Positions 1 through 64,000 of a stretch of 64,000 nucleotides of DNA are shown one piece after another. The stretch is from the NCBI GenBank assembly GCA_021771715.1, contig JAETOO010000003.1, forward strand, positions 1 through 64,000, given 5' to 3'. This DNA comes from Oscillospiraceae bacterium (GTDB lineage: Bacteria > Bacillota > Clostridia > Lachnospirales > Lachnospiraceae). The position numbers and the translations under genes are program-made. Position 1 is the stretch's first letter; every line of letters starts with the position of its first letter. The notes beneath the pieces were generated by a model. That model was not told where the DNA came from. It searched no databases and saw only the letters and a program-made list of their open reading frames with translations.

Positions 1-15
1 CAGACAGAGCCAGCT

Positions 16-43
16 AAAAATCCTGCTTGAACGCAGGATTTTT
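16..43. terminator. Bidirectional intrinsic terminator
   Basis: An 11-bp perfect stem (positions 16-26 and 33-43) with a 6-base loop is flanked by A5 on one side and T5 on the other. It therefore reads as a terminator on both strands. It probably ends a gene that lies before the window. Confidence 0.7.
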
Positions 44-199
44 ACAGTTGCTCCGGCATTCTGAGACCTAAGAACTTGTAAAGACTCGCTACAGTCGCTT
101 TTGGACGGCCCTGCTACCTTCTCTGGCAGTGGCTGGCGAAACTGTAACAAATACCATACTTGCAGCAAATTGTGCTGTAAATATGTTGCTAAACAGTCG

Positions 200-228
200 T
201 TGACCGTCCGCGGACACCATGATAAGAT
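200..228 (+). promoter_or_regulatory. Promoter of the Rpn-like nuclease gene
   Basis: TTGACC at 200-205 and TAAGAT at 223-228 are separated by 17 bases. The spacer carries a perfect 10-bp palindrome, GTCCGCGGAC, at 206-215. A repressor bound there would block RNA polymerase. The palindrome as an operator is inference. Confidence 0.5.
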
Positions 229-284
229 AAGAATATAGCAGGCGAGAGGTACCTATGCGAGGGAGAGAGCGATAGGAAGTGCCT

Positions 285-1520
285 ATGGCTATACTGGAAA
301 GGGAAGTTGCGGAGAACCTGGAGGTTGCCGGTGCTCGTGCGAAGTACGATGCGGCGGCCAGAAAGGTGGTGGCGCAGAAAGCGATTCTCGCGTACATTCT
401 GAAAAGTGCACTGGATGAATTTGCCGGTATCCCGGCAGAGCGGATTGCGAAGGAGTGCATAGAAGGGACGCCCGGGATCAGTGAAGCGGCCGTTCACCAG
501 GATCACCCGGACCGCCCGGATACTTTGGAGTCGGACGGACTGTGCCTGAACGGAAGTAGTCGGACAGTGGGAATGCTGCCGGACGGACTGTGCATGGACA
601 GAAGTGGCCGAACCGTGGAAATGCTGCCGGAAGAACTGTGCATGAGCGAAGACGGCCGGATCGCTGGGGTGTCGACGGAGGAAATGCACCTGAACGGAGA
701 CGACCGGATCGCAGGAATGCCGACGGAAGAAACGTGTCTGAACGGAGACGACCGGATCGCGGGAATGCCGACGGAGGATGTCTCCATCCGGGAGGGTACG
801 GTGCGGTATGACATTCGTTTTTCGGCGCAGGTACCGGGAAACCGTGAGCGGATGGAAATTATCGTCAATATTGAGATCCAAAATGATGATACGCCGGGAT
901 ATCCGATTCCGAAACGCGGCATATATTATGGCGCGCGGCTGATATCGGCACAGCGTGGGACGGTATTTCGAAACCAGGAGTACGGAGCGATCAAAAAAGT
1001 GGTGTCCATCTGGATCTGTGAGGAAAGTGCATCGGCGCGGTCAGACACGATCAGTCAGTATCACATCGCGGAGACCTGCAGGCGCGGGACTTACCAGGAA
1101 CCGAAGGAAAGCTATGATCTGATGACGATCGTAGTGATGCGGCTGGGCCCGAAGGGGGAGGACAGCGCAGACGATGCCATTCGGCTGCTCAGCAAGGTGT
1201 TCTCCACAGAGCGATCGCCGGCAGATAAGAAAACGGTTCTGGCAGAAGAATTCCATATCGAAGTCACAGAAAAGCTGAATCGGGAGGTGGACAGCATGTG
1301 TAATCTGAGTACGGGCGTTTATAACAAGGGAGTGCGGGAAGGTAGAGCCGAGGGCAGGACCGAGGGTGTGCTGGAGACACTGTTTGGTCTTGTAAAAGAT
1401 AGACTGCTGTCGATCGCTGTAGCGGCAGACCGTGCGGGTATGGAGCAGACTGTGTTTGAGAAAAAATATCAGGAATATTTGCAGGGTTTCTTCCGTGTTC
1501 CTCTTCAAAAAAACAGTTGA
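285..1520 (+). CDS. Rpn-family PD-(D/E)XK nuclease / putative transposase-like protein
   Basis: This 411-aa protein matches the recombination-promoting nuclease (Rpn, PDDEXK_2) family that is abundant in Lachnospiraceae. The first 60 residues are the family's helical N-terminal segment. The nuclease core follows, with the acidic residue in RYDIRF and the E-x-Q motif in NIEIQN, then PGYPIPKRGIYYGARL and the SIWIC strand. The C-terminus has the MCNLSTGV helix and a Gly/Glu-rich tail. Family members are thought to act as DNA endonucleases that promote RecA-independent recombination. An array of five 16-residue repeats (534-773) lies just before the core and is not part of the usual domain. The ATG at 285 has AGGAAG five bases upstream and is preferred to the GTG at 279. 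No transposon ends are visible around it. Confidence 0.8.
   Translation: MAILEREVAENLEVAGARAKYDAAARKVVAQKAILAYILKSALDEFAGIPAERIAKECIEGTPGISEAAVHQDHPDRPDTLESDGLCLNGSSRTVGMLPDGLCMDRSGRTVEMLPEELCMSEDGRIAGVSTEEMHLNGDDRIAGMPTEETCLNGDDRIAGMPTEDVSIREGTVRYDIRFSAQVPGNRERMEIIVNIEIQNDDTPGYPIPKRGIYYGARLISAQRGTVFRNQEYGAIKKVVSIWICEESASARSDTISQYHIAETCRRGTYQEPKESYDLMTIVVMRLGPKGEDSADDAIRLLSKVFSTERSPADKKTVLAEEFHIEVTEKLNREVDSMCNLSTGVYNKGVREGRAEGRTEGVLETLFGLVKDRLLSIAVAADRAGMEQTVFEKKYQEYLQGFFRVPLQKNS
534..773 (+). repeat. Five 48-bp tandem repeats inside the nuclease gene
   Basis: Five in-frame units of 48 bp begin at 534, 582, 630, 678 and 726. Each encodes 16 residues of the form E-E-x-C/H-L-N-G-D-D-R-I-A-G-M-P-T. 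The last two units are nearly identical and the first ones are diverged, so growth seems to have occurred at the 3' end. Confidence 0.9.
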
Positions 1521-1606
1521 AAAAGAAAGGCAGATACGGTAAAATATTACAAATAATGTGATTTGGGAGAATCATGTTTGGATAGTTGCGAGGAGGAGCA
1601 AAGAGA

Positions 1607-2887
1607 ATGAGACAGTTTAAGAAGCGGCTGGTAATGCTTGTGATGATGGCAGCGATGCTGCTGGCCCCGGCGATGTCTGCGTTCGCGGCGAGCGCACCGG
1701 GACGGGTGAGCGGACTGAAGGCAAAGTCTGTATCGGAGACATCCCTGAAGCTGACGTGGAAAAAGGCGTCAAAGGCGTCCGGTTACCTGATCTACCGTGT
1801 TGACACGGCGACGGGTGCGGCTACGCGGATCGCGAAGACCGGCAGCAAGAGTTACACGGTGAAGAAGCTCGTGCCGAACACGACCTACGCATTCCAGGTG
1901 TACGCGTACAGAAAGAGTGGCAAGACGACGCTGAAGAGCGCACAGCCGGCGTCGATCACTGTGGCGACGCGCCTGAAGACTCCGGCCACCCCGAAGAATT
2001 TCAAGGCGTCCACCTCTGGGAAGACGTCTGTGAAGCTGACGTGGAGCAAGGCAAGTAATGCATCCGGCTACTACATTTACCGGTACAACGAGGAGACCCA
2101 GAAGTACGACCGGATCGCCTCGACGAAGAAGACAAGCTACACCGTGTCTAAGCTGACGGAGGGTGTGAATTATAAGTTTGCGGTGCAGAGCTACCGCACG
2201 GTCAAGGGCCAGACGGCTGAGAGCGGGATGGCATACGGTAGCGGCTCCGGAAAGGGGCTGAGCGCGCAGGCGTCGCAGATTCACGGTCGGTATTTTAACG
2301 CGACGCTGCGGAGAAATTCTTCGGCTACGATTGTCGGGTCAAGTGAGAAGCTCGTCCTGAAGAAGGGGACGAAGGTGACGGCGACCACGCGCAGCAGCAA
2401 GACGATTACCGTGATTCTGAAGGACGGGAGAAAGGCGAAGGTGTCCGGAAAGGACCTCCGGTACAACAGCCTGAACTACAGCAAGAACGGATTCTCGAAG
2501 GAAGCAAAAGAAGCGTACGTGAATGAGAAGGGCTATTCCAGCAACACAAAATGGCTGATCTGGATCAGCCAGTATTCTCTCACGACGAATATCTTCAAGG
2601 GCTCGCAGGGCAGATGGGTGCTGCAGCGCTCCATGCCGTGTGTCATCGGAAAGGACGGCAAGACGCCGACCGGTCTGTTCAAGCTGCGCTTCAAGGATTC
2701 CGCGTACGGCGGCGTCCGGATCTACTTCTCCTGGAACCCGGCGAAGGAATGGGGCAACTCCTTCCACAGACGCGTAGATGGAAACAAGCAGGGAGCGGTT
2801 TCACACGGGTGTATCCGTCTTAGCGACGGCGATTTGAATTATCTGAACAGTAACTGTCCGCTGGGGACGACTGTTTTGTCATATTAA
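1607..2887 (+). CDS. Secreted L,D-transpeptidase with two fibronectin type III domains
   Basis: This 426-aa protein begins with a signal peptide (basic MRQFKKR, hydrophobic core, cleavage near SAFAAS). Two fibronectin type III domains follow, at about residues 30-120 and 125-215. An SH3-like stretch comes next, then a C-terminal YkuD domain. The catalytic motif SHGCIRLSDGD is intact, with Cys as the nucleophile. YkuD enzymes make 3-3 crosslinks in peptidoglycan or attach proteins to it; the FN3 modules probably bind cell-wall glycan. The start at ATG 1607 follows GAGGAGGAG at about 1590-1598; a TTG at 1586 is also in frame but would put the ribosome binding site inside the gene. It is a single-gene unit. 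Confidence 0.88.
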   Translation: MRQFKKRLVMLVMMAAMLLAPAMSAFAASAPGRVSGLKAKSVSETSLKLTWKKASKASGYLIYRVDTATGAATRIAKTGSKSYTVKKLVPNTTYAFQVYAYRKSGKTTLKSAQPASITVATRLKTPATPKNFKASTSGKTSVKLTWSKASNASGYYIYRYNEETQKYDRIASTKKTSYTVSKLTEGVNYKFAVQSYRTVKGQTAESGMAYGSGSGKGLSAQASQIHGRYFNATLRRNSSATIVGSSEKLVLKKGTKVTATTRSSKTITVILKDGRKAKVSGKDLRYNSLNYSKNGFSKEAKEAYVNEKGYSSNTKWLIWISQYSLTTNIFKGSQGRWVLQRSMPCVIGKDGKTPTGLFKLRFKDSAYGGVRIYFSWNPAKEWGNSFHRRVDGNKQGAVSHGCIRLSDGDLNYLNSNCPLGTTVLSY

Positions 2888-2951
2888 TGTGCTGATCTAT
2901 TTCCGGCTTGCCCGATGAGGCAGGCGGAGATGTGTCGGTGTCTGAGTGCAG

Positions 2952-3008
2952 CAGGCTGCAGATATTTGCCGATGGTTTGAGGACCGGATGGCAGATATCT
3001 GCAGCCTG
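2952..3008. repeat. Long inverted repeat after the L,D-transpeptidase gene
   Basis: Two 19-base arms, 2952-2970 and 2990-3008, pair with a single mismatch around a 19-base loop. There is no long T-run after either arm. It may be a factor-assisted terminator or an RNA-stabilising hairpin for the upstream gene. Confidence 0.6.
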
Positions 3009-3060
3009 ATTTGTTCCTGGCTGTCTGAAACAGAGGGATTTCTGCCGGAATATGTAACAA

Positions 3061-3091
3061 AAAAAGAACCCTTTTATCAAGGATTCTTTTT
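3061..3091 (-). terminator. Terminator of the tRNA-Arg gene
   Basis: On the minus strand a stem built from AAAAAGAATCC and GGGTTCTTTTT is followed by a T-run, eight bases past the tRNA 3' end. Confidence 0.65.
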
Positions 3092-3098
3092 CAGTAAG

Positions 3099-3172
3099 CG
3101 TGCGTTAGAGGATTCGAACCCCCGACCTTTTGGTCCGTAGCCAAACGCTCTATCCAGCTGAGCTAAACGCAC
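3099..3172 (-). tRNA. tRNA-Arg (anticodon ACG)
   Basis: Read on the minus strand, a full cloverleaf forms. The acceptor stem is GTGCGTT/AACGCAC, the D-arm GCTC...GAGC, and the anticodon stem TTTGG/CCAAA with loop CTACGGA, giving ACG. The T-arm has loop TTCGAAT. The discriminator base is G and CCA is not encoded. ACG reads CGN arginine codons after A34-to-I editing by TadA. Confidence 0.95.
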
Positions 3173-3199
3173 ATTTCTTATTGCCTTTCAGCATTGACT

Positions 3200-3228
3200 A
3201 TTATATATCCGGGAGAAGCATTTGTCAA
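3200..3228 (-). promoter_or_regulatory. Consensus sigma-A promoter of tRNA-Arg
   Basis: On the minus strand TTGACA (3223-3228) and TATAAT (3200-3205) are both perfect and spaced by 17 bases, 28 bases ahead of the tRNA. This is the strongest promoter match in the window, as expected for a stable RNA gene. Confidence 0.9.
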
Positions 3229-3336
3229 CAGGAAATTTAAATTTTTTTGCCGTTTTGCTCTGCAGGGTTGTAGTTCAGCGAGACACTGTCCAGTCAGGGT
3301 GCCTGACCTGTTGTTATCCGACCGCTGACGAAAAAC

Positions 3337-3434
3337 GAGGGTGCTGCAAAAATGTTGGCAGCTACCGCTGCTGGTATACGATTAATCGCACGGATACCAG
3401 TCATTGTGGATTTGCCGTATGTTGCGACACCCTC
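3337..3434. repeat. Palindromic element, copy 1
   Basis: A 98-bp imperfect palindrome lies 16 bases after the stop codon of the minus-strand reductase gene. The outer arms are GAGGGTG and CACCCTC. Inner arms are CTGGTAT and ATACCAG, and the centre is the palindrome CGATTAATCG. On the minus strand it ends in T5. It aligns without gaps over 93 bases to the element at 26145-26245, whose paired bases differ in a compensating way. It may serve as a terminator for the reductase gene. Confidence 0.7.
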
Positions 3435-3450
3435 AGCTTATAGGATTCTT

Positions 3451-5394
3451 TTACTTTCCTGCAAGTGTCTTGCTTACATTATATCCGAAGGTAATGCAGC
3501 GCGTGTGCGACAGGCAGTTCATAGAATGCGGATAGGTTCCGTAGAACATCGAACCGGACGCATTTCCGATCGCGTACAGCCCCTCGATCGGCTGATTTGC
3601 GGTATTCAGCACCTGTGAGTACTCGTTGACCTGGAGTCCGCCGGAGGTCGCGAGCGACTCTGCCATCTCGCGCGTCGCGTAGAACGGTGCCGTGTCAATC
3701 CGGTGCATATGCTCTCCTGGATACCCGAACTCGGTGTCCTCCCCCGCATCGCACATTTCGTTCCAACGGTTGATGGTCTCCACAAAGGTATCTGCCGGCA
3801 CACCCATCAGCTCTGCCAGCTCTTCGAGCGTATTTGCGGTGAGCGCGGACGGTGAGGTCGCTGCACCGGCCCATACTTCCTTCGGGCCATAGCAGGAGGA
3901 GGACGGAGACCACATTTTATCAACTGCTTCCATCACATTTGCATCGGTGATGAAATAGTCATATCCGCCATATTGCGACTGCATTGCAGATGCCAGATGG
4001 TCATACGTCTCATATTCCCCGATAAAACGTCTGCCTTCGCTGTTGACACGCATGTAAGGCATCAGCTGCATCGGGTCCAGCATCAACGGATGCGGATACT
4101 CGTCCTCCATCGCGCCGATTGCCTTCGCCATCTCGTGTCCGTCGCCGGTGCAGTTGCTTCCATAGGTCAGCCAGGCGCACAACTGCAGGTCTCTCGGACG
4201 GCAACATTCCTTCAGCTTTTTCAGATTGTGCTCATATCCGCCGGTCGAAAGCACAACGCCTTTTGCCGTGTGGAACTTCAGATACCCCTCCGCGTTCTTT
4301 GCGTACGCGCCGGTCACCTTTCCGTCCGCGTCTGCGATGAGCTGCACGACCGGAGTCTCAAAATGAATGGTCACCCCCGCGTCCTGCACGCGTTTTGTCA
4401 GATATTCCCGCATTGTTGCCGTGTCTGAGAACGGGATGTTGATAGAAGTATTCCAACTGTGGTCCGAAGCAGTCACGTCGTATGGCTCGCGGAAATCAAA
4501 TTCCTTTCCGGAATATCCAAAGAATGTCAGCGGGTACTCCGCATCCTCAAACGGCATCTGATCCAGCCACCAGTTTACTGCCTCGCCGTCTGTCTCCAGC
4601 AGTTTCTGGTACATCCGCGGATTTGCCCGGTAGCCGTTCTTTTGCATCGCCTCATTAAACATCATTTTCTCGTCAAACTTGACGCCGTACATCTCATGAA
4701 TCCGGTCGTGTACGCCTCCGATCGTCATGCTCTGGATACAGCCGGTCGCATTTTTCTCCACCACCACGGTCTTCAGCCCCTGCTGCGCGCAGGAGAGCGC
4801 TGCCGCAAAGCCTGCCGGCCCGAGACCGCACACCAGCACGTCGATTTCCTCCTCCTGTACGACCTTGGACTCGTCGATCGGATCCGGCTCATAGGCGATT
4901 ACGCCCTCGCCGGCCGCTACCGGAGTATACGCCGGCTCACACGCGGGCCACACAATCGCGCCGGCCACCGCCGGCTCCGCTGCCGCTGTCTCTGTCTCGA
5001 TCTCTACCGACTCGCCCTTTGCCTGCGCGATACATACCTTCGCTGCTTTCGATACTGCATCGGAGGTAATGGTCGCTCCGGACACTCCGTCAATCTCGCC
5101 GCTCTGCGCCGCAAGTACCTGTGCTGCCAGCTCCTCGCCGTGCAGTCCGCCGATGTCAGGCGTCTCACCCGATACATCCACCGCGACATCTGTGATGGCG
5201 TTTGCGTCAAAAGTCATCGTGACTGTGACGGTTCCCATGCCCTTTGCCGTTGCCGAGTAGGTTCCCGGTGTGTAGATTCCGGATTCCTCCGCGTGTGCCA
5301 TGCCGCCTGTCATCTGAAACAGCGCCGCACCTGCTGCTGATGCAGCCGCACCCTTCAGAAAGCTGCGCCGTGACAGTTTTTTCTGTTCACTCAT
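3451..5394 (-). CDS. Tat-exported FMN/FAD-dependent reductase (fumarate/urocanate reductase family)
   Basis: This 647-aa protein starts with a twin-arginine signal (SRRSFLKG plus an Ala-rich core). An FMN-binding domain follows at about residues 40-135, with the covalent-flavin motif DGVSGATIT. After a linker comes an FAD-binding-2 flavoprotein domain from about residue 180, opening with EIDVLVCGLGPAGFAAA. The layout matches the exported flavin reductases that anaerobes use to dump electrons on enoate-type acceptors (fumarate, urocanate and related compounds). The true acceptor cannot be read from sequence. No cytochrome or Fe-S partner gene is adjacent, so electrons must arrive from elsewhere, for instance a separate FMN-carrier membrane system. 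It diverges from the PucR-type regulator at 5529, which probably controls it. Confidence 0.88.
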   Translation of the reverse strand: MSEQKKLSRRSFLKGAAASAAGAALFQMTGGMAHAEESGIYTPGTYSATAKGMGTVTVTMTFDANAITDVAVDVSGETPDIGGLHGEELAAQVLAAQSGEIDGVSGATITSDAVSKAAKVCIAQAKGESVEIETETAAAEPAVAGAIVWPACEPAYTPVAAGEGVIAYEPDPIDESKVVQEEEIDVLVCGLGPAGFAAALSCAQQGLKTVVVEKNATGCIQSMTIGGVHDRIHEMYGVKFDEKMMFNEAMQKNGYRANPRMYQKLLETDGEAVNWWLDQMPFEDAEYPLTFFGYSGKEFDFREPYDVTASDHSWNTSINIPFSDTATMREYLTKRVQDAGVTIHFETPVVQLIADADGKVTGAYAKNAEGYLKFHTAKGVVLSTGGYEHNLKKLKECCRPRDLQLCAWLTYGSNCTGDGHEMAKAIGAMEDEYPHPLMLDPMQLMPYMRVNSEGRRFIGEYETYDHLASAMQSQYGGYDYFITDANVMEAVDKMWSPSSSCYGPKEVWAGAATSPSALTANTLEELAELMGVPADTFVETINRWNEMCDAGEDTEFGYPGEHMHRIDTAPFYATREMAESLATSGGLQVNEYSQVLNTANQPIEGLYAIGNASGSMFYGTYPHSMNCLSHTRCITFGYNVSKTLAGK

Positions 5395-5450
5395 AAAAAA
5401 GCTCCTCCTTATTATGTAATAACTGCCAATTCAATTTTATTATAATTCGC

Positions 5451-5518
5451 TTGCTCTTCCTCGTCATTGGCAATATAATCATTGAAAACAGAAAAAAATT
5501 TGTGCATCTCTGCACAAA
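5451..5518 (+). promoter_or_regulatory. Promoter and operator-like palindrome of the PucR-type regulator
   Basis: TTGCTC (5451-5456) and TATAAT (5474-5479) are spaced by 17 bases. Downstream, TTTGTGCA (5499-5506) and TGCACAAA (5511-5518) form a perfect inverted repeat around TCTC. It lies between the promoter and the AAAAGGAG ribosome binding site, in the divergent region with the reductase gene. It could be the regulator's own binding site or a 5' UTR hairpin. A minus-strand TATAAT at about 5439-5444 may serve the reductase. Confidence 0.5.
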
Positions 5519-5528
5519 AGGAGTTCCT

Positions 5529-7115
5529 ATGAAAATCAACTTGTACAACCTGACGGAAGCCCTGTCTGTCACCTGTCGGACCATCTACTGCAAATCCCCG
5601 CACAGCCTTGACCTGTCCAGCGTCTGCCTTTATACGCCTTCGCCCTCCGGCTCCCGTCCTTGTTCGCCTGTGCCATCCGATGCCTGCCTCCGCATCTCCG
5701 CACCCTCCGAAAATTGCGTGGATACCCCGCCGTGCGCGTTGGAATTTTCTCCGGATATCCTCTATCTTGTGGATGCCGAGACTGCAAAAGAATTGTGCCG
5801 CCAGGATCTGCACCTAATCATAGCGGGCGATTCCTTCGCCGATTTTTCCTGTGTGCGTTCCTGTTCCCTCGTTCCCTGCAGCACGGATCTGCTTGCTCTC
5901 TCGTTTGAGATCCAGCGTATGTTTCTCTCTTACCAGGATTGGCAGGAGGAAATCCACACTGCCATATTGCAGCGCGCCTCCTTGTCTGACATTCTGTCTA
6001 TCTGTGCGAGATTTCTCAAAAACCCGGTCTCTCTGTTTGACACCCGGCAGAATCTGCTCGCGTATGCCGGGGATCGTTCCGGGGCCGCAAGGGATTCTCT
6101 TGTAAGCTATGCACTGGAACACGGATATTCTCCGGAGGAACCGGACATTCACGATTTTGTGCAGCTTTTTCTGCATGAACGGCAGCCCTTTTATTATCGC
6201 TCCAAGAATCAATATCACAACTGCAGGAGGCTGATCGCGTCTGTCTATGCCGGCGAAACCATCCTGGGTTGTCTCGGAATGACCGATACCCTCTGCCCTT
6301 TTACTCCGGGTGAATACGCAAACATGAAAATGATCCAGCAATTTATCAACACCGCAGTTCGGTACAGCACGGACCAGCCTTTTTTTACCGACAATACTTC
6401 CTGGTGGATCCGCCAGCTGCTGAAGGGGAATGCCGTCAATGCCAATGTCATCACGTACAATCTTGCACGTTGCCGCCACAAGCCCAAAGATCCCTACTGC
6501 GTGTGGATTTTCCAGCAGGACACGTCCGGTGAGGATACGCTGAAACCGATTCTTTACAACATCGGCGCCCTGTTTCAGACGGAGTTTGTGTTCTACTATG
6601 ATCGTCAGGTGGTGGTGCTGGACTACGCCCGAATGGATCTGAAGAATGCCGGCTTTTCGCGCCAATGCCGGGCGCTTCTTGTCTCGCATTCCCTGCGGTG
6701 TGGACAAAGTATGGTCTTTACTGACATTTTCTCGTTGCACCAGGCATTTCTTCAAAGCCTGATTGCCATATGGAATGCCGGACCTGAAACCGCCTGCACC
6801 TTTCAGGAGGCTCTTTTTCCGTATATTCGCCATGCGTTGCTTGGAGAAAACGAGGCCGGAGGAATTATCTATCCGGGACTGGACCGGCTGACTGCCGCTG
6901 ACCCGGAATACGGGCGTGAGCTTCTGCGATGCCTTGAAGCTTATATTCTCCACGGCAGAAATATTTCCTCCACCGCAAAAGCGCTCTTTCTTCACCGCAA
7001 CACGATTACTTACCGTCTCGAGCAGATCCGGAAATACTGTCCGATGGAGCTGGATCGCATGAGTGATGAGGAACTGTTTCTGGTCTACCTGTCATGCAGA
7101 CTGCTGCAGGGCTGA
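5529..7115 (+). CDS. PucR/CdaR-type transcriptional activator
   Basis: This 528-aa protein has a C-terminal PucR helix-turn-helix: LHGRNISSTAKALFLHRNT, then ITYRLEQIRKY. A middle GGDEF-like/CdaR region precedes it, and the N-terminal part is a sensory domain. Such regulators sense small metabolites and activate neighbouring catabolic genes. The start is ATG 5529 behind AAAAGGAG; the open frame extends further upstream from a TTG at 5451, but that is the promoter region. It is transcribed away from the FMN/FAD reductase, so the reductase's electron acceptor is the likely ligand. That pairing is inference from position. Confidence 0.82.
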   Translation: MKINLYNLTEALSVTCRTIYCKSPHSLDLSSVCLYTPSPSGSRPCSPVPSDACLRISAPSENCVDTPPCALEFSPDILYLVDAETAKELCRQDLHLIIAGDSFADFSCVRSCSLVPCSTDLLALSFEIQRMFLSYQDWQEEIHTAILQRASLSDILSICARFLKNPVSLFDTRQNLLAYAGDRSGAARDSLVSYALEHGYSPEEPDIHDFVQLFLHERQPFYYRSKNQYHNCRRLIASVYAGETILGCLGMTDTLCPFTPGEYANMKMIQQFINTAVRYSTDQPFFTDNTSWWIRQLLKGNAVNANVITYNLARCRHKPKDPYCVWIFQQDTSGEDTLKPILYNIGALFQTEFVFYYDRQVVVLDYARMDLKNAGFSRQCRALLVSHSLRCGQSMVFTDIFSLHQAFLQSLIAIWNAGPETACTFQEALFPYIRHALLGENEAGGIIYPGLDRLTAADPEYGRELLRCLEAYILHGRNISSTAKALFLHRNTITYRLEQIRKYCPMELDRMSDEELFLVYLSCRLLQG

Positions 7116-7147
7116 GAAGGTCCTGCGGCAGGAAGAGCAAAAGAGGA

Positions 7148-7176
7148 TTGACAGCCAGCTGCGGCTGCGCTATACT
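7148..7176 (+). promoter_or_regulatory. Promoter of the TPP riboswitch-thiT transcript
   Basis: TTGACA (7148-7153) and TATACT (7171-7176) are spaced by 17 bases, about 30 bases ahead of the riboswitch. Confidence 0.75.
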
Positions 7177-7209
7177 GTTCCGGTAAATATGGGCGATAAG
7201 CCCGTCATA

Positions 7210-7306
7210 AAAGGCTAGGGGAGCACACTGCTGAGAGTGAAGGCGGCATTTGCCGCAGGTTTCAGACCCTCATTACTTGAACCGGTTAATGCCGGCGTAA
7301 GGAAGC
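7210..7306 (+). ncRNA. TPP (THI-box) riboswitch
   Basis: The conserved core blocks are present in order: CTAGGGGAGC, CTGAGAGTGA, then GACCCTCATTACTTGAAC, and GCCGGCGTAAGGAAGC. These match the thiamine pyrophosphate aptamer. It precedes the thiamine transporter gene, as expected. Confidence 0.93.
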
Positions 7307-7356
7307 TGAAGAATGGTTGCGGAGTACGCGTATCCGCGCCGCTTCACAGTTGTCTC

Positions 7357-7382
7357 CCTCCTTTCGAAAAGGAGGTTTTTTT
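7357..7382 (+). terminator. Riboswitch expression platform: hairpin containing the Shine-Dalgarno
   Basis: CCTCCTTT (7357-7364) pairs with AAAGGAGG (7368-7375), and T7 follows. The 3' arm is itself the ribosome binding site of thiT (ATG at 7383). The hairpin can therefore act as an intrinsic terminator, as a translation block, or as both when TPP is bound. Confidence 0.7.
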
Positions 7383-8048
7383 ATGTCAATATTTCTTGTC
7401 TATGACGTGGAAAACTATGAGTACCTGCTGCAGCCGGCGGGGTATGTGCTGCTCGCTGTACTGCTCGTGGCGCTGCTGGCGTGCGCGGGGCTGCTGGGGC
7501 AGAAAAAACAGCAGGGCCACATGGCGACGAGGAAGCTGGTGTTCTGTGCGATGGCGATTGCGCTTGCCACAGCCACCTCGTTCCTGAAGCTGGCGTCCCT
7601 GCCGTTCGGCGGCTCCATCACGCTGTTCAGCATGCTGTTCGTGGCGCTGGTGGGCTATTTCTACGGGCCCAGGACCGGCCTGATCACAGGCGCGGCCTAC
7701 GGGATTCTGCAGCTGCTCATGGATCCCTACATCTATGCGCCGCTGCAGGTGCTGCTGGACTACCCGCTGGCCTTCGGCGCACTCGGCCTCTCCGGCTTCC
7801 TCTATAAGAAAAAGGGCGGGCTGATCTCAGGCTACGTGGTGGGCGTGATCGGGCGCTACCTCTGCCATGTGATTTCGGGCTATGTCTTCTTTGCGGAGTA
7901 CGCGCCGGAGAACATGAATCCGATGGTCTATACCCTGGGCTACAACCTCACCTACATCCTGCCGGAGATGATCGCGACGGTTGTGATCCTCTGCATCCCG
8001 GCGGTCTCCCGGGCAATCGCCCAGGTCAGGCAGCAGGCAGCGGAATGA
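7383..8048 (+). CDS. thiT: Energy-coupling factor thiamine transporter S component ThiT
   Basis: This 221-aa integral membrane protein has about six hydrophobic segments. It carries the ThiT-type stretches ALATATSFLKLASLPFGGS and YGPRTGLITGAAYGILQL. ThiT binds thiamine with very high affinity and works with the shared EcfAA'T module encoded elsewhere. The upstream TPP riboswitch makes the substrate assignment firm. ATG 7383 is chosen because AGGAGG sits seven bases upstream; reading from further upstream would run through the riboswitch. It has an N-terminal extra segment with one predicted helix before the conserved core. Confidence 0.9.
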   Translation: MSIFLVYDVENYEYLLQPAGYVLLAVLLVALLACAGLLGQKKQQGHMATRKLVFCAMAIALATATSFLKLASLPFGGSITLFSMLFVALVGYFYGPRTGLITGAAYGILQLLMDPYIYAPLQVLLDYPLAFGALGLSGFLYKKKGGLISGYVVGVIGRYLCHVISGYVFFAEYAPENMNPMVYTLGYNLTYILPEMIATVVILCIPAVSRAIAQVRQQAAE

Positions 8049-8119
8049 CGGCGGAGAGCAGCGCTGCGGTGATCATTCGGCAGCGATTTGACAGCAATAT
8101 TCCGCACACGGAAATTTCT

Positions 8120-8171
8120 CGAAAATATGTTCGATTTTCCTCTTGCAAAACATATGTTCCTATGGTAGAAT
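8120..8171 (+). promoter_or_regulatory. SOS promoter with two LexA boxes
   Basis: CGAAAATATGTTCG (8120-8133) differs at one position from the Firmicute LexA box CGAACATATGTTCG. AAAACATATGTTCC (8147-8160) matches 11 of 14. The second box fills the spacer between TTGCAA (8143-8148) and TAGAAT (8166-8171), which are 17 bases apart. LexA binding would block this promoter until DNA damage. Confidence 0.72.
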
Positions 8172-8211
8172 ACGAAAAAGATGAGGAACGGATGTTCGAT
8201 GGAGGGGCGAT

Positions 8212-8679
8212 ATGGGAGCGGCATGCAGATGTGCAGAGTGGGAAGAGAGTACGTGTGATGGAGCAGCGCAGGGCGGCGCTTTGATGTATGAATATGATAG
8301 AGTGCGGTGCAAGGTGCGGCTTCAGACGAGCTGTGAAGCTGCATGTTGCGCTAAGCACAGCCCGGTGTGTGGGACGGCGGCAGCCAGAGCGGATTGCTAC
8401 CGGGAGCTGACGGGCGCAGCCAGAGCGGATTGCTACCGGGAGCTGACAGGCACAGGGCTGTTGCTGTGTGCGGCGCTGGGGCTGGCGGCGGAGCTGCTGA
8501 TCTACCTGTGCTTCGGGCTCTCCCTGACCTGCGCGCCGTTTGTGGTGGCTGCGTTTCTGTGGCTGTCGCTGTCGATCGTCGGTGCAGGCGTGCTGCTGGC
8601 TCTGGACTCGGTTCTGAGCGTTTTCTCAAATAAATGCTTTTCATTCCGGCATTTTCCGCGTATACTGGTACGTGTCTGA
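8212..8679 (+). CDS. Hypothetical Cys-rich small membrane protein under SOS control
   Basis: I do not recognise this 155-aa product. The N-terminal half is polar and rich in Cys (about a dozen residues). It contains a tandem 12-residue duplication, AARADCYRELTG. The C-terminal half has two hydrophobic helices (GLLLCAALGLAAELLIYLC and VVAAFLWLSLSIVGAGVLLA), so it is probably an inner-membrane protein. The ATG at 8212 follows GGAGGGG; ATG 8284 is an alternative. It is the first gene after the LexA-box promoter. SOS-induced small membrane proteins in Firmicutes often halt division, but nothing here proves that role. Coding status is moderately supported. Confidence 0.45.
   Translation: MGAACRCAEWEESTCDGAAQGGALMYEYDRVRCKVRLQTSCEAACCAKHSPVCGTAAARADCYRELTGAARADCYRELTGTGLLLCAALGLAAELLIYLCFGLSLTCAPFVVAAFLWLSLSIVGAGVLLALDSVLSVFSNKCFSFRHFPRILVRV
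8380..8451 (+). repeat. 36-bp tandem duplication
   Basis: Two nearly identical 36-bp units (8380-8415 and 8416-8451) duplicate the AARADCYRELTG codons of the small membrane protein. Confidence 0.9.
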
Positions 8680-8788
8680 AATGGCGGTGCGCATCCGTGA
8701 TACATGCCCGGAATCTGAAATGCTGGGTATAGCCGAGGCATGTGCACAGGACGGATGGGGAATGGAATACGGGAAGGATGAGCTGGAT

Positions 8789-9451
8789 ATGGAACAAAGA
8801 CGGTATGATGCGGTGATCTTCGACCTGGACGGCACGCTGCTAGACACGCTGAGGGATCTGACGGACAGCCTGAATGCGGTGATTGCACAGTACGGCCTGG
8901 CGGAGCGGACACTGGATGAAGTGCGGCGCTTCGTGGGGAACGGGATCCGGAAGCTGATTGAGCGCGCGATTCCGGGTGGGACGGAGCATCCGAGGTACGA
9001 AGAGATCTATGACGCGTTCTGCGCGCACTACGGGGCGCACTGCATGGACGCGACGGAGCCGTATCCTGGGATAGATTCGCTGCTGGACTGGCTGACAAAG
9101 GCTGGATATCGCATGGCGATCGTCTCCAACAAGGCAGATTTTGCGGTGAAACGGCTGAACCGGATCTACTTCGGGGATCAGATTCCGGTCGCGATCGGTG
9201 AGCGGGAGGGGATTCGCAAAAAGCCGGCGCCCGATACGGTGCTGCAGGCACTGCGCGAACTCGGCGTGGAGCGGGAGCGGGCGGTCTATGTCGGGGATTC
9301 GGACGTGGACATCGAGACGGCGAGGAACAGCGGGATGGATCTGATCTCGGTGAGCTGGGGCTTCCGCTCGCGGGAGTTTTTGCTGGAGCACGGCGCCGTG
9401 CCGGAGCAGATTGCATCGAATGTCCATGAGGTGCGCAGACTATTGGAATGA
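8789..9451 (+). CDS. HAD-superfamily phosphatase, phosphoglycolate phosphatase-like
   Basis: This 220-aa protein has the four HAD motifs: FDLDGTLLDT (nucleophile Asp), the IVSNK Ser, the Lys in RKKPAPD, and VGDSDVDIETA. The helical cap between motifs I and II is the Gph/PgmB type. Likely substrates are small phosphorylated metabolites such as phosphoglycolate, which also arises during repair of oxidised DNA ends. It lies 109 bp downstream of the LexA-controlled gene and could be co-transcribed. ATG 8789 is chosen because the conserved FDLDGT begins about ten residues later; in-frame codons upstream add a non-conserved leader. The exact substrate is unknown. Confidence 0.8.
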   Translation: MEQRRYDAVIFDLDGTLLDTLRDLTDSLNAVIAQYGLAERTLDEVRRFVGNGIRKLIERAIPGGTEHPRYEEIYDAFCAHYGAHCMDATEPYPGIDSLLDWLTKAGYRMAIVSNKADFAVKRLNRIYFGDQIPVAIGEREGIRKKPAPDTVLQALRELGVERERAVYVGDSDVDIETARNSGMDLISVSWGFRSREFLLEHGAVPEQIASNVHEVRRLLE

Positions 9452-9471
9452 GTTTGAAACTTTCCGGTCGT

Positions 9472-9576
9472 GCACAGTGTTGCGGCTGCGTACGTTTTTC
9501 GGCTGCGTATAGTGTCGCGGATGAGTACGTTTTTCGGCTGCGCACAGTGTTGCGGATGAGTACGTTGTGCAACCTG
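9472..9576 (+). repeat. 35-bp tandem repeat, three copies, after the HAD gene
   Basis: Units at 9472-9506, 9507-9541 and 9542-9576 share the core GAGTACGTTTTTCGGCTGC. They start 20 bases after the stop codon of the phosphatase gene. No coding function is seen. Confidence 0.88.
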
Positions 9577-9647
9577 GAAAATTTTACGAAAAAACAAACG
9601 AAAATTTCTGCAAACCGGCTGAATTTAGATTTTTTTCATAAATTTTA

Positions 9648-9676
9648 TTGACACATCAGAATTTGAGGAGTAAACT
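9648..9676 (+). promoter_or_regulatory. Promoter of the amt-PII gene
   Basis: TTGACA (9648-9653) and TAAACT (9671-9676) are spaced by 17 bases. The leader to the start codon is about 150 bases long. Confidence 0.65.
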
Positions 9677-9693
9677 ACCACACATCAAGCGAG

Positions 9694-9726
9694 GGCGCTG
9701 CGGGTCATATGACCGCAGCGCCTTTT
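9694..9726 (+). terminator. Leader hairpin with T4: attenuator candidate
   Basis: A perfect 10-bp GC-rich stem (9694-9703 with 9713-9722) is followed by T4, about 18 bases after the predicted transcription start and 105 bases before the amt-PII start codon. A terminator inside the leader suggests attenuation or antitermination in response to nitrogen. The short T-run makes this tentative. Confidence 0.5.
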
Positions 9727-9831
9727 CCATTTATCGGAGCGGTATACGTGCACGGACCGCAGAGGGTTGGAAATGCGCACAGGCCGGGGCTGCAAACCGG
9801 CATCGCTTGAGAAAGAAGAGGAGGGAATTTT

Positions 9832-11568
9832 ATGGAAGAATTGACTGCTTTGACGAGAAGTGTGGATATTGGCTGGATCCTTCTGGGGGCGGCGCTTGTG
9901 TTCTTCATGCAGGCGGGCTTTGCGATGGTGGAGACGGGCCTGACGCGTGCGAAGAATGCGGGCAATATTGTGATGAAGAATCTGATGGATTTCTGTATCG
10001 GCACGCCGATTTACTGGCTGGTCGGGTACGGGATCATGTTCGGGAGTACGGCTCCGCTGTTTGGCAAGATTGATCTGTTCTGCATGCATCAGGATGACTA
10101 TGCGGCGATGATTTTCCAGACTGTGTTCTGTGCGACTTCGGCGACGATCGTCTCCGGTGCGATGGCGGAGCGGACGAAGTTCTCGGCGTACTGCATCTAC
10201 AGCGCACTGATCAGCCTGTTCGTGTATCCGATCTCCGGACACTGGATCTGGGGCGGCGGCTGGCTAGCAACGAGGGGCTTTCATGACTTCGCGGGATCAA
10301 CCGCAGTACATATGGTAGGAGGCGTCTCGGCCTTCATCGGGGCGGCGATCCTCGGGCCGCGTCTCGGAAAGTATGACAAGAACGGCAAGCCGAACGCGAT
10401 TCTCGGCCACAGCATGACGCTGGCGGCGCTCGGCGTGTTTATCCTCTGGTTCTGCTGGTTTGGGTTCAACGGCTGTTCCACGGTGGCACTGTCCGGGGAC
10501 GGCGCGGCAAACGCGGCGCGGATCTTCTACACGACGAACCTCGCGGCTGCGGTTGCGACGGTGACTGTGCTGATTATCACCTGGGTGCGCTACAAGAAGC
10601 CGGATGTATCCATGACGCTGAACGGTTCTCTGGCAGGTCTGGTGGCGATCACGGCGGGCTGCGACACGGTGACTCCGGCGGGCTCGGCGATCATCGGTAT
10701 CGTGGCAGGCTTTGCGGTTGTGTTCGGAATTGAGTTCGTAGACCAGAAGCTGAAGGTGGATGACCCGGTCGGCGCGGTCGGTGTCCACGGGATCTGCGGA
10801 GCGACAGGAACGCTGCTGACCGGCCTGTTCGCATATTACGATTTCGGGTCAGGGGAGAAGCTGGGTGTGTTCTACGGCGGCGGCTTCAAGCTGCTCGGGA
10901 CTCAGGCACTCGGCGTGGCGTGTGTCATCGCGTGGGTGACGGTCTGCATGGTGATCATCTTCAAGGCACTCGAGAAGACGATCGGCCTGCGGGCGTCGGC
11001 GACGGAGGAGATCGAGGGCCTCGACATCCACGAGCACGGATTGGCATCGGCGTATGCAGATTTTGCGCTGACCTCCAGCATCAATAACTTTGGCGGCGGC
11101 GTGAGCGCTGCAGCAGCAGAGCTCCCGGCTCCCAAGAAGGCGGTTCCGTTGGACGATGCTGTGCCGGTACAGGTGCGCACGCCGGAATCCCCGGTGGCGA
11201 GCGATACAAACCTGACGAAGATCACGATCGTCGCGAAGCAGAGCAAGTTCGACGAGCTCAAGGACGCGCTGAACAGCGTCGGCGTGACCGGCATGACGGT
11301 GACGAATGTGCTCGGGTGCGGGGTGCAGAAGGGCAAGGCGGAGTATTACCGCGGCGTTCCGATGGATATGAATCTGCTGCCGAAGATCCAGGTCGATGTG
11401 GTGGTCAGCAAGGTATCGCCGGATGTGGTGATCGCAGCTGCCAAGAAGGCACTGTACACAGGCCACATCGGAGACGGCAAGATCTTTGTCTACCGCGTGC
11501 AGAATGTGGTTAAGGTGCGCACCGGCGAGGAAGGCTACGACGCGCTGCAGGGCGAGGACTTCTTCTAA
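9832..11568 (+). CDS. amt: Ammonium transporter fused to a C-terminal PII signalling domain
   Basis: This 578-aa protein combines two normally separate proteins. Residues 1 to about 400 are an Amt/MEP channel of eleven helices with the pore motifs DFAGSTAVH and VGVHGICGATGT (the twin His). A Pro/Ala-rich linker leads to a PII (GlnB/GlnK) domain at about 460-578, with signature GDGKIFVYRVQNVVKVRTG. In the T-loop, KGKAEYYRGVPMDMNLLPK, the residue aligned to the uridylylated Tyr51 of E. coli is Met. Control is therefore likely by direct ATP/ADP/2-oxoglutarate binding. In other bacteria a free GlnK trimer plugs the Amt trimer; here the plug is tethered. ATG 9832 follows GAGGAGGGA. Confidence 0.93.
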   Translation: MEELTALTRSVDIGWILLGAALVFFMQAGFAMVETGLTRAKNAGNIVMKNLMDFCIGTPIYWLVGYGIMFGSTAPLFGKIDLFCMHQDDYAAMIFQTVFCATSATIVSGAMAERTKFSAYCIYSALISLFVYPISGHWIWGGGWLATRGFHDFAGSTAVHMVGGVSAFIGAAILGPRLGKYDKNGKPNAILGHSMTLAALGVFILWFCWFGFNGCSTVALSGDGAANAARIFYTTNLAAAVATVTVLIITWVRYKKPDVSMTLNGSLAGLVAITAGCDTVTPAGSAIIGIVAGFAVVFGIEFVDQKLKVDDPVGAVGVHGICGATGTLLTGLFAYYDFGSGEKLGVFYGGGFKLLGTQALGVACVIAWVTVCMVIIFKALEKTIGLRASATEEIEGLDIHEHGLASAYADFALTSSINNFGGGVSAAAAELPAPKKAVPLDDAVPVQVRTPESPVASDTNLTKITIVAKQSKFDELKDALNSVGVTGMTVTNVLGCGVQKGKAEYYRGVPMDMNLLPKIQVDVVVSKVSPDVVIAAAKKALYTGHIGDGKIFVYRVQNVVKVRTGEEGYDALQGEDFF

Positions 11569-11790
11569 GGCAGATGTGAGGAAGCAAGGAATCTTGCGCG
11601 GCCTAACGACGATTCGATTAGTTGTTCGAAACTGTGCTGACTGGATGCTGATCTTGTCTGTGATAAGTGAAGGAATCAGATGGTAAACGAAGGTGTGTAT
11701 TTGATGCGGCACGGATACTGAGAAAACCTTGAAGAGGTAATTGTCAGAACCGTACAGGAAAATACAGCAAAATAGAAGCGGCGAAATGAG

Positions 11791-11848
11791 GCTCCCCGCG
11801 GGCGGATGTCAGAGTGATCTGAGACCTGTCCGGCGGGGAGCTTTTTTT
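11791..11848 (+). terminator. Intrinsic terminator downstream of amt-PII
   Basis: GCTCCCCGC (11791-11799) pairs with GCGGGGAGC (11833-11841), and T7 follows. The preceding 220 bases (11569-11790) show no gene or clear signal. Confidence 0.85.
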
Positions 11849-11889
11849 GTTGAGAGTGTGCCGGCAGCTGAGTATGCATGAGTATCTGG

Positions 11890-12110
11890 CGGCTGTCGCG
11901 ATCCGCCACCCGTTTGCCGTCTGTCTGCTAGCGTTCCGCCACCCGTTTGCTGTCTGCCCGCTAGCGTTCCGCACCCGTTTGCCGCCTGTATCTGCTAGCG
12001 TTCCGCCCCCCGTTTGCTGTCTGCCCGCTAGCGTTCCGCCACCCGTTTGCCACCTGTATCTGCTAGCGTTCCACCACCCGTCTGCCCGCTATCCGTCCCT
12101 CATCCAACTG
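11890..12110. repeat. Degenerate 33-35 bp minisatellite
   Basis: The core GCTAGCGTTCC recurs at 11927, 11960, 11994, 12027 and 12062, followed each time by a CACCCGTTTGC-type stretch. Spacing varies from 33 to 35 bases and units are contiguous, so this is not a CRISPR array. The pyrimidine-rich sequence decays into looser copies up to about 12210. No gene is supported between 11849 and 12260. Confidence 0.75.
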
Positions 12111-12267
12111 CCACCTGCCCATTATGCGTCTGCCGTCTGTCCGCTATCCATCCCTCATTCAACTACCACCCGCCCATCACCCGTCTGCTATCCGTCCGCA
12201 CCCCTTCTTCCATCCCTTTTCTCTTTGCTAAATCCATCCCCCTCGACTGCTTTTAGTGAAATAACAT

Positions 12268-12284
12268 AAACCGGTTTAAACCAA
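12268..12284. promoter_or_regulatory. Candidate operator 1 for the GntR/LacI-type regulator
   Basis: Overlapping palindromes AAACCGGTTT (12268-12277) and GGTTTAAACC (12273-12282) occur here. The half GGTTTAAACCAA recurs as GGGTTAAACCAA at 12508-12519. The link to the regulator at 12623 is inference. Confidence 0.4.
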
Positions 12285-12371
12285 CCTTCAAACTCTCTGT
12301 AGAAATCATATAAAAAACCGCCCCTAAATTCGTCAATAGAGACTAAAATGCCAGCGAATTTTGTCAAAGGC

Positions 12372-12400
12372 TTGACAGGAATAATACACTATGCTATAGT
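12372..12400 (+). promoter_or_regulatory. Promoter of the GH39/Opp operon
   Basis: TTGACA (12372-12377) and TATAGT (12395-12400) are spaced by 17 bases. The transcript would carry a leader of about 215 bases. AT-rich sequence at 12540-12600 could hold a second start. Confidence 0.65.
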
Positions 12401-12505
12401 TGTAAAAAATGACGAAATAAATAGCCGAAAATGAGGGTAAATCAGGTTCGAAGGCTCTTTTTGCGCTTTCTGAATTGTGCAGTAATTATAATGAGCACCT
12501 TTATT

Positions 12506-12521
12506 TTGGGTTAAACCAAAT
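12506..12521. promoter_or_regulatory. Candidate operator 2 for the GntR/LacI-type regulator
   Basis: TTTGGGTTAAACCAAA is an almost perfect inverted repeat, located between the promoter at 12372 and the regulator gene. It shares TTAAACCAA with the site at 12273. Confidence 0.4.
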
Positions 12522-12622
12522 GCGGTTTTTGTTAGATATATACAAATTATTTGAACAAATTTTTTTGTTAAAATTATACAATATTTCCATGAAAAGAGAC
12601 AGGATTTGATGGGAGTGAGGAC

Positions 12623-13666
12623 ATGAATCAGGAGAACAAAGCGATCGCGGATGTGCTGCGCCAGGAGGTGCGGCAGCTTCAGTCAGACCGGCTGATCAAG
12701 CTGGAATCAGAGCGGAAGCTGGAGCAGAGGCTGAATGTCGGGAGACAGCGGATCCGTGAGGTGATTAACCAGCTGGTCTCAGAAGGGCTGCTGATCAAGT
12801 ATGAGGGAAAAGGGACCTACATCGCGCCGATTGTGAAGAACAAGCATGTGAATCTGCTCAGCTCCCCGACGATCAAGCCGAACGATCCGTTCTACAACCG
12901 GATGCTGATGGAGCTGACCGGCTACGCGGCGAAGAACAGTGTCAACATGATTCCGCTGACGATGGACACGCTGCACAACGGCGACATGCTTGCGCCGGTG
13001 CTGATGATCGGAAAATTTGAGGAGGAGGATATCGAGAAGATCAAGCAGGTCTACTCGAAGATTATCTCCTTTGAGAACTACCCCAATCACGACGATTTCG
13101 TGCAGATTTATTTTGATCACTTTAAGATAGGCATCAATGCAGCGAAGGTACTGGCTGCTTATGGGCATAAAAAGGTAATTCATATCACAGGGCCGGACCG
13201 GTATGCGTCGGCACTCTACCGCAAAAACGGGTTCATCCGGGGCTCCAGGAAAAACGGGATCGAGCATGTCGTTCTGGAGAGCAAGATGAACTTCAAGGGC
13301 GGCTTCGTCCTCGCGGACCAGGTGGCAAACCTGGTGGTGCACCGGCAGTTCACGGCGGTCTTTGCGGCAAATGACTGGATGGCGATCGGACTGATCCAGG
13401 CGCTGCGCGACAAGGGTGTTGACGTGCCGAATCAGCTGTCGGTTCTGAGCGTCGACAACATCCCGCTGGCCGGTCAGTTTGCTCCGGGACTGACGACGTA
13501 TTCGCTGGACGCGAATATGATGATTGCGGAGTGTTTCTCCCTGATGGATGTGGCGGAGAGCTGCACCGAGGATATCCAGTTCCACAAGCGGATCATCCTG
13601 CAGCCGCGGCTGATCACCAGGGACACCTTGAAAAAGCTCGAGACAGGCAGTACCAGGGGTGTTTGA
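12623..13666 (+). CDS. GntR-HTH / LacI-type sugar-binding transcriptional regulator
   Basis: This 347-aa protein joins a GntR winged helix (residues 1-70, including SERKLEQRLNVGRQRIREVI and the YEGKGTYIAP wing) to a periplasmic-binding-protein-like effector domain (about 75-340). The layout resembles AraR of Bacillus. The effector half contains FAANDWMAIGLIQALRD and LSVLSVDNIP, typical of LacI/GalR sensors. It is the first gene of the operon, 34 bp from the binding protein gene, so it probably represses the operon until the imported sugar or a derivative binds. The palindromes around GGTTTAAACCAA are candidate operators. ATG 12623 follows GGGAGTGAGGAC. Confidence 0.87.
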   Translation: MNQENKAIADVLRQEVRQLQSDRLIKLESERKLEQRLNVGRQRIREVINQLVSEGLLIKYEGKGTYIAPIVKNKHVNLLSSPTIKPNDPFYNRMLMELTGYAAKNSVNMIPLTMDTLHNGDMLAPVLMIGKFEEEDIEKIKQVYSKIISFENYPNHDDFVQIYFDHFKIGINAAKVLAAYGHKKVIHITGPDRYASALYRKNGFIRGSRKNGIEHVVLESKMNFKGGFVLADQVANLVVHRQFTAVFAANDWMAIGLIQALRDKGVDVPNQLSVLSVDNIPLAGQFAPGLTTYSLDANMMIAECFSLMDVAESCTEDIQFHKRIILQPRLITRDTLKKLETGSTRGV

Positions 13667-13699
13667 TGTAGCAAAAATATAGGAAAGTGAGGGAACGAA

Positions 13700-15643
13700 A
13701 TGAAGAAACGAAGAATCATGGCATTACTGCTCAGTGCGTGTATGGCAGTCGGCACACTGGGGACAGGCACCGCGGCATTTGCCGAGGAGAACCGCGGCGG
13801 CGTGGGAGACGGACCGTACAAGGAGTCCCCGCTGGTACATGAGCTGGTGGAGAGCGGCGAGCTGCCCGCGATCGAGGAGCGTCTTCCGGAGGAGCCGGCA
13901 GTCGTGGAGGTCGACGAGATCGGTATCTACGGCGGCACCTACGTCGGAGCGGCGTTCGGGCCGAGCACCGGACAGGTGGACACCGAGGGTCTGAGATTCC
14001 AGTCCATCCTGACGATCGAGAAGGATCTGAAGACCTTCAAGCCGAACCTGATCCAGAGCTACGAGATCAACGACGAGTACACCGAGTTCACGCTTCACCT
14101 GAGAAAGGGCATGAAGTGGTCGAACGGCGATCCGTTCACGACCGAGGACTGGATGTTCTGGTACAATGACATCCTGATGAACACGGACATCAACTCCTCC
14201 GTGGACGCGGTTTACTGCAGCAACGGCACGCCGATGACGTACGAGGCGCCGGACGAGTACACGCTCGTGATCAAGTTCACCGAGCCGAACCCGGCATTCG
14301 AGATCACGATGGCGCGTTACTCCACCAACATCATCCGGACGTTCTTCGCGCCGAAGGCATATCTGTCGAAGTGGCACAAATCGTACAATGAGGATGCGGA
14401 CGCGCTGGCGAAGGAAGAGGGCTATGAGTCCTGGATCCTCTGCTTCAAGGCACATCTGGACAACAGCCAGGCGCAGACCGACTGTGAGGCGCCGGATGTC
14501 TATCCGTGGGTGCTGGACCGCATCGACTCCAACGGCAACAAGTTCTTTGCGCGCAACCCGTACTACCACGTAGTGGACCAGGAGGGCAACCAGCTCCCGT
14601 ACATCGACGAGCAGGAAGCGCTGATCGTGCAGGACAAGGACGTCCGCGCGCTGAAGCTGATCAGCGGCGAGATCCACGCGGCAGGCGAGAACCCGCTCCC
14701 GGTATCGGACTACACGATGCTCAAGGAGAATGAGGCGAACGGCGACTACGCGGTCTATCTGTTCGAGAACACGAGAGGTTCTGACTGCGCGTTCACGTTC
14801 AACATCACAGACCAGGATCCGAACCTCCGCGAGATCTTCTCGAATGTGAAGTTCCGCCAGGCGATGAGCTACGCGCTCGACCGCAACACCATCAACGAGA
14901 CACTGTACTATGGCAAGGGCACCGTCAGACAGGCGACCGCATCGGCGGACTGCTCCTTCATGAAGGATGAGTTCGAGAATGCATTTATCGAGTACGATGT
15001 GGACAAGGCAAACGCGCTTCTCGATGAGTGCGGCTACGAGTGGAACAGCGCGCACACCGTGCGTCTGATGCCGAACGGCGAGGAGTTCAACCTGGTGCTC
15101 GAGACGATCGAGGAGTTCATTCCGATGTCCGAGATGGCGTGCGAGTACTGGACGGCAGTCGGCATCAAGGTGACGCTGAAGCAGGTGGAGCGCTCCTACT
15201 ATCTGGAGAGAGGCATTGCGAATGAGCGCGACATGCAGGCGTTCACGATGGACAGCGTCGGCGAGTTCAACCTGAGCGGCGCGGCATTCAGCCGTCTGCG
15301 CCCGGGCAACGCGTATGACGATCTGGAGTTCATGAGAGCGTACAAGGACTGGTGGGACAGCGACGGAGCACAGGGAGAGCAGCCGCCGGAGGAGATCGAT
15401 CAGCTCCGCAACGACTGCCTGAGATTCGGCACGATGTCTGCTGCGGATGAGGAGTACGCATCTCTCGGTGAGAGCATCCTGCAGAGAGTCAGCGATCAGT
15501 GCTGGTTCATCGGTGTGACCGTATCTCCGAGACTTGTCATCATCAGCAACCGTCTCGGCAACACGCCGACCGAGGGTACTTTCGCAAATGACTACAACTT
15601 CTGGAAGCCGTATCGCGGTGATACCTGGTATTTCAAGTATTGA
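13700..15643 (+). CDS. Family-5 solute-binding protein of an Opp-type ABC transporter
   Basis: This 647-aa secreted protein begins with a signal peptide cleaved near TAAFAEE; there is no lipobox Cys. The rest is an SBP_bac_5 domain, with IYGGTYVGAAFG near the start, FTLHLRKGMKWSNGDPF, and VKFRQAMSYALDRNTI in the second lobe. Family-5 proteins bind peptides, but this branch, linked to glycosidase genes, usually binds oligosaccharides or glycosides. It sits directly after the regulator and before the permease genes. The 248-bp gap to the first permease holds a hairpin (15801-15825) that probably sets a high ratio of binding protein to permease. Anchoring to the cell surface without a lipid is unexplained. 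Confidence 0.88.
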   Translation: MKKRRIMALLLSACMAVGTLGTGTAAFAEENRGGVGDGPYKESPLVHELVESGELPAIEERLPEEPAVVEVDEIGIYGGTYVGAAFGPSTGQVDTEGLRFQSILTIEKDLKTFKPNLIQSYEINDEYTEFTLHLRKGMKWSNGDPFTTEDWMFWYNDILMNTDINSSVDAVYCSNGTPMTYEAPDEYTLVIKFTEPNPAFEITMARYSTNIIRTFFAPKAYLSKWHKSYNEDADALAKEEGYESWILCFKAHLDNSQAQTDCEAPDVYPWVLDRIDSNGNKFFARNPYYHVVDQEGNQLPYIDEQEALIVQDKDVRALKLISGEIHAAGENPLPVSDYTMLKENEANGDYAVYLFENTRGSDCAFTFNITDQDPNLREIFSNVKFRQAMSYALDRNTINETLYYGKGTVRQATASADCSFMKDEFENAFIEYDVDKANALLDECGYEWNSAHTVRLMPNGEEFNLVLETIEEFIPMSEMACEYWTAVGIKVTLKQVERSYYLERGIANERDMQAFTMDSVGEFNLSGAAFSRLRPGNAYDDLEFMRAYKDWWDSDGAQGEQPPEEIDQLRNDCLRFGTMSAADEEYASLGESILQRVSDQCWFIGVTVSPRLVIISNRLGNTPTEGTFANDYNFWKPYRGDTWYFKY

Positions 15644-15800
15644 TCGCTGCAGACAGCGCGGTGAGAGAAGTCTGAAACGCTCCGCATAGAAGAAATGGCG
15701 AAAAACATGCAGGGCAGAACGTATCATAGCTGTAAAGCGGACAAGAGGACAGTCTGACTGTGATCCGATCTACAAGGCTGGATGATACAGATGCGGTGGC

Positions 15801-15825
15801 GCGGCTCCCGGCTTCGGAGAGCCGC
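15801..15825 (+). terminator. Intercistronic hairpin between binding protein and permease genes
   Basis: GCGGCTC (15801-15807) pairs with GAGCCGC (15819-15825) without a T-run. It probably stabilises the upstream mRNA segment or causes partial termination. Nothing else is seen in 15644-15890. Confidence 0.45.
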
Positions 15826-15890
15826 AGCCATTGCCCTGTGGAGTCCTGCAGCAGCTACGCTGTCTGAAAGAGAAGGAGGGGCATGGCTTA

Positions 15891-16874
15891 ATGAAAAAAT
15901 ACATAGGTAAGAGATTCATCTATATGCTTGTTTTGCTGGCGATCATGTCTGTGTTCGCGTTCGTTGTGATACAGCTTCCGCCAGGAGATTATCTGACATC
16001 GTATATCTCGAATCTGCAGCAGCAGATGGGACAGGTGGACCAGTCCGTCATCGACAGCCTGAAGCAGCAGTACGGGATGGACAAGCCGATGTGGCAGCAG
16101 TATTTCCTGTGGATGCGGAATATGTTCCGCGGGGACTTCGGACAGTCCTTCCAGTGGAACCAGCCGGTGAAGACGCTGATCGCCTCGCGGATGCCCATGA
16201 CGATCGTGCTGTCGCTGATCACGCTGCTCTTCGCGTATGCGCTCGCGATCCCGATCGGCATCTACTCCGCCAGACACCAGTACTCGATCGGGGACTATCT
16301 GGCGTCGATTCTGGGCTTCGTGGGACTGGCGACGCCGAGCTTTTTCCTGGCACTGCTTCTGATGTACTACAGCAACCGCTACTTCGGCCTCAGCGTGGGC
16401 GGCTTCTACTCCCCGGAGTTCCAGAACGCGCCCTGGAGCCTGGCGCGGCTGTGGGATCTGTGCAAGCACCTGCCGATTCCGGTGATCGTCATCGGCCTTG
16501 CCAGCATGGCAAATGTTATCAGAATACTAAGAGCGAGCCTTCTGGATGAGCTGAAGCGGCCGTACGTGGTGGCGGCCAGAGCCAGAGGACTGAAAGAGAA
16601 CAAGATGATTTACAAATATCCGGTGCGCGTGGCGCTGAACCCGATTATCAGCTCGATCGGGAGCATCCTGCCGGGAATCGTGTCGGGCGCGACGGTGACG
16701 GCGATCGTGCTGGACATCCCCACCGTCGGTTCCCTGTTGTACAATGCATTGCTCTCTCAGGACATGTACCTGGCAGGAGCGAGCGTGCTGATGCTGACGG
16801 CCATCACGATTGTGGGCACGTTCATCTCAGACATCCTCCTGGTGGTGATTGATCCGAGAATCCGGCTGCAGTAG
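15891..16874 (+). CDS. Opp/Dpp-type ABC transporter permease (DppB-like)
   Basis: This 327-aa integral membrane protein has six helices and the binding-protein-dependent permease signature around RARGLKENKMIYKYPVRVAL. It is the B-type permease with a long periplasmic loop after the first helix. It forms the channel with the C-type permease encoded next. ATG 15891 is used because the conserved MKKYIGKRFIYM start follows; an upstream in-frame ATG has no good ribosome binding site. Confidence 0.9.
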   Translation: MKKYIGKRFIYMLVLLAIMSVFAFVVIQLPPGDYLTSYISNLQQQMGQVDQSVIDSLKQQYGMDKPMWQQYFLWMRNMFRGDFGQSFQWNQPVKTLIASRMPMTIVLSLITLLFAYALAIPIGIYSARHQYSIGDYLASILGFVGLATPSFFLALLLMYYSNRYFGLSVGGFYSPEFQNAPWSLARLWDLCKHLPIPVIVIGLASMANVIRILRASLLDELKRPYVVAARARGLKENKMIYKYPVRVALNPIISSIGSILPGIVSGATVTAIVLDIPTVGSLLYNALLSQDMYLAGASVLMLTAITIVGTFISDILLVVIDPRIRLQ

Positions 16875-16891
16875 AGGAAGGAGGAAATCAC

Positions 16892-18013
16892 ATGGCGTTT
16901 GGAAAGAAGAAAAAGGCTGCCTCTGCGGAAGAAGCAATGTACATGGAGACACAATGGCAGCTCATTGTCAGAAAATTCAAGAAGCACAAGCTGGCAATGG
17001 TCGGTCTTATTATTCTGATAATATTTTACACACTCGGCATTTTCAGCGAGTTCTTTGCGACGCAGGACATCGCAAAGAGAAGTACGGCGGCGATCAGCAT
17101 GCCGCCGACCGCGATCCACTTCGTGGACGAGGAGGGGCACTTTTCCCTGCAGCCGTTCGTCTACGGCAAGAAGCAGGAGGAGGACCCGGTCACCTGGAGA
17201 AAGTACTACGTGGACGACACCAGCGTGAAGCACAAGCTGCGCTTCTTCTACAAGGGCGACCCGTACAAGCTGCTCGGCTTCATCCCGGGCGACATCCATT
17301 TCTTCGGGACACCGGAGCCGGACGTGTTCTTCCCGTTCGGGACGGACTCGTCGGGTAGAGATCTGTACTCCCGCGTGCTCAGCGCGCTCCGCATCTCTCT
17401 GAGTACGGGACTCGTGGGCGTGTTCTTCACCTTCATCCTGGGCTGCCTGTTCGGAGGAATCTCAGGCTTCTACGGAGGAAAGGTGGACACGGTGATTCAG
17501 CGGATTATCGAGTTCCTGATGTCGATGCCGAGCATCCCGCTGTGGATGGCGCTGGCGGCGGCGTTCCCCACGAACTGGTCCTCCCTGAAGACGTACTTTG
17601 CGATCACGATCATCCTGTCGCTGATCGGCTGGACGTCCCTGGCGCGCGTGGTGCGAGGCAAGCTCCTGGAGCTGCGGAACGAGGACTTTGTGACGGCGGC
17701 CCGCGTCTCCGGCGCGACGGACCGGTATATCATCCTGAAGCATCTGCTCCCGTCATTCAGCAGCTATCTGATCGTCAACATCACGCTGGCGATCCCGACG
17801 ATGATCCTCTCGGAGACCTCCCTGAGCTTCCTCGGAATCGGGCTGACACCGCCGATCGTCAGCCTGGGCGTGCTGCTGCAGGATGCGCAGAGCATCAACA
17901 CGATCTCGATGTATCCGTGGCTGATGATTCCTGGCTTCTTCGTCGTTGTCTCCGTGCTGGCCTTCAACTTTGTGGGTGACGGGCTTCGCGATGCGGCGGA
18001 TCCATATAAATAG
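16892..18013 (+). CDS. Opp/Dpp-type ABC transporter permease (DppC-like)
   Basis: This 373-aa protein has a cytoplasmic N-terminal OppC_N segment and first helix (LAMVGLIILIIFYTLGIF). A long extracytoplasmic insertion with GTDSSGRDLYSRVL follows, then five more helices. The coupling motif is ARVSGATDRYIILKHLLP. The insertion between helix 1 and the core is typical of the oligosaccharide branch. It begins 17 bp after the B permease behind AGGAAGGAGG. Confidence 0.9.
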   Translation: MAFGKKKKAASAEEAMYMETQWQLIVRKFKKHKLAMVGLIILIIFYTLGIFSEFFATQDIAKRSTAAISMPPTAIHFVDEEGHFSLQPFVYGKKQEEDPVTWRKYYVDDTSVKHKLRFFYKGDPYKLLGFIPGDIHFFGTPEPDVFFPFGTDSSGRDLYSRVLSALRISLSTGLVGVFFTFILGCLFGGISGFYGGKVDTVIQRIIEFLMSMPSIPLWMALAAAFPTNWSSLKTYFAITIILSLIGWTSLARVVRGKLLELRNEDFVTAARVSGATDRYIILKHLLPSFSSYLIVNITLAIPTMILSETSLSFLGIGLTPPIVSLGVLLQDAQSINTISMYPWLMIPGFFVVVSVLAFNFVGDGLRDAADPYK

Positions 18014-18021
18014 GAAAGGAA

Positions 18022-19035
18022 ATGGGTGAGCGTATGGACGATTATATTTTACAGGTCAATCATCTGAAGACCTATTTCAAGCTGGATACGGGGATCCTGA
18101 AGGCGGTCGACGACGTGACGTTCAAGCTGAGAAGGAATGAGACGATCGGCATCATCGGAGAGTCGGGCTGCGGAAAGAGCGTGACGGCCCACTCGATCCT
18201 GCGCACGGTGCAGAATCCGGGCAAGGTGCTGGGCGGGGAGATTCTCTACAATGACGGCAGCGGCGAGGTGGATCTGGTGAAGTACGGCGCCGACAGCAAG
18301 GAGATGCGCAGGCTGCGCGGCAGCGAGATCTCGATGGTATTCCAGGAGCCGATGGCCAGCCTGTCCCCGGTGTACACGATCGGCGCGCAGATGATGGAGG
18401 CCGTGACGGTCCACCAGGAGAAGAAGGACAAGAAGGCGGCGAAGGAGCTGTGCATGGAGATGCTCAAGGCGGTGGGGATGCCGAACCCGGAGCAGAAGTT
18501 CAAGTCCTACCCGCACCAGATGTCCGGCGGACAGTGCCAAAGGGCGATGATCGCGCTGGCGATGGTGAACCGGCCGAAGATTCTGATCGCGGACGAGCCG
18601 ACTACGGCGCTGGACGTGACGGTGCAGGCCCAGATCACGGATCTGATGAAGCAGTTCCAGCGGGAGTACAACATGTCGATCATCTACATCACGCACGACA
18701 TGGGCGTCATCGCCGAGATGGCGGACACGATCGCGGTGATGTACCTGGGACGTGTGGTGGAGAGCGGCAGCGCGCGGGCGATCTTCAAGAATCCGATCCA
18801 CCCGTACACGAGAGGACTCCTGAACTCGATGCCGGTGCTGGGGAGAAAGACGCGGGAGCGGCTGCAGGCGATCGAGGGCAACGTCCCGGTACCGCTGGAC
18901 CCGCCCGAGGAGTGCGGATTCTGCTCGCGGTGCGCGGAGCGCTTCGAGGAATGTGACAAGAGCATCCCGCCGCTTGTTGAGGTGGAGCCGGAGCACTTTG
19001 TGAGATGCTTCCGCCACCAGGCTGCGGCGAAGTGA
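18022..19035 (+). CDS. Opp/Dpp-type ABC transporter ATPase (DppD-like)
   Basis: This 337-aa ATPase has Walker A GESGCGKS, the Q-loop region FQEPMASLSPVY, signature MSGGQCQRAMIA, Walker B ILIADEPTTALDVT and the H-loop ITHDM. The C-terminal oligo_HPY extension carries Cys residues (CGFCSRCAERFEEC) like those of the Fe-S-containing OppD/DppD group. It pairs with the second ATPase encoded next. ATG 18022 is used; ATG 18034 is possible. Confidence 0.9.
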   Translation: MGERMDDYILQVNHLKTYFKLDTGILKAVDDVTFKLRRNETIGIIGESGCGKSVTAHSILRTVQNPGKVLGGEILYNDGSGEVDLVKYGADSKEMRRLRGSEISMVFQEPMASLSPVYTIGAQMMEAVTVHQEKKDKKAAKELCMEMLKAVGMPNPEQKFKSYPHQMSGGQCQRAMIALAMVNRPKILIADEPTTALDVTVQAQITDLMKQFQREYNMSIIYITHDMGVIAEMADTIAVMYLGRVVESGSARAIFKNPIHPYTRGLLNSMPVLGRKTRERLQAIEGNVPVPLDPPEECGFCSRCAERFEECDKSIPPLVEVEPEHFVRCFRHQAAAK

Positions 19036-19055
19036 CAGGCAGAAGGGAGGACAAC

Positions 19056-20105
19056 ATGTCGGAAGATGTGAAAAAGACACAGAAGCCACTGCTGGAAATC
19101 ACAGGCCTGAAGAAATATTATCCGATTGAGGCCGGGATCGCGAAGCGGCAGATCGGCCTGGTGAAGGCAGTGGATGATATCACATTGAGCATTAACAAGA
19201 ACGAGGTGCTCGGCGTCGTCGGGGAGTCCGGCTGCGGAAAGACGACGCTCGGCAGAACGATTCTGCGGATCATCGAGCCCACGGAGGGCACGGTCAAATT
19301 CCACTTTGACGATCAGGAGATCGACTTTACCGCCCTTGGCAAGAAGGAAATGCGGAAGATGCGCCGCGACATCCAGATGATCTTTCAGAATCCGTACACG
19401 TCGCTGAACCCGCGGATGACGATCCTCGACATCGTGGCGGAGCCCATGCGGCTGGCCGGGGGCTACACGGAGGAGCAGATCACGGACCGCGTGAAGTACC
19501 TGATCAGCAAGGTGGGGCTGGAGATCAAGCATCTGAACCGCTATCCGCATGCGTTCAGCGGCGGGCAGCGTCAGAGAATCGGGATCGCGCGTGCGCTGGC
19601 CTGCGGACCGAAGTTCGTGGTGGCCGACGAGGCCGTGTCGGCGCTGGACGTGTCGATCCAGGCGCAGATTCTGAACCTCCTGCAGGAGCTGAAGGAGGAG
19701 TATGACCTGACCTACATGTTCATCGCGCACAATCTGAGTGTGGTGGAGCACATCTCAGACCGCGTGTGCGTGATGTACCTGGGGAAGGTCGTGGAGCTGG
19801 CAGAGACGGAGGAGCTGTTCTACCACCCGCTCCACCCGTACACGGAGGCGCTGATGTCGGCGATTCCGGTGGCTGACCCCACGGTCAAAAATGAGCGCAT
19901 TATGCTGCCGGGCGAGGTGGGCAATGCGGCGAACCTCCCGGAGGGATGCTGCTTCCACCCGCGCTGCAGATATGCAAAGGAGTGCTGCAAAAAGGAATGC
20001 CCGTCTCTTACGGAGGTGGGAAACGGCCACTTTGTGGCGTGCCATTTTGCCAAGCAGCTGTCTCTGGACGGAATCGGAGAGCTGAAGGTAAAGAAAAGTG
20101 AATAA
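19056..20105 (+). CDS. Opp/Dpp-type ABC transporter ATPase (DppF-like)
   Basis: This 349-aa ATPase has Walker A GESGCGKTT, signature FSGGQRQRIGIARAL, Walker B VVADEAVSALDVS and the H-loop IAHNLS. The oligo_HPY tail with Cys residues (CCFHPRCRYAKECCKKEC) is present. Together with the DppD-like subunit it powers uptake by the B/C permeases. ATG 19056 follows AAGGGAGGACAAC; an in-frame upstream start would overlap the previous gene. Confidence 0.9.
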   Translation: MSEDVKKTQKPLLEITGLKKYYPIEAGIAKRQIGLVKAVDDITLSINKNEVLGVVGESGCGKTTLGRTILRIIEPTEGTVKFHFDDQEIDFTALGKKEMRKMRRDIQMIFQNPYTSLNPRMTILDIVAEPMRLAGGYTEEQITDRVKYLISKVGLEIKHLNRYPHAFSGGQRQRIGIARALACGPKFVVADEAVSALDVSIQAQILNLLQELKEEYDLTYMFIAHNLSVVEHISDRVCVMYLGKVVELAETEELFYHPLHPYTEALMSAIPVADPTVKNERIMLPGEVGNAANLPEGCCFHPRCRYAKECCKKECPSLTEVGNGHFVACHFAKQLSLDGIGELKVKKSE

Positions 20106-20124
20106 AGTAATGGAGGAAGGGAAC

Positions 20125-21783
20125 ATGAGCAGACAGGTAAACATCAACGTGGACGCATCCAAGGTGACAGGCGCGCAGGAGCATCTGTGGCGCTATATCG
20201 GATACGACGAGTGCAACTACAGCTACATCCCGGAGGGAATCGAGCTGCTGAACAAATTTGCGGCTCTGGGCGATGCGCCGTACTACTTCAGGACACATTT
20301 TATGTTCTGTACCGGCAACTGCCACGGCACCTACAAGTTCGGATCCACGAATATTTACTGGGAAAACGAGGACGGAGAGGCAGTTTACGACTTTACATAC
20401 TATGACATGATTATTGATTCCTTTATCAAGACGGGGAACAAGCCGTTTGTGGAGCTGGGCTTCATGCCGATGGCGCTCTTCGACCGCTCGTACGTGCGGT
20501 CCGTGGAGGGGAACTGGGACAACTACAGCCAGTACAAGGAGATCGGATGGACCTGCCCGCCGAAGGATTACGACAAGTGGCACGCGTTCATGGAGGCGCT
20601 GATCACACACCTGGTGGAGCGCTACGGCGCGAAGGAGGTGGAGACCTGGTACTTCGAGCTCTGGAATGAGCCGGATATCTTCTACTGGAGCGGCACGGCG
20701 GCGGAGTACTGCAGGCTCTACGACTACACGGAGCATGCGGTCCATGCGGTGCTCCCGTCGCTTCGCCTCTCAGGCCCGGCTGTGACGGGGATCTATGAGG
20801 GGGGAAGAGCGCAGAAATTCTTCCGCTTCTTCCTGGGCCACTGCCGTGACGGCGCGAACTTCTGCACGCAGGAGAAGGGGACGAGACTGGACTTCATCAC
20901 CTTCCATGTGAAGGGCGGCGGCTTCCCGTTTGAGATGCACGCGGCGAAGGCGGTTCCGTCCGTGGAGAGTCTGGTGCACCAGGTGAAGCTGGGTCTGGAT
21001 GCGATCGTGGAGTATGGCTACGGCGACTGCGAGGTCGTGCTGTCCGAGGCGGACCCGGACGGCTGGGCTGCGGGCGGCGTGTACGACAACGCAAACATGA
21101 TTTTCCGGAACACGGAGTACTATGCGACGTATGTGGCCTCCACGTACGAGAAGATCGACCAGCTCTGCGGACAGTACGGGATCAAGGTGCGGCCGCTGGC
21201 ATGGGCGTTCATGTTCCCGGGCGAGCGCTGCTTCGAGGGCACGCGGACGTTCACGACACAGGGAATCGACAAGGCGGTCTTCAACATGTTCAAGATCTAC
21301 GGATCTCTGGGCGACGAGAAGCTGGCGTTTACAAGCGACGGGGCGGAGCACCTCGATTTCCTCGAGGAGCCGGACATCGGAGTGAAGAACCACAGCCAGT
21401 ACACCGGCGAGGGCGAGGAGACGGATGTGTCCGGGTTCGCGGTCAGAGGCAAAAACGGGGAGACGCAGATTGTCGTGTACAGCCACAACAACGACCGGGA
21501 TCTGAAGGAGGAGCGCGAGGTGGTGCTGACCGTCGCAGGGCTCACGGGGGACTGCGCGCAGGTAGAGCACTACCGGATCGACGCGGAGCACTCGAACGCG
21601 TACGCCGAGTGGCTGCGCCAGGGCAGCCCACTGTTCCCGGCAGGAGAGCAGTACGCGGCGATCAAGGCGAGAGACGGGCTGGAGAAGCTGACCGGGGACC
21701 AGAAGGTAGCGGTCGCGGACGGCAAGATGGAGCTGCGGTTTACGATGCCGACGCACGGGGTGTCGTATCTGGTGATTCGATAG
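20125..21783 (+). CDS. GH39-like glycoside hydrolase (beta-xylosidase family), cytoplasmic
   Basis: This 552-aa protein is a (beta/alpha)8 glycosidase with a C-terminal beta domain. WYFELWNEPD carries the predicted acid/base Glu, and VVLSEADPDG the likely nucleophile Glu. Both sites and the overall layout fit GH39 beta-xylosidases, though the nucleophile context is atypical. No signal peptide is present, so it should hydrolyse a glycoside after ABC import. The substrate could be a xyloside or another pentoside; the sequence does not settle it. ATG 20125 follows GGAGGAAGGGAAC; the open frame upstream overlaps the ATPase gene. It is 19 bp from the transporter genes and 32 bp from the next enzyme. 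Confidence 0.8.
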   Translation: MSRQVNINVDASKVTGAQEHLWRYIGYDECNYSYIPEGIELLNKFAALGDAPYYFRTHFMFCTGNCHGTYKFGSTNIYWENEDGEAVYDFTYYDMIIDSFIKTGNKPFVELGFMPMALFDRSYVRSVEGNWDNYSQYKEIGWTCPPKDYDKWHAFMEALITHLVERYGAKEVETWYFELWNEPDIFYWSGTAAEYCRLYDYTEHAVHAVLPSLRLSGPAVTGIYEGGRAQKFFRFFLGHCRDGANFCTQEKGTRLDFITFHVKGGGFPFEMHAAKAVPSVESLVHQVKLGLDAIVEYGYGDCEVVLSEADPDGWAAGGVYDNANMIFRNTEYYATYVASTYEKIDQLCGQYGIKVRPLAWAFMFPGERCFEGTRTFTTQGIDKAVFNMFKIYGSLGDEKLAFTSDGAEHLDFLEEPDIGVKNHSQYTGEGEETDVSGFAVRGKNGETQIVVYSHNNDRDLKEEREVVLTVAGLTGDCAQVEHYRIDAEHSNAYAEWLRQGSPLFPAGEQYAAIKARDGLEKLTGDQKVAVADGKMELRFTMPTHGVSYLVIR

Positions 21784-21815
21784 AATAAAGCAAATGCAGA
21801 TAGGAGTGGATCAGA

Positions 21816-22493
21816 ATGAAGGATTTGAGCAGCAAGACACTGGGAATCATTCACGCTTCCCACATTACGATCAAGGCGATGGAGCCGTACATTGCGCAGT
21901 ACATTCCCAAGGTGCAGATCATGCATCTGTGCGACGACACGATTCAGAGAGACAACATCAAGGCCGGCGCCGGCGTGATTCCGAAGGTAAATTACTTTAA
22001 GTTTGCGGAGTATGCGCACAATCTGGAGGAGGCCGGTGTGGATCTGATTCTGCTGGCGTGCTCCACGTTCAACTACGCGGCAGAGCTGGGCCGTCCGCTG
22101 GTGAACACGCCGATCGCGCAGATCGACCGCCCGATGATGGAGAAGGCGGTCCGCACCGGAAAGAAGATCGGCCTGCTGGCGACGCTGGCGACGACGGTTC
22201 CGTCCTCAGAGCGGCTGCTGGACATCGCGGCGGCGGAGGCAGGGGTCGAGATCGAGCGGAAGACCGTGCTGTGCAGCGAGGCGTTTGAGGAGTACTCGAA
22301 GGGAAATATCGAGAAGCACAATGAGATTCTGGTGGACGCCATCGACAAGCTGTCGGACGAGGTGGACTGCATCGTGATGGCGCAGCTCTCCATGTCGGCG
22401 CTGGCGCCGTACCTGAAGGAGACGAAGGTGCCGGTGTACAACAGCGGCGAGACCGGATTCCTGCGGGTGCGCGAGATGCTGGAAAACATGTAG
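21816..22493 (+). CDS. Asp/Glu/hydantoin racemase-superfamily protein
   Basis: This 225-aa protein has the racemase fold. The first catalytic Cys lies in LILLACSTFNYA. At the place of the second Cys, normally in a VLGC/VLAC context, the sequence is IVMAQLSMSAL, so that Cys is missing. One-Cys relatives include decarboxylases and isomerases, so racemisation by two-base chemistry is unlikely. It is translated between the glycosidase and the transketolase, with 21 bp to the latter. A role in processing a sugar-acid or keto intermediate is plausible but inferred. Confidence 0.75.
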   Translation: MKDLSSKTLGIIHASHITIKAMEPYIAQYIPKVQIMHLCDDTIQRDNIKAGAGVIPKVNYFKFAEYAHNLEEAGVDLILLACSTFNYAAELGRPLVNTPIAQIDRPMMEKAVRTGKKIGLLATLATTVPSSERLLDIAAAEAGVEIERKTVLCSEAFEEYSKGNIEKHNEILVDAIDKLSDEVDCIVMAQLSMSALAPYLKETKVPVYNSGETGFLRVREMLENM

Positions 22494-22514
22494 AAGGTGA
22501 GGGAGGAAGCAGAA

Positions 22515-23345
22515 ATGTTGGATCAGAGGGAAAAGCAGGCGCTCATGGAGCGCGCGTGCGAGATCAGAAAGGATATTGTAACCATGATCGGCGTGGGCAA
22601 GGCCGGCCATCTGGGAGGCTCCTGCTCGCTGGCGGACATTGTGACCGTGCTGTATTTTCACAAGATGCGCCACGATCCGAAGAACCCGGACATGCGCGAC
22701 CGCGACCGTTTCATCCTGAGCAAGGGACACGCGGCGATCGTGCAGTACGCGGCGCTGATGGAGTGCGGCTATTTTGACAAGGAAGCTTCCATCCACACCC
22801 TGAAAAAGCTGGGCAGCCATCTGCAGGGGCACCCGGACATGCGCAAGCTGGTGGGGATCGAGGCGAATACAGGATCGCTGGGACAGGGCGTATCCTTGGC
22901 TGCGGGCCTGGCCGCAGGGCTTCGGCTGGATCAGATTGACAGCAAGGTGTACGTGGCAGTCGGCGACGGCGAGCTGGCCGAGGGACAGCTCTGGGAGGCG
23001 TTTATGGCTGCGTCCAACTTCGGTCTCGACAATCTGCGCGTGATCATCGACCGCAACGGGCTCCAGGCGACCGGAAGAACCGCGGATCGCTTTAAGATCG
23101 GAAATCTGGAAGACAAGATGAGATCGTTTGGCTTTGAGGTGCTCGTGATTGACGGACACGACATGGACCAGATTGCCGGAGCGCTGGATCGCGCGGACGA
23201 GGTGAAGGGAAAACCGGTGTGCATCATTGCAGATACCGTGAAGGGCAAAGGGATTCCTTTCGCAGAGGGAGTGGCAGCCTTCCACAATGGAACGCTGACG
23301 CAGGAACAGTACCAGGAGGCACTGCGGGTGCTGGAGGAGGCGTGA
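22515..23345 (+). CDS. Transketolase N-terminal (TPP-binding) subunit
   Basis: This 276-aa subunit has the TPP motif, GDGELAEGQLWEA through to IIDRNGLQ, and the substrate-side His in KAGHLGGS and SKGHAAI. It corresponds to the N-terminal half of a full transketolase. Split transketolases occur as dedicated enzymes in sugar-catabolic operons, such as those for apulose phosphate or sulfofructose, as well as in central metabolism. ATG 22515 follows GGGAGGAAGC. Confidence 0.92.
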   Translation: MLDQREKQALMERACEIRKDIVTMIGVGKAGHLGGSCSLADIVTVLYFHKMRHDPKNPDMRDRDRFILSKGHAAIVQYAALMECGYFDKEASIHTLKKLGSHLQGHPDMRKLVGIEANTGSLGQGVSLAAGLAAGLRLDQIDSKVYVAVGDGELAEGQLWEAFMAASNFGLDNLRVIIDRNGLQATGRTADRFKIGNLEDKMRSFGFEVLVIDGHDMDQIAGALDRADEVKGKPVCIIADTVKGKGIPFAEGVAAFHNGTLTQEQYQEALRVLEEA

Positions 23346-23346
23346 G

Positions 23347-24276
23347 ATGAGTATGCATAATCAGAGAAAAGAATATGGAAAAATGCTGGTGGAGCTGGGC
23401 GAGCAGAATCCGGATATCGTGGTTCTGGAGGCCGATCTCGGAAAATCGACCATGAGCTGCATGTTTGAGGAGAAATTTCCGGAGCGCTATTTTGAGATGG
23501 GAATCGCCGAGCAGAATATGACCAGCTTCGCGGGCGGGCTGGCTCTGGCGGGCAAGATTCCGTTCACCAACACGTTCGCGGTGTTCGCGACGGGGCGGGC
23601 GTACGACCAGATCCGCCAGAGCATCGCGACGGCGAAGCTCAATGTGAAGATTGTGGGCTCGAGCAGCGGAATGTCCGATTTCGGCGACGGCGCGACGCAC
23701 CAGTCGGTGGACGATATTGCGATCATGAGCGCGATCCCGAATCTGACCGTGTTCACGCCGTGCGACGGCGTGGAGGTGCGCAAGGCCGTGGAGGCCGCTG
23801 TGGCTGTGGACGGGCCGTGCTACATCCGGCTGTGCAGAAACGATCTGGAAGACATTTTCCCGGAGGATGCCAAGTACCGGGTCGGTGAGCCGGTGGTGCT
23901 GCGGGACGGGACGGACGTGGCCGTGTTCACGCACGGAATCATGGCGCACGGCGCCCTGGAGGCTGCGAAGCTGGCCAAGGAGAAGGGCATCAGCGTGAAG
24001 GTCGTTCACATCCCGACGGTGAAGCCGCTTAACGAAGAGGCGGTCAAGGCATGTGCAGCGGGCATGAAGGGCATCGTCGTCTGCGAGGAGAGCAACATCC
24101 GCGGCGGACTGAACATGCTGATCAGCTATATCCTGCGCGGCAGCGCGATTCCGATGGAGAGCGTCGCGGTCATGGACGTGTTCGGACAGTCGGCGTCCTC
24201 GCACGCGGAGCTGCTGCAGGAGTATGGGCTGGACGCGGGGAGTATCTTGGAGAAGATTGAGAAGTTGACTAAATAA
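23347..24276 (+). CDS. Transketolase C-terminal (pyrimidine-binding/transketolase C) subunit
   Basis: This 309-aa partner supplies the catalytic Glu that activates TPP (ERYFEMGIAEQNM). It also has the substrate-binding GDGATHQSVDDIAIM stretch and the transketolase C domain (about 190-309). Its start codon directly follows the stop of the N-terminal subunit gene (TGAGATG), so translation is coupled and a 1:1 complex is expected. Its place in an inducible operon argues for a dedicated substrate rather than housekeeping. Confidence 0.92.
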   Translation: MSMHNQRKEYGKMLVELGEQNPDIVVLEADLGKSTMSCMFEEKFPERYFEMGIAEQNMTSFAGGLALAGKIPFTNTFAVFATGRAYDQIRQSIATAKLNVKIVGSSSGMSDFGDGATHQSVDDIAIMSAIPNLTVFTPCDGVEVRKAVEAAVAVDGPCYIRLCRNDLEDIFPEDAKYRVGEPVVLRDGTDVAVFTHGIMAHGALEAAKLAKEKGISVKVVHIPTVKPLNEEAVKACAAGMKGIVVCEESNIRGGLNMLISYILRGSAIPMESVAVMDVFGQSASSHAELLQEYGLDAGSILEKIEKLTK

Positions 24277-24326
24277 GTGGAAAAGAGCCAGGCATAGATA
24301 CAGGCTGTGGGCGTGTACAGTGAGTG

Positions 24327-24365
24327 CGCCGCAAAAAGCAGGGATTGTGTGTGCGATTTGCGGCG
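24327..24365 (+). terminator. Intercistronic hairpin after the transketolase genes
   Basis: CGCCGCAAA (24327-24335) pairs perfectly with TTTGCGGCG (24357-24365). No T-run follows. It lies in the 143-bp gap before the reductase gene and may tune expression of the last two genes. Confidence 0.5.
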
Positions 24366-24419
24366 TGCTTGTATGATATTGCGGGCATGTAGATTAGGAT
24401 TCGGATAGGAGGAAGCAGT

Positions 24420-25304
24420 ATGAGAGCAGGATTTATCGGACTTGGGATCATGGGGAAGCCGATGGCGAAGAATCTGCTGCGGGCAGGCTACGCGGTGCAG
24501 GTTTACGATCACCATGAGGAGTCGATTCAGGAGGTGGCAGCCGAGGGCGGCGTTCCGTGCGGGAGCGCGAGGGAGGCGGCCGATGGCGCAGATGTGATCT
24601 TCACGATGCTGCCGAACTCCCCGCAGGTGAAGACCGCGCTGCTGGAGAAGGACGGCGTGCTGGAGAGCATGAAGAAGGGAGCGATCGTGGTGGACATGAG
24701 CTCCATCGACCCGACCGTCTCCATCGAGCTGGAGAAGGCAGTGACTGCAGCGGGCGGCGAGATGATCGACGCGCCGGTGAGCGGCGGGGAGCCGAAGGCG
24801 ATCGACGGGACGGTATCGTTCATGTGCGGCGGCAAGGAGGATGTGTTTGAGAAGGTGAAGCCGATGCTGGCGAAGATGGGCCGCGATGTGACGCTGGTGG
24901 GCCCGATCGGGAGTGGCAACATGACCAAGCTGGCGAACCAGATCATCGTGGCAGTCAATATCGCGGCGCTCTCGGAGGCGATGGTGCTGGCGAGCAAGTC
25001 CGGCGTGAACCCGGAGAACGTGTACCGGGCGATCCGCGGCGGACTGGCAGGGAGCACCGTGATGGACGCGAAGGCGCCGATGATGCTCGACCGCAACTTC
25101 AACCCGGGCTTCCGCATCGAGCTGCACATCAAGGATCTGACGAACGCGATGAACGCGGCGAAGGCGGTGGACATGGATCTGCCGATGGCGGAGAAGGTGC
25201 TGGACATGATGAAGCAGCTGCAGGAGAACGGAATGGGCAAATGCGACCACAGCGCCGTCGTGCGGTACTACGAGGAGCAGGAAGGCGTGGAGGTCAAGCG
25301 GTAG
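24420..25304 (+). CDS. garR: 2-hydroxy-3-oxopropionate (tartronate semialdehyde) reductase
   Basis: This 294-aa protein belongs to the beta-hydroxyacid dehydrogenase family. It has the Rossmann motif GFIGLGIMGKPMAKNL, substrate motif DAPVSGGEPKAIDGT, catalytic Lys motif GNMTKLANQ and the C-terminal GFRIELHIKDL. Long blocks match E. coli GarR/GlxR as I know them, so NAD(P)H-dependent reduction of tartronate semialdehyde to D-glycerate is the best guess. HIBADH-family homologues also reduce other C3 and sulfo-C3 aldehydes. It sits 12 bp ahead of the epimerase/isomerase gene. Confidence 0.85.
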   Translation: MRAGFIGLGIMGKPMAKNLLRAGYAVQVYDHHEESIQEVAAEGGVPCGSAREAADGADVIFTMLPNSPQVKTALLEKDGVLESMKKGAIVVDMSSIDPTVSIELEKAVTAAGGEMIDAPVSGGEPKAIDGTVSFMCGGKEDVFEKVKPMLAKMGRDVTLVGPIGSGNMTKLANQIIVAVNIAALSEAMVLASKSGVNPENVYRAIRGGLAGSTVMDAKAPMMLDRNFNPGFRIELHIKDLTNAMNAAKAVDMDLPMAEKVLDMMKQLQENGMGKCDHSAVVRYYEEQEGVEVKR

Positions 25305-25316
25305 GAGGAGACGAGG

Positions 25317-26114
25317 ATGAGGCTGGGATGTTGTGTCAATATGCTGGGGAATGCGGATGATCCGATCGGGAGAAGGTATATCCGGGCTGTGAAGGAGGCG
25401 GGCTACGACTACGTGGAGCTGCCGCTGGCACAGGTGATGGAGCTTAGTGAGCAGGAATTTGGGGGATTGCTGGATGAACTTGACGCGGCCGTGCTTCCCT
25501 GCCGGTGCTGCAACAACTTTTTCCCGGCCTCTGTGCGGCTGACGGGAGAGAACGCCGATCTCGCGGCGGCGGAGGATTACATTGCGAGGGCAGTAAAGCG
25601 CGCCGCGCGGTTGGGGGCAGAGCGGATCGTGTTTGGCAGCAGCGGCGCGAAGAATGTGCCGGAAGGCTTCTCCCATGAGCGGGCGTTCGAACAGATCGTG
25701 GAGGTGCTGCGGCTGGCAGACCGGTACGTGCAGCCGGAGCATATCTGCATCGTGATCGAGCCGCTGAACCGGAAGGAGAGCAATATCATCCTGAATCTGA
25801 CCGACGGAGAGCGCCTGGTAAAGGCGGTGGACCGCCCGTCCGTCCGGCTGCTGGTGGACTACTACCATTTCCGGATGGAGGAGGAGTCGCCGGAGGTGCT
25901 CCGTCAGGCGATGCCGGACATCCGCCACGTGCACTTCGCCGAACCGCAGGGGAGAAGCTTCCCCACCGGGGAGTCCGCGGACTACGAATCGTTCTTCGAG
26001 ATCCTGCGGGAAGGCAATTACACGGGGGGCGTCAGCATAGAGGCGTACGCGTCCTGCCCAAAGCAGGAGCTCGCAAGGGCGGTGCTCGTGCGGAAGTACT
26101 TCGAAGAAAACTAG
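25317..26114 (+). CDS. Sugar phosphate isomerase/epimerase (xylose isomerase-like TIM barrel)
   Basis: This 265-aa TIM-barrel protein belongs to PF01261. Metal ligands can be placed: Glu in VIEPLNRKESN, Asp and His in LVDYYH, His in HVHFAEP, Glu in SIEAYA. The family includes hydroxypyruvate isomerase, D-tagatose/psicose 3-epimerase and D-apiose isomerase. Pairing with a GarR-like reductase recalls the hyi-glxR pair, which would convert hydroxypyruvate to tartronate semialdehyde and then glycerate. EPLNRKESN is also common in ketose 3-epimerases, so the reaction is left open. It is the last gene of the operon and is followed by palindromic element copy 2. Confidence 0.82.
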   Translation: MRLGCCVNMLGNADDPIGRRYIRAVKEAGYDYVELPLAQVMELSEQEFGGLLDELDAAVLPCRCCNNFFPASVRLTGENADLAAAEDYIARAVKRAARLGAERIVFGSSGAKNVPEGFSHERAFEQIVEVLRLADRYVQPEHICIVIEPLNRKESNIILNLTDGERLVKAVDRPSVRLLVDYYHFRMEEESPEVLRQAMPDIRHVHFAEPQGRSFPTGESADYESFFEILREGNYTGGVSIEAYASCPKQELARAVLVRKYFEEN

Positions 26115-26144
26115 CGGACTTGTGTTTGCGGACACATATGTGAG

Positions 26145-26245
26145 AAGGGTGCTGCAAAATGTGACAGGACTGCAATTACCGGGATCATTCCGATTGGCGG
26201 TATACCGGGAATTGCAGCGGTTCATTTGTTTGCGGCGCCCTTTTT
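26145..26245. repeat. Palindromic element, copy 2
   Basis: It is a 96-bp palindrome followed by T5, 30 bases after the last gene of the GH39 operon. The outer arms AAGGGTGCTGCAAA and TTTGCGGCGCCCTT pair with G-T wobbles. The inner arms CTGCAATTACCGG and CCGGGAATTGCAG also pair. Over 93 bases it aligns gap-free with the element at 3337-3434. It can act as the operon's terminator. Confidence 0.7.
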
Positions 26246-26299
26246 ACAGTAAAAGTAAGCCAAGTGAACATGGCTGCGACGTGCTTGCACGAGAGCAGC

Positions 26300-26430
26300 T
26301 AGGAACATTTGCCGCACCCCCGGTATGAGCAAGCAGACCGATAGGTCGGATTTCGAAGAGCGGGGGCGATTGCGGGAGTGCGAAGCACAGAGTAATCGAC
26401 TGTCATATATCATGGCGCCTGCGAAGCAGG
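26300..26430 (+). other. Hairpin-rich leader before the aaRS-like gene
   Basis: Several stems can be drawn: CCGCACCCCCG with CGGGGGCGATTGCGG enclosing CCGATAGGTCGG, and GCCTGCGAAGCAGGC at about 26415-26429. No T-box consensus is present. The strand may equally be part of a dispersed repeat that continues from the palindromic element at 26145. Confidence 0.35.
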
Positions 26431-26464
26431 CATGTAAGTTTTAGATGGAGAGAGGGGGATCCGG

Positions 26465-27385
26465 ATGGATAAAATTGCTGAGAGGATTCTGCGAAAGATA
26501 GGAATCCCTGATTTTTTTGACAGAGTTTGCGCTTTGGACACGGCGGATTTTAATTCTGCTTTGCTGAAGCTTTTTTCTGTCAGGACGGCGCAGTCCTCGC
26601 CGCAGAAGGTCCTGCGTACGTTTCGGGAAAACCGCTTTGTCGTTCCCGGCCGTGTTGACCCGGTGAAGCTGCATCAGCTGGAGTTCGACCTGCTGACAAG
26701 AGCCTCGGAGGCCGGCATGGAAACGAAATTGCTGTCCCCGGTTGCGCCGATGGGGAGCTGCAGCGTATTCGGGTGCGTCAGCCAGAATAACGTGGTGAGC
26801 GCTGCGCGGAATGTGGAGGTGCTGTCCGACCCGACGAACGTCCTGGCCATTATGCTCGCAAATGAGATCATGGGCAACCGGGTGGACAGTACCGCTGGTA
26901 CGCATTATGCGGCAACGGCGCGCGTAGTCAGAGGGCAGCATGTGCGGGGGAACCATTTGTGCGCGCACTTTGGACTGTTCTGCATTGTCTCCACGGCGAA
27001 GGACAGGGGCTCCTATCAGTGCGAAAAAGAACTGTTAACGTATCACCTTCAATTCTATAAGCGTTTGCTGGAGACAACGTATGATGGCAAAACAGCCATC
27101 CTCCTGCGGCGAAGAACCGGGTACACAGCGTATGAGGACTTTTTTGAGAGAATGTACTCCGCAGTGCAGGAGCTCTTTCCTGACAGTTCGATTTCTGTCG
27201 ATCTTGAGAGCGAGCAGAACCACTATTACAAAGGACTGAATTTCAAACTTTATATACAGAAGGACGGAGAGACAATCGAGATCGGGGACGGCGGTTTTGT
27301 CGATTGGATCGGTAAAATGACAGGAAATAAAAAAGACCGCTGTTTCATAAGCAGTCTCGGGCTGGAGCGATTATTGCTGTTTTAG
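26465..27385 (+). CDS. Class II aminoacyl-tRNA synthetase-core-like protein, function unknown
   Basis: This 306-aa protein ends in GLERLLLF, like motif 3 of class II aminoacyl-tRNA synthetases. A central stretch, AATARVVRGQHVRGNHLCAHF, looks like motif 2. There is no anticodon-binding or editing domain, and it is shorter than any complete synthetase of this class. Stand-alone synthetase cores have been recruited for amino-acid activation, tRNA-dependent modification and regulation (for example HisZ). I cannot choose among them. ATG 26465 follows AGAGAGGGGGATCC. It is monocistronic, with a structured leader and its own terminator. Confidence 0.55.
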   Translation: MDKIAERILRKIGIPDFFDRVCALDTADFNSALLKLFSVRTAQSSPQKVLRTFRENRFVVPGRVDPVKLHQLEFDLLTRASEAGMETKLLSPVAPMGSCSVFGCVSQNNVVSAARNVEVLSDPTNVLAIMLANEIMGNRVDSTAGTHYAATARVVRGQHVRGNHLCAHFGLFCIVSTAKDRGSYQCEKELLTYHLQFYKRLLETTYDGKTAILLRRRTGYTAYEDFFERMYSAVQELFPDSSISVDLESEQNHYYKGLNFKLYIQKDGETIEIGDGGFVDWIGKMTGNKKDRCFISSLGLERLLLF

Positions 27386-27394
27386 ATGAATCTG

Positions 27395-27428
27395 CCTTCG
27401 CTGACAAGTGTCAGCGAGGGCTTTTTTT
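27395..27428 (+). terminator. Terminator of the aaRS-like gene
   Basis: TCGCTGAC pairs with GTCAGCGA around AAGT, extended by CC/GG pairs, and T7 follows. It lies 10 bases after the stop codon. Confidence 0.88.
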
Positions 27429-27433
27429 ACAGT

Positions 27434-27553
27434 TTAGTTTTTCAGGCAACCGATGGGTACAACATACACCCCGTTCTGACGGCGATATGCGTACTCGCCG
27501 GTTTCCGTCAAAATCATAAGGAATGACGGCGCGTTCATCTTGTCGGTATCAAT
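27434..27553 (-). pseudogene. Relic of an AAA/DUF4143 ATPase C-terminus
   Basis: On the minus strand, codons read IDTDKMNAPSFLM, then ILTETGEYAYRRQNGVYVV and PIGCLKN-stop. This matches the conserved C-terminal end of the AAA_14/DUF4143 ATPases common in Clostridia. An in-frame stop precedes it and no ATPase core follows upstream, so only the last 39 codons survive. The rest of the gap (27554-27823) holds a TATAAT-like box at 27733-27738 without a clear -35 and nothing else recognisable. Confidence 0.6.
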
Positions 27554-27823
27554 CTACGAAATTTTTCCGACGATTGGCGATAAATAAATCCGTCAGTTGG
27601 AGATGTTATTTCTAGTCGTACTCATCCTGTTCGGAAAAGGAGCTCGCACAGTTATATAAGAATCTGCCTTCTTGTCATGATTGTGCAAGTTTTAGGTCAC
27701 CCGAGCTAATATCCCGCAAAACGGAAACCGACTATAATTTTCATAACAGTTTGGCGCGTCTGCAGCCTGCGCGGCGGACGGCCTGAATCGTTCAAGTTTC
27801 AGAAGAAAAGGAGGAAACCTAGT

Positions 27824-28729
27824 ATGAAAGCGTTTTTCAAAAACACCTGGCAGCACAGGGCGCATGTCATCATGGCGCTTCCGGTACTGCTGCTGCTGTT
27901 CTTTTTCAGCTACGTACCGATGTCAGGCGTGGTGCTGGCCTTTAAGAAGTACGACTACACGCTGGGACTGTGGAGGAGTCCCTGGATCGGCCTGGAGAAC
28001 TTTAAATTTCTGACCGCCTCGAAATCGACATTTCTGAATATGACGGCAAACACCCTGATGTACTATGTGATTTTCACAGTGATCGGAACATTTTTGAATA
28101 TTGTTGTGGCCATCTCCATCGACCAGCTCGTGTTCAAGAAGCTGGGAAAGGTGATGCAGAGCGTCATGATCATCCCGGTGTTTATCTCTTATGCGGCGGT
28201 GCAGTTTATCGTCTACGCGTATCTGAACTCCAATACCGGAATGATCAACAACCTGTTTGGACTGTCTACCAGATGGTACACCGAGGCCGGGTACTGGCCG
28301 GTGATCCTGACGATCGTAAAGATCTGGAACAGCGTCGGCTACGGCTCGGTCCTCTACATGTCCGTGCTGGCCGGGATCGACGCGGAGCAGTACGAGGCGG
28401 CCCAGATCGACGGCGCGAGCAAGTGGAAACAGATCTGGTACATCACGATCCCCTCGCTGATCCCCATGATCACGATCATGCTGCTCCTGAGCGTGGGCGG
28501 AATCATGCACTCCGATACAGGTCTGTTCTACCAGGTGACGCGCAATTCGGGCACGCTGTACGGCACCACGCAGGTGATCGACTCCTACGTGCTGAATTCG
28601 ATTTTCCAGAACTCAAACTTTGGCTTCACCGCGGCGACCGCCCTGTTCCAGTCAGTGGTCGGGACTGTTCTGATTTTGATTTCCAACGCTGTGGTGCGCA
28701 AGCTGGAGCCGGGCAATGCGCTGTTTTAA
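27824..28729 (+). CDS. Sugar ABC transporter permease, LplB/YtcP-associated type
   Basis: This 301-aa membrane protein has six helices, a short cytoplasmic N-terminus and the coupling motif EQYEAAQIDGASKWKQIWYITIP. It belongs to the CUT1-type permeases related to LplB that work with lipoprotein binding proteins on complex glycans. It is the first gene of a seven-gene operon. The start follows GAAAAGGAGGAAACC. Confidence 0.88.
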   Translation: MKAFFKNTWQHRAHVIMALPVLLLLFFFSYVPMSGVVLAFKKYDYTLGLWRSPWIGLENFKFLTASKSTFLNMTANTLMYYVIFTVIGTFLNIVVAISIDQLVFKKLGKVMQSVMIIPVFISYAAVQFIVYAYLNSNTGMINNLFGLSTRWYTEAGYWPVILTIVKIWNSVGYGSVLYMSVLAGIDAEQYEAAQIDGASKWKQIWYITIPSLIPMITIMLLLSVGGIMHSDTGLFYQVTRNSGTLYGTTQVIDSYVLNSIFQNSNFGFTAATALFQSVVGTVLILISNAVVRKLEPGNALF

Positions 28730-28741
28730 AGGAGAGAAAAT

Positions 28742-29653
28742 ATGAAGAAATCCGATGCGATACATACAAAAAAACCAGGGCCGGGACAGTACGTGCTGGC
28801 ATTCTTCCTGTTTCTGTATACCTTTTTCTGTGCGCTTCCGATCATCCTGATCTTTGTCTCCGCCTTCACCGATGAGGCGGTACTGACCAGGGAGGGGTTT
28901 ACGTATTTCCCGGGGAAGTGGTCGACGGAAGGCTTCATGGTGGTGCTCAGGTACGGGAAGCAGCTCGCCATCTCCTACGGGGTGACGATCGGAGTCACGC
29001 TCACGGGCACACTTCTGGGCCTGCTGTTTATGAGCATGTTTTCCTACTCTCTCACGCGAAAGGAGTTTTTTCTGAAGAAATTCCTGACCGTGTTTATCAC
29101 GATACCGATGCTGTTCAGCGGCGGGCAGCTGGCGTCCTACATCGTGAATACCGCCGTTTATAATATGAAGGACAGCATCTGGCTGCTGATCCTGCCGGGC
29201 TGTGTGTCGACGATGAACATCATCATTCTGCGGACCTACATTCAGACGAGCGTGCCGGAGGAGCTGATGGAGTCCGCGCGGATCGACGGCGCAGGGGAAT
29301 ACCGCGCGTTCTTCCAGATCACGCTGCCGCTGATGAAGCCGGCGCTGGCGTCGGTGGGCTTTATGATGGCCACCGGCTTCTGGAACGAGTGGCAGGGCGC
29401 GCTGCTGTACATCACCAGCGACAGCAAGAAGCCGCTGCAGCTTTTGCTGATCAACATCTCAAAGAGCATTGACATCCTGCTGAATTCGAGAAATATCCCG
29501 TCCTCGGCGCTGGCGGCCATGCAGGGGAGCGTCCCCGCAAATTCCGCGACGATGGCGACGGTACTGATCGTAATCGGGCCGATCATGGTCGTGTACCCGT
29601 TTTTCCAGAAATACTTTGTCAAGGGACTCACGGTCGGGTCCGTGAAGGGATGA
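28742..29653 (+). CDS. Sugar ABC transporter permease, YtcP type
   Basis: This 303-aa protein is the second CUT1-type permease, with six helices and coupling motif ELMESARIDGAGEYRAFFQI. It pairs with the LplB-like permease. No ATPase gene is nearby; in such systems a shared MsmX-like ATPase encoded elsewhere is used. It begins 12 bp after the first permease. Confidence 0.88.
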   Translation: MKKSDAIHTKKPGPGQYVLAFFLFLYTFFCALPIILIFVSAFTDEAVLTREGFTYFPGKWSTEGFMVVLRYGKQLAISYGVTIGVTLTGTLLGLLFMSMFSYSLTRKEFFLKKFLTVFITIPMLFSGGQLASYIVNTAVYNMKDSIWLLILPGCVSTMNIIILRTYIQTSVPEELMESARIDGAGEYRAFFQITLPLMKPALASVGFMMATGFWNEWQGALLYITSDSKKPLQLLLINISKSIDILLNSRNIPSSALAAMQGSVPANSATMATVLIVIGPIMVVYPFFQKYFVKGLTVGSVKG

Positions 29654-29677
29654 AGGATTCAGTCAGGACGCCGTGCA

Positions 29678-29737
29678 AGCCACAGACCCATCTGCTACGC
29701 AGATTATCCGCTGCTTACGCAGCTCCTGTCTGTGGCT
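29678..29737 (+). other. Three-way-junction RNA structure between permease and binding protein genes
   Basis: AGCCACAGAC (29678-29687) pairs perfectly with GTCTGTGGCT (29728-29737). The enclosed sequence forms two hairpins, ATCTGC-TAC-GCAGAT and GCTGC-TTAC-GCAGC. It probably protects the downstream binding protein mRNA from 5' decay or marks a processing site. Confidence 0.6.
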
Positions 29738-29767
29738 GAACTGTAAAAAACAAAAAGGAGAATTGCT

Positions 29768-31312
29768 ATGAAGAAAAGAAATCTGAAAAAACTGGTTTCA
29801 ATGGGACTGGGAGCTGTGCTGGCGCTCGGGGCGCTTTCCGGGTGCAGCAGCGGTGGGAGCAAACCGGTGGACAGCGGCTTGGCGGAGGGCAGCCAGGCCG
29901 AGGACAGCCCGGCGGAAAAAAGTGCGGCGGACGGGGAGCGCACGACCATCAAGCTCACCCGCTGTACGTTCAACCTCGGCACGGTGGACGGCGACGAGGT
30001 GAAGCAGGTCGAGGCGGCGATCAACGACTACATTGCAGACAAAATTCCGGTCGAGGTGGTTCTGACCGATATCGCGGGAGGCGAATATCCGGATAAGTGC
30101 AACCTGTCTCTGGCAAACAATGAGATCAACCTGCTGTGGACCGCGAGCTGGGAGGGCGCGATCAGCTGCGACAACCTCATGAAGGCAAACGCGGTCTACG
30201 ATGTCTCCGAGCTGCTGAAGGGCTCGAAGCTGTACGAGGCGATGCCGGAGTGGATCTGGAATGCATCGTCCTACAACGGGAAAAATTATTTCATCCCCTG
30301 CTACAAGGAGGCCGCGGAGGGCTACAGCCTGATGTTCCGCAAGGATCTGGCGGACAAGTACGAGTGGGATCTGTCCGGCGTCAAAAAGCTGGAGGACATC
30401 GTCCCCATGCTGGACGACTGTGTGGCGGAGGGGATCCAGGCGCCGCTGTTTACCCAGTCCACTCCGATGTTCTACAAAGGGTTTCTGGACAAGTACGCGT
30501 GGATTTCCGGGGGCGATCTGTTTGGCGTGGACCGGGAGACGAATGAGATCGTGGATGTCGTCGCCACGGATGAATACCGGGATTTTGTGAAGATGATGTG
30601 CGAGTGGGCGGAAAAGGGCTACCTCAACGACGGCGATGCAACGAAGAGCAACCCGACGAATGCCATCAATACGGACTACTGGGGGATCAGCTGGTGGACG
30701 AATGTGCCGAACAATGCGGAGGCGAGCGCCAGATACGGCCAGGAGGTGGAGACGGTGCCTCTGAGCGGGAACTGGATCGATTCAAGCACGACGCTTGGCT
30801 CCTGCTATGCGGTCTCCGCGACCAGCACGGAGGCGGAGGCGAAGGCGTGCCTTGATTTCCTCGGTCTGCTGTACAGCGACAAGACGCTGGCGGATCTGTA
30901 CACCTTCGGCATCGAGGGCGTCGACTATGACCGGAACGAGGACGGTACGGTCTCAAAGAAAGGCGATCTCTACAACCACAGCGCCTGGGAGTCCTGCAGC
31001 GTGATGAGCCTGTCGCTGGAGGCCGGCGAGCCGGAGAACAAGACCGAGCTGTACAAAACCTTCAATGACGAGGCGAAGGAGTCCGTGAGCTCCGGCTTCC
31101 GCTTCGACAAGACGCCGATCGAGTCCCAGCTGTCCGCGGTGGACAACATCAACCAGATGTACGGCTTCATTCTGGAGAACGGCGGGTACGCGTCCAAGGA
31201 AGTGGACGACACCATAGAGACGTTCCGCAAGGAACTGGATGCAGCGGGCTACCAGGAGGTGCTCGCGGAGGTAAGAGCGCAGTACGATGCGTGGAAGGAA
31301 GGACAGGAATAA
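29768..31312 (+). CDS. Lipoprotein solute-binding protein of the LplB/YtcP-type transporter
   Basis: This 514-aa protein has a lipoprotein signal with lipobox LGALSGC and a Ser/Gly-rich tether. The family-1 extracellular binding fold follows (DUF3502-like group), with INLLWTASWEGAI and MFRKDLADKYEWDLSG in lobe 1. It binds an oligosaccharide for the permeases encoded upstream. The gene is preceded by a three-way-junction RNA and followed by three 37-bp repeats and a hairpin. Confidence 0.88.
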   Translation: MKKRNLKKLVSMGLGAVLALGALSGCSSGGSKPVDSGLAEGSQAEDSPAEKSAADGERTTIKLTRCTFNLGTVDGDEVKQVEAAINDYIADKIPVEVVLTDIAGGEYPDKCNLSLANNEINLLWTASWEGAISCDNLMKANAVYDVSELLKGSKLYEAMPEWIWNASSYNGKNYFIPCYKEAAEGYSLMFRKDLADKYEWDLSGVKKLEDIVPMLDDCVAEGIQAPLFTQSTPMFYKGFLDKYAWISGGDLFGVDRETNEIVDVVATDEYRDFVKMMCEWAEKGYLNDGDATKSNPTNAINTDYWGISWWTNVPNNAEASARYGQEVETVPLSGNWIDSSTTLGSCYAVSATSTEAEAKACLDFLGLLYSDKTLADLYTFGIEGVDYDRNEDGTVSKKGDLYNHSAWESCSVMSLSLEAGEPENKTELYKTFNDEAKESVSSGFRFDKTPIESQLSAVDNINQMYGFILENGGYASKEVDDTIETFRKELDAAGYQEVLAEVRAQYDAWKEGQE

Positions 31313-31313
31313 A

Positions 31314-31424
31314 CGGGATTCCGGCAAGTGGAGCTGCGTAGTACGGAAAGCGGGATTCCAGCAAGTGGAGTTGCGCAGTATGGCATACGGGATTCCGGCA
31401 AGGAGAGCCGCGCAGTACGACAAA
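31314..31424 (+). repeat. 37-bp tandem repeat, three copies, after the binding protein gene
   Basis: Units at 31314-31350, 31351-31387 and 31388-31424 begin CGGGATTCCGGCAAG and start two bases after the stop codon. Confidence 0.9.
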
Positions 31425-31427
31425 CAG

Positions 31428-31457
31428 GGCTGCCAGGGAGAACCATCTCTGGCAGCC
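31428..31457 (+). terminator. Hairpin after the repeat array
   Basis: GGCTGCCAG (31428-31436) pairs with CTGGCAGCC (31449-31457). Only TTT follows, so termination is probably partial, raising the first binding protein over downstream genes. Confidence 0.55.
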
Positions 31458-31493
31458 TTTCATAAGGGAAGACGGAGAGGATGTGGAAGCGAT

Positions 31494-32582
31494 ATGACAA
31501 GGAGCAGACTGGGAAAAATTATCCGGGATTTGCCGCCGGGCGTGGGGAATGCGCGGAACGGCGAGGGAGCCTTCCTCACGCTGGAGGACGGCAGGATTCT
31601 TTTTGCATACAGCCGGTTCAGGGGAGCGAGCGCGGAGGATTACGCGCATTCAGACATCGGGCTCCTCTGGTCTGCGGACGGCGGCGAGCACTTTGGGGAG
31701 GACGGTGTGGCCCTGCTGTGCGAGGAGGAGCGGGCCATGAACATTATGTCCGTGTCCCTGATGCGGATGAAGCGCGGGGAGATCGGGCTGTTCTATCTGG
31801 TGCGGGAGAGCAGGTCGAAGCTTCAGATGTACCTGCGCAGGTCGGACGACGGCGGAAAGACGTGGAAGGAGCGCGTGCTCTGCACGCCGGCGGAGGGGGT
31901 GCTGGTGGTGAACAACGACCGGGTCGTCCGGCTCTCGAACGGGAGGATCGTGATCCCGGCGGCGATGCACCAGCCGTCCGGGGAGGGATTCTGCGAGTGG
32001 GGAAAGCTGGCCTTTTTCTACTCCGACGACGACGGGCTTACCTGGAAAAAGTCGACCGGGGAGTGCGAGCTGCCGGGGTGGAGCCGCTGTACCTCGGGAC
32101 TCCAGGAGCCCGGGATCGTGGAATTGCAGCCGGGGGTGATCTGGGCGTTTGCGAGGACGGATCTGGGCAGGCAGTACGAGGCGTTCTCCCGGGATTACGG
32201 GGAGACGTGGAGCGCATGTGAGCCGTCGGCATTTTTCTCGCCCAAGAGCCCGATGTCGGTGAAGAAAGCGCCCAACGGGGTCCTCTACGCCATCTGGAAT
32301 CCAATCCCGGAATATCCCGGGAGGACAAAGAGCGAGGGAATTTTTCTCGGTGGGAGATCGCCGCTGGTGATGGCGGTCAGCCGGGACAACGGGAAGCGCT
32401 TTTCAGAGCCTGTGGCGTTCGAGTGGGACGAAGCGCGGGGCTATTGCTACTGCGCCATCCATTTCGTGCGGGACGGGATGCTGCTGGCGTACTGTGCCGG
32501 GGGGACCGAGGATAAGAGCTGCCTGGCGAGGTGCAGGATCCGGAAGATCCGGATGGAGGAGCTGGCCAGAAAGTTCTGGTAA
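31494..32582 (+). CDS. Cytoplasmic sialidase-fold (BNR/Asp-box) glycoside hydrolase
   Basis: This 362-aa protein is a six-bladed beta-propeller with five Asp-box motifs: SADGGEHF, SDDGGKTW, SDDDGLTW, SRDYGETW and SRDNGKRF. The N-terminal RNGEGAFLTLEDGRILFAYSRF block fits the exo-sialidase/neuraminidase-like superfamily. There is no signal peptide, so it acts on an imported sugar. Many members of this superfamily cleave sugars other than sialic acid, and no sialic acid catabolic genes (nanA/nanE/nanK) are nearby, so the substrate is open. ATG 31494 is weakly supported by GGAAG four bases upstream. Confidence 0.78.
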   Translation: MTRSRLGKIIRDLPPGVGNARNGEGAFLTLEDGRILFAYSRFRGASAEDYAHSDIGLLWSADGGEHFGEDGVALLCEEERAMNIMSVSLMRMKRGEIGLFYLVRESRSKLQMYLRRSDDGGKTWKERVLCTPAEGVLVVNNDRVVRLSNGRIVIPAAMHQPSGEGFCEWGKLAFFYSDDDGLTWKKSTGECELPGWSRCTSGLQEPGIVELQPGVIWAFARTDLGRQYEAFSRDYGETWSACEPSAFFSPKSPMSVKKAPNGVLYAIWNPIPEYPGRTKSEGIFLGGRSPLVMAVSRDNGKRFSEPVAFEWDEARGYCYCAIHFVRDGMLLAYCAGGTEDKSCLARCRIRKIRMEELARKFW

Positions 32583-32642
32583 ACGGCGGTTGGAGTGTCT
32601 CGCCGGAAAGTTCTGGTAAACGGTGGTTGGAGTATCTCGTTT
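32569..32642 (+). repeat. 37-bp tandem duplication across the sialidase-fold gene's stop codon
   Basis: Units 32569-32605 and 32606-32642 are near-identical, beginning GAAAGTTCTGGTAAACGG. The first unit contains the end of the gene and its TAA stop. Confidence 0.9.
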
Positions 32643-32655
32643 CCGTTTTCTATAG

Positions 32656-32661
32656 TATAAT
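32656..32661 (+). promoter_or_regulatory. Possible internal promoter -10 element
   Basis: A perfect TATAAT lies 190 bases ahead of the second binding protein gene. The -35 region is poor, so an activator or an extended context would be needed. Confidence 0.35.
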
Positions 32662-32851
32662 GTAGATAACGGGAAGGCGGAGGAGACGGCGTTTCAGGGT
32701 ATGAGCCGCGGCGCGGGTCAGGCCGCTGTAGCCGCATGGTGAGGATGTGCTGCGGGCGGGAACCAGGTCAGAAAAGTGCAAGCTTCAGGTCATCATAGCA
32801 GATGGTTTTTGCGGGGAAAGAATGGTAGAATGTCTGAGAGGAGAAATCGGT

Positions 32852-34366
32852 ATGAAGAAGAGCTGGATGGTCGGCATGGTGTCCGCCGCGGTGGCCGCCG
32901 GGGTGATGTCCGGGTGTCAGGAGGCGGACGGGCACTCCGGGAGCGGCAAGGACGAGGAGCCGTATACCATGACGATGGTGATTGCGGGGACGCGGCAGAG
33001 GGGAGAGGCCCGGGTGGAGGAAAAGATCAATGAAATTCTCCTCCGTGAGCTGAACATGAAGCTGGATCTCGTGATTCTCCCCTGGGAGAGCCGGAACCGG
33101 GAGCTGCAGCTGATGCTCACCGGGGATGAAAAGATCGACTGCTTCTACACGGGCTACGCCGATGCCATTCAATACATGAAAAAGGGACAGATCGTGGATC
33201 TGTCCGGGCTGGTGAGAGACTACGGGGCCAATCTGAAGCGCATTTTCAGGGAGGAGGACCTGGAAGGGATTTCCGTCGACGGCTTCGTCTTCGGCGTGCC
33301 TGCCCACTGCGAGGGGGTGAGCGTGCCGGCCGTTTTTATGCGGAAGGATCTGGTGGAAAAATACCACATTGACGTGACGAAGGTGCACAGCCCGAGGGAC
33401 CTGGAGCCGATCTTCGCGCTGGTTCAGGCGGGAGAGCCTGACATGACGATGTTGTTTTCGAACGGCTCCGTCAACGGCCCGCTGTACCGTCTGGGGAGCG
33501 CGGCGTATGATCCGCTGGGGGACGGGATCGGGGTGCTGATGGACCCCGCGGACAGCACGGAGGTGGTCAATCTGTATGAGACTCCGTGGTACCGCGACAC
33601 CGCCGGGATGCTGTATGAGTGGTACAAAAAGGGCTATCTCAGCCGGGAGGCCGCCACGGAGAACCGGGGCTGGGATGCAGAGCTCCGGACGGGAACGGTG
33701 TTCTCCATGATCACGGGCGATCACCCGGGCATTCTCTCCGAGCTGGAATCCTCCACCGGCTATGAGTTCGTGGCCGTAGATTTCGCGCGGCAGGGGATCA
33801 GGCGGAGCAATTATTACGGGGACATCATCTACTGTATTGCGCAGAATTCCGAGAACCCGGCCAAGGCCATGCAGTGTCTGGACTTTATCTACGGAAGTGA
33901 GGAGATTATGAATCTGCTGAACTGGGGCGTGGAGGGGACGGACTACGTGTTTACCGATGAGGAAAACGGACTGATTACGTTTCCGGACGGGGTGGACGCC
34001 TATACGGTGGACTACAGCCTGAATCTTGCGTGGGAGCTGCCGAACCAGTACCTCTCGTATCTGTGGGAGGGCTCCGACCCCGGGGTCTATGAGGAGATGG
34101 GGGAGGCGAACCGCAGGGGCGCTGCGTCGAGGGCGTTTGGCTTTCTGTTCGACAGCACAGGGCTGGAGGTGCAGGAGGCGGCAGTGGCAGCCGTGTGTGA
34201 CCGGTATGCGCCCTCGATCAGCTCCGGCGCCGTGGACCCCGAAGCGTATCTTCCCCGGTTTGTGGAGGAGCTGAAACAGGCAGGCGTGGACGACATCATA
34301 AAGGCGAAGCAGGAGCAGCTTGACGCATGGCTTCTCGCGCGGGAAGAGGAAAAGGGTGATCGCTGA
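32852..34366 (+). CDS. Second lipoprotein solute-binding protein
   Basis: This 504-aa lipoprotein has signal MKKSWMVGMVSAAVAAG and lipobox VMSGC. It is a family-1 extracellular binding protein like the one at 29768, but clearly diverged from it (RNRELQLMLTGDEKIDCFYTG region). It directly precedes the sensor kinase gene with a 3-bp gap. It may widen transporter specificity or act as the ligand-presenting partner of the YesM-type sensor. ATG 32852 follows GAGAGGAGAAATC. Confidence 0.86.
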   Translation: MKKSWMVGMVSAAVAAGVMSGCQEADGHSGSGKDEEPYTMTMVIAGTRQRGEARVEEKINEILLRELNMKLDLVILPWESRNRELQLMLTGDEKIDCFYTGYADAIQYMKKGQIVDLSGLVRDYGANLKRIFREEDLEGISVDGFVFGVPAHCEGVSVPAVFMRKDLVEKYHIDVTKVHSPRDLEPIFALVQAGEPDMTMLFSNGSVNGPLYRLGSAAYDPLGDGIGVLMDPADSTEVVNLYETPWYRDTAGMLYEWYKKGYLSREAATENRGWDAELRTGTVFSMITGDHPGILSELESSTGYEFVAVDFARQGIRRSNYYGDIIYCIAQNSENPAKAMQCLDFIYGSEEIMNLLNWGVEGTDYVFTDEENGLITFPDGVDAYTVDYSLNLAWELPNQYLSYLWEGSDPGVYEEMGEANRRGAASRAFGFLFDSTGLEVQEAAVAAVCDRYAPSISSGAVDPEAYLPRFVEELKQAGVDDIIKAKQEQLDAWLLAREEEKGDR

Positions 34367-34369
34367 GGC

Positions 34370-36124
34370 ATGGGAACAAGGAGGCCAAAGGGAAAAGGAA
34401 AGACCGTATCGGCGCTGATGAGGAGAGTGCTGCTGCTCTCGGCTCTGCTGATCCTGGTGGATATCGGCGTCAGCGTGCTGGTGATGAGGGATGTGCGGTC
34501 GAAGGCTCTTAGCTATCTCTCAGACATGACGGAGCTGTATGTGAAGGAGCAGGATCAGACCTTTTTCCGGCTGGGGAGGCAGCTGCTCTCGATTCTCATC
34601 GGAACGGAGGGACCGAAGTCCGAGATCAGCAATCAGCTCACCGTCCTGGAGGAGAGCAGTGATCCTCTGGAAAAAAATGTGGCGACGCTGGCCCTTCGGA
34701 ATTATTTTCTGGAGTATACATGGGAGTACGGCGCGGAGTACTATTTTTTTGCGTATCTGGAGAAGACGGGAGCCTACGTGAACCTGAACAGCTCCGGGGA
34801 TTCGGTCTCGGGCATGGAGGAGCGCCTCAGGGAGCTCCTCGCGGACGGGGCGCTGGACGGCTGCTCCGCCAAGTCCAGGTGGACCTACATGAGCCTTCCC
34901 ACGGGCAATTACCTCACAAAGGTGATGTACAGCCGGGGGCGGTACCTGGGCTGCTACATCCGCGCGGACCATCTGCTGGAGCCACTCGCGAATGTCAGCT
35001 CCTCGGGCCGGAATTTCTATGTGCTGATGGACGGGGAGGAGCAGATCGCGGCGGACTCGCGGCTGTCTGACGGGCAGGAGGAGGAGCTTTCGGGCTACCT
35101 GGACACAGGGAGGAGCAGCCGCCTGTTCGGCTCCTTTGTGATAGAAAAAGTGTTTGCGTGCGCGCCGTTTCGCGTGCTGGTGTTTATCGACAGCTTCGGG
35201 ATCTTCGAAACGTATTTTGCGATCCAGGTCGCGCTGATTGCGCTGGGCGCGGCCATTCTGGGCACGCTGTTTTTTATCATGGAGCATGTGCAGAAAAAGG
35301 TGCTGCGGCCCATTCAGGAATTTGCGGACAACCTGAAGGTCTACGACGAGGAGGATTCCCTGGTCTTCGATATCACCAGCAACGAGCTGAAAGAGCTGGA
35401 GCAGGCCAACGAGCAGTTCCGCAACCTGCTGCGGCAGATCAAGAAGCTGAAGATCACGCTCTACGAGAATGAGGTGAATGAGCAGAAGATCCGGATGGAT
35501 TATCTGCAGCTGCAGATCAAGCCCCACTTTTATCTGAACTGCCTGAACCTCATCTGCCAGATGATTGATCTGGGGCAGGACGCGCAGGCCAGGCGGATGG
35601 CGGTGGCGGCCGGGGAGTACCTGCGGTATCTGTTCTCGGAGAGTCTGGAGCTGGTGGAGATCGCCGCGGAGCTGTCCCACACGGAGACCTACCTGGAGAT
35701 CCAGAAGATGCGGTATGGCGGTGCGTTTACTTACTACATCGAGCAGGAGGAGGAGACGAAAAACTGCCGGATCCTGCCCCTGGTGATCCAGACCTTTGCG
35801 GAGAATGCGGTCTGCCACACGGTGTCTTTGGACTCCCAGGTGGAAATCACGATTCTGGTCTGCATGGAGGAGGAAGAGGAGGAGAGGCGGGTGCACATCA
35901 GCATTTCGGACACCGGGCAGGGGTTTCCGCCAAAGGTCCTGGAGCAGCTTCAGGCGGGCCGGGAGCTGGAGAAGAGGGACGGCCACCGCATCGGCATTGC
36001 CAACTGTCTGAAGCGGATCCGGTTCTACTACAAGGAAAACGCGCAGGTACAGTTTTACAATATTCCGATGGGCGGCGCGGCAGTGGAGATTTTTCTGCCC
36101 GTGACGCCATCGGAGGATCCGTGA
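34370..36124 (+). CDS. YesM-type sensor histidine kinase
   Basis: This 584-aa kinase has a first membrane helix at about residues 15-37, an extracellular Cache-like sensor (about 40-275), and a second helix at about 278-304. A HAMP-like linker leads to the His_kinase domain with phospho-acceptor His in QLQIKPHFYLNCLNL. The ATPase has FAENAVCHT and DTGQGFPP. YesM kinases sense extracellular sugars or binding protein complexes and phosphorylate YesN regulators. Being encoded between the binding protein and the regulator supports control of this transport operon. Confidence 0.9.
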   Translation: MGTRRPKGKGKTVSALMRRVLLLSALLILVDIGVSVLVMRDVRSKALSYLSDMTELYVKEQDQTFFRLGRQLLSILIGTEGPKSEISNQLTVLEESSDPLEKNVATLALRNYFLEYTWEYGAEYYFFAYLEKTGAYVNLNSSGDSVSGMEERLRELLADGALDGCSAKSRWTYMSLPTGNYLTKVMYSRGRYLGCYIRADHLLEPLANVSSSGRNFYVLMDGEEQIAADSRLSDGQEEELSGYLDTGRSSRLFGSFVIEKVFACAPFRVLVFIDSFGIFETYFAIQVALIALGAAILGTLFFIMEHVQKKVLRPIQEFADNLKVYDEEDSLVFDITSNELKELEQANEQFRNLLRQIKKLKITLYENEVNEQKIRMDYLQLQIKPHFYLNCLNLICQMIDLGQDAQARRMAVAAGEYLRYLFSESLELVEIAAELSHTETYLEIQKMRYGGAFTYYIEQEEETKNCRILPLVIQTFAENAVCHTVSLDSQVEITILVCMEEEEEERRVHISISDTGQGFPPKVLEQLQAGRELEKRDGHRIGIANCLKRIRFYYKENAQVQFYNIPMGGAAVEIFLPVTPSEDP

Positions 36125-36137
36125 GGAGGTGCCGGGA

Positions 36138-37727
36138 ATGAAGCTTTTGCTGGTCGACGATGACGATTATATCATACAGTCTCTCAAGGAGAGGCTGCCC
36201 TGGGAGGAGCTCGGGATCCGGCAGGTGTACACGGCCAACAACATCCGGCAGGCGAAGGAGCTGCTCGCGGGGGTTCCGATTGAAATCATGATCTGCGACA
36301 TCGAGCTGCCGCAGGGAAGCGGGCTGGAGCTGCTCGCGTGGATCCGGGAGCAGAAGTACGAGCTGCAGGCCATTTTTCTCACGAGCTACGCGCAGTTCGA
36401 CTACGCCCGCAAGGCCATCGAGCTGAGGAGCCTGAACTATTATCTGAAGCCCATCGACTACGGGAAGCTCACCCTGGGCGTTCAGGAGGCGGTGCGGCGG
36501 GCTGGCGAGGCGATGCGGGACAGGGCCTGCAGGGAGGAGAGCGAGTACTGGAAGCAGAACAGGGAGGAGCTGCAGCGGAATTTCTTCCGGAATGTGTTCC
36601 TGAAAAAGAAGCTGCAGGAGGACTGCATCGGGCGCTCCTTCGCGCCGGACGCCCGGTTTCTGCCCTTCTACCTGGAGTTTTACGACGAGAAGGGGATGTT
36701 GGCGAAGTGGGACCCGATGCGGCTGGTCCTGACTTTGGAGAAGCTGGCGGGCTCCTTCGCGCGCAGGCTGGAGCTGAAAAAAGCGTGGGCGGTCTATTTG
36801 AGGCAGACGGTCTTTGTGCTGCTGGCGGAGCTGACGGAGAAGGATATCCCGATCCTGACGGTCCGGACGTGCGCGGAGGGCATGGGGAAGGAGCTGAGGG
36901 CCAAATTTGAGATGGATCTGTTTCTCGGAATCGGCTGTGTCAGTGCCCTCGGGGAGCTCCCGGGGGCGATGGAGGAGCTGGAGCGGGTGCGCAGTGACCA
37001 CGTTCTGCGGGAGTACACGGTCGTTTCGGTCATGGAGTACGAGAACCGCGAGGTCACGTACCACCTTCCGGCGATCACGGCCTGGGAGGCGCTGCTCGCA
37101 AGCAGCAGGATGGAAGAATTTCTGGAGGCGGTGTCCGGCTACCTGGAGGAGCTGGGTGCCGGGCATCAGCTGAACAGGGAGATGCTCAAGTGGTTCCGGC
37201 TGGACATGATGCAGCTGATCTACGACTGCCTGAAGCGCGCGCAGGTGCAGGCGCACAAGATTTTCACGAACGAGACGTTTGAGCTGCTGTACCAGAAATC
37301 CCTCGACTCGGTGCAGGACATGATGAATTACGTCCGGTATCTCGCCGCGAATACGATGGAGTACACCGCGTTCGCGAAGGCGCCCTCCGTGGTGGAGCGG
37401 GTGAAGGAGTACATCGACGGGAATTTCGGGCAGGAGATCACCAGGAACGATATCGCGGAGCAGATCTACCTCAACCCGGACTATCTGTCCCGACTGTTTA
37501 AGAAGGAGACCGGCATGTCCATCAGCGCCTACCTGCTGAAGAAGCGGATCGACACGGCCAAGGAGCTGCTGGAGCACACCACCATGCCGGTGAACGTGAT
37601 CTCGATGTATGTGGGGTATCACAATTATCCTTATTTCACCCGGATCTTTCATGAAAATACGAGCTACTCGCCGAATGAGTACAGGAAAAAGAAGAAGAGG
37701 GAAGAGAAGGAGAGAAATGGGAAATAG
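36138..37727 (+). CDS. YesN-type response regulator with AraC DNA-binding domain
   Basis: This 529-aa regulator has an N-terminal receiver with acidic pocket VDDDDY, phospho-acceptor Asp in MICDIELPQGSG and Lys in YYLKPIDY. A long middle segment leads to two AraC-type helix-turn-helices at the C-terminus (NDIAEQIYLNPDYLSRLFKK and VNVISMYVGYHNYPYFTRIF). It is the partner of the YesM-type kinase and probably activates the promoter ahead of 27824. ATG 36138 follows GGAGGTG. Confidence 0.92.
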   Translation: MKLLLVDDDDYIIQSLKERLPWEELGIRQVYTANNIRQAKELLAGVPIEIMICDIELPQGSGLELLAWIREQKYELQAIFLTSYAQFDYARKAIELRSLNYYLKPIDYGKLTLGVQEAVRRAGEAMRDRACREESEYWKQNREELQRNFFRNVFLKKKLQEDCIGRSFAPDARFLPFYLEFYDEKGMLAKWDPMRLVLTLEKLAGSFARRLELKKAWAVYLRQTVFVLLAELTEKDIPILTVRTCAEGMGKELRAKFEMDLFLGIGCVSALGELPGAMEELERVRSDHVLREYTVVSVMEYENREVTYHLPAITAWEALLASSRMEEFLEAVSGYLEELGAGHQLNREMLKWFRLDMMQLIYDCLKRAQVQAHKIFTNETFELLYQKSLDSVQDMMNYVRYLAANTMEYTAFAKAPSVVERVKEYIDGNFGQEITRNDIAEQIYLNPDYLSRLFKKETGMSISAYLLKKRIDTAKELLEHTTMPVNVISMYVGYHNYPYFTRIFHENTSYSPNEYRKKKKREEKERNGK

Positions 37728-37826
37728 GGGGTGAGAAGCTCGTTCTGGATGGATCGTGCGCGCCGGGGGACTGCGATACGGCGGTCATTTAGGCGGAGAA
37801 TCTGGAGACGTGGTTTTATCACTGTA

Positions 37827-37864
37827 AAGGGGAGTCGCATGGGAGCGGCTCCTTTCATTTTTGT
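37827..37864 (+). terminator. Terminator of the second sugar operon
   Basis: AAGGGGAGTCGC pairs with GCGGCTCCTTT around a short loop, then ATTTTTG follows, 100 bases after the response regulator stop. Confidence 0.65.
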
Positions 37865-37883
37865 TAGTTTCCTGCGAAAAAGT

Positions 37884-37926
37884 GTAAGTCGGGCGTAAGG
37901 ATTTTTTACAGGGATCCTGTTAGACT
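37884..37926 (+). promoter_or_regulatory. Possible OmpR-type regulated promoter
   Basis: GTAAG repeats 11 bp apart at 37884 and 37895. TAGACT at 37921 is 26 bases after the second half-site, the same distance seen between first half-site and -10 at the BceRSAB-like promoters. Evidence is suggestive only. Confidence 0.3.
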
Positions 37927-37973
37927 GATGGAGATGGTTTGAAACAGGATAATATTGGGAGCAGGAGTAGACT

Positions 37974-38156
37974 ATGGAAAATAAGAGAGATACAGGTATG
38001 CTGAGAGAAATGCTGCAAAAGGGAAAAAAGATCGTCCGGTTCGCTGTGTTCTGCGCGTTTGCGGTTCTGCTTTGCGCCGTGTTTGCTGTGATCGGTATGA
38101 TTTATTCGCTGGCGGATTTTGCGGTGAGAAAGTTGGGGAAGGGCGGATACGTATGA
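37974..38156 (+). CDS. Small single-pass membrane protein, unknown
   Basis: I do not recognise this 60-aa product. It has a charged N-terminus, one membrane helix (VFCAFAVLLCAVFAVIGMIY) and a basic C-terminal tail. AGGAG lies six bases before the ATG. The gene stands alone with possible 11-bp direct repeats upstream, so it may be a stress-regulated membrane peptide. That role is inference. Confidence 0.55.
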   Translation: MENKRDTGMLREMLQKGKKIVRFAVFCAFAVLLCAVFAVIGMIYSLADFAVRKLGKGGYV

Positions 38157-38312
38157 GGAATCAGTGAGACAAGAGACATTCCATTCGGAAAGAAATGAAT
38201 GCAGAGTTCGCTGGCTCTTGTGTTGCCGTGGCGCGCGTCGAGGCGTATAATGGTAAGAAAACATCCGCCCGGACATTGGCAGGAGGCGGGAGAGAAGGAG
38301 GAGACAGAGAAT

Positions 38313-38912
38313 ATGAACTGTTCGATTACGAGGGAAGAGGCACTGGCGTTGCTGAGAACGTACAATCAGGAGCCTTTTCACATCCAGCACGCGCTGACGG
38401 TGGAGGGTGTGATGCGCTGGTACGCACAGGAGTTAGGCTACGGTGAGGATGCCGAGTTCTGGGCGATGACCGGGCTGCTGCACGATATTGATTTTGAGCG
38501 CTACCCAGAGCAGCACTGCCAGAAGGCGCCCAAGCTGCTGCGCGAGGGCGGTGTGAGTGAGGAGATGATCCACGCGATCTGCAGCCACGGCTATGGGATC
38601 TGCAGCGACATCGAGCCGCAGCACGAGATGGAGAAGGTGCTCTTTGCCACAGACGAGCTGACCGGATTGATCGGGGCCGCCGCGCGGATGCGCCCGTCGA
38701 AGAGCGTCATGGATATGGAGGTGTCCAGCCTGAAAAAGAAATTTAAGGACAAGCGGTTTGCGGCCGGATGCTCGCGCGATGTGATCCGCGACGGGGCTGC
38801 CCGATTGGGATGGGAGCTGGAGGAGCTGTTTGAGCGGACGATTTTGGCGATGCGCGCGTGTGAGTCGCAGATTGAGGAGGAAATGCAGAAAATAATGGCG
38901 GAATCGCTGTAA
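38313..38912 (+). CDS. HD-domain phosphohydrolase-like protein
   Basis: This 199-aa protein has an HD-fold core: His in FHIQHALTVEG, the HD pair in LLHDIDFE, a His in AICSHGYG and the distal Asp in ATDELTG. This is the compact HDIG-like layout seen in small metal-dependent phosphohydrolases. The substrate is unknown; nucleotides or cyclic dinucleotides are possible. ATG 38313 follows AGGAGGAGACAG. The gene stands alone. Confidence 0.82.
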   Translation: MNCSITREEALALLRTYNQEPFHIQHALTVEGVMRWYAQELGYGEDAEFWAMTGLLHDIDFERYPEQHCQKAPKLLREGGVSEEMIHAICSHGYGICSDIEPQHEMEKVLFATDELTGLIGAAARMRPSKSVMDMEVSSLKKKFKDKRFAAGCSRDVIRDGAARLGWELEELFERTILAMRACESQIEEEMQKIMAESL

Positions 38913-38949
38913 CATTTTGTCCGGCTGATTGTTATTATACGTTTTTTCC

Positions 38950-39051
38950 ATGTGCAGACGGAGCGCCTTGACAGAGGACATCCTGCAGGAGACCTTTTTG
39001 AAGGCGCTCATTGCCTTGAAGGATTCGCGGAGCTGCCGGAGGTATATGTAG
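38950..39051 (+). pseudogene. Relic of an ECF sigma factor
   Basis: Codons from an ATG at 38950 read RRSALTEDILQETFLKAL and then IALKDSRSCRRYM-stop. D-I-L-Q-E-T-F-L-K-A-L is the hallmark of sigma-70 region 2 in ECF factors. Only about 33 codons survive, with no region 4 downstream. Confidence 0.55.
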
Positions 39052-39108
39052 TTTACACAGAAAAGTATTGAGTGAGGGATTTGATTTCAAATCTTAATAA
39101 GAAATGCC

Positions 39109-39136
39109 TTGCGTTTTCAAATCGTTCTGCTATAGT
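39109..39136 (+). promoter_or_regulatory. Promoter of the amidase fusion gene
   Basis: TTGCGT (39109-39114) and TATAGT (39131-39136) are spaced by 16 bases. TTTCAAATC occurs twice nearby (about 39085 and 39115), a possible activator site. Confidence 0.5.
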
Positions 39137-39222
39137 AAAGAAAGATCAGAAGAATTTGTGATTTTTTACTATCCCGTATCTGCGAAGCGATTGGGCGGAT
39201 ACGGAAAGAAAGGCGGTATCGT

Positions 39223-41178
39223 ATGGCGGGGAGAGGACGGAAAAAGCGGGATATACCGGTGACCGGAATACTGGCAGGAGTTGTTGTGGTACTTCTTGTC
39301 TGCCTCGGCATTCTGGTCAGCATGACCATGCGGCAGGGCAGGACAGAAAAGGAAGGACAGAGTGCGCAGAAGAATGTGCCGGAGACCGGTCGCCTCGTGG
39401 CCGCATCGGATGATGAGGAACAGACGGAGCGGATGACGCTGCAGACAGAGCGGATGACGTCGCAGGCGGAGGGGAAACAAACGGATGCGGCGGGAGAGAT
39501 AGACGGCCAGTCCGCAGCGGAGACGGAAGAATCGGAGTCCGATGTGTCGGATGGGCAGAAGGACAGCCCAAAGGCAGGCGCTGGGACTAAGCGGGAGAGC
39601 GGCACAGAGCCCGAAGGTGAGAACGCACAGCAGAACAGCAAAAAATCGGGAGCAGCTGGCGCACAGGAGGATGCGTCGGAGGTTGCGGAGACAGAAGAAA
39701 CAGAGGAGACCGAAGAGACAGTGGAAAGGCTCGTGGTCGCGATTGACCCGGGGCATCAGGGGAGCTGGGTGAATATGAGTGACAAGGAGCCAAACGGCCC
39801 GGGTTCCTCGGAGATGAAGGCGAAAGCGACGACCGGCACGCAGGGCCGCTACAGCGGAAAGGCGGAGTATGAGCTGAACCTGGAGATCTCTCTTCTGCTG
39901 CGCGAGGAGCTGGAGCGGCGCGGCTATGAGGTGATCCTGACGCGTGAGGATCACGATGCGGCGATCAGCAATTCCGAGCGCGCGCTGATGGCATATGAGG
40001 AGGGCGGCGATATCTACGTCCGGATCCATGCGAACGGTTCGGATGACACAAGCGTGCAGGGCGCGCTCGCGATGGTGCCGTCTGCGAGCAATCCGTACGT
40101 CGGAGCGCTTGCGGAGGATTCTTATCTGCTCGCGGAGTGCATTCTGGATGGCTACTGCAAGAGTGCGTCGTTTGCCTCGCTCGGCATTCAGTATTACGAC
40201 AATATGACAGGGATCAACTGGAGCAAGCTGCCGGTGATGATTCTCGAAATGGGATTTATGACGAACGAGTCCGATGACCTGCGGATGGCGGACGAGACAG
40301 TGCAGCCGCTCATGGCGGCAGGGATCGCGGACGGAATTGATGCGTATTTCATAAAAAAAGGGCTGAAAGAAAAGGAAGTGCCCGAGGAGGCGGCCAGGCA
40401 GATGCGCACGTTGATTCAGGAGCTTGAGGAGAAGTACGTGGAGGAGGCCGCGGCACAGGGAGAGCGCTGGGCGGTTAGCGTGGAGGATCTCTCGACCGGG
40501 GCTGTGGGCGAGATCAACGGAGATGTCCAGATGGCCTCCGCAAGTGTGATCAAGGTGTTTCTGATGGCAGCCATTTACGACCGGGTGTGTTACCCGGCCT
40601 CGGAGGAGCGCCATATCTCCTTTGACGAGATGTACGACGGGGAATTGAAGCAGCTGATCACAGACATGATCACCGTCAGCGACAACACCGCGGCGAACAC
40701 GTTGCTTGCGAGGCTAGGCCACGGAGATCCAAAGGCCGGGATCGCGGTAGTCAATCAGTTCTGCGAGGAAAACGGCTACACGCAGACGGCGATGGGCAGA
40801 CAGTTCCTTGAGTCGGACCCGCAGGCGGATAACTGGACTTCGGCGAATGACTGCCGCCGTCTGCTGAAGAGCATTTATGAGGGAAACTGTGTCTGCGCGG
40901 AGGCATCCGCAAAGATGTACGCGTATCTGACCCAGCAGACGCGCACGGGCAAGATCCCGGCAGGACTGTCCGGCACGACGGCTGTTGCGGCGAACAAGAC
41001 CGGAGAGCTCGCAGGAGATTACGGCCAGTATGTAGAAAATGACATAGCCGTTGTGGAGGACGGCGATTCCGCCTACGTAGTCTGCATCCTGAGCGGCGAT
41101 CTGAAGGACAACGGAGCCGCGGTGGAGCGCATCGGGCAGATGTCCGGGGCGATCTACCGGGGACTGAGCGTGTCGTAA
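39223..41178 (+). CDS. Fusion of N-acetylmuramoyl-L-alanine amidase and class A beta-lactamase-fold serine hydrolase
   Basis: This 651-aa protein is anchored by an N-terminal helix (GILAGVVVVLLVCLGILVSM). A Glu/Thr-rich stalk covers about residues 45-165. An Amidase_3 domain follows (about 170-380) with zinc-site residues in AIDPGHQG, the Glu in KAEYELNLE, IRIHAN-like VRIHANGSD, and ILEMGFMTN. The C-terminal domain (about 405-651) is class A beta-lactamase-like with SASVIK (Ser nucleophile), VSDN and NKTGE. The omega-loop Glu166 motif is not evident (the region reads ESDPQADNWTSAND), so a DD-peptidase role fits better than antibiotic hydrolysis. It would strip stem peptides and process them in one molecule. 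It is monocistronic. Confidence 0.87.
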   Translation: MAGRGRKKRDIPVTGILAGVVVVLLVCLGILVSMTMRQGRTEKEGQSAQKNVPETGRLVAASDDEEQTERMTLQTERMTSQAEGKQTDAAGEIDGQSAAETEESESDVSDGQKDSPKAGAGTKRESGTEPEGENAQQNSKKSGAAGAQEDASEVAETEETEETEETVERLVVAIDPGHQGSWVNMSDKEPNGPGSSEMKAKATTGTQGRYSGKAEYELNLEISLLLREELERRGYEVILTREDHDAAISNSERALMAYEEGGDIYVRIHANGSDDTSVQGALAMVPSASNPYVGALAEDSYLLAECILDGYCKSASFASLGIQYYDNMTGINWSKLPVMILEMGFMTNESDDLRMADETVQPLMAAGIADGIDAYFIKKGLKEKEVPEEAARQMRTLIQELEEKYVEEAAAQGERWAVSVEDLSTGAVGEINGDVQMASASVIKVFLMAAIYDRVCYPASEERHISFDEMYDGELKQLITDMITVSDNTAANTLLARLGHGDPKAGIAVVNQFCEENGYTQTAMGRQFLESDPQADNWTSANDCRRLLKSIYEGNCVCAEASAKMYAYLTQQTRTGKIPAGLSGTTAVAANKTGELAGDYGQYVENDIAVVEDGDSAYVVCILSGDLKDNGAAVERIGQMSGAIYRGLSVS

Positions 41179-41340
41179 TGTGTGACCGGAGAAGAAAAGA
41201 CATCTTAGTGTGTGAATGGAAGTCAGAAGAACAGCATCGTCCCTTGCGCCCATAGACGGAGGGAGTGCTGCGGACTCAGCCATGTGGCAGAGAGGTCAAA
41301 ACCATATAGAAAGTACGCAGAAAAGTATCAGAAAAAGAGG

Positions 41341-41378
41341 ATGGAGCTGAGACACGCTTGTGTGACGGCTCCATTTTT
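41341..41378 (+). terminator. Terminator between the amidase fusion and the two-component operon
   Basis: ATGGAGC (41341-41347) pairs with GCTCCAT (41368-41374), with inner pairing GACAC/GTGTG, and a T5 run ends the stem. The region 41179-41340 shows no gene. Confidence 0.75.
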
Positions 41379-41410
41379 GTCACTAAACTGTAACTTTTAT
41401 CTGCTACAAT
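41379..41410 (+). promoter_or_regulatory. Response-regulator promoter A (BceRS-like operon)
   Basis: Half-sites GTCAC (41379) and GTAAC (41390) are 11 bp apart. The -10 TACAAT at 41405 lies 26 bases from the first half-site. The same geometry recurs at 43654, suggesting autoregulation by the adjacent OmpR-type regulator. Confidence 0.6.
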
Positions 41411-41555
41411 AATGGGAAAAAGTAAGACCCAAAGCGAAGCCAAGAGGAAAAGCAAAAACAAGAGAAGTCAGGCAACATACAAGAAAAAGCAAGCAAAAAG
41501 CGAACAAAAAATAAATAAAAGGCAAGTGAAAGACAAACGACAGGCAAAAATATAA
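41411..41555 (+). other. Purine-rich leader of the two-component operon
   Basis: This leader is about 80 percent A and G. A 47-codon open frame from 41412 would encode a Lys/Gln/Ser-rich peptide ending just before the response regulator's ribosome binding site. Its ATG lies upstream of the expected transcription start and lacks a Shine-Dalgarno, so coding is doubtful. Confidence 0.35.
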
Positions 41556-41568
41556 GGTGGAAATTGAG

Positions 41569-42240
41569 ATGACAGAACTGTACTATGTGGAGGATGATCC
41601 GGATATCGCAGGGATTGTGAAAGAATATCTGGAGCAGAAGGGCTGTGAGGTGACGGTATACGGGACGCTTGCCGAGGTCAGGCAGGCTCTGAGGCTGCAT
41701 GTGCCAACCATGATCCTGCTGGACTGGAATATGCCGGACGGCTGCGGAGATGGACTGTGCCGGTGGGTCCGCGGCAGGTGGAAGGATCTGCCGATTGTGT
41801 TTCTGACGGTCCGGGGGGACACGCAGGATATCGTGGCGGGGTTTCAGAGCGGTGCGGACGATTACGTAGTGAAGCCCTTTTCGCTGGAGGTATTGTACTC
41901 CCGGATCCAGGCGCTGCTCCGCAGAGCCGGCAGCGCAGGGGATCCGTGTCTTTCTTGTGACGGGATCAGGCTGGATCAGAGCCGCAGGGTGGTTTCCTGC
42001 GACCTGGAGGAAGTCAATCTGAGTGCGGCAGAGTATCAGCTGCTGCTGTATTTGCTGCAGAACAAGGGTAGAACCGTCACCAGGGAGAAAATCTTAGAGC
42101 AGGTTTGGGATGTAAACGGCAGCTATGTGAATGACAATACCCTGACTGTCACGATAAAGCGTCTCCGCGAAAAATTGCGCCAGCCATCCTGTCTGAAAAC
42201 AGTCAGGAGCGTGGGGTACCGCATGGAGGATACGGTATGA
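41569..42240 (+). CDS. OmpR-family response regulator (BceR-like)
   Basis: This 223-aa regulator has a receiver domain with phospho-acceptor Asp in ILLDWNMPDG and Lys in DYVVKPFS. The C-terminal winged helix has NKGRTVTREKILEQVW and VTIKRLREKL. It is followed by its kinase gene with a 4-base overlap (ATGA) and then by an ABC transporter, the arrangement of BceRS-BceAB peptide-resistance modules. Promoters at 41379 and 43654 share an 11-bp direct repeat that is its likely binding site. ATG 41569 is chosen over GTG 41557 because AGGTGG then forms a ribosome binding site. Confidence 0.9.
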   Translation: MTELYYVEDDPDIAGIVKEYLEQKGCEVTVYGTLAEVRQALRLHVPTMILLDWNMPDGCGDGLCRWVRGRWKDLPIVFLTVRGDTQDIVAGFQSGADDYVVKPFSLEVLYSRIQALLRRAGSAGDPCLSCDGIRLDQSRRVVSCDLEEVNLSAAEYQLLLYLLQNKGRTVTREKILEQVWDVNGSYVNDNTLTVTIKRLREKLRQPSCLKTVRSVGYRMEDTV

Positions 42241-43661
42241 GTGGACGAAAAACAGGTTTGATCACGGTCGGATGGGTCTTGGCGGTGAGTTTGCTTGTAT
42301 CCGCGCTGACTGCTGTCATGGTCTCCCGCTGCTGCAGCCGGTCTTCCTTTGACTTGCTGAATACCATCTGCCAGGCGATAGTAGAGCAGGAGCCGGGGAC
42401 GAGAAAGGTTGTGGCCGCTGTGTTGAAGGAATATGTGAGCGGCGGCACAGACAGGAAGGCGGATGGAGACGTAAGCGAAACGATAGACAGAAATACGGAT
42501 GAAAATTTGAGCGGTAACACAGACAGAAATCCGGATAGGAATATAAGTGAAAATACAGATAGGAGGATAGATGAAAATGTAAGCAGAAGTACGGATGGAA
42601 ATAGGAATGAGAATTTGGACGAAGATACAGACGGAAATGTGACGGAAAATACGGATAGAAATGCGGGAGAAAACACAGAACGAAAGGTGATCGGGACAGC
42701 ACCCGGGGATGTCTTATCCTCTCTCGGATACCAGATCAATGACTTCTCGCCTGTGTCCCACCGGCAGGTTCAGCTTCTTGCGGCGGCAGGTTTTTTGGCG
42801 GGCCTTTCTCTTTTCCTGGCCACCTTCCTCTGTCGAAATAGAGCGGAGGCAAAGCGCATCCGGGCTCTGGCGGATTATCTGGAGCAGGTCAACACGGGAA
42901 AGGCGGCCATTCTCTGCACATCCGGCGAGGATGAGTTCTCGAAGCTGGAGGATGAAATCTACAAGACCGTGACCGTTCTCTACCAGACGAGGGATGCGGC
43001 AGTGCGGGCAAAAAATGATTTCGCGGAGAATCTTGCCAACATTGCGCATCAGATCAAGACGCCGATTACAGCGATCTCGCTGGCGGTTCAGACCATGCAG
43101 CGGGAAGGCGACAGAGAAAAAACGGGCCAGATACAGAGACAGCTGCTCCGGCTCGCCCGGCTGGAGGAGGGGCTGCTGGTGCTTGCCAGGCTGGACGCAG
43201 GCACGTTGTGTTTTCAGAGGGCGGAGACCGATGTCTTTACGCTGCTTGCACTCGCGGCCGACCATCTGCAGGAATTGTTTGCGGAGTCCGGCACGGCTAT
43301 TGAGCTTCCGGAGCTGGGGGAGGCGGCGGTCTGCGTCGATCTGGACTGGACGATGGAGGCCGTGGTCAATCTGATGAAGAACTGCATGGAGCATGGAACG
43401 GGCGGGACCGTTCACTGTACGTACGCGCAGAATCCGCTGTATACAGAAATTGAGATCTGGGATGAGGGGGAGGGCTTTTGCGAGGAGGACCTTCCGCATT
43501 TGTTTGAGCGGTTTTATCGCGGGAAGCGCGGCGCCAAGAGCGGCATAGGGATCGGGCTGTCCCTGGCGAGGGAGATCATCGAGCGGCAAAACGGGACGAT
43601 ACGGGCAAAGAACAGGCCGGACGGCGGAGCCTGTTTTGAGGTCCGGTTTTACAGTCACTGA
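42237..43661 (+). CDS. Sensor histidine kinase (BceS-like position) with repeat-rich extracytoplasmic loop
   Basis: This 474-aa kinase has two membrane helices, about residues 8-27 and 182-200. Between them lies a loop of degenerate 12-residue repeats (NTDRNPDRNISE-type). The kinase core has the phospho-acceptor in NIAHQIKTPITAISL, N-box NLMKNCMEHG, DEGEGF and GIGIGLSLA. Classic BceS kinases have almost no extracellular loop and sense through the BceB permease, so this loop is atypical. It overlaps the regulator gene by four bases. Confidence 0.88.
   Translation: MSGRKTGLITVGWVLAVSLLVSALTAVMVSRCCSRSSFDLLNTICQAIVEQEPGTRKVVAAVLKEYVSGGTDRKADGDVSETIDRNTDENLSGNTDRNPDRNISENTDRRIDENVSRSTDGNRNENLDEDTDGNVTENTDRNAGENTERKVIGTAPGDVLSSLGYQINDFSPVSHRQVQLLAAAGFLAGLSLFLATFLCRNRAEAKRIRALADYLEQVNTGKAAILCTSGEDEFSKLEDEIYKTVTVLYQTRDAAVRAKNDFAENLANIAHQIKTPITAISLAVQTMQREGDREKTGQIQRQLLRLARLEEGLLVLARLDAGTLCFQRAETDVFTLLALAADHLQELFAESGTAIELPELGEAAVCVDLDWTMEAVVNLMKNCMEHGTGGTVHCTYAQNPLYTEIEIWDEGEGFCEEDLPHLFERFYRGKRGAKSGIGIGLSLAREIIERQNGTIRAKNRPDGGACFEVRFYSH
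42450..42690 (+). repeat. Degenerate 36-bp repeats in the sensor kinase gene
   Basis: About six in-frame units encode a 12-residue pattern of the form T-D-R-N-x-D-x-N-x-S-E-N. They lie wholly in the extracytoplasmic loop. Confidence 0.75.
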
Positions 43662-43685
43662 GCTGTCACTTTCGTCTGTTATAAT
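43654..43685 (+). promoter_or_regulatory. Response-regulator promoter B (ABC transporter genes)
   Basis: Half-sites GTCAC (43654) and GTCAC (43665) are 11 bp apart, and TATAAT begins at 43680, 26 bases from the first half-site. Apart from the direct repeat, TCTGYTAYAAT is also shared with promoter A. The site overlaps the 3' end of the kinase gene. Confidence 0.62.
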
Positions 43686-43722
43686 GGAGCTGACAAATTA
43701 CAGAACAGGAGGGCACAGACAA

Positions 43723-44403
43723 ATGCATAGTTTGACATGTGAGAAGGTTCGAAAGGTGTATGGCTCCGGGGATGGGCAGGTCGTGGCGCTGGACGGGATT
43801 GATCTGACCGTGGATAAGGGGGAATTTGTGGCGATCACGGGAGCGTCCGGCTCCGGCAAATCGACGTTGCTGCACATTTTGGGAACGGTCGATAAGCCGA
43901 CGAGCGGAAAGGTCACGGTAGACGGGACAGACCTTTCCGGCCTGAATCCGACGCAGGCCGCGATCTTCCGCCGCAGAAAGGTCGGGCTGGTCTATCAGTT
44001 TTACAACCTGATTCCCACGCTCACGGTGCGGAAAAACATCCTCATGCCGCTCGCACTTGACAGGAAGAAGCCGCCCAAAGAGCTGTTTGACGAGATTGTC
44101 CGCAGCCTGGGGATTTCGGAGCGGCTGGAGGCGATGCCCAATCAGCTCTCAGGCGGACAGCAGCAGAGAGTCGCCATCGCGCGCTCCCTGATCTACCGCC
44201 CGGCGCTTCTGCTGGCGGACGAGCCGACCGGGAACCTGGATCAGAAAAATTCCAGGGAGATCATGGACCTGCTGAAGCTGTCGAACCGCAACCTGGATCA
44301 GACGATTCTGCTCATCACCCACGATGAGAAGGTGGCGCTGGAGGCGGACCGTATCATAGCGATCGAGGATGGGCGCATCATCCGGGACGAGCGGAGGAGG
44401 TAG
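43723..44403 (+). CDS. ABC transporter ATPase, BceA/MacB type
   Basis: This 226-aa ATPase has Walker A GASGSGKST, Q-loop LVYQFYNLIPTLTV, signature LSGGQQQRVAIARSL, Walker B LLLADEPTGNLD and the H-loop ITHDE. This is the LolD/MacB/BceA subfamily that drives mechanotransmission rather than classic transport. It is encoded five bases before the large FtsX-domain permease. ATG 43723 follows ACAGGAGGGCACAG. Confidence 0.92.
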   Translation: MHSLTCEKVRKVYGSGDGQVVALDGIDLTVDKGEFVAITGASGSGKSTLLHILGTVDKPTSGKVTVDGTDLSGLNPTQAAIFRRRKVGLVYQFYNLIPTLTVRKNILMPLALDRKKPPKELFDEIVRSLGISERLEAMPNQLSGGQQQRVAIARSLIYRPALLLADEPTGNLDQKNSREIMDLLKLSNRNLDQTILLITHDEKVALEADRIIAIEDGRIIRDERRR

Positions 44404-44408
44404 CGGGT

Positions 44409-46619
44409 ATGTGGAAGGACTATTCGGCAGGCTATTTGAAAAACAACCGTTCCTCCGGCCTCTCTGTCACAGTGGCTGCGTTTCTCTCGGCGCTGCTGTT
44501 GTCGCTGCTGTGCGGACTGTTTTACAATCTGTGGCGGTATGAGGTGGAGCGGATCGAGCTGGAGGAGGGCGGCTGGCAGAGCAGGATCAGCGGGGAGCTG
44601 ACAGAGGAAGACGTGGAGCTGATCCGGAATTTTGCAAATGTAAAAGAAGTTGTGATGGAGCAGGGGGAGGACCGCGCGGGAATGACGGTGGATCTCTATT
44701 TTGACGATATGCGGGCCGTCCTCGCCGACACGCCGCAGATCGCGGAGGCGGTGGGAAGTTCGCCGGAGGCCGTTTCTTACCATTATGGGCTTCTGGCCAT
44801 GTACCTGATCCGCAGCCCGCAGGATACGGCGCCGAGGCTGATTTTCCCGCTGTTTCTGCTGATCACGGGCATCGCGTCGCTCTCTCTGATTATCATCATC
44901 CACAATTCCTTTGCGGTGTCCATGCATGCGAGGATGCACCAGTTTGGCATTTTTTCCAGCATCGGGGCGACTCCGAAGCAGATCCGGACGTGTCTTCTGC
45001 AGGAGGCGGCCGCGCTGTGTGCCGTGCCAGTTCTGGCCGGAAACGTGCTGGGAATCCTGGCGACCAGTGTGCTGATCAGGCTGTCGAATGCGCTGCTGGG
45101 GAGCGATGTGCCGGGCCGGCATGAGGCGGTGTTCGGGTATCATCCGCTGGTCCTGGGGCTGACCTTGCTGATCACGGTTGTGACGGTGTGGATCTCTGCG
45201 TGGCTTCCGGCCAGAAAGCTTGGCAGACTGACCTCTCTCGAGGCGATCAAAAACACCGGAGAGCTGCAGCTGAAGCGCAGAAAACGATCGTCGGTGCTGA
45301 AGCTGCTGTTCGGCGTGGAGGGAGAGCTGGCGGGAAACGCGCTGAAGGCGCAGCGGAAAGCTCTGCGGACGTCCTCGCTGTCTCTGGTGTTCTCGTTTCT
45401 GGCCTTCACTCTCATGCAGTGCTTTTTTACCCTCTCGGACATCAGCACGAGAGAAACGTACTTCGAGCGGTATCAGGATGCCTGGGATGTCATGGTCACG
45501 GTGAAGAATGCAGAGGTGGACGTTTTTGAGGAGACGGGGCGGCTTCAGGGGCTTCCCGGCGTGGAAAGCGCCGTCGTGTACCAGAAGGCAAAGGCGAAAA
45601 CGATCGTTTCAGAGGAGGAGCTGAGTGAGGAGGTGAAATCCGTGGGCGGCTTTTCCCATGCGTCCGGCAGCGATGTGACGCAGACAGAGGCAGGGTGGAT
45701 GGTAAACGCGCCGATCGTGATCTTGGACGATGCGAGCTTTCTGGCTTACTGCGGGCAGATCGGAGCCGCGCCGCAGCTGGACGGGGCGGTGATCCGGAAC
45801 CAGATCCGGGATGTGACGAATCCGGATTTCCGGCATCCACGGTATATGCCTTATATAAAAGAAGAAAAAACTGCGCGCACGCTCCTGCAGACCGGCAGCA
45901 AGGAGAAGACGGCGTCAATCCCCATCCTGGCTTACACGGATGAGGTACCCGTTCTGAGGGAGGAGTACGCGACGCTCGACTATTATGAGCTGGTGCATTT
46001 TATCCCGGCGTCTCTGTGGCAGGAGATCAAGGGACAGATCGCGGGCTGTGAGGCGGACGTGTACATCCGCATTCTGGGAAAAGAAGGGGCGACGCTGGAG
46101 GAGCTTGAGACATTGCAGCGAGAGGCGGTCCGGCTTGTCAGCCAGAACTACGCGGCGGAGAGTGAGAACCGCATGCAGGAATATGAGACAAACGAGAAGC
46201 AGATCCGGGGCATGATGGTGATTCTGGGCGGTTTCTGCGTGCTGCTTGCGCTCATCGGCATCGGAAACGTGTTCTCCAACACGATGGGGTTTGTCCGCCA
46301 GAGAAAGCGGGAGTTTGCGCGCTATATGTCGGTCGGGATGACCGCGGCGGAGATCCGGAAACTGTTCTGGATCGAGGCGCTGGTGATCGCAGGGCGGCCG
46401 TTTCTGGTCACGCTGCCGCTGGCCGTTCTCGCGACGGGGTACATGCTTCAGGCGAGCTACGTCGAGCCGGGACTCTTTCTCGCCGAGGCGCCGCTCGTCA
46501 CGGTTGGCTGCTTTCTGCTGGCTATCCTTGGGACAGTGGCTCTGGCCTACTATCTTGGCTGGCGGAAGGTGCGGGATATCAATCTGGCGGAGGTCCTGCG
46601 GGATGACACGATGATGTAG
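44409..46619 (+). CDS. FtsX-domain ABC permease, BceB-like
   Basis: This 736-aa membrane protein has ten predicted helices: one near the N-terminus, three around residues 145-270, two to three around 320-350, and three in the C-terminal FtsX domain. A large extracytoplasmic domain lies between the two FtsX units (about 350-600). BceB permeases use this domain to recognise peptide antibiotic-lipid II complexes and to signal to the kinase. The inducing compound cannot be read from sequence. It is the last gene of the module; a terminator follows 20 bases later. Confidence 0.87.
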   Translation: MWKDYSAGYLKNNRSSGLSVTVAAFLSALLLSLLCGLFYNLWRYEVERIELEEGGWQSRISGELTEEDVELIRNFANVKEVVMEQGEDRAGMTVDLYFDDMRAVLADTPQIAEAVGSSPEAVSYHYGLLAMYLIRSPQDTAPRLIFPLFLLITGIASLSLIIIIHNSFAVSMHARMHQFGIFSSIGATPKQIRTCLLQEAAALCAVPVLAGNVLGILATSVLIRLSNALLGSDVPGRHEAVFGYHPLVLGLTLLITVVTVWISAWLPARKLGRLTSLEAIKNTGELQLKRRKRSSVLKLLFGVEGELAGNALKAQRKALRTSSLSLVFSFLAFTLMQCFFTLSDISTRETYFERYQDAWDVMVTVKNAEVDVFEETGRLQGLPGVESAVVYQKAKAKTIVSEEELSEEVKSVGGFSHASGSDVTQTEAGWMVNAPIVILDDASFLAYCGQIGAAPQLDGAVIRNQIRDVTNPDFRHPRYMPYIKEEKTARTLLQTGSKEKTASIPILAYTDEVPVLREEYATLDYYELVHFIPASLWQEIKGQIAGCEADVYIRILGKEGATLEELETLQREAVRLVSQNYAAESENRMQEYETNEKQIRGMMVILGGFCVLLALIGIGNVFSNTMGFVRQRKREFARYMSVGMTAAEIRKLFWIEALVIAGRPFLVTLPLAVLATGYMLQASYVEPGLFLAEAPLVTVGCFLLAILGTVALAYYLGWRKVRDINLAEVLRDDTMM

Positions 46620-46639
46620 GGAGCGTGCTTCAGCTATCA

Positions 46640-46682
46640 GGGGAATCGCAGCGGCCTGAGCTGTGATTCCCCTTGCGTTTTT
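46640..46682 (+). terminator. Terminator of the BceRSAB-like module
   Basis: GGGGAATC (46640-46647) pairs with GATTCCCC (46665-46672), with inner GCAGC/GCTGT pairing. TTGCGTTTTT follows. Confidence 0.75.
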
Positions 46683-46766
46683 GGCGGAAGGTGCGATAAT
46701 AGTAGAAAAATCTGTATCTGCGTTACGCGGTCTAAAGGTTAGAGAAAGCGGCAAAGAGGGAACTGT

Positions 46767-47258
46767 ATGAATGGAAAATTGCGGAATATGACTTCGATTT
46801 ATCTGCTGAGAGAGGATCAGATGTTACTGTTGTACAGGCAAGGCGGCAAGGTAGTCAACCATGTTTGGGTCGGCTCCGCAGGAGGACATTTTGAGAAGGA
46901 TGAGTTGAATGATGCAAAAGCATGTGTTCTGCGGGAAATGAGAGAAGAGATCGGAATTGGAGCAGATGATATTACATCATTGTCGCTGCGCTACGTCACG
47001 CTGAGAAGAACCGGGGGAGAAATCAGGCAGAACTACTATTTTTTCGCCAATTTAAAGGACACCGTTGACGGGCATATCACTTCAAATGAAGGCATATGTA
47101 AATGGTTTTCCATAGGAGAAATAGAGAAGCTTGAAATGCCGTATACAGCCAAGTATGTCGTGAAACATTATTGCGAGATTGGAAGATTTACATCTGAGCT
47201 GTATGCCGGCATTTCAAACGGGGATAAGGTTGAATTTGTGACAATGCCTGAAATTTAG
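46767..47258 (+). CDS. Nudix hydrolase
   Basis: This 163-aa protein has a Nudix box ending in LREMREEIGI. The first half, GGHFEKDELNDAKACV, is two residues longer than the canonical GX5EX7RE spacing, which marks a variant subfamily. Nudix enzymes cleave nucleoside diphosphates linked to another moiety. The substrate is unknown. Its codon use seems more AT-rich than that of its neighbours. It converges on the MATE gene. Confidence 0.82.
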   Translation: MNGKLRNMTSIYLLREDQMLLLYRQGGKVVNHVWVGSAGGHFEKDELNDAKACVLREMREEIGIGADDITSLSLRYVTLRRTGGEIRQNYYFFANLKDTVDGHITSNEGICKWFSIGEIEKLEMPYTAKYVVKHYCEIGRFTSELYAGISNGDKVEFVTMPEI

Positions 47259-47300
47259 TGACACGGATGCGAAAACGGTGCATCATAAAAGTTCAGCTGA

Positions 47301-48671
47301 TCAGGCCATTGCCCCTGATTTTTTAAAGATTCTCCCAAGCATCCACACCGCCGCGACTGCGAGCACAAGCTCGGCCACAGGCTGCGCGTACGCCAGCCCG
47401 TACAGTGGGAAAAGGAGATTCAGCAGGATCAAGGCCGGGATCTCCAGCACAATCTTGCGCATGACGGCAAAGACGAGCGAATATTTTCCCATGCCGAGCG
47501 CCTGAAATACGCCCACCGCCAGAAAATCAAGGAACAGTAGCGGCTGCGCCAGGCAGAAGCCGCGCAGGAATCTTGTCCCGTAGGCGATGACCTCGTGATT
47601 GTCCATGAAGGCACGGATGATTGTGCCTGCACCTGCGGAATATACGATACAGACCAGAACGGTGACCGGCAGCATTAGCTTGACCGCGAAGAGAATCGCA
47701 TCCTTCATTCGTTTCTGTTTTCCGTTGGTATAGGTATAGCCCACGAGCGGCATGATTCCCTGTGTAAATCCGAGCGCAATCTGCATCGGAATCATGTTGA
47801 TCTTCTGCGCAATCCCCATTGCGGCGACAGCGTCCGCTCCGTACCCGGACGTGAAATTGTTGAGGAGCGTCATCCCGGTCACATTCAGCAGATTCTGAAT
47901 CGAGGCCGGAATACCGACGCTGCATACGCCTGCCACGATATCCCTTCGAAAACTGAATTTTTTCGGGCTGATGCAGACGAACGTCCGGCCTTTCTTCGCG
48001 CGCAGCAGCACAAAGAAGTACAGGCATGCCACACAATTTGAGAGAAAGGTTGCAAGCCCTGCGCCGGCCGCGCCCATATTGAGTCCCCAAGGCAGGATGA
48101 AGATGGGATCAAGGACAATGTTCAGCAGGCATCCGCTCATCGTGCCGATGCTTGCGTGAAGCGATGAGCCTTCCGAGCGCACGAGATATGCCATGACGAC
48201 ATTTAGAATCGCCGGAGCCGCACCACAGAATACCGTCCACAGCAGGTACTGTCTCGTCGCATCCAGAGTCACTTCATCCGCCCCCAGCAGCTGCAGAAGC
48301 GGGCCCTGAAAGGCAATGCACAGGGCAGAGAACAGCAGGCCGCAGAACAAGGAGCAGTAAAATCCGAAGGCAGAGCTTCTGTAAACCGTCTCATAATCTC
48401 GCCTGCCAAGCGCGCGGCTCATCATGCTCGACGCCCCGACCCCAAACAGGTTGTTCACCGCATTGAATGCCAGCAGCACCGGGGCAGCCAGCGTCACAGC
48501 CGCGTTTTGTACCGGATCCGCGAGCATCCCGACGAAATACGTGTCCGCCAGATTGTACAGTACCATCACGAGGGAACTCAAAATCGTCGGCACCGCGAGC
48601 TTCGCGACCGCCTGCGGAATCGGCATCCGTTCAAACAATTCTGTCTTCTCATTGTCAGCCAAAAAAATCAC
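47301..48671 (-). CDS. MATE-family multidrug/cation efflux transporter
   Basis: This 456-aa membrane protein has about twelve helices in two MatE halves. Typical blocks are LVMVLYNLADTYFVGML near the N-terminus and GIAQKINMIPMQIALGF in the second half. MATE pumps export cationic drugs or metabolites with Na+ or H+ gradients. The open frame begins at a GTG (48671); a TTG three codons later (48662) has AGGAG eight bases upstream and may be the real start. It is monocistronic. Confidence 0.9.
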   Translation of the reverse strand: MIFLADNEKTELFERMPIPQAVAKLAVPTILSSLVMVLYNLADTYFVGMLADPVQNAAVTLAAPVLLAFNAVNNLFGVGASSMMSRALGRRDYETVYRSSAFGFYCSLFCGLLFSALCIAFQGPLLQLLGADEVTLDATRQYLLWTVFCGAAPAILNVVMAYLVRSEGSSLHASIGTMSGCLLNIVLDPIFILPWGLNMGAAGAGLATFLSNCVACLYFFVLLRAKKGRTFVCISPKKFSFRRDIVAGVCSVGIPASIQNLLNVTGMTLLNNFTSGYGADAVAAMGIAQKINMIPMQIALGFTQGIMPLVGYTYTNGKQKRMKDAILFAVKLMLPVTVLVCIVYSAGAGTIIRAFMDNHEVIAYGTRFLRGFCLAQPLLFLDFLAVGVFQALGMGKYSLVFAVMRKIVLEIPALILLNLLFPLYGLAYAQPVAELVLAVAAVWMLGRIFKKSGAMA

Positions 48672-48958
48672 TCCTGTCTCAAAGTATTTTTTCGAAGACG
48701 GAGCAGCAAGTAATCAGCCTGCATTCCGCCTCGATTCTCTCTGTAAAAACGTATGTTAAGTACTCTAGCACACCTTTTCCCGTTTGTAAATTGCATTTTT
48801 CGATGCCGGAAGGCGGCTTCGGACGGCATGTGTTACGGTTTGGCTAATGGCCGAACGGTGACGGAATCTGCCCATTTAAAGTGGCCTGCGGCGGGAAGCA
48901 AAGTCTTTCTTAGTTGAATTGATACGCTCTCACGGACTTTGCAGCGGGATGCAAGCCT

Positions 48959-49032
48959 TGGCTGAACGGTAAGGAATGGATCGAAACGGAAATGCTGGCT
49001 GAACGGTAAGGAATAGATCGAAACGGAAATGC
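48959..49032. repeat. 37-bp tandem duplication upstream of the kinase gene
   Basis: Units 48959-48995 and 48996-49032 differ at one base and begin TGGCTGAACGGTAAGGAAT. The 530-bp gap between the MATE and kinase genes otherwise holds an 8-bp inverted pair (GCAAAGTC and GACTTTGC, about 48898 and 48938) and an AT-rich block at 49090-49150. Confidence 0.88.
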
Positions 49033-49151
49033 TGGCGGATTTGGTTCTGGGTTTGTCATTGCTTCGTCTCGTTGTCTGTTCTGTCTCTAATTAGATCACA
49101 TAATAATGGAAATTCATTAAAAATATTTATAAACATTTTATAATATTTATA

Positions 49152-49180
49152 TTGACTATTGTACAGGGATTCGATATAGT
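49152..49180 (+). promoter_or_regulatory. Promoter of the Ser/Thr kinase gene
   Basis: TTGACT (49152-49157) and TATAGT (49175-49180) are spaced by 17 bases, with an AT-rich UP-like region upstream. The predicted transcription start is close to the first ATG at 49202. Confidence 0.7.
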
Positions 49181-49201
49181 TTGTTTATGGTTTGATATTA
49201 T

Positions 49202-51412
49202 ATGTATAAAGACACTTTTGATATGGATCAGAAGGGAGACTCTGCGGTTATGGAATACACTTCGTCGGCAGGCAGATTTCTCCGGGAGTATCGCATGATA
49301 CGGGAGCTGGGAAGCGGAGGGGAGGGGCGTGTATTTCTTGTACAGCATGTCACGACAGAGCAGCTGCGGGCAGCGAAGCAGCTTCCGAGGAAGAGCGGTC
49401 TGGATCAGGTACATGAGCTGAACATGCTGAAAAAGCTGCACCATCCGTCTTTGCCTGAGGTGATTGATGTCCTGGAGGAGGACGATTGCGTATGGCTGAT
49501 TTTGAGTTATATTCGCGGGATAAGCCTTCAGGAGTTTTTGGAGAGCAGGACAGAGGGAGAGTCGTTCTCTGAGGCGGATTTCATTTCGATTGCCGGGCAG
49601 CTTGCAGAGGTGCTGCGGTATCTGCACCAGAGAAAATCACCGATCCTGCATCTGGATATCAAGCCCTCGAATCTGATCTGGCGAAAGGACGGAAGGCTGG
49701 TGCTGATTGATTTTGGCGCGGCACTGCGGGGGCATCCGGGGGTGAGGCCGGAGAGCTGCTGCGGGACGCCGGGATTTGCCGCTCCGGAGCAGTATCAGAA
49801 GGGACATTTCCTGGATGCGCGGACCGATCAGTACGGGTTTGGGGCAGTGCTGTACTATCTTCTGCATGGCAGCGTGTATCAGCCGGATTCCAGGGAGGAG
49901 GGGAGACGGGGAAAGGAAAAAGGGGAGCAGAGGAAAAAAGGTGCAGAGCGATGCGGGCAGAGTGGAATGAAGAGAGACGGAAGATGCCGGGGCCGCAGAA
50001 GATGCAGAGGACATAGAAGACACAGAAGACACAGACGGCGGTGGATGCGCGATGCGGATGAGCTGCTCGGAAACTGTCTGGCGTCCAAGCCGGAGAACCG
50101 CTATGCGGACAGCAGTGTCCTGGTGCTTGCGGTTCAGAGAATCCGCCTGCGGAGCCAGAGACGGAAGAAACGGGCGAGAGTGGGAGGCGCGTTTGGGATT
50201 GCCTTGCTGTTGGCTGGATTTTGCGGAGGGGTTCTGGTGAAAGAGAGCGGAGAGCAGAGGATGGAGCGGGAGCAGACGTATGAGGCGCTTGTGGATGAGG
50301 CGGATGGACTTGGGTTTGGCCAGGCGGCCGGGCGCTATGAGCAGGCGGCGCAGCTGCGCCCGGGGGATGCGGAGCTGTATTTCCACCTGCTGGACCGGAT
50401 GCTGCAGGATTACCGGTTTGATTGCGAGGAAGAGGAGCTGATGCAGAGACTTCTGTTTGCGGTGCTGCCGGGGCAGCAGGTGACTGTCTGGGAGCAGCTC
50501 CTGGCGCAGCGCGAGGTTTATGGGAGGCTCGCGTATGAGCTGGGGCTCGCGTACTGGTATTTTTACGAAGGATCAGGCGGGCGCACAGCCGCCGCAAAAT
50601 GGTTTGGGCGCGCGGTGGATTCGATTGCAGAGGACAGCGGGGAGGCGGCAGCGGACGGAGAAGCTTTGGTATCAGACAGTGGGGATTTGGCATCAGACAG
50701 TGAGGATTTGGCATCAGATAGTGAGGCTTTGGCATCAGATAGAGAGGTTTTGGCAGTGGATGGAGAGGATTCGGTAGTGGATGGAGGGGATTCGGTAGTG
50801 GATGGATGGGATTCGGCAGTGGATGGAGAAGATTCGGCAGTGGACGAAGAAGATTCGGCAGTGGATGGAGAAGATTTAGTGGTGGACAGGGAAGATTTGG
50901 TGGCTGGCAGCGAGGAGGCGGCAGCAGACAGGGAAAAACTGACAGAGTGGGAGGACTCTGCGCGCATTCACGCAAAAATTTCCGGATATTATGAGAAGCT
51001 TGGGCGGACGGACGATTCCGGGACCGTGCAGGCAGGATACTGGGAGCTGTGGGAGGATCTCTGCGAATTGTGGAAGTCAGACAGCCTTCAGAAAGAACAG
51101 GTGCGTGTCCGCTGGCAGGTGGCAAAGGAGTTGGTGGCATGCGTTGTCATGGAGGCGGGAGAATTGCAGGAAAGAGGGGAGGCGGAGCATGCAGTGTGTG
51201 AGCTCCTCGAGGAGATCCGCGCGTTTGCCGGAGAACAGGATTTGGAAGAGCCGTACCGAGGCGAACTCGAGGAACAGTGTGAGGCAGCGCAGGCAGCGGT
51301 GAGGAGAGCATATGGAGCGGGAGGGGAGGAAGCGATCGCAGTGACAGAGGCAGCAGAGATAGAAGAAGCAGGAACAGAGGAGGGAGGACGGATAGAAGGA
51401 ACAGAGGCTTGA
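49202..51412 (+). CDS. Membrane-anchored Ser/Thr protein kinase with inserted repeats
   Basis: This 736-aa protein has an N-terminal Hanks-type kinase domain with Gly-loop LGSGGEGRVFLV, Lys in RAAKQLP, catalytic HLDIKPSNL, Mg-binding IDFGAA and activation-end GFAAPEQYQ. A very basic insert rich in Arg and His interrupts the C-lobe at about residues 235-280. One membrane helix follows (FGIALLLAGFCGGVLV). The outer part contains TPR-like helices and a long acidic array of 7-residue repeats. It has no PASTA domains, so it is not a PrkC orthologue. It heads the envelope cluster that runs to 57820. The start may instead be ATG 49250, nearer the kinase fold. Confidence 0.85.
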   Translation: MYKDTFDMDQKGDSAVMEYTSSAGRFLREYRMIRELGSGGEGRVFLVQHVTTEQLRAAKQLPRKSGLDQVHELNMLKKLHHPSLPEVIDVLEEDDCVWLILSYIRGISLQEFLESRTEGESFSEADFISIAGQLAEVLRYLHQRKSPILHLDIKPSNLIWRKDGRLVLIDFGAALRGHPGVRPESCCGTPGFAAPEQYQKGHFLDARTDQYGFGAVLYYLLHGSVYQPDSREEGRRGKEKGEQRKKGAERCGQSGMKRDGRCRGRRRCRGHRRHRRHRRRWMRDADELLGNCLASKPENRYADSSVLVLAVQRIRLRSQRRKKRARVGGAFGIALLLAGFCGGVLVKESGEQRMEREQTYEALVDEADGLGFGQAAGRYEQAAQLRPGDAELYFHLLDRMLQDYRFDCEEEELMQRLLFAVLPGQQVTVWEQLLAQREVYGRLAYELGLAYWYFYEGSGGRTAAAKWFGRAVDSIAEDSGEAAADGEALVSDSGDLASDSEDLASDSEALASDREVLAVDGEDSVVDGGDSVVDGWDSAVDGEDSAVDEEDSAVDGEDLVVDREDLVAGSEEAAADREKLTEWEDSARIHAKISGYYEKLGRTDDSGTVQAGYWELWEDLCELWKSDSLQKEQVRVRWQVAKELVACVVMEAGELQERGEAEHAVCELLEEIRAFAGEQDLEEPYRGELEEQCEAAQAAVRRAYGAGGEEAIAVTEAAEIEEAGTEEGGRIEGTEA
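50667..50905 (+). repeat. 21-bp acidic repeat array in the kinase gene
   Basis: About eleven in-frame units encode seven residues of the form D-S-E-D-L-A-S or D-G-E-D-S-A-V. Neighbouring units are closest in sequence, as expected from slippage. Confidence 0.85.
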
Positions 51413-51586
51413 GTAGAAATGTGGCTTGAAGAAGTAGATCAGGGTAGGTGTGTGGATGAGAGTAGGGTTGCAGATTAGAATAGATGTGTGAATCGAAACA
51501 GGGGATTGGATCAGAGCAAGAGATGGATTTAAGTGGAAAGACAGGCCAGTACAGGAAAACGACGGTGACGCATGAGGAGGAGCAGG

Positions 51587-54544
51587 ATGAAAAAGCAGGG
51601 GAAAAATGGAAAGAACAGAAGAGGGAGAGGTTTGAATTTGCAGGAGAAGAGCGGATTGCGGGTACACGTTCTGGTTGGCGCTGGGATACTGACAGCCGGA
51701 CTGATCTTCGCCTCAGGAACTGCAACGTCGGGTTTCAGGAGAAGCTCTGAGATCCGCCTGAGCTTCGCAAAAGAAAAGGATGATATGGAGCAAGGAGATA
51801 TACTCAGCCAGCCGGAGACTGGTGGGACAGAGTCGGGAGGCTCAGCCGATGGCTTGACAGAGACGGCATGGAAAACAGAAACCGAATGCGAGACGGTGAG
51901 TGAGACAGAGAGTGAGACAGAAACTGAATGCGAGACGGAGAGTGAGACAGAAAGTGAAACAGGGACGGAATATGAGAAGCAACTGGTATCAGAGACACAG
52001 CCGGTCACAGAAGCGAATGTTGGGAATCAGTCCGCCTCAGAGACACAGCCGGTTACAGAAGCGAATGTTGGGAATCACTCTGCCTCAGAGACACAGCCGG
52101 TCACAGAAGCGAATGTTGGGAATCAGCCTGCCTCAGAGACACAGCCGGTCACAGAATGGGATGCTACGGAGCAGCCGGCACCCGAAGGACAATCGGTTAC
52201 GGAACAGGCGTCAGAACTGCAGCCGGAGACGGAATCGACTTCTGGGACAGAGCCATGCACGGAGGCACAGCCGGTGTCAGAGGATGGCTTGCAGATGGAA
52301 GCGGGGCCGCAGTCTGAATCCGGCTTTCAAGAGACTGGCCAGCCGCTGTTTGAAAGTGAGTCGCAGTCTGAATCGGAAACAGAGTCACGGTTTGAATCGG
52401 AAACAGGGGCGCAGCCCGAATCTGAAACAGGGTCACAGTGTGAATTTGAAACAGAATCACAGCTTGAATCGGAAACAGGGTCACAGTGTGAATTTGAAAC
52501 AGGGTCACAGATTGAATCGGAAACAGGGTCACAAGCTGAATCTGAAACAGAGCTGCAGTCTGAATCTGAGTTACGACCTGGGCTTGAGCCGCAGCCGGAA
52601 CCTGAAACGGAGCCGCAGCCGGAGACCGAGGAATTGCAGCCTGGAACCGAGGAGCCACAGCCGGAGACTACACCGCCGCCCTCTCCGATTCAGAGGGGAA
52701 AGGATTATGAGATACGCGGAGACAGCAATGCCTGGTATCGGGATGCGGGAGACAGGCTGTGGGTGAGATCCGGCAGCAATGTGTATGTAGAGCCAGCCGG
52801 AGGTGCGCAGTACAATCGCGGGGGAAGCGTGCGCAATGTCACGCAGGATGGCAGCCTTACCTTTCAGCTGAGTCAGACCGATGAGCAGGGGAGGGTCACA
52901 CACATCTCAGAGTTGCAGAAGGAACCGTATTACGTGGATGGGGAGGCGCCGGAAGCGGTGCTGCGGGCGGAAGGCGTACAGAAAAACGGGACAACGTATG
53001 CGGCACAGTCAGCTGCGGTACAGATAGCGATTGAGCCGGACGGAAAAAGCGGGTTGAAGCGGGCAGCCTACTGTGTCCGGAGATGCGGGATGGAGGACGA
53101 TGCGGGTGCCGGAAATGAGACGGACTGGCTGGACTGCGCGGATGGGCAGCAGCTGGCGATTCAGGAGGAAGGAGTCTGGCAGGTCTATGTGAGGACAGAG
53201 GATCAGGTCGGCAATCTGAGATTTTCGAAGAGCGAACCGATCTGTGTGGACCGGACGCCGCCGGAGATCCGAATAGAAGGTGTGCTGGATCAGACTGCAA
53301 ATTCCGGCGGAGTTCCGATCCGGATCAGCTGTCAGGACCCGTATTACCGCCAGGGGTCGCTCGAGATCGTGTTTCAGGGGGCGAACAGCGGACAGGTGCC
53401 GCAGCAAAAAAAAACGGAGGAATCCGTAGAAGGAGCCAGTGTGGAGTATTTTGACTTTCCGGAGGATAAAACGTATGACGATGCATATCGCCTGCGGGTG
53501 CAGGCGCAGGATCTTGCCGGGAATACGACAGTGAGAACGCTGGAGTTCTCGGTAAACCGATTTGGCTCCGTCTACGATCTCTCAGAGCAGACAAAGCAAA
53601 CGCTGGAGCAGTATTATCTGACAGAGCCCTCTGAGATTGTGTTTTTGGAGACGAACATTGACTACGTTGGGGAATCCGAGATTTTTTGTCGGAAAAACGG
53701 GGAATTGAAGCAGCTGAAGCGCGGAACCGATTATCAGGTCACGATGCAGGGCAGCCGTGACTCGTGGAAACAGTATCAGTATACGATTTCGGCAGCATAT
53801 TTTAAGGAAGAAGGAGTATATGAGCTGCTGCTGTCCTCAAGGGATCAGGCGGAGAATGAGAGCGATACGGGACTGCAGGGGAAGAGAGTTACCTTTGTGC
53901 TGGACTGGACGGAGCCGGGCTGTCTGGTGACAGGGATTTCAGAAGGAGAGACGTACGAGGCAGAACGTGTCACGGCGTGTTTTCAGCCGACGGACAATGT
54001 CGGAATCCGTTTTTTGAGGCTGTACGAGGACAGTGAGCTGGTGAAAGAAGTGACAGAGAGAAGCGCTCTGGAGGAGCCGGTGAAGCTTGACCTGGATGCT
54101 GGGAATGACTGGAAGACGATTCAGGTGCAGGTCGGCGATCTGGCGGGAAATGAGTATTGGAGCCAGGAGATTCCTGTGTATATCGGCATGGGAGAATCGG
54201 CCATCCTGCCGTACGAAAAGGTGCGCGCCAGTGCAAGAGAGAAGGAAGCGGCTCGCCTGCTTTCGCTCCAGGATGATTCGAAGGCAGAATTCCGGCTGAC
54301 AGGAGCGCCAGAAGCAGCAGAAACCGCGGAGACGGTGGCCGGGAAATTTCAGGAGGCAGAGCGGTACGTGGAGGCGGCGCGCGGGGATTCGGACGGGGAA
54401 AATCGGACGGGACTTCGGACTCTTTTTTCGGCCGATGTGCAGGAGCGGGAACGGCGCGGCAAATTGCTTCTTTGTTTTGGCGCAATCCTGTTCGGAGTGA
54501 CCTTGCTGGTCTGCCTTCTGCCGTTTCGCAAACACAAAAAATAG
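51587..54544 (+). CDS. Large surface protein with Ser/Glu/Thr repeats, Ig-like domains and C-terminal membrane anchor
   Basis: This 985-aa protein has an N-terminal signal (HVLVGAGILTAGLIFASG) behind a basic leader. A low-complexity region of about 270 residues follows, with 16-residue repeats SETQPVTEANVGN and SETGSQ-type motifs. Three or more Ig-like/PKD-like beta domains cover about residues 330-860, each opening near a VDRTPPEI or DWTEPGC motif. One C-terminal membrane helix (LLLCFGAILFGVTLLVCLL) ends in a basic FRKHKK tail. It has no LPXTG. It probably projects from the membrane through the wall. ATG 51587 follows AGGAGGAGCAGG; ATG 51572 is in frame. It lies directly after the kinase gene. 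Confidence 0.8.
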   Translation: MKKQGKNGKNRRGRGLNLQEKSGLRVHVLVGAGILTAGLIFASGTATSGFRRSSEIRLSFAKEKDDMEQGDILSQPETGGTESGGSADGLTETAWKTETECETVSETESETETECETESETESETGTEYEKQLVSETQPVTEANVGNQSASETQPVTEANVGNHSASETQPVTEANVGNQPASETQPVTEWDATEQPAPEGQSVTEQASELQPETESTSGTEPCTEAQPVSEDGLQMEAGPQSESGFQETGQPLFESESQSESETESRFESETGAQPESETGSQCEFETESQLESETGSQCEFETGSQIESETGSQAESETELQSESELRPGLEPQPEPETEPQPETEELQPGTEEPQPETTPPPSPIQRGKDYEIRGDSNAWYRDAGDRLWVRSGSNVYVEPAGGAQYNRGGSVRNVTQDGSLTFQLSQTDEQGRVTHISELQKEPYYVDGEAPEAVLRAEGVQKNGTTYAAQSAAVQIAIEPDGKSGLKRAAYCVRRCGMEDDAGAGNETDWLDCADGQQLAIQEEGVWQVYVRTEDQVGNLRFSKSEPICVDRTPPEIRIEGVLDQTANSGGVPIRISCQDPYYRQGSLEIVFQGANSGQVPQQKKTEESVEGASVEYFDFPEDKTYDDAYRLRVQAQDLAGNTTVRTLEFSVNRFGSVYDLSEQTKQTLEQYYLTEPSEIVFLETNIDYVGESEIFCRKNGELKQLKRGTDYQVTMQGSRDSWKQYQYTISAAYFKEEGVYELLLSSRDQAENESDTGLQGKRVTFVLDWTEPGCLVTGISEGETYEAERVTACFQPTDNVGIRFLRLYEDSELVKEVTERSALEEPVKLDLDAGNDWKTIQVQVGDLAGNEYWSQEIPVYIGMGESAILPYEKVRASAREKEAARLLSLQDDSKAEFRLTGAPEAAETAETVAGKFQEAERYVEAARGDSDGENRTGLRTLFSADVQERERRGKLLLCFGAILFGVTLLVCLLPFRKHKK
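51989..52180 (+). repeat. Four 48-bp repeats in the surface protein gene
   Basis: Units begin at 51989, 52037, 52085 and 52133 and encode SETQPVTEANVGNQ/H-S/P-A. The fourth is diverged. Confidence 0.9.
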
Positions 54545-54552
54545 AGTTTTCG

Positions 54553-54581
54553 TGGACATTTTTTGACAACTGTGCTATGAT
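54553..54581 (+). promoter_or_regulatory. Promoter of the YARHG gene
   Basis: TGGACA (54553-54558) and TATGAT (54576-54581) are spaced by 17 bases. CCCCTTGAAGGGG (54584-54596) follows and folds the AAGGGG ribosome-binding segment into a small hairpin. Confidence 0.5.
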
Positions 54582-54608
54582 GCCCCTTGAAGGGGTGAGA
54601 TATAAATA

Positions 54609-55586
54609 ATGAAGAGGAAAAATATGATAAAAAGAAACAGCGGATTTATCATCGGTTGTGTGCTGGCTGCGGGTGCATCTTTTTTTGCGGCGGATGTCGT
54701 GATGTCGGATCAGGTGCTGCTGAAGATGCCGTCGACTGAGCGCACGACGGAGACAGACGCGAAGAAGGAGCTTGCGCCGGAAAAGGCAGTCGAGCGCACG
54801 TATGAGACCGATCCGTTTACGGTGACCGCTTCCGGCAGTGTTGTGAAGGGTGCGGAGACTGAGGCGCCGAAACAGACGGAGCCCGAGACCGAGCAGCCGG
54901 AGACGGATGAGAACGGCAACGTGATTGAAAGCGGAGACGGTACTTCCGGAGAGGGAGAAAACGCGGGAGACGGCGGTTCCGGGGACGGAGGCAGCTGGGA
55001 CGACAGTGGTACCGACGACGGCGGCTCAGGAGGCGACTGGGATAGCAGTGGTTCCGGGGATAGCGGTTCGGGCGGCAGCTGGGACGGCAGCTCCGGGGAC
55101 GGAGGCAGCTGGGATGGCAGCGGTTCCGGAGATGGGAGCTCCGGCGGCAGCTGGCAGCAGCCGATCGTGATCCAGGATCCGGGCAACGGAGATTACAGCT
55201 ATTCGGATGGCGGCTCGGGAGGCGGCAGCTCGAACGGCGGCAGTTCAAATGGTGGCAGCTCGAACGGCGGCGGTTCAGGGAATGACGGCGCGTGGACGCC
55301 GGATGAGGTGATTCTCTGGGGGATCAGCAGCCGCTACATTGATGAGAGCGAGCTGTACAATTACAGTGCCGGTCAGCTTCGATTGATCCGAAATGAGATC
55401 TTTGCGCTGCATGGAAGAATCTTCCGCTCACAGGACCTCAGAGATTATTTCAGCCAGAGGTCGTGGTATGTGCCGACGTACGATCCGGATGAGTTTGATG
55501 CGAACATGTTCTACTACCTGAATGACTACGAGGAGGCAAATCTGAAGGTCATTCTGAATTATGAAGCGGCGCTTGCCGGTAATTAG
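54609..55586 (+). CDS. Membrane-anchored YARHG-domain protein
   Basis: This 325-aa protein has an N-terminal membrane helix (FIIGCVLAAGASFFAADVV). A long Gly/Ser/Asp/Trp-rich linker covers about residues 110-225. The C-terminal YARHG domain (about 240-320) has LRLIRNEIFALHGRIFRS and SWYVPTYDPDEF. YARHG is an extracellular domain thought to bind peptidoglycan or other wall parts. It is followed 13 bp later by the TcaA-like gene. Start codon placement is weak because AGGGG is 13 bases upstream. Confidence 0.82.
   Translation: MKRKNMIKRNSGFIIGCVLAAGASFFAADVVMSDQVLLKMPSTERTTETDAKKELAPEKAVERTYETDPFTVTASGSVVKGAETEAPKQTEPETEQPETDENGNVIESGDGTSGEGENAGDGGSGDGGSWDDSGTDDGGSGGDWDSSGSGDSGSGGSWDGSSGDGGSWDGSGSGDGSSGGSWQQPIVIQDPGNGDYSYSDGGSGGGSSNGGSSNGGSSNGGGSGNDGAWTPDEVILWGISSRYIDESELYNYSAGQLRLIRNEIFALHGRIFRSQDLRDYFSQRSWYVPTYDPDEFDANMFYYLNDYEEANLKVILNYEAALAGN
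54950..55290 (+). repeat. Gly/Ser-rich repeat coding region
   Basis: Irregular 15-45 bp units encode GDGGSWDGSGSGD-type linkers inside the YARHG gene. The last part is SSNGG repeated. Confidence 0.7.
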
Positions 55587-55599
55587 GGGAGGGGAGAAC

Positions 55600-56736
55600 A
55601 TGAAAGTATTTAAGAGAGTTTTGATCAAAATATTGATTCTTCTGGTGGTCATTGCCGCGGCGGGAGGCGGCGCTGCGTCCTGGCAGGCGAGCAGGCAGAG
55701 TACGGCAGAGTATGCCATGCAGCATTATCTGTCCATGCTGATTGACAACAGTGTGGACAAGGCGTACACCTATCTGGATCAGTCGGAGACACAGCAGCTC
55801 TCTTTGGAGCAGTATACCGGAGCACTTGAGGCAAAGAAATACAGCCTCTATGCTTCCTGCGAGCTGACAGAGGCGGAAAAGCGCAGAGACAATAACGGAA
55901 ATGAGTATGTGGATTATGATGTGAAGTTCAAGGATGCGGCGGGTGAAGTGCAGCAGGAAGAGCGCTTCACGGTGAAAAAGCAGTCGGAGCAGGTGCTTGG
56001 GGTGTTTGACCGCTGGAAGGTTCTGGCTGAGCACTGTATGGTGAAGGACTTTGTTCTGACCGTTCCGGCAGGCTCCACCGTATATCTGGATGCGGAGCCG
56101 GCAGATACTTCCTGGATTGTGCGGGAGGGCGTGCAGGCATCGTTTGACAGCTATCACATTCCGACTTTGATTCCGGGGAAGATCAGCCTTGTGGTCCGCC
56201 ATCCGGCGCTTGAGTCGGTGAATGCGACATTGGATGCGCTGTCCGGCAGCGCCGATTATACGGCGAAGATGCCGCTTAAAGAGACGGCGAAGCAGGAGTG
56301 TACGGAACTGGGAGTGAAGCTGCTGAAGGCAGTCTATGCCTCCGCGGCGAAGGAACAGCTGGACGATCCGGACGAGCTTTTGAAGGCATGTCAGGAGTCG
56401 GCCGAGGAACTGATCAAGAAGCAGGGAGATAAATTCCATACGGAGGATGCGTCCTTCCGGAATGTGGCGGTTTCCAATTTTGCGCCGCAGTTCGGCGATC
56501 TGGTCTTCACAGAGGACGAGAACGGCGCGATCAGCCTGGAGATGACGTTGGCGTATCACTATGTCGTGCGCCAGGATCAGTTGATCGATACAGAGGAGCT
56601 TCAGGAGGACGGTACACCGGTACAGATGACCGAGCTGGTGGAGCATGGCGGTGACGCCACTGCGAAGCTGACGATGTCCTTCTATGATGCAGCGTGGCAC
56701 GTTACGGCGATGGAGCTGCAGGTCATTCCGGAATAG
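55600..56736 (+). CDS. TcaA-like membrane-anchored protein
   Basis: This 378-aa protein has one N-terminal membrane helix (ILIKILILLVVIAAAGGGAA region). An extracytoplasmic NTF2-like domain follows (YAMQHYLSMLIDNSVDKAYTYL), then a beta-rich second domain around VPAGSTVYLDAEPAD, then a C-terminal NTF2-like part. The layout resembles TcaA, a factor in glycopeptide susceptibility in staphylococci, but without the N-terminal zinc ribbon. It is co-transcribed with the YARHG gene. A wall-sensing or assembly role is inferred. Confidence 0.72.
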   Translation: MKVFKRVLIKILILLVVIAAAGGGAASWQASRQSTAEYAMQHYLSMLIDNSVDKAYTYLDQSETQQLSLEQYTGALEAKKYSLYASCELTEAEKRRDNNGNEYVDYDVKFKDAAGEVQQEERFTVKKQSEQVLGVFDRWKVLAEHCMVKDFVLTVPAGSTVYLDAEPADTSWIVREGVQASFDSYHIPTLIPGKISLVVRHPALESVNATLDALSGSADYTAKMPLKETAKQECTELGVKLLKAVYASAAKEQLDDPDELLKACQESAEELIKKQGDKFHTEDASFRNVAVSNFAPQFGDLVFTEDENGAISLEMTLAYHYVVRQDQLIDTEELQEDGTPVQMTELVEHGGDATAKLTMSFYDAAWHVTAMELQVIPE

Positions 56737-57097
56737 CACAGGATCAAATGGGATAGGATCAAAAGACGTAGGAACAAAAGATATAGGATGGGCAGGGGGC
56801 GAGGGCCGCGGAATCACTGACAACCACCGATGCGATAGCTGAAGTTTTGGTCAGGTATCGCAGGGGTGAGTTTGCGTCAGGTTGTATGTTGCGGCAGGAC
56901 TCCTGCCATTCTTATTTCTGGCGTGATTGTTTATTTTTCTGGCTGGATTGTTTATTTTGGCAGAACGGTTTGTTGACGACGAGGTGTTTTTGTCAGGCAG
57001 CGGTGGAAAGAGGAGGCCAACGATGCTTTCTCTGCCGCCGGATCTACTGTGAACGACAGGAATATCCCGGAAAGGGAAAGGAGATGGAGGACGGATT
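56737..57097 (+). other. Gap before the CPBP protease gene
   Basis: This 361-base region has short duplications (GGATTGTTTATTTT occurs twice around 56925-56960). No gene, terminator or strong promoter is evident. Confidence 0.5.
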
Positions 57098-57820
57098 ATG
57101 TTTCGTGCACTTTGGTCGATTGTAACTCCGTTGCTGCTTCACTTGGCGCTTTCGGAGTGCACCGTGATTCTGATGACGGCACTGCCCGGAATCAGAGCGG
57201 ATGCATCTCTGGGCACGACGGTGACGGCAGTCTTTGTAATCCCGGTTGCGGTGTGGATGTGGAAGCGGGACGTGCAGCAGACGCAAGGCATCGACAGATT
57301 ATCCGGAGTCGAGGGATACGGAGTCAGATCGGATAGAGCCAAAGCAGGCACAGTCAGGTCGGCCAGTAATCGCATTCCCTTTGACAGGCGTGCACGGTAT
57401 GCCGTGGGATGTTTTGCGCTGGGCGGCATTTTGAATCTGGCGTGGAGCAGAGTCCTGCTGCTGCTTGGGCTGCAGGAGCATTTTTCCAATGCCGTTCAGG
57501 AGCAGCTCTTTGCCGGGCAGCTGGCGGTGCAGGTGATCGGGCTGGGGATTGTGGTGCCGGTCGCGGAGGAGTTGATATTCCGCGCGCTGATCTATACCCG
57601 CATGAAGCGGCTGCTCACCGTTCGCCAGGCGATCTTTTTTTCTGCGCTCCTGTTTGCGGTCTATCACGGCAATGTGATCCAGATGGTGTTTGTATTCCCG
57701 CTGGCGCTTTTTCTGGCGCTGGTCTACGAGAAGGGAGACTGGTTCGGATATCCCGTGTCCTTTCACATGGGAGCAAATCTGACGGCAGTTCTGCTCAATA
57801 TCATTCAGAGTGTATTATGA
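57098..57820 (+). CDS. CPBP-family intramembrane metalloprotease (CAAX/Abi)
   Basis: This 240-aa membrane protein has about six helices and the three CPBP motifs: EELIFRALIY (EExxxR), FAVYHGNVIQ (FxxxH) and FHMGANL (HxxxN). Homologues process prenylated proteins or bacteriocins or give immunity to them. In this place it may cleave a membrane-anchored component of the envelope cluster, which is inference. The start follows GGAAAGGAGATGGAGG. The last codons are part of a 32-bp tandem repeat. Confidence 0.88.
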   Translation: MFRALWSIVTPLLLHLALSECTVILMTALPGIRADASLGTTVTAVFVIPVAVWMWKRDVQQTQGIDRLSGVEGYGVRSDRAKAGTVRSASNRIPFDRRARYAVGCFALGGILNLAWSRVLLLLGLQEHFSNAVQEQLFAGQLAVQVIGLGIVVPVAEELIFRALIYTRMKRLLTVRQAIFFSALLFAVYHGNVIQMVFVFPLALFLALVYEKGDWFGYPVSFHMGANLTAVLLNIIQSVL

Positions 57821-57886
57821 CGCTGCTCAATATCATTCAGAGTGTAGGTTGACGCTGCTCAATATCCTTCAGAGCGTATTATGACA
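57791..57886 (+). repeat. 32-bp tandem repeat, three copies, across the CPBP gene's stop codon
   Basis: Units begin at 57791, 57823 and 57855 with CTGCTCAATATCATTCAGAG. The first unit includes the final codons and stop of the protease gene. Confidence 0.92.
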
Positions 57887-57948
57887 GACCGCTGAAGGTG
57901 CTCTCCCAAAAGTCATTCCGGCCGGATGTACCGTCTTATCTCGTTAGA

Positions 57949-58018
57949 AAAAAGAGGAATCCCCGTTTTTTGCTGATCCACAGTATTTGAAACGGAACCT
58001 CTTTTTGTTTTTTATCTA
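57949..58018. terminator. Terminator ahead of gltB
   Basis: AAAAAGAGG and CCGTTT pair with AAACGG and CCTCTTTTT, followed by TGTTTTTT. It can work on both strands. The next 140 bases are AT-rich. Confidence 0.75.
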
Positions 58019-58161
58019 AAGAATCAGAGAAGACGGTTCCTTTTTTGAACTGAATTGTGTCGAAACATAGAAAAACAATATATATTATTTTAAAATACCA
58101 GATATAAAGAGCAAAACAAGAAAATATTCAAATTATCTGACAACGAACCAAAAATTTTATA

Positions 58162-58190
58162 TTTACAGATCGCCTGAGATGGTGTATAGT
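58162..58190 (+). promoter_or_regulatory. Promoter of gltBD
   Basis: TTTACA (58162-58167) and TATAGT (58185-58190) are spaced by 17 bases, with an AT-rich region upstream. The start codon lies 37 bases after the -10. Confidence 0.65.
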
Positions 58191-58226
58191 ATCACCAACT
58201 CAATACCAAACACGGGAGGAGACAGG

Positions 58227-61200
58227 ATGGATACAAGACAGACATCGCGTCCCGTCTGTGAGTGTTCCGGGCTGCCGGGGTTGTATGATCCGCGTTTCGA
58301 GCATGATAACTGCGGAATCGGGGCAGTCGTAAACATCAAAGGGCAGAAGACTCACCAGACAGTGGAGAACGCACTGAGTATCGTTGAAAATTTAGAGCAC
58401 AGAGCCGGCAAAGATGCCGAGGGAAAAACAGGTGACGGAGTAGGAATCATGTTACAGATTTCGCACAGATTCTTCCGCAAAGCCTGTTCGGACCTTGGCA
58501 TCTTTTTAAATGCAGAGAGAGACTACGGGATCGGAATGTTCTTCTTCCCGCAGGATGTTCTGAAGCGGAATCAGGCGAAAAAAATGTTTGAGAGCATCGT
58601 CAAAAAGGAGGGGATGACCTTCCTGGGTTGGCGTCAGGTGCCGACCGTGCCGGAGGTGCTCGGACAGAAGGCGCTGGAGAAGATGCCGTGCATCGAGCAG
58701 GCTTTTGTGGAGCGCCCGAAGGATGTCGAGAAGGGATTGCCGTTCGACCGCAGGCTGTATGTGGTGCGCCGGACGTTTGAGCAGTCGAACGACACGACGT
58801 ACGTGGTGTCTTGCTCGAGCCGGACGATCATCTACAAGGGGATGTTCCTGGTAGGGCAGCTGCGCACCTTCTTCAAGGATCTGCAGGATCCGGACTACGA
58901 GTCGGCGATCGCGATCGTGCACTCCCGGTTCAGCACGAACACGAATCCGAGCTGGGAGCGGGCGCACCCGTACCGCTACATCGTACACAACGGCGAGATC
59001 AACACGATCCGGGGCAACGCCGACAAGATGATGGCGCGCGAGGAGCGGATGTCCTCGAAATATCTGGAGGCCGATATGCACAAGGTGCTCCCGGTGATCA
59101 ACACGCAGGGCAGCGACTCGGCCATGCTCGACAATACGCTGGAGTTCCTGACGATGAACGGAATGGATCTGCCGCTCGCGGTCATGATCACAATCCCGGA
59201 GCCGTGGACGAACAACCAGGTCATGGCGCAGAAGAAGCTTGATTTTTATCAGTATTACGCGACGATGATGGAGCCGTGGGACGGCCCGGCCTCGATCCTG
59301 TTCTCGGACGGGGACATCATGGGCGCGGTGCTCGACCGGAACGGGCTGCGGCCGTCGCGCTACTATATCACGGACGACGGCTACGTGATCCTCTCCTCCG
59401 AGGTCGGCGTGCTCGACATTGACCCGACGAAGATCGTTCAGAAGGAGCGGCTGCATCCTGGGAAAATGCTCCTTGTCGACACCGTCGAGGGCCGTGTGAT
59501 CGACGACGAGGAGATCAAGGACCGCTATGCAAGGCGGCAGCCGTACGGTGAGTGGCTGGATCAGTACCTCGTGCACCTGAAGGAGCTGAAGATCCCGAAC
59601 AAGCGCGTGGACACGTACACCGACGAGTGGCGGATGCGTCTGATGAAGACCTTCGGCTACAGCTACGAGGATTACCGCACGTCGATTTTGACGATGGCCG
59701 AGAACGGCGGCGAGGGGATCAGCGCGATGGGAATCGATACGCCGCTCGCAGTGCTCTCAAAGCGCCGCCAGCCGCTGTTCAACTACTTCAAGCAGCTCTT
59801 CGCGCAGGTGACGAATCCGCCGATTGACGCGATCCGTGAGAAGATCGTCACGTCGACGGCGGTCTACGTCGGCGTGGAGGGGAATCTGCTCGATGAGCAG
59901 CCGGAGAACTGCAAGGTGCTCAAGATCGAGAACCCGATCCTGACGAACACCGACATGCTCAAGATCAAGAATATGAAAGTGCCGGGCTTCAAGGTCGCAG
60001 AGATCCCGATCACGTTTTATAAAAATACAGGGCTGGAGAAGGCAATCGACCACCTGTTTCTGGAGGTGGACCGCGCGTACCGCGACGGCGCGAATATCCT
60101 GATCCTGACGGACAAGGGAGTCGATGAGATCCGGATGCCGATCCCGTCCCTGCTCGCGATTTCGGCGGTGCATCAGTATCTCGTGCGGACGAAGCGCAGG
60201 ACGTCGCTCGCGCTGATCCTCGAGTCCGGGGAGCCGCGGGAGGTACACCACTTTGCGACGCTGCTTGGCTACGGGGCAAGTGCGGTCAACCCGTATCTCG
60301 CGCTGGATGCGATTCATGAGCTGATTGCGTCCGGAATGCTGGAGAAGGATTACTACGCGGCGGTGGAGGATTACAATCAGGCAGTGATCAACGGCATCGT
60401 GAAGATCGCGTCCAAGATGGGAATCTCGACGATCCAGTCGTATCAGGGCTCCCAGATCTTTGAGGCGATCGGCATCAGCAAGGAGGTAATCGACAAATAC
60501 TTTACGAACACGGTCAGCCGGATCGGCGGTATCACCCTGAAGGATATCGAGAGCGATGTCGATGCGCGCCACACGAAGGCGTTTGACCCGCTGGGACTTG
60601 CGGAGGATCTGACCTTAGACAGCATGGGCTGGCACAAGGCGCGCAGCGCGGGCGAGCACCACAGGTACAATCCGCAGACGATTCATCTGCTGCAGGAGTC
60701 GACGAAGACCGGAAACTATCAGATGTTCAAGCAGTACACCGAGCTGGTCAACGAGGAGGAGTCCGGCTATATCCGCAGCATCATGGACTTCCGGTTCCCC
60801 GAGCAGGGCGTGCCGCTCGAGGAGGTCGAGAGTGTGGACTCGATCGTGCGCCGCTTCAAGACAGGCGCGATGTCCTACGGGTCGATCTCGCAGGAGGCAC
60901 ATGAGACGCTGGCGATCGCGATGAATCTGCTGCACGGCAAATCGAACACGGGCGAGGGCGGTGAGAGTTTGGATCGTCTGGTGATCGGGCCGGACGGCAA
61001 GAACCGGTGCTCGGCGATCAAGCAGGTAGCCTCCGGACGGTTTGGCGTGACCTCGCGCTACCTCGTGAGCGCGAAGGAGATCCAGATCAAGATGGCCCAG
61101 GGCGCGAAGCCGGGCGAGGGCGGCCATCTGCCGGGCAAGAAGGTCTACCCGTGGATCGCGAAGACGAGGATGTCGACGCCGGGAGTCAGCCTGATCTCCC

Positions 61201-62801
61201 CGCCGCCGCACCATGATATCTACTCGATTGAGGATCTGGCGCAGCTGATCTACGATCTGAAAAACGCAAACTGCCAGGCGGACATCTCCGTGAAGCTCGT
61301 CTCGGAGGCGGGCGTCGGCACGGTCGCTGCCGGTGTGGCGAAAGCCGGCGCGCAGGTGATCCTGATCTCCGGGTATGACGGCGGCACTGGCGCGGCGCCG
61401 CAGAGCTCCATCCACAATGCCGGACTTCCGTGGGAGCTCGGCGTGGCGGAGACGCACCAGACGCTGATCCTGAACGGGCTGCGCAACAAGGTGCGGATCG
61501 AGACGGACGGCAAGCTGATGAGCGGCCGGGACGTCGCGATTGCGGCACTGCTCGGGGCGGAGGAGTTTGGCTTTGCGACCGGGCCGCTCGTGACGATGGG
61601 CTGCGTGATGATGCGTGTCTGCAACCTCGACACGTGTCCGGTCGGCGTGGCGACGCAGAACCCGGAGCTGAGAAAGCGGTTCCGTGGCAAGCCGGAGTAC
61701 GTCGTGAATTTCATGCGTTTTATCGCGCAGGATCTGCGGGAGTACATGGCGAAGCTGGGCTTCCGCACGGTCGACGAGATGGTCGGCAGGAGCGATCTGC
61801 TGAAAAAGAAAGAGGTCTGCGAGAACGAGAAGGGCTACTCCATCGACCTCGGGAAGATTCTCAATAACCCGTACGTGGGCGGCGGTGAGAAGGTCACGTT
61901 CGACCCGCAGAAGGTCTACGATTTCGGGCTGGAGCGGACGCCGGACAGGAAAGTGCTGCTCGCGAAGCTCGGCCAGGCGCTTGAGACGGGAGCGAAGCGC
62001 AGCATCGAGCTGGAAGTGAAGAATACGGACCGCGCATTTGGCACGATCTTTGGATCCGAGATCACGCGGAGGTACCCGGAGGGGCTGCCGGAGGATACGT
62101 ACACGGTGAAGTGCAGAGGCGCAGGCGGACAGAGCTTCGGCGCGTTCATCCCAAGAGGGCTGACGCTCGAGCTGGTCGGCGACAGCAACGATTACTTCGG
62201 CAAGGGACTCTCCGGCGGCAAGCTGATCGTCTACCCGCCAAAGGGCGTCAAGTATGCACACGATGAGAATATCATTATCGGAAATGTGGCGCTGTACGGT
62301 GCGACGAGCGGAAGTGCCTACATCAACGGCACGGCCGGGGAGCGCTTCTGTGTGCGGAACTCCGGCGCGGTGGCGGTCGTGGAGGGCGTCGGAGACCACG
62401 GCTGCGAGTACATGACCGGAGGGCGCGCTGTGATCCTGGGGCGCGTGGGCAAGAACTTTGCCGCGGGCATGAGCGGCGGTATCGTCTACGTGCTGGACGA
62501 ATCGTCCGATCTGTACACAAAGGTCAACAAACACATGGTCGCGATCGAGCGGATCACCTCGAAATACGATGTCCTGGAGCTCAAGGAGATCATCGGCGCG
62601 CATGTGAAGTATACAAATTCGGAGAAGGGCAAGCGGATTCTCGACGATTTCAGCGCCTACCTCCCGAAATTCAAAAAGATCATCCCGCACGAGTACAAGA
62701 AGATGCAGATGGCGATCGTGCAGATGGAGGAAAAGGGACTGAGCAGCGAGCAGGCACAGATTGAGGCGTTTTACGCCAACATGAGTGAGAGCGATGAGTA
62801 G
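58227..62801 (+). CDS. gltB: Glutamate synthase large subunit
   Basis: This 1524-aa protein has the full GltB layout. A class II glutaminase domain begins with the catalytic Cys in DNCGIGAVV (about residue 29), so a short propeptide must be removed. The central domain and the FMN-binding synthase domain follow (about 800-1180), with MSYGSISQEAHE, GEGGE and GAKPGEGGHLPG. The 3Fe-4S cluster Cys residues lie in CVMMRVCNLDTCPVG. The GXGXG beta-helix domain ends the protein. It moves ammonia from glutamine through a tunnel to 2-oxoglutarate. ATG 58227 follows GGGAGGAGACAG. gltD follows 15 bp later. Confidence 0.96.
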   Translation: MDTRQTSRPVCECSGLPGLYDPRFEHDNCGIGAVVNIKGQKTHQTVENALSIVENLEHRAGKDAEGKTGDGVGIMLQISHRFFRKACSDLGIFLNAERDYGIGMFFFPQDVLKRNQAKKMFESIVKKEGMTFLGWRQVPTVPEVLGQKALEKMPCIEQAFVERPKDVEKGLPFDRRLYVVRRTFEQSNDTTYVVSCSSRTIIYKGMFLVGQLRTFFKDLQDPDYESAIAIVHSRFSTNTNPSWERAHPYRYIVHNGEINTIRGNADKMMAREERMSSKYLEADMHKVLPVINTQGSDSAMLDNTLEFLTMNGMDLPLAVMITIPEPWTNNQVMAQKKLDFYQYYATMMEPWDGPASILFSDGDIMGAVLDRNGLRPSRYYITDDGYVILSSEVGVLDIDPTKIVQKERLHPGKMLLVDTVEGRVIDDEEIKDRYARRQPYGEWLDQYLVHLKELKIPNKRVDTYTDEWRMRLMKTFGYSYEDYRTSILTMAENGGEGISAMGIDTPLAVLSKRRQPLFNYFKQLFAQVTNPPIDAIREKIVTSTAVYVGVEGNLLDEQPENCKVLKIENPILTNTDMLKIKNMKVPGFKVAEIPITFYKNTGLEKAIDHLFLEVDRAYRDGANILILTDKGVDEIRMPIPSLLAISAVHQYLVRTKRRTSLALILESGEPREVHHFATLLGYGASAVNPYLALDAIHELIASGMLEKDYYAAVEDYNQAVINGIVKIASKMGISTIQSYQGSQIFEAIGISKEVIDKYFTNTVSRIGGITLKDIESDVDARHTKAFDPLGLAEDLTLDSMGWHKARSAGEHHRYNPQTIHLLQESTKTGNYQMFKQYTELVNEEESGYIRSIMDFRFPEQGVPLEEVESVDSIVRRFKTGAMSYGSISQEAHETLAIAMNLLHGKSNTGEGGESLDRLVIGPDGKNRCSAIKQVASGRFGVTSRYLVSAKEIQIKMAQGAKPGEGGHLPGKKVYPWIAKTRMSTPGVSLISPPPHHDIYSIEDLAQLIYDLKNANCQADISVKLVSEAGVGTVAAGVAKAGAQVILISGYDGGTGAAPQSSIHNAGLPWELGVAETHQTLILNGLRNKVRIETDGKLMSGRDVAIAALLGAEEFGFATGPLVTMGCVMMRVCNLDTCPVGVATQNPELRKRFRGKPEYVVNFMRFIAQDLREYMAKLGFRTVDEMVGRSDLLKKKEVCENEKGYSIDLGKILNNPYVGGGEKVTFDPQKVYDFGLERTPDRKVLLAKLGQALETGAKRSIELEVKNTDRAFGTIFGSEITRRYPEGLPEDTYTVKCRGAGGQSFGAFIPRGLTLELVGDSNDYFGKGLSGGKLIVYPPKGVKYAHDENIIIGNVALYGATSGSAYINGTAGERFCVRNSGAVAVVEGVGDHGCEYMTGGRAVILGRVGKNFAAGMSGGIVYVLDESSDLYTKVNKHMVAIERITSKYDVLELKEIIGAHVKYTNSEKGKRILDDFSAYLPKFKKIIPHEYKKMQMAIVQMEEKGLSSEQAQIEAFYANMSESDE

Positions 62802-62816
62802 GAGGTGTGAGTGAGC

Positions 62817-64000
62817 ATGGGAAAACCGACTGGATTTTTGGAGTATGAGAGAGAGAATGATGTGGAGCTTGCACCGCTTGAGCGCATCCGGAATTTTGAC
62901 GAATTTCACACACCGCTTTCGCTGGAGAAGCAGCGCTTGCAGGGCGCGCGGTGCATGGCGTGCGGCGTGCCGTTCTGCCAGGCGGGCATGATGATCGGCG
63001 GGATGGCCTCTGGCTGCCCGCTGAACAACCTGGTGCCGGAGACGAATGACCTGGTGTATCACGGCAACTGGGAGGAGGCGTACCGGCGGCTGACCAAGAC
63101 GCATCCGTTTCCGGAGTTCACGTCGCGCGTCTGCCCTGCGCTGTGCGAGGCGGCGTGCACCTGCAACCTGAACGGGGAGCCGGTCGCGACGAAGGCGAAT
63201 GAGCGCGCGATCATTGAGCATGCTTACGCGGCAGGGCTGGTGAAGCCGTGTCCGCCGGAGGTGCGCACGGGCAAGCGCGTGGCGGTGGTCGGCAGCGGCC
63301 CCTCCGGGCTGGCGGCGGCACAGCAGCTCAACAAGCGAGGCCATGAGGTCACCGTGTTTGAGCGGAATGACCGGATCGGCGGGCTGCTGCGCTACGGAAT
63401 CCCGAACATGAAGCTTGACAAGCGGGTGATCGACCGCAGGCTTGCGGTCATGGAGGCCGAGGGGATTTCGTTTGTGACGAACGCGGACATCGGTGGAACC
63501 GTCAAGGCGGAGGAGCTGCTGGAGAAATACGACGCGGTCGTGCTGGCCTGCGGCGCTTCCAACCCGCGCGACATCAAGGCGCCGGGCCGCGAGGCGAAGG
63601 GAATCTATTTTGCGGTCGATTTCCTCAAGGCGACGACGAAGAGCCTGCTCGATTCCAAGTTTGAGGACAAGAAATTTATTTCGGCGAAGGGAAAGCATGT
63701 GATTGTCATCGGAGGCGGCGACACCGGCAACGACTGTGTCGGCACGTCGATCCGGCTGGGGGCGGCATCCGTGACGCAGCTCGAGATGATGCCCAAGGCG
63801 CCGGATACGAGGGCGCCGGGCAACCCGTGGCCGCAGTGGCCCAGAGTCTGCAAGACGGACTACGGCCAGCAGGAGGCGATCGCGGTCTTCGGCCATGACC
63901 CGCGGCTCTACCAGACCACGGTGAAGGAGTTCCTCATGAATAAGAAGGGAGAGCTCACGAGGGCCGTGCTCCAGAAGCTGGAGTCGAAGCGGGACGAGAA
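62817..64000 (+). CDS. gltD: Glutamate synthase small subunit (partial, runs off the window)
   Basis: The first 394 residues are visible. N-terminal Cys clusters (RCMACGVPFCQAG and SRVCPALCEAACTC) bind two 4Fe-4S centres. The first FAD/NAD(P) Rossmann motif is VVGSGPSGLAAAQQL, and IGGGDTGNDC marks the second nucleotide site. It passes electrons from NAD(P)H to GltB. The start ATG 62817 follows GGAGGTGTGAGTG. The 3' end lies beyond base 64000. Confidence 0.95.
   Translation, partial: MGKPTGFLEYERENDVELAPLERIRNFDEFHTPLSLEKQRLQGARCMACGVPFCQAGMMIGGMASGCPLNNLVPETNDLVYHGNWEEAYRRLTKTHPFPEFTSRVCPALCEAACTCNLNGEPVATKANERAIIEHAYAAGLVKPCPPEVRTGKRVAVVGSGPSGLAAAQQLNKRGHEVTVFERNDRIGGLLRYGIPNMKLDKRVIDRRLAVMEAEGISFVTNADIGGTVKAEELLEKYDAVVLACGASNPRDIKAPGREAKGIYFAVDFLKATTKSLLDSKFEDKKFISAKGKHVIVIGGGDTGNDCVGTSIRLGAASVTQLEMMPKAPDTRAPGNPWPQWPRVCKTDYGQQEAIAVFGHDPRLYQTTVKEFLMNKKGELTRAVLQKLESKRDE

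Follow-up and report, generated by a model that had tools for sequence, protein, structure and literature searches.

A putative Lachnospiraceae operon linking a GH39 glycosidase to a candidate transketolase route from acidic sugars to glycerate

Carter and colleagues reportedly described in 2018 an apulose 4-phosphate transketolase pathway, in which a split transketolase and a kinase act on a phosphorylated branched ketose. In E. coli, the glyoxylate and glucarate routes (gcl-hyi-glxR; garL-garR-garK) obtain tartronate semialdehyde from glyoxylate carboligase or from the GarL aldolase. Two further systems concern non-canonical donors: the accessible part of the work on the sulfo-transketolase SqwGH describes a two-subunit enzyme whose donor is an acid-bearing ketose without phosphate (PMC11659671), and the accessible part of a study of E. 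coli TktA describes an R358I/H461S/R520Q variant that works better on 5-keto-D-gluconate, with tartaric semialdehyde as the product (PMC12016104). Here we compare with these systems a gene block in the window, the 64,000-nucleotide stretch of DNA analysed as a whole. We read this block, with a probability of about 0.45, as one operon for an acidic-sugar glycoside with a transketolase route to glycerate. Its host appears to be a gut-type bacterium, and the operon probably takes up a sugar compound and cleaves it in the cytoplasm.

Layout and distribution of the gene block

Profile searches and open reading frame coordinates place twelve genes in one block on the + strand, from 12623 to the stop of the TIM-barrel gene at 26114, its 3' end (Table 1). 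Intergenic gaps are 1-33 bp, except between the solute-binding protein gene and oppB (247 bp) and between tktC and garR (143 bp). The sequence-only reading had described one unit of thirteen genes; the single unit stands, on close spacing and an order kept in relatives, and the number was a miscount. Profiles confirm the families it named (GntR/LacI regulator, Opp importer, GH39, transketolase pair, racemase fold, GarR and TIM barrel), and none of the twelve proteins matches a sugar kinase, an aldolase or a XylA-type isomerase above cut-off, in line with its claim that all three are missing. Upstream, the best-scoring of 15 promoter-like sites (6.8 expected) has its -35 box at 12372. The operator-like palindrome TTTGGGTTAAACCAAA is the sole such site within the window at up to 3 mismatches, with 0.15 matches expected, and its 12-bp core is found in 5 of 209 loci (L036, L038, L039, L045 and L048), each time upstream of the same regulator.

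Table 1. Features of the block and its upstream region, with positions in the window
Feature	Position	Strand	Basis
Promoter-like site TTGACA-17-TATAGT	12372..12400	+	11/12 consensus positions; consensus match only
Palindromic operator-like 16-bp site TTTGGGTTAAACCAAA, upstream of regulator	12505..12520	+	sequence pattern
Regulator, GntR DNA-binding domain and LacI-type sugar-sensor domain	12623..13666	+	PF00392, PF13377
Solute-binding protein, family 5 (Opp type)	13700..15643	+	PF00496
OppB-type permease	15891..16874	+	PF00528, PF19300
OppC-type permease	16892..18013	+	PF00528, PF12911
OppD-type ATPase	18022..19035	+	PF00005, PF08352
OppF-type ATPase	19056..20105	+	PF00005, PF08352
GH39 glycosidase, probably cytoplasmic	20125..21783	+	PF01229
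Asp/Glu-racemase-fold protein, single-Cys subfamily (C82, AQ.SM)	21816..22493	+	PF01177
Transketolase N-terminal subunit, ThDP-site residues kept	22497..23345	+	PF00456
Transketolase C-terminal subunit, Ser at E. coli position 461, motif SDFGDG	23347..24276	+	PF02779, PF02780
GarR, predicted tartronate semialdehyde reductase	24420..25304	+	two equivalog cut-offs passed; 56% identical to E. coli GarR
Metal-type TIM-barrel isomerase/epimerase (E148, D181, H206, E242 conserved)	25317..26114	+	PF01261

A genome neighbourhood comparison, suggested at the outset, recovers the gene order in Eisenbergiella and in one further locus: all twelve genes in the same order in E. tayi (L038), the first eleven up to a contig end in E. 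porci (L036), and eleven, without the regulator, in L040. The twelve-gene block is no chance arrangement. Genes for the racemase-fold protein, the TIM protein and a glycosidase pair with three transketolase lineages (the window type, L049 and Anaerocolumna), and remain associated in Anaerocolumna, where the two transketolase halves are not adjacent. Among 13 genomes with the GH39 gene, 8 have a transketolase match of at least 60%, all 8 of them with the racemase-fold gene; one has the racemase-fold gene but no such transketolase, and four have neither; that GH39 occurs by itself in these four counts against our reading. The core of the predicted route recurs across scattered related bacteria. 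A plasmid search with tktC gave no match of at least 60%, pattern searches around genomes G1393 and G1145 returned only those genomes themselves (1/10 and 1/22), and we found no description of a transketolase-to-glycerate operon in the open-access literature.

A split-transketolase clade with GarR as its neighbour

The two chains together carry the residues of a two-subunit transketolase (H26, H66, H100, D155, N185, H261, E411 and H473, relative to E. coli TktA), and ThDP and catalytic residues are retained across the aligned transketolase rows of the clade. Its marks are an SD[FY]GDG motif and a Ser that replaces the active-site His461 of housekeeping-type enzymes, present in 32/32 members; Ser461 also occurs in 3 of 13 other transketolases, with a different motif. 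In the transketolase tree 30/30 signature rows, many chosen by the motif itself, lie on one side of a branch with support of 100/99. The genome encodes three further split pairs, one of housekeeping type, so this pair is not its only transketolase; that, with the separate clade, bears out the earlier description of a dedicated enzyme.

Of 33 loci of the clade, 28 have garR close to the transketolase. None of 8 loci with other split transketolases does, and in 6 of these 8 the pair adjoins HprA-like dehydrogenases. Pointing to sugar acids, transporters of the TRAP (5/33), GntP (2/33) and TctA (1/33) types and SDR or MDR dehydrogenases also lie near the clade's pair. GarR of the operon scores 435.4 (cut-off 397) and 395.9 (cut-off 340.75) for 2-hydroxy-3-oxopropionate reductase and is predicted from these curated scores to be a tartronate semialdehyde reductase; across 27 module copies, identity to E. 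coli GarR is 55-73%. The GarR tree, with one of 14 branches well supported, does not separate copies with transketolase neighbours from those without, which fits a shared substrate, short of proof.

Directly after the TIM gene lies GlxK in E. tayi and L192, and an unrelated DUF4147/MOFRL glycerate kinase in L040; a kinase of the latter type lies 4.2 kb away in L191. These neighbours, together with GarR, support the step from tartronate semialdehyde to glycerate put forward in the sequence-only reading. Overall, 4 of the 33 loci have a glycerate kinase close to the module, with none in the window operon, and glycerate kinases of the PF02595 family occur in 10 of 16 module genomes. Such kinases are no rarer near other split transketolases (4/8 loci) and therefore not specific to the Ser461 clade.

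These patterns suggest, at slightly less than an even chance, a natural split-transketolase clade specialised for non-phosphorylated keto sugar acids that supplies GarR and a glycerate kinase in many Clostridia, forming a general "transketolase to glycerate" pathway for sugar acids. In the window lineage this pathway would be coupled to a glycosidase for acidic sugars and to a new sugar-acid isomerase with a single-Cys racemase fold. We propose that, through this coupling, the keto acid would be made without an oxidation step: many relatives probably rely on an SDR or MDR dehydrogenase to make the keto acid from the sugar acid, and here GH39 and the two putative isomerases probably replace it.

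The predicted route and its alternatives

The sequences show which genes are present and that they are conserved, define the transketolase clade with its motif, identify GarR and place glycerate kinases next to the module in some relatives; from this we infer a route in all its reactions, its acceptor, its isomerase order and its five-carbon length. The Opp importer would bring in a glycoside bearing an acidic sugar, and GH39 would split it in the cytoplasm, freeing the sugar acid. The racemase-fold and TIM-barrel proteins, with no cofactor beyond metal, may convert this acid to the keto acid HOCH2-CO-CHOH-CHOH-COOH, from which the two-subunit transketolase, with Ser for the phosphate-side His461, would transfer the upper two-carbon unit to an acceptor sugar phosphate. 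With glyceraldehyde 3-phosphate as the acceptor, xylulose 5-phosphate would form and tartronate semialdehyde be left over; GarR would reduce the latter to D-glycerate, and a glycerate kinase, encoded elsewhere in this genome and in the operon in E. tayi, would pass it into glycolysis.

Of the two catalytic Cys sites, the racemase-fold protein keeps Cys only at the first (C82), with AQ.SM at the place where the second catalytic Cys of the Asp/Glu racemase family would be expected, as the one-Cys label given earlier implied; it is thus not a two-Cys racemase. Its model (pLDDT 90.8), nearest among solved folds to aspartate racemase, confirms the fold only. The single-Cys branch of this fold is widespread and lies beside acid-sugar genes in several phyla; one remote relative adjoins a protein that resembles OiaX but scores below the OiaX cut-off.

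GH39 is the beta-xylosidase family. The GH39 protein of the operon starts with MSRQVN and by eye shows no signal peptide, and its E182, K263, E308 and R374 are invariant in 11 relatives. It carries the stretch HC.DG.NF.T.E.G.RLD.I..H.KG common to alpha-L-iduronidase, including the iduronidase-type Lys of H.KG; by overall likeness (phmmer, Foldseek) xylosidases come first, not iduronidase. The structural model (mean pLDDT 76.5) is weak at the active-site loops, and in Foldseek xylosidases score about as well as iduronidases, with no separation. No five-carbon uronic acid is known to us to occur in a glycoside open to cleavage by both GH39 and GH31, and the iduronidase-like stretch, which suits a six-carbon uronic acid, weakens the five-carbon version.

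A six-carbon version, which we consider unlikely, would have GH39 free an iduronate- or glucuronate-like hexuronic acid and the isomerases form a keto-uronate or 5-keto-hexonate. The transketolase would then leave a four-carbon acid aldehyde (tartaric semialdehyde or erythruronate), from which the GarR homologue would make a tetronate by reduction, much as the sulfo-transketolase route handles sulfoquinovose. Beyond the GH39 stretch, it is consistent with the six-carbon keto acid that the available text reports for the H461S laboratory enzyme, with IolO (5-keto-L-gluconate epimerase) as the best curated match of the TIM protein, below its cut-off (92.5 versus 300), with one DUF1537 acid-sugar kinase gene in the genome, and with genes near some relatives: GntP, a gluconokinase-like FGGY kinase (below cut-off) and, near L195, UxuA/UxuB. 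However, GarR is close to tartronate semialdehyde reductase, four loci place glycerate kinases from two unrelated families close to it, and no tetronate pathway gene is recognised among the twelve.

Plain pentoside use, in which GH39 frees xylose or arabinose, the extra transketolase raises pentose phosphate capacity and the remainder is accessory, is improbable. The GH39 family itself and GH43 and GH51 genes near module relatives (L115, L116, L154, L185, L186 and L187) would suit it, but the operon has no isomerase-kinase pair for a pentose, its transketolase lacks His461 while the genome retains a housekeeping pair, GarR is present, and acid transporters lie near the same pair in other loci.

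Slightly more doubtful again is the sequence-only proposal that hydroxypyruvate is formed or used, with the TIM protein as hydroxypyruvate isomerase and GarR finishing; a 3-oxo-isoapionate-like branched acid, an equally doubtful donor, would yield hydroxypyruvate on transketolase cleavage. TIM adjoins garR in window-type loci and L192 and partially, weakly matches Hyi, the OiaX-like neighbour noted above is compatible with it, and the HprA-like dehydrogenases beside the second group of split transketolases suit hydroxypyruvate in that group. Identity to E. coli Hyi is only 23%, no higher than that to an IolO-like protein, and the score is 69 bits against a cut-off of 353.45; on both counts this function is rejected for the TIM protein. 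Of the 28 loci where garR accompanies the transketolase, 20 showed neither a relative of the TIM protein nor Hyi within 11 kb (some contigs are cut), and a need for hydroxypyruvate is not supported.

That the block is a known apulose 4-phosphate or sulfofructose pathway with diverged genes is very improbable. Its overall plan of two-subunit transketolase, isomerase and reductase is the one in the available SqwGH account (PMC11659671), but the operon has no apulose kinase, a Ser in its transketolase rather than the Asp reported there for the sulfo enzyme, and a GarR scoring 190.7 against 348 for sulfolactaldehyde reductase. In all three GH31 proteins linked to the module, R301, W304 and Y508, the residues of sulfoquinovosidases, are absent.

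Comparison with described systems

If our reading is correct, it would add a catabolic route for acidic sugars needing neither sugar kinase nor aldolase; one residue and a short motif would mark a transketolase clade for annotation pipelines, biocatalysis would gain a natural transketolase source for keto-acid donors, and the widespread single-Cys racemase-fold branch would gain a testable role.

The earlier statement that neither the apulose nor the sulfofructose gene set is matched holds for the operon. Split transketolases are common to the apulose pathway and the operon, but the kinase needed there has no counterpart above cut-off among the twelve, and apiose or apionate is rejected as the substrate on that ground; the idea of L192 as an apionate locus found no support, none of its three candidate proteins having a curated match. 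Sulfoquinovose is rejected on the GH31 residues and the reductase score; the window operon itself has no GH31. The E. coli glyoxylate/glucarate route shares the GarR and glycerate kinase end, whereas neither of its sources of tartronate semialdehyde is in the operon. SqwGH, as far as the accessible text goes, resembles the present enzyme in its subunits, its acid-bearing non-phosphorylated ketose, a change at the same active-site His and a cluster with an isomerase and a final aldehyde reductase (PMC11659671); it differs in having sulfoacetaldehyde reductase where the operon has GarR. The plant tartrate route and engineered TktA share with our proposal a keto sugar acid donor and an acid aldehyde product, and the portions of those papers available to us name no dedicated natural bacterial clade (PMC12016104, PMC11066805). 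Unlike the engineered enzyme, which adds R358I and R520Q, the natural clade retains both Arg residues and has the H461S change, so that, if our reading is right, nature and engineers alike would have reached the replacement of His461 by Ser.

Operon layout and conservation

Profile searches delimit a block of twelve genes in the window, where the sequence-only reading had counted thirteen. The intergenic gaps are 1–33 bp, with the exceptions of 247 bp between the importer genes SBP and oppB and 143 bp between tktC, the gene for the transketolase C subunit, and garR. The core of the palindrome upstream occurs in five of 209 loci compared, each time upstream of the same regulator, and the presence of a single control site for all twelve genes favours one operon. 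No plus-strand terminator-like site was found between the TIM-barrel gene and the next gene, and the 3′ end of the operon is therefore not fixed. Relatives of the 306-aa protein (43–45% identity) directly follow GH39 in loci L041 and L047.

Features of the operon and its surroundings in the window
Feature	Position	Strand	Comment
Promoter-like site	starts 12372		sequence match only
Palindrome TTTGGGTTAAACCAAA	12505–12520		single such site in the window
Operon	12623–26114	+	GntR/LacI-type hybrid regulator, SBP, oppB, oppC, oppD, oppF, GH39, racemase-fold, two-gene transketolase, garR, TIM-barrel isomerase
306-aa protein	26465–27385		after the operon; weak HisS/HisZ similarity
First terminator-like site 3′ of the operon	27394	+	beyond the next gene
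Two sugar ABC-type permeases, solute-binding protein, BNR-repeat-like protein	27824–32582		assigned by eye

With GH39 as query we recover 13 loci. The full gene order is kept in Eisenbergiella tayi, in E. porci as far as the contig end, and in locus L040 without the regulator, while in two Anaerocolumna loci the regulator, importer, GH39, racemase-fold and TIM-barrel genes stand together and the transketolase and GarR occupy a separate operon of the same genome. In Anaerocolumna sedimenticola, GH39 reads as a pair of overlapping frames, which may reflect a broken gene or a sequencing error. GH31 takes the place of GH39 beside the racemase-fold, transketolase, GarR and TIM-barrel genes in four loci (L041, L049, L113 and L114). 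The transketolase N subunit is present at ≥60% identity in eight of the 13 GH39 genomes, all eight of which have the racemase-fold gene at ≥81%; one more has the racemase-fold gene without the N subunit, and four have neither, so that GH39 can stand alone. The racemase-fold gene has few close relatives: 1/397 genomes sampled from the family and 2/391 from the class carry one, with the window's genome included.

A transketolase clade linked to GarR

Besides a more distant match, the window's genome encodes four split transketolase N subunits; one copy (C15) is of the housekeeping type, with His461, and another, on contig C2, adjoins a 2-hydroxyacid dehydrogenase. Alignment to E. coli TktA reveals that the ThDP residues are intact in the window pair and that position 461 is Ser, within GSS.G.SD[FY]GDG[AS]THQ. 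His461, the residue replaced, faces the substrate phosphate. Ser461 is found in 32/32 aligned copies of the clade (L190, cut by a contig end, was excluded); 13 other split pairs have His (8), Tyr (2) or Ser (3), the last in a different motif. In a tree built on both subunits, a strongly supported branch (100/99) sets the 30 signature rows apart; since many rows were chosen by motif, the clade claim rests on the tree and not on the motif.

Searched as DNA, the motif is present in 20 of 391 genomes sampled from the class, and a reversed-motif control gave no match among the matches listed. We examined 20 of the 23 motif matches, leaving out the window, a contig-edge match and the genome that L041 already represents, and these together with the 13 earlier loci make up the 33 loci considered here. 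In 28 of them garR is no more than 11 kb away. Of the other five, L187 and L190 are on contigs that stop within 1.4 kb, no N subunit could be recognised in L188, and the remaining two, L198 and L200, share a genome whose third copy has garR. garR is absent from all eight loci of other split transketolases (flanks of at least 2.2 kb). Other neighbours are SDR dehydrogenases (one close type in nine loci, looser SDRs in six), MDR dehydrogenases of three types (10/33), TRAP (five), GntP (two) and TctA (one) transporters and, in several loci, GH43 or GH51. These neighbourhoods look like a sugar-acid module, in which a sugar acid would be oxidised beside its terminal CH2OH and cut by the transketolase, and the resulting acid aldehyde reduced; the oxidation would yield one NADH and GarR would consume one.

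A second group of eight split-transketolase loci, including the contig C2 copy and L050–L054, has HprA-like dehydrogenases beside six and, by similarity, a racemase-fold gene in three and a TctA-type transporter in three. It resembles a sister route leading to glycerate, which suggests that split transketolases came to be paired with glycerate-forming reductases on more than one occasion. In L053 and L054, genes for PdxA-type dehydrogenases, members of the glycerate kinase family and HprA-like proteins lie near a split transketolase of another kind, with Tyr461, perhaps a tetronate route.

A proposed route from glycoside to glycerate

The 27 GarR copies are 55–73% identical to E. coli GarR, and those scanned exceed the curated cut-offs for the E. 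coli type; DAPVSGGEPKA, GN..KLANQ, GGLAGS and LH.KDL are retained, and a tree could not separate module copies from E. coli GarR. Fifteen of 33 positions common to E. coli GarR and GlxR, and not to YihU/YgbJ, are kept in ≥90% of copies, a modest sign. Glycerate kinases of two unrelated families lie near the module in four loci, GlxK in E. tayi and L192 and DUF4147/MOFRL in L040 and L191. In E. tayi and L040 they directly follow the TIM-barrel gene, and such an exchange of families in one position is an argument for the substrate. However, glycerate kinase genes also lie near four of the eight other split transketolases, mostly with HprA-like dehydrogenases, and PF02595 is found in just 10 of 16 module genomes; the window's genome has two PF02595 glycerate kinase genes, on other contigs.

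GH39 shares with alpha-L-iduronidase a 33-residue stretch ending in H.KG, and four of its residues, E182, E308, K263 and R374, do not vary among 11 relatives (by motif, we take E182 as acid/base and E308 as nucleophile). Its overall score is nearer to xylosidases. The GH31 proteins of other module loci lack sulfoquinovosidase residues and the Asp at YicI 306. The GH39 and GH31 features are no more than a hint that the sugar is unusual and perhaps acidic.

A structure model compared to solved folds gives the racemase-fold protein an aspartate racemase fold, and the most natural candidate for its reaction is the shift of a proton adjacent to a carboxylate. D40, C82 and AQ.SM are invariant in 18 aligned members of its branch, from several phyla, with DUF1537-type acid-sugar kinases, BKACE, an OiaX-like protein and transketolases as neighbours. 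Single-Cys racemase-fold genes lie near DUF1537 kinases with BKACE, or near an OiaX-like RuBisCO-like protein, in L059, L063, L118 and L068 (HMMs confirm BKACE and DUF1537 in L118 only and the OiaX-like protein in L068), which suggests that they serve sugar-acid catabolism in general.

The metal and catalytic residues typical of its family are present in the TIM-barrel protein, which stands at the same distance from Hyi and from an IolO-like protein. If only isomerases precede the transketolase and its product is tartronate semialdehyde, the freed sugar must match a five-carbon uronic acid in formula. We know of no common glycoside of such an acid, and this is the route's weakest link; a freed hexuronic acid would give a four-carbon product, which GarR would have to accept.

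Comparison with known transketolase routes

The sulfofructose enzyme is reported to have the corresponding His replaced by Asp and to retain both Arg (PMC11659671); the match between its numbering and position 461 is our inference. E. coli TktA R358I/H461S/R520Q is described as improved on 5-keto-D-gluconate, with tartaric semialdehyde as product (PMC12016104). In contrast to this engineered enzyme, the natural clade has H461S alone; both Arg remain, as would be fitting for an acceptor that carries a phosphate. A search confined to the open-access literature found no published description of this gene set. The general plan matches the sulfo-transketolase route, a carboxylate here taking the place of the sulfonate there; by the residues and genes compared, the gene set does not belong to that route.
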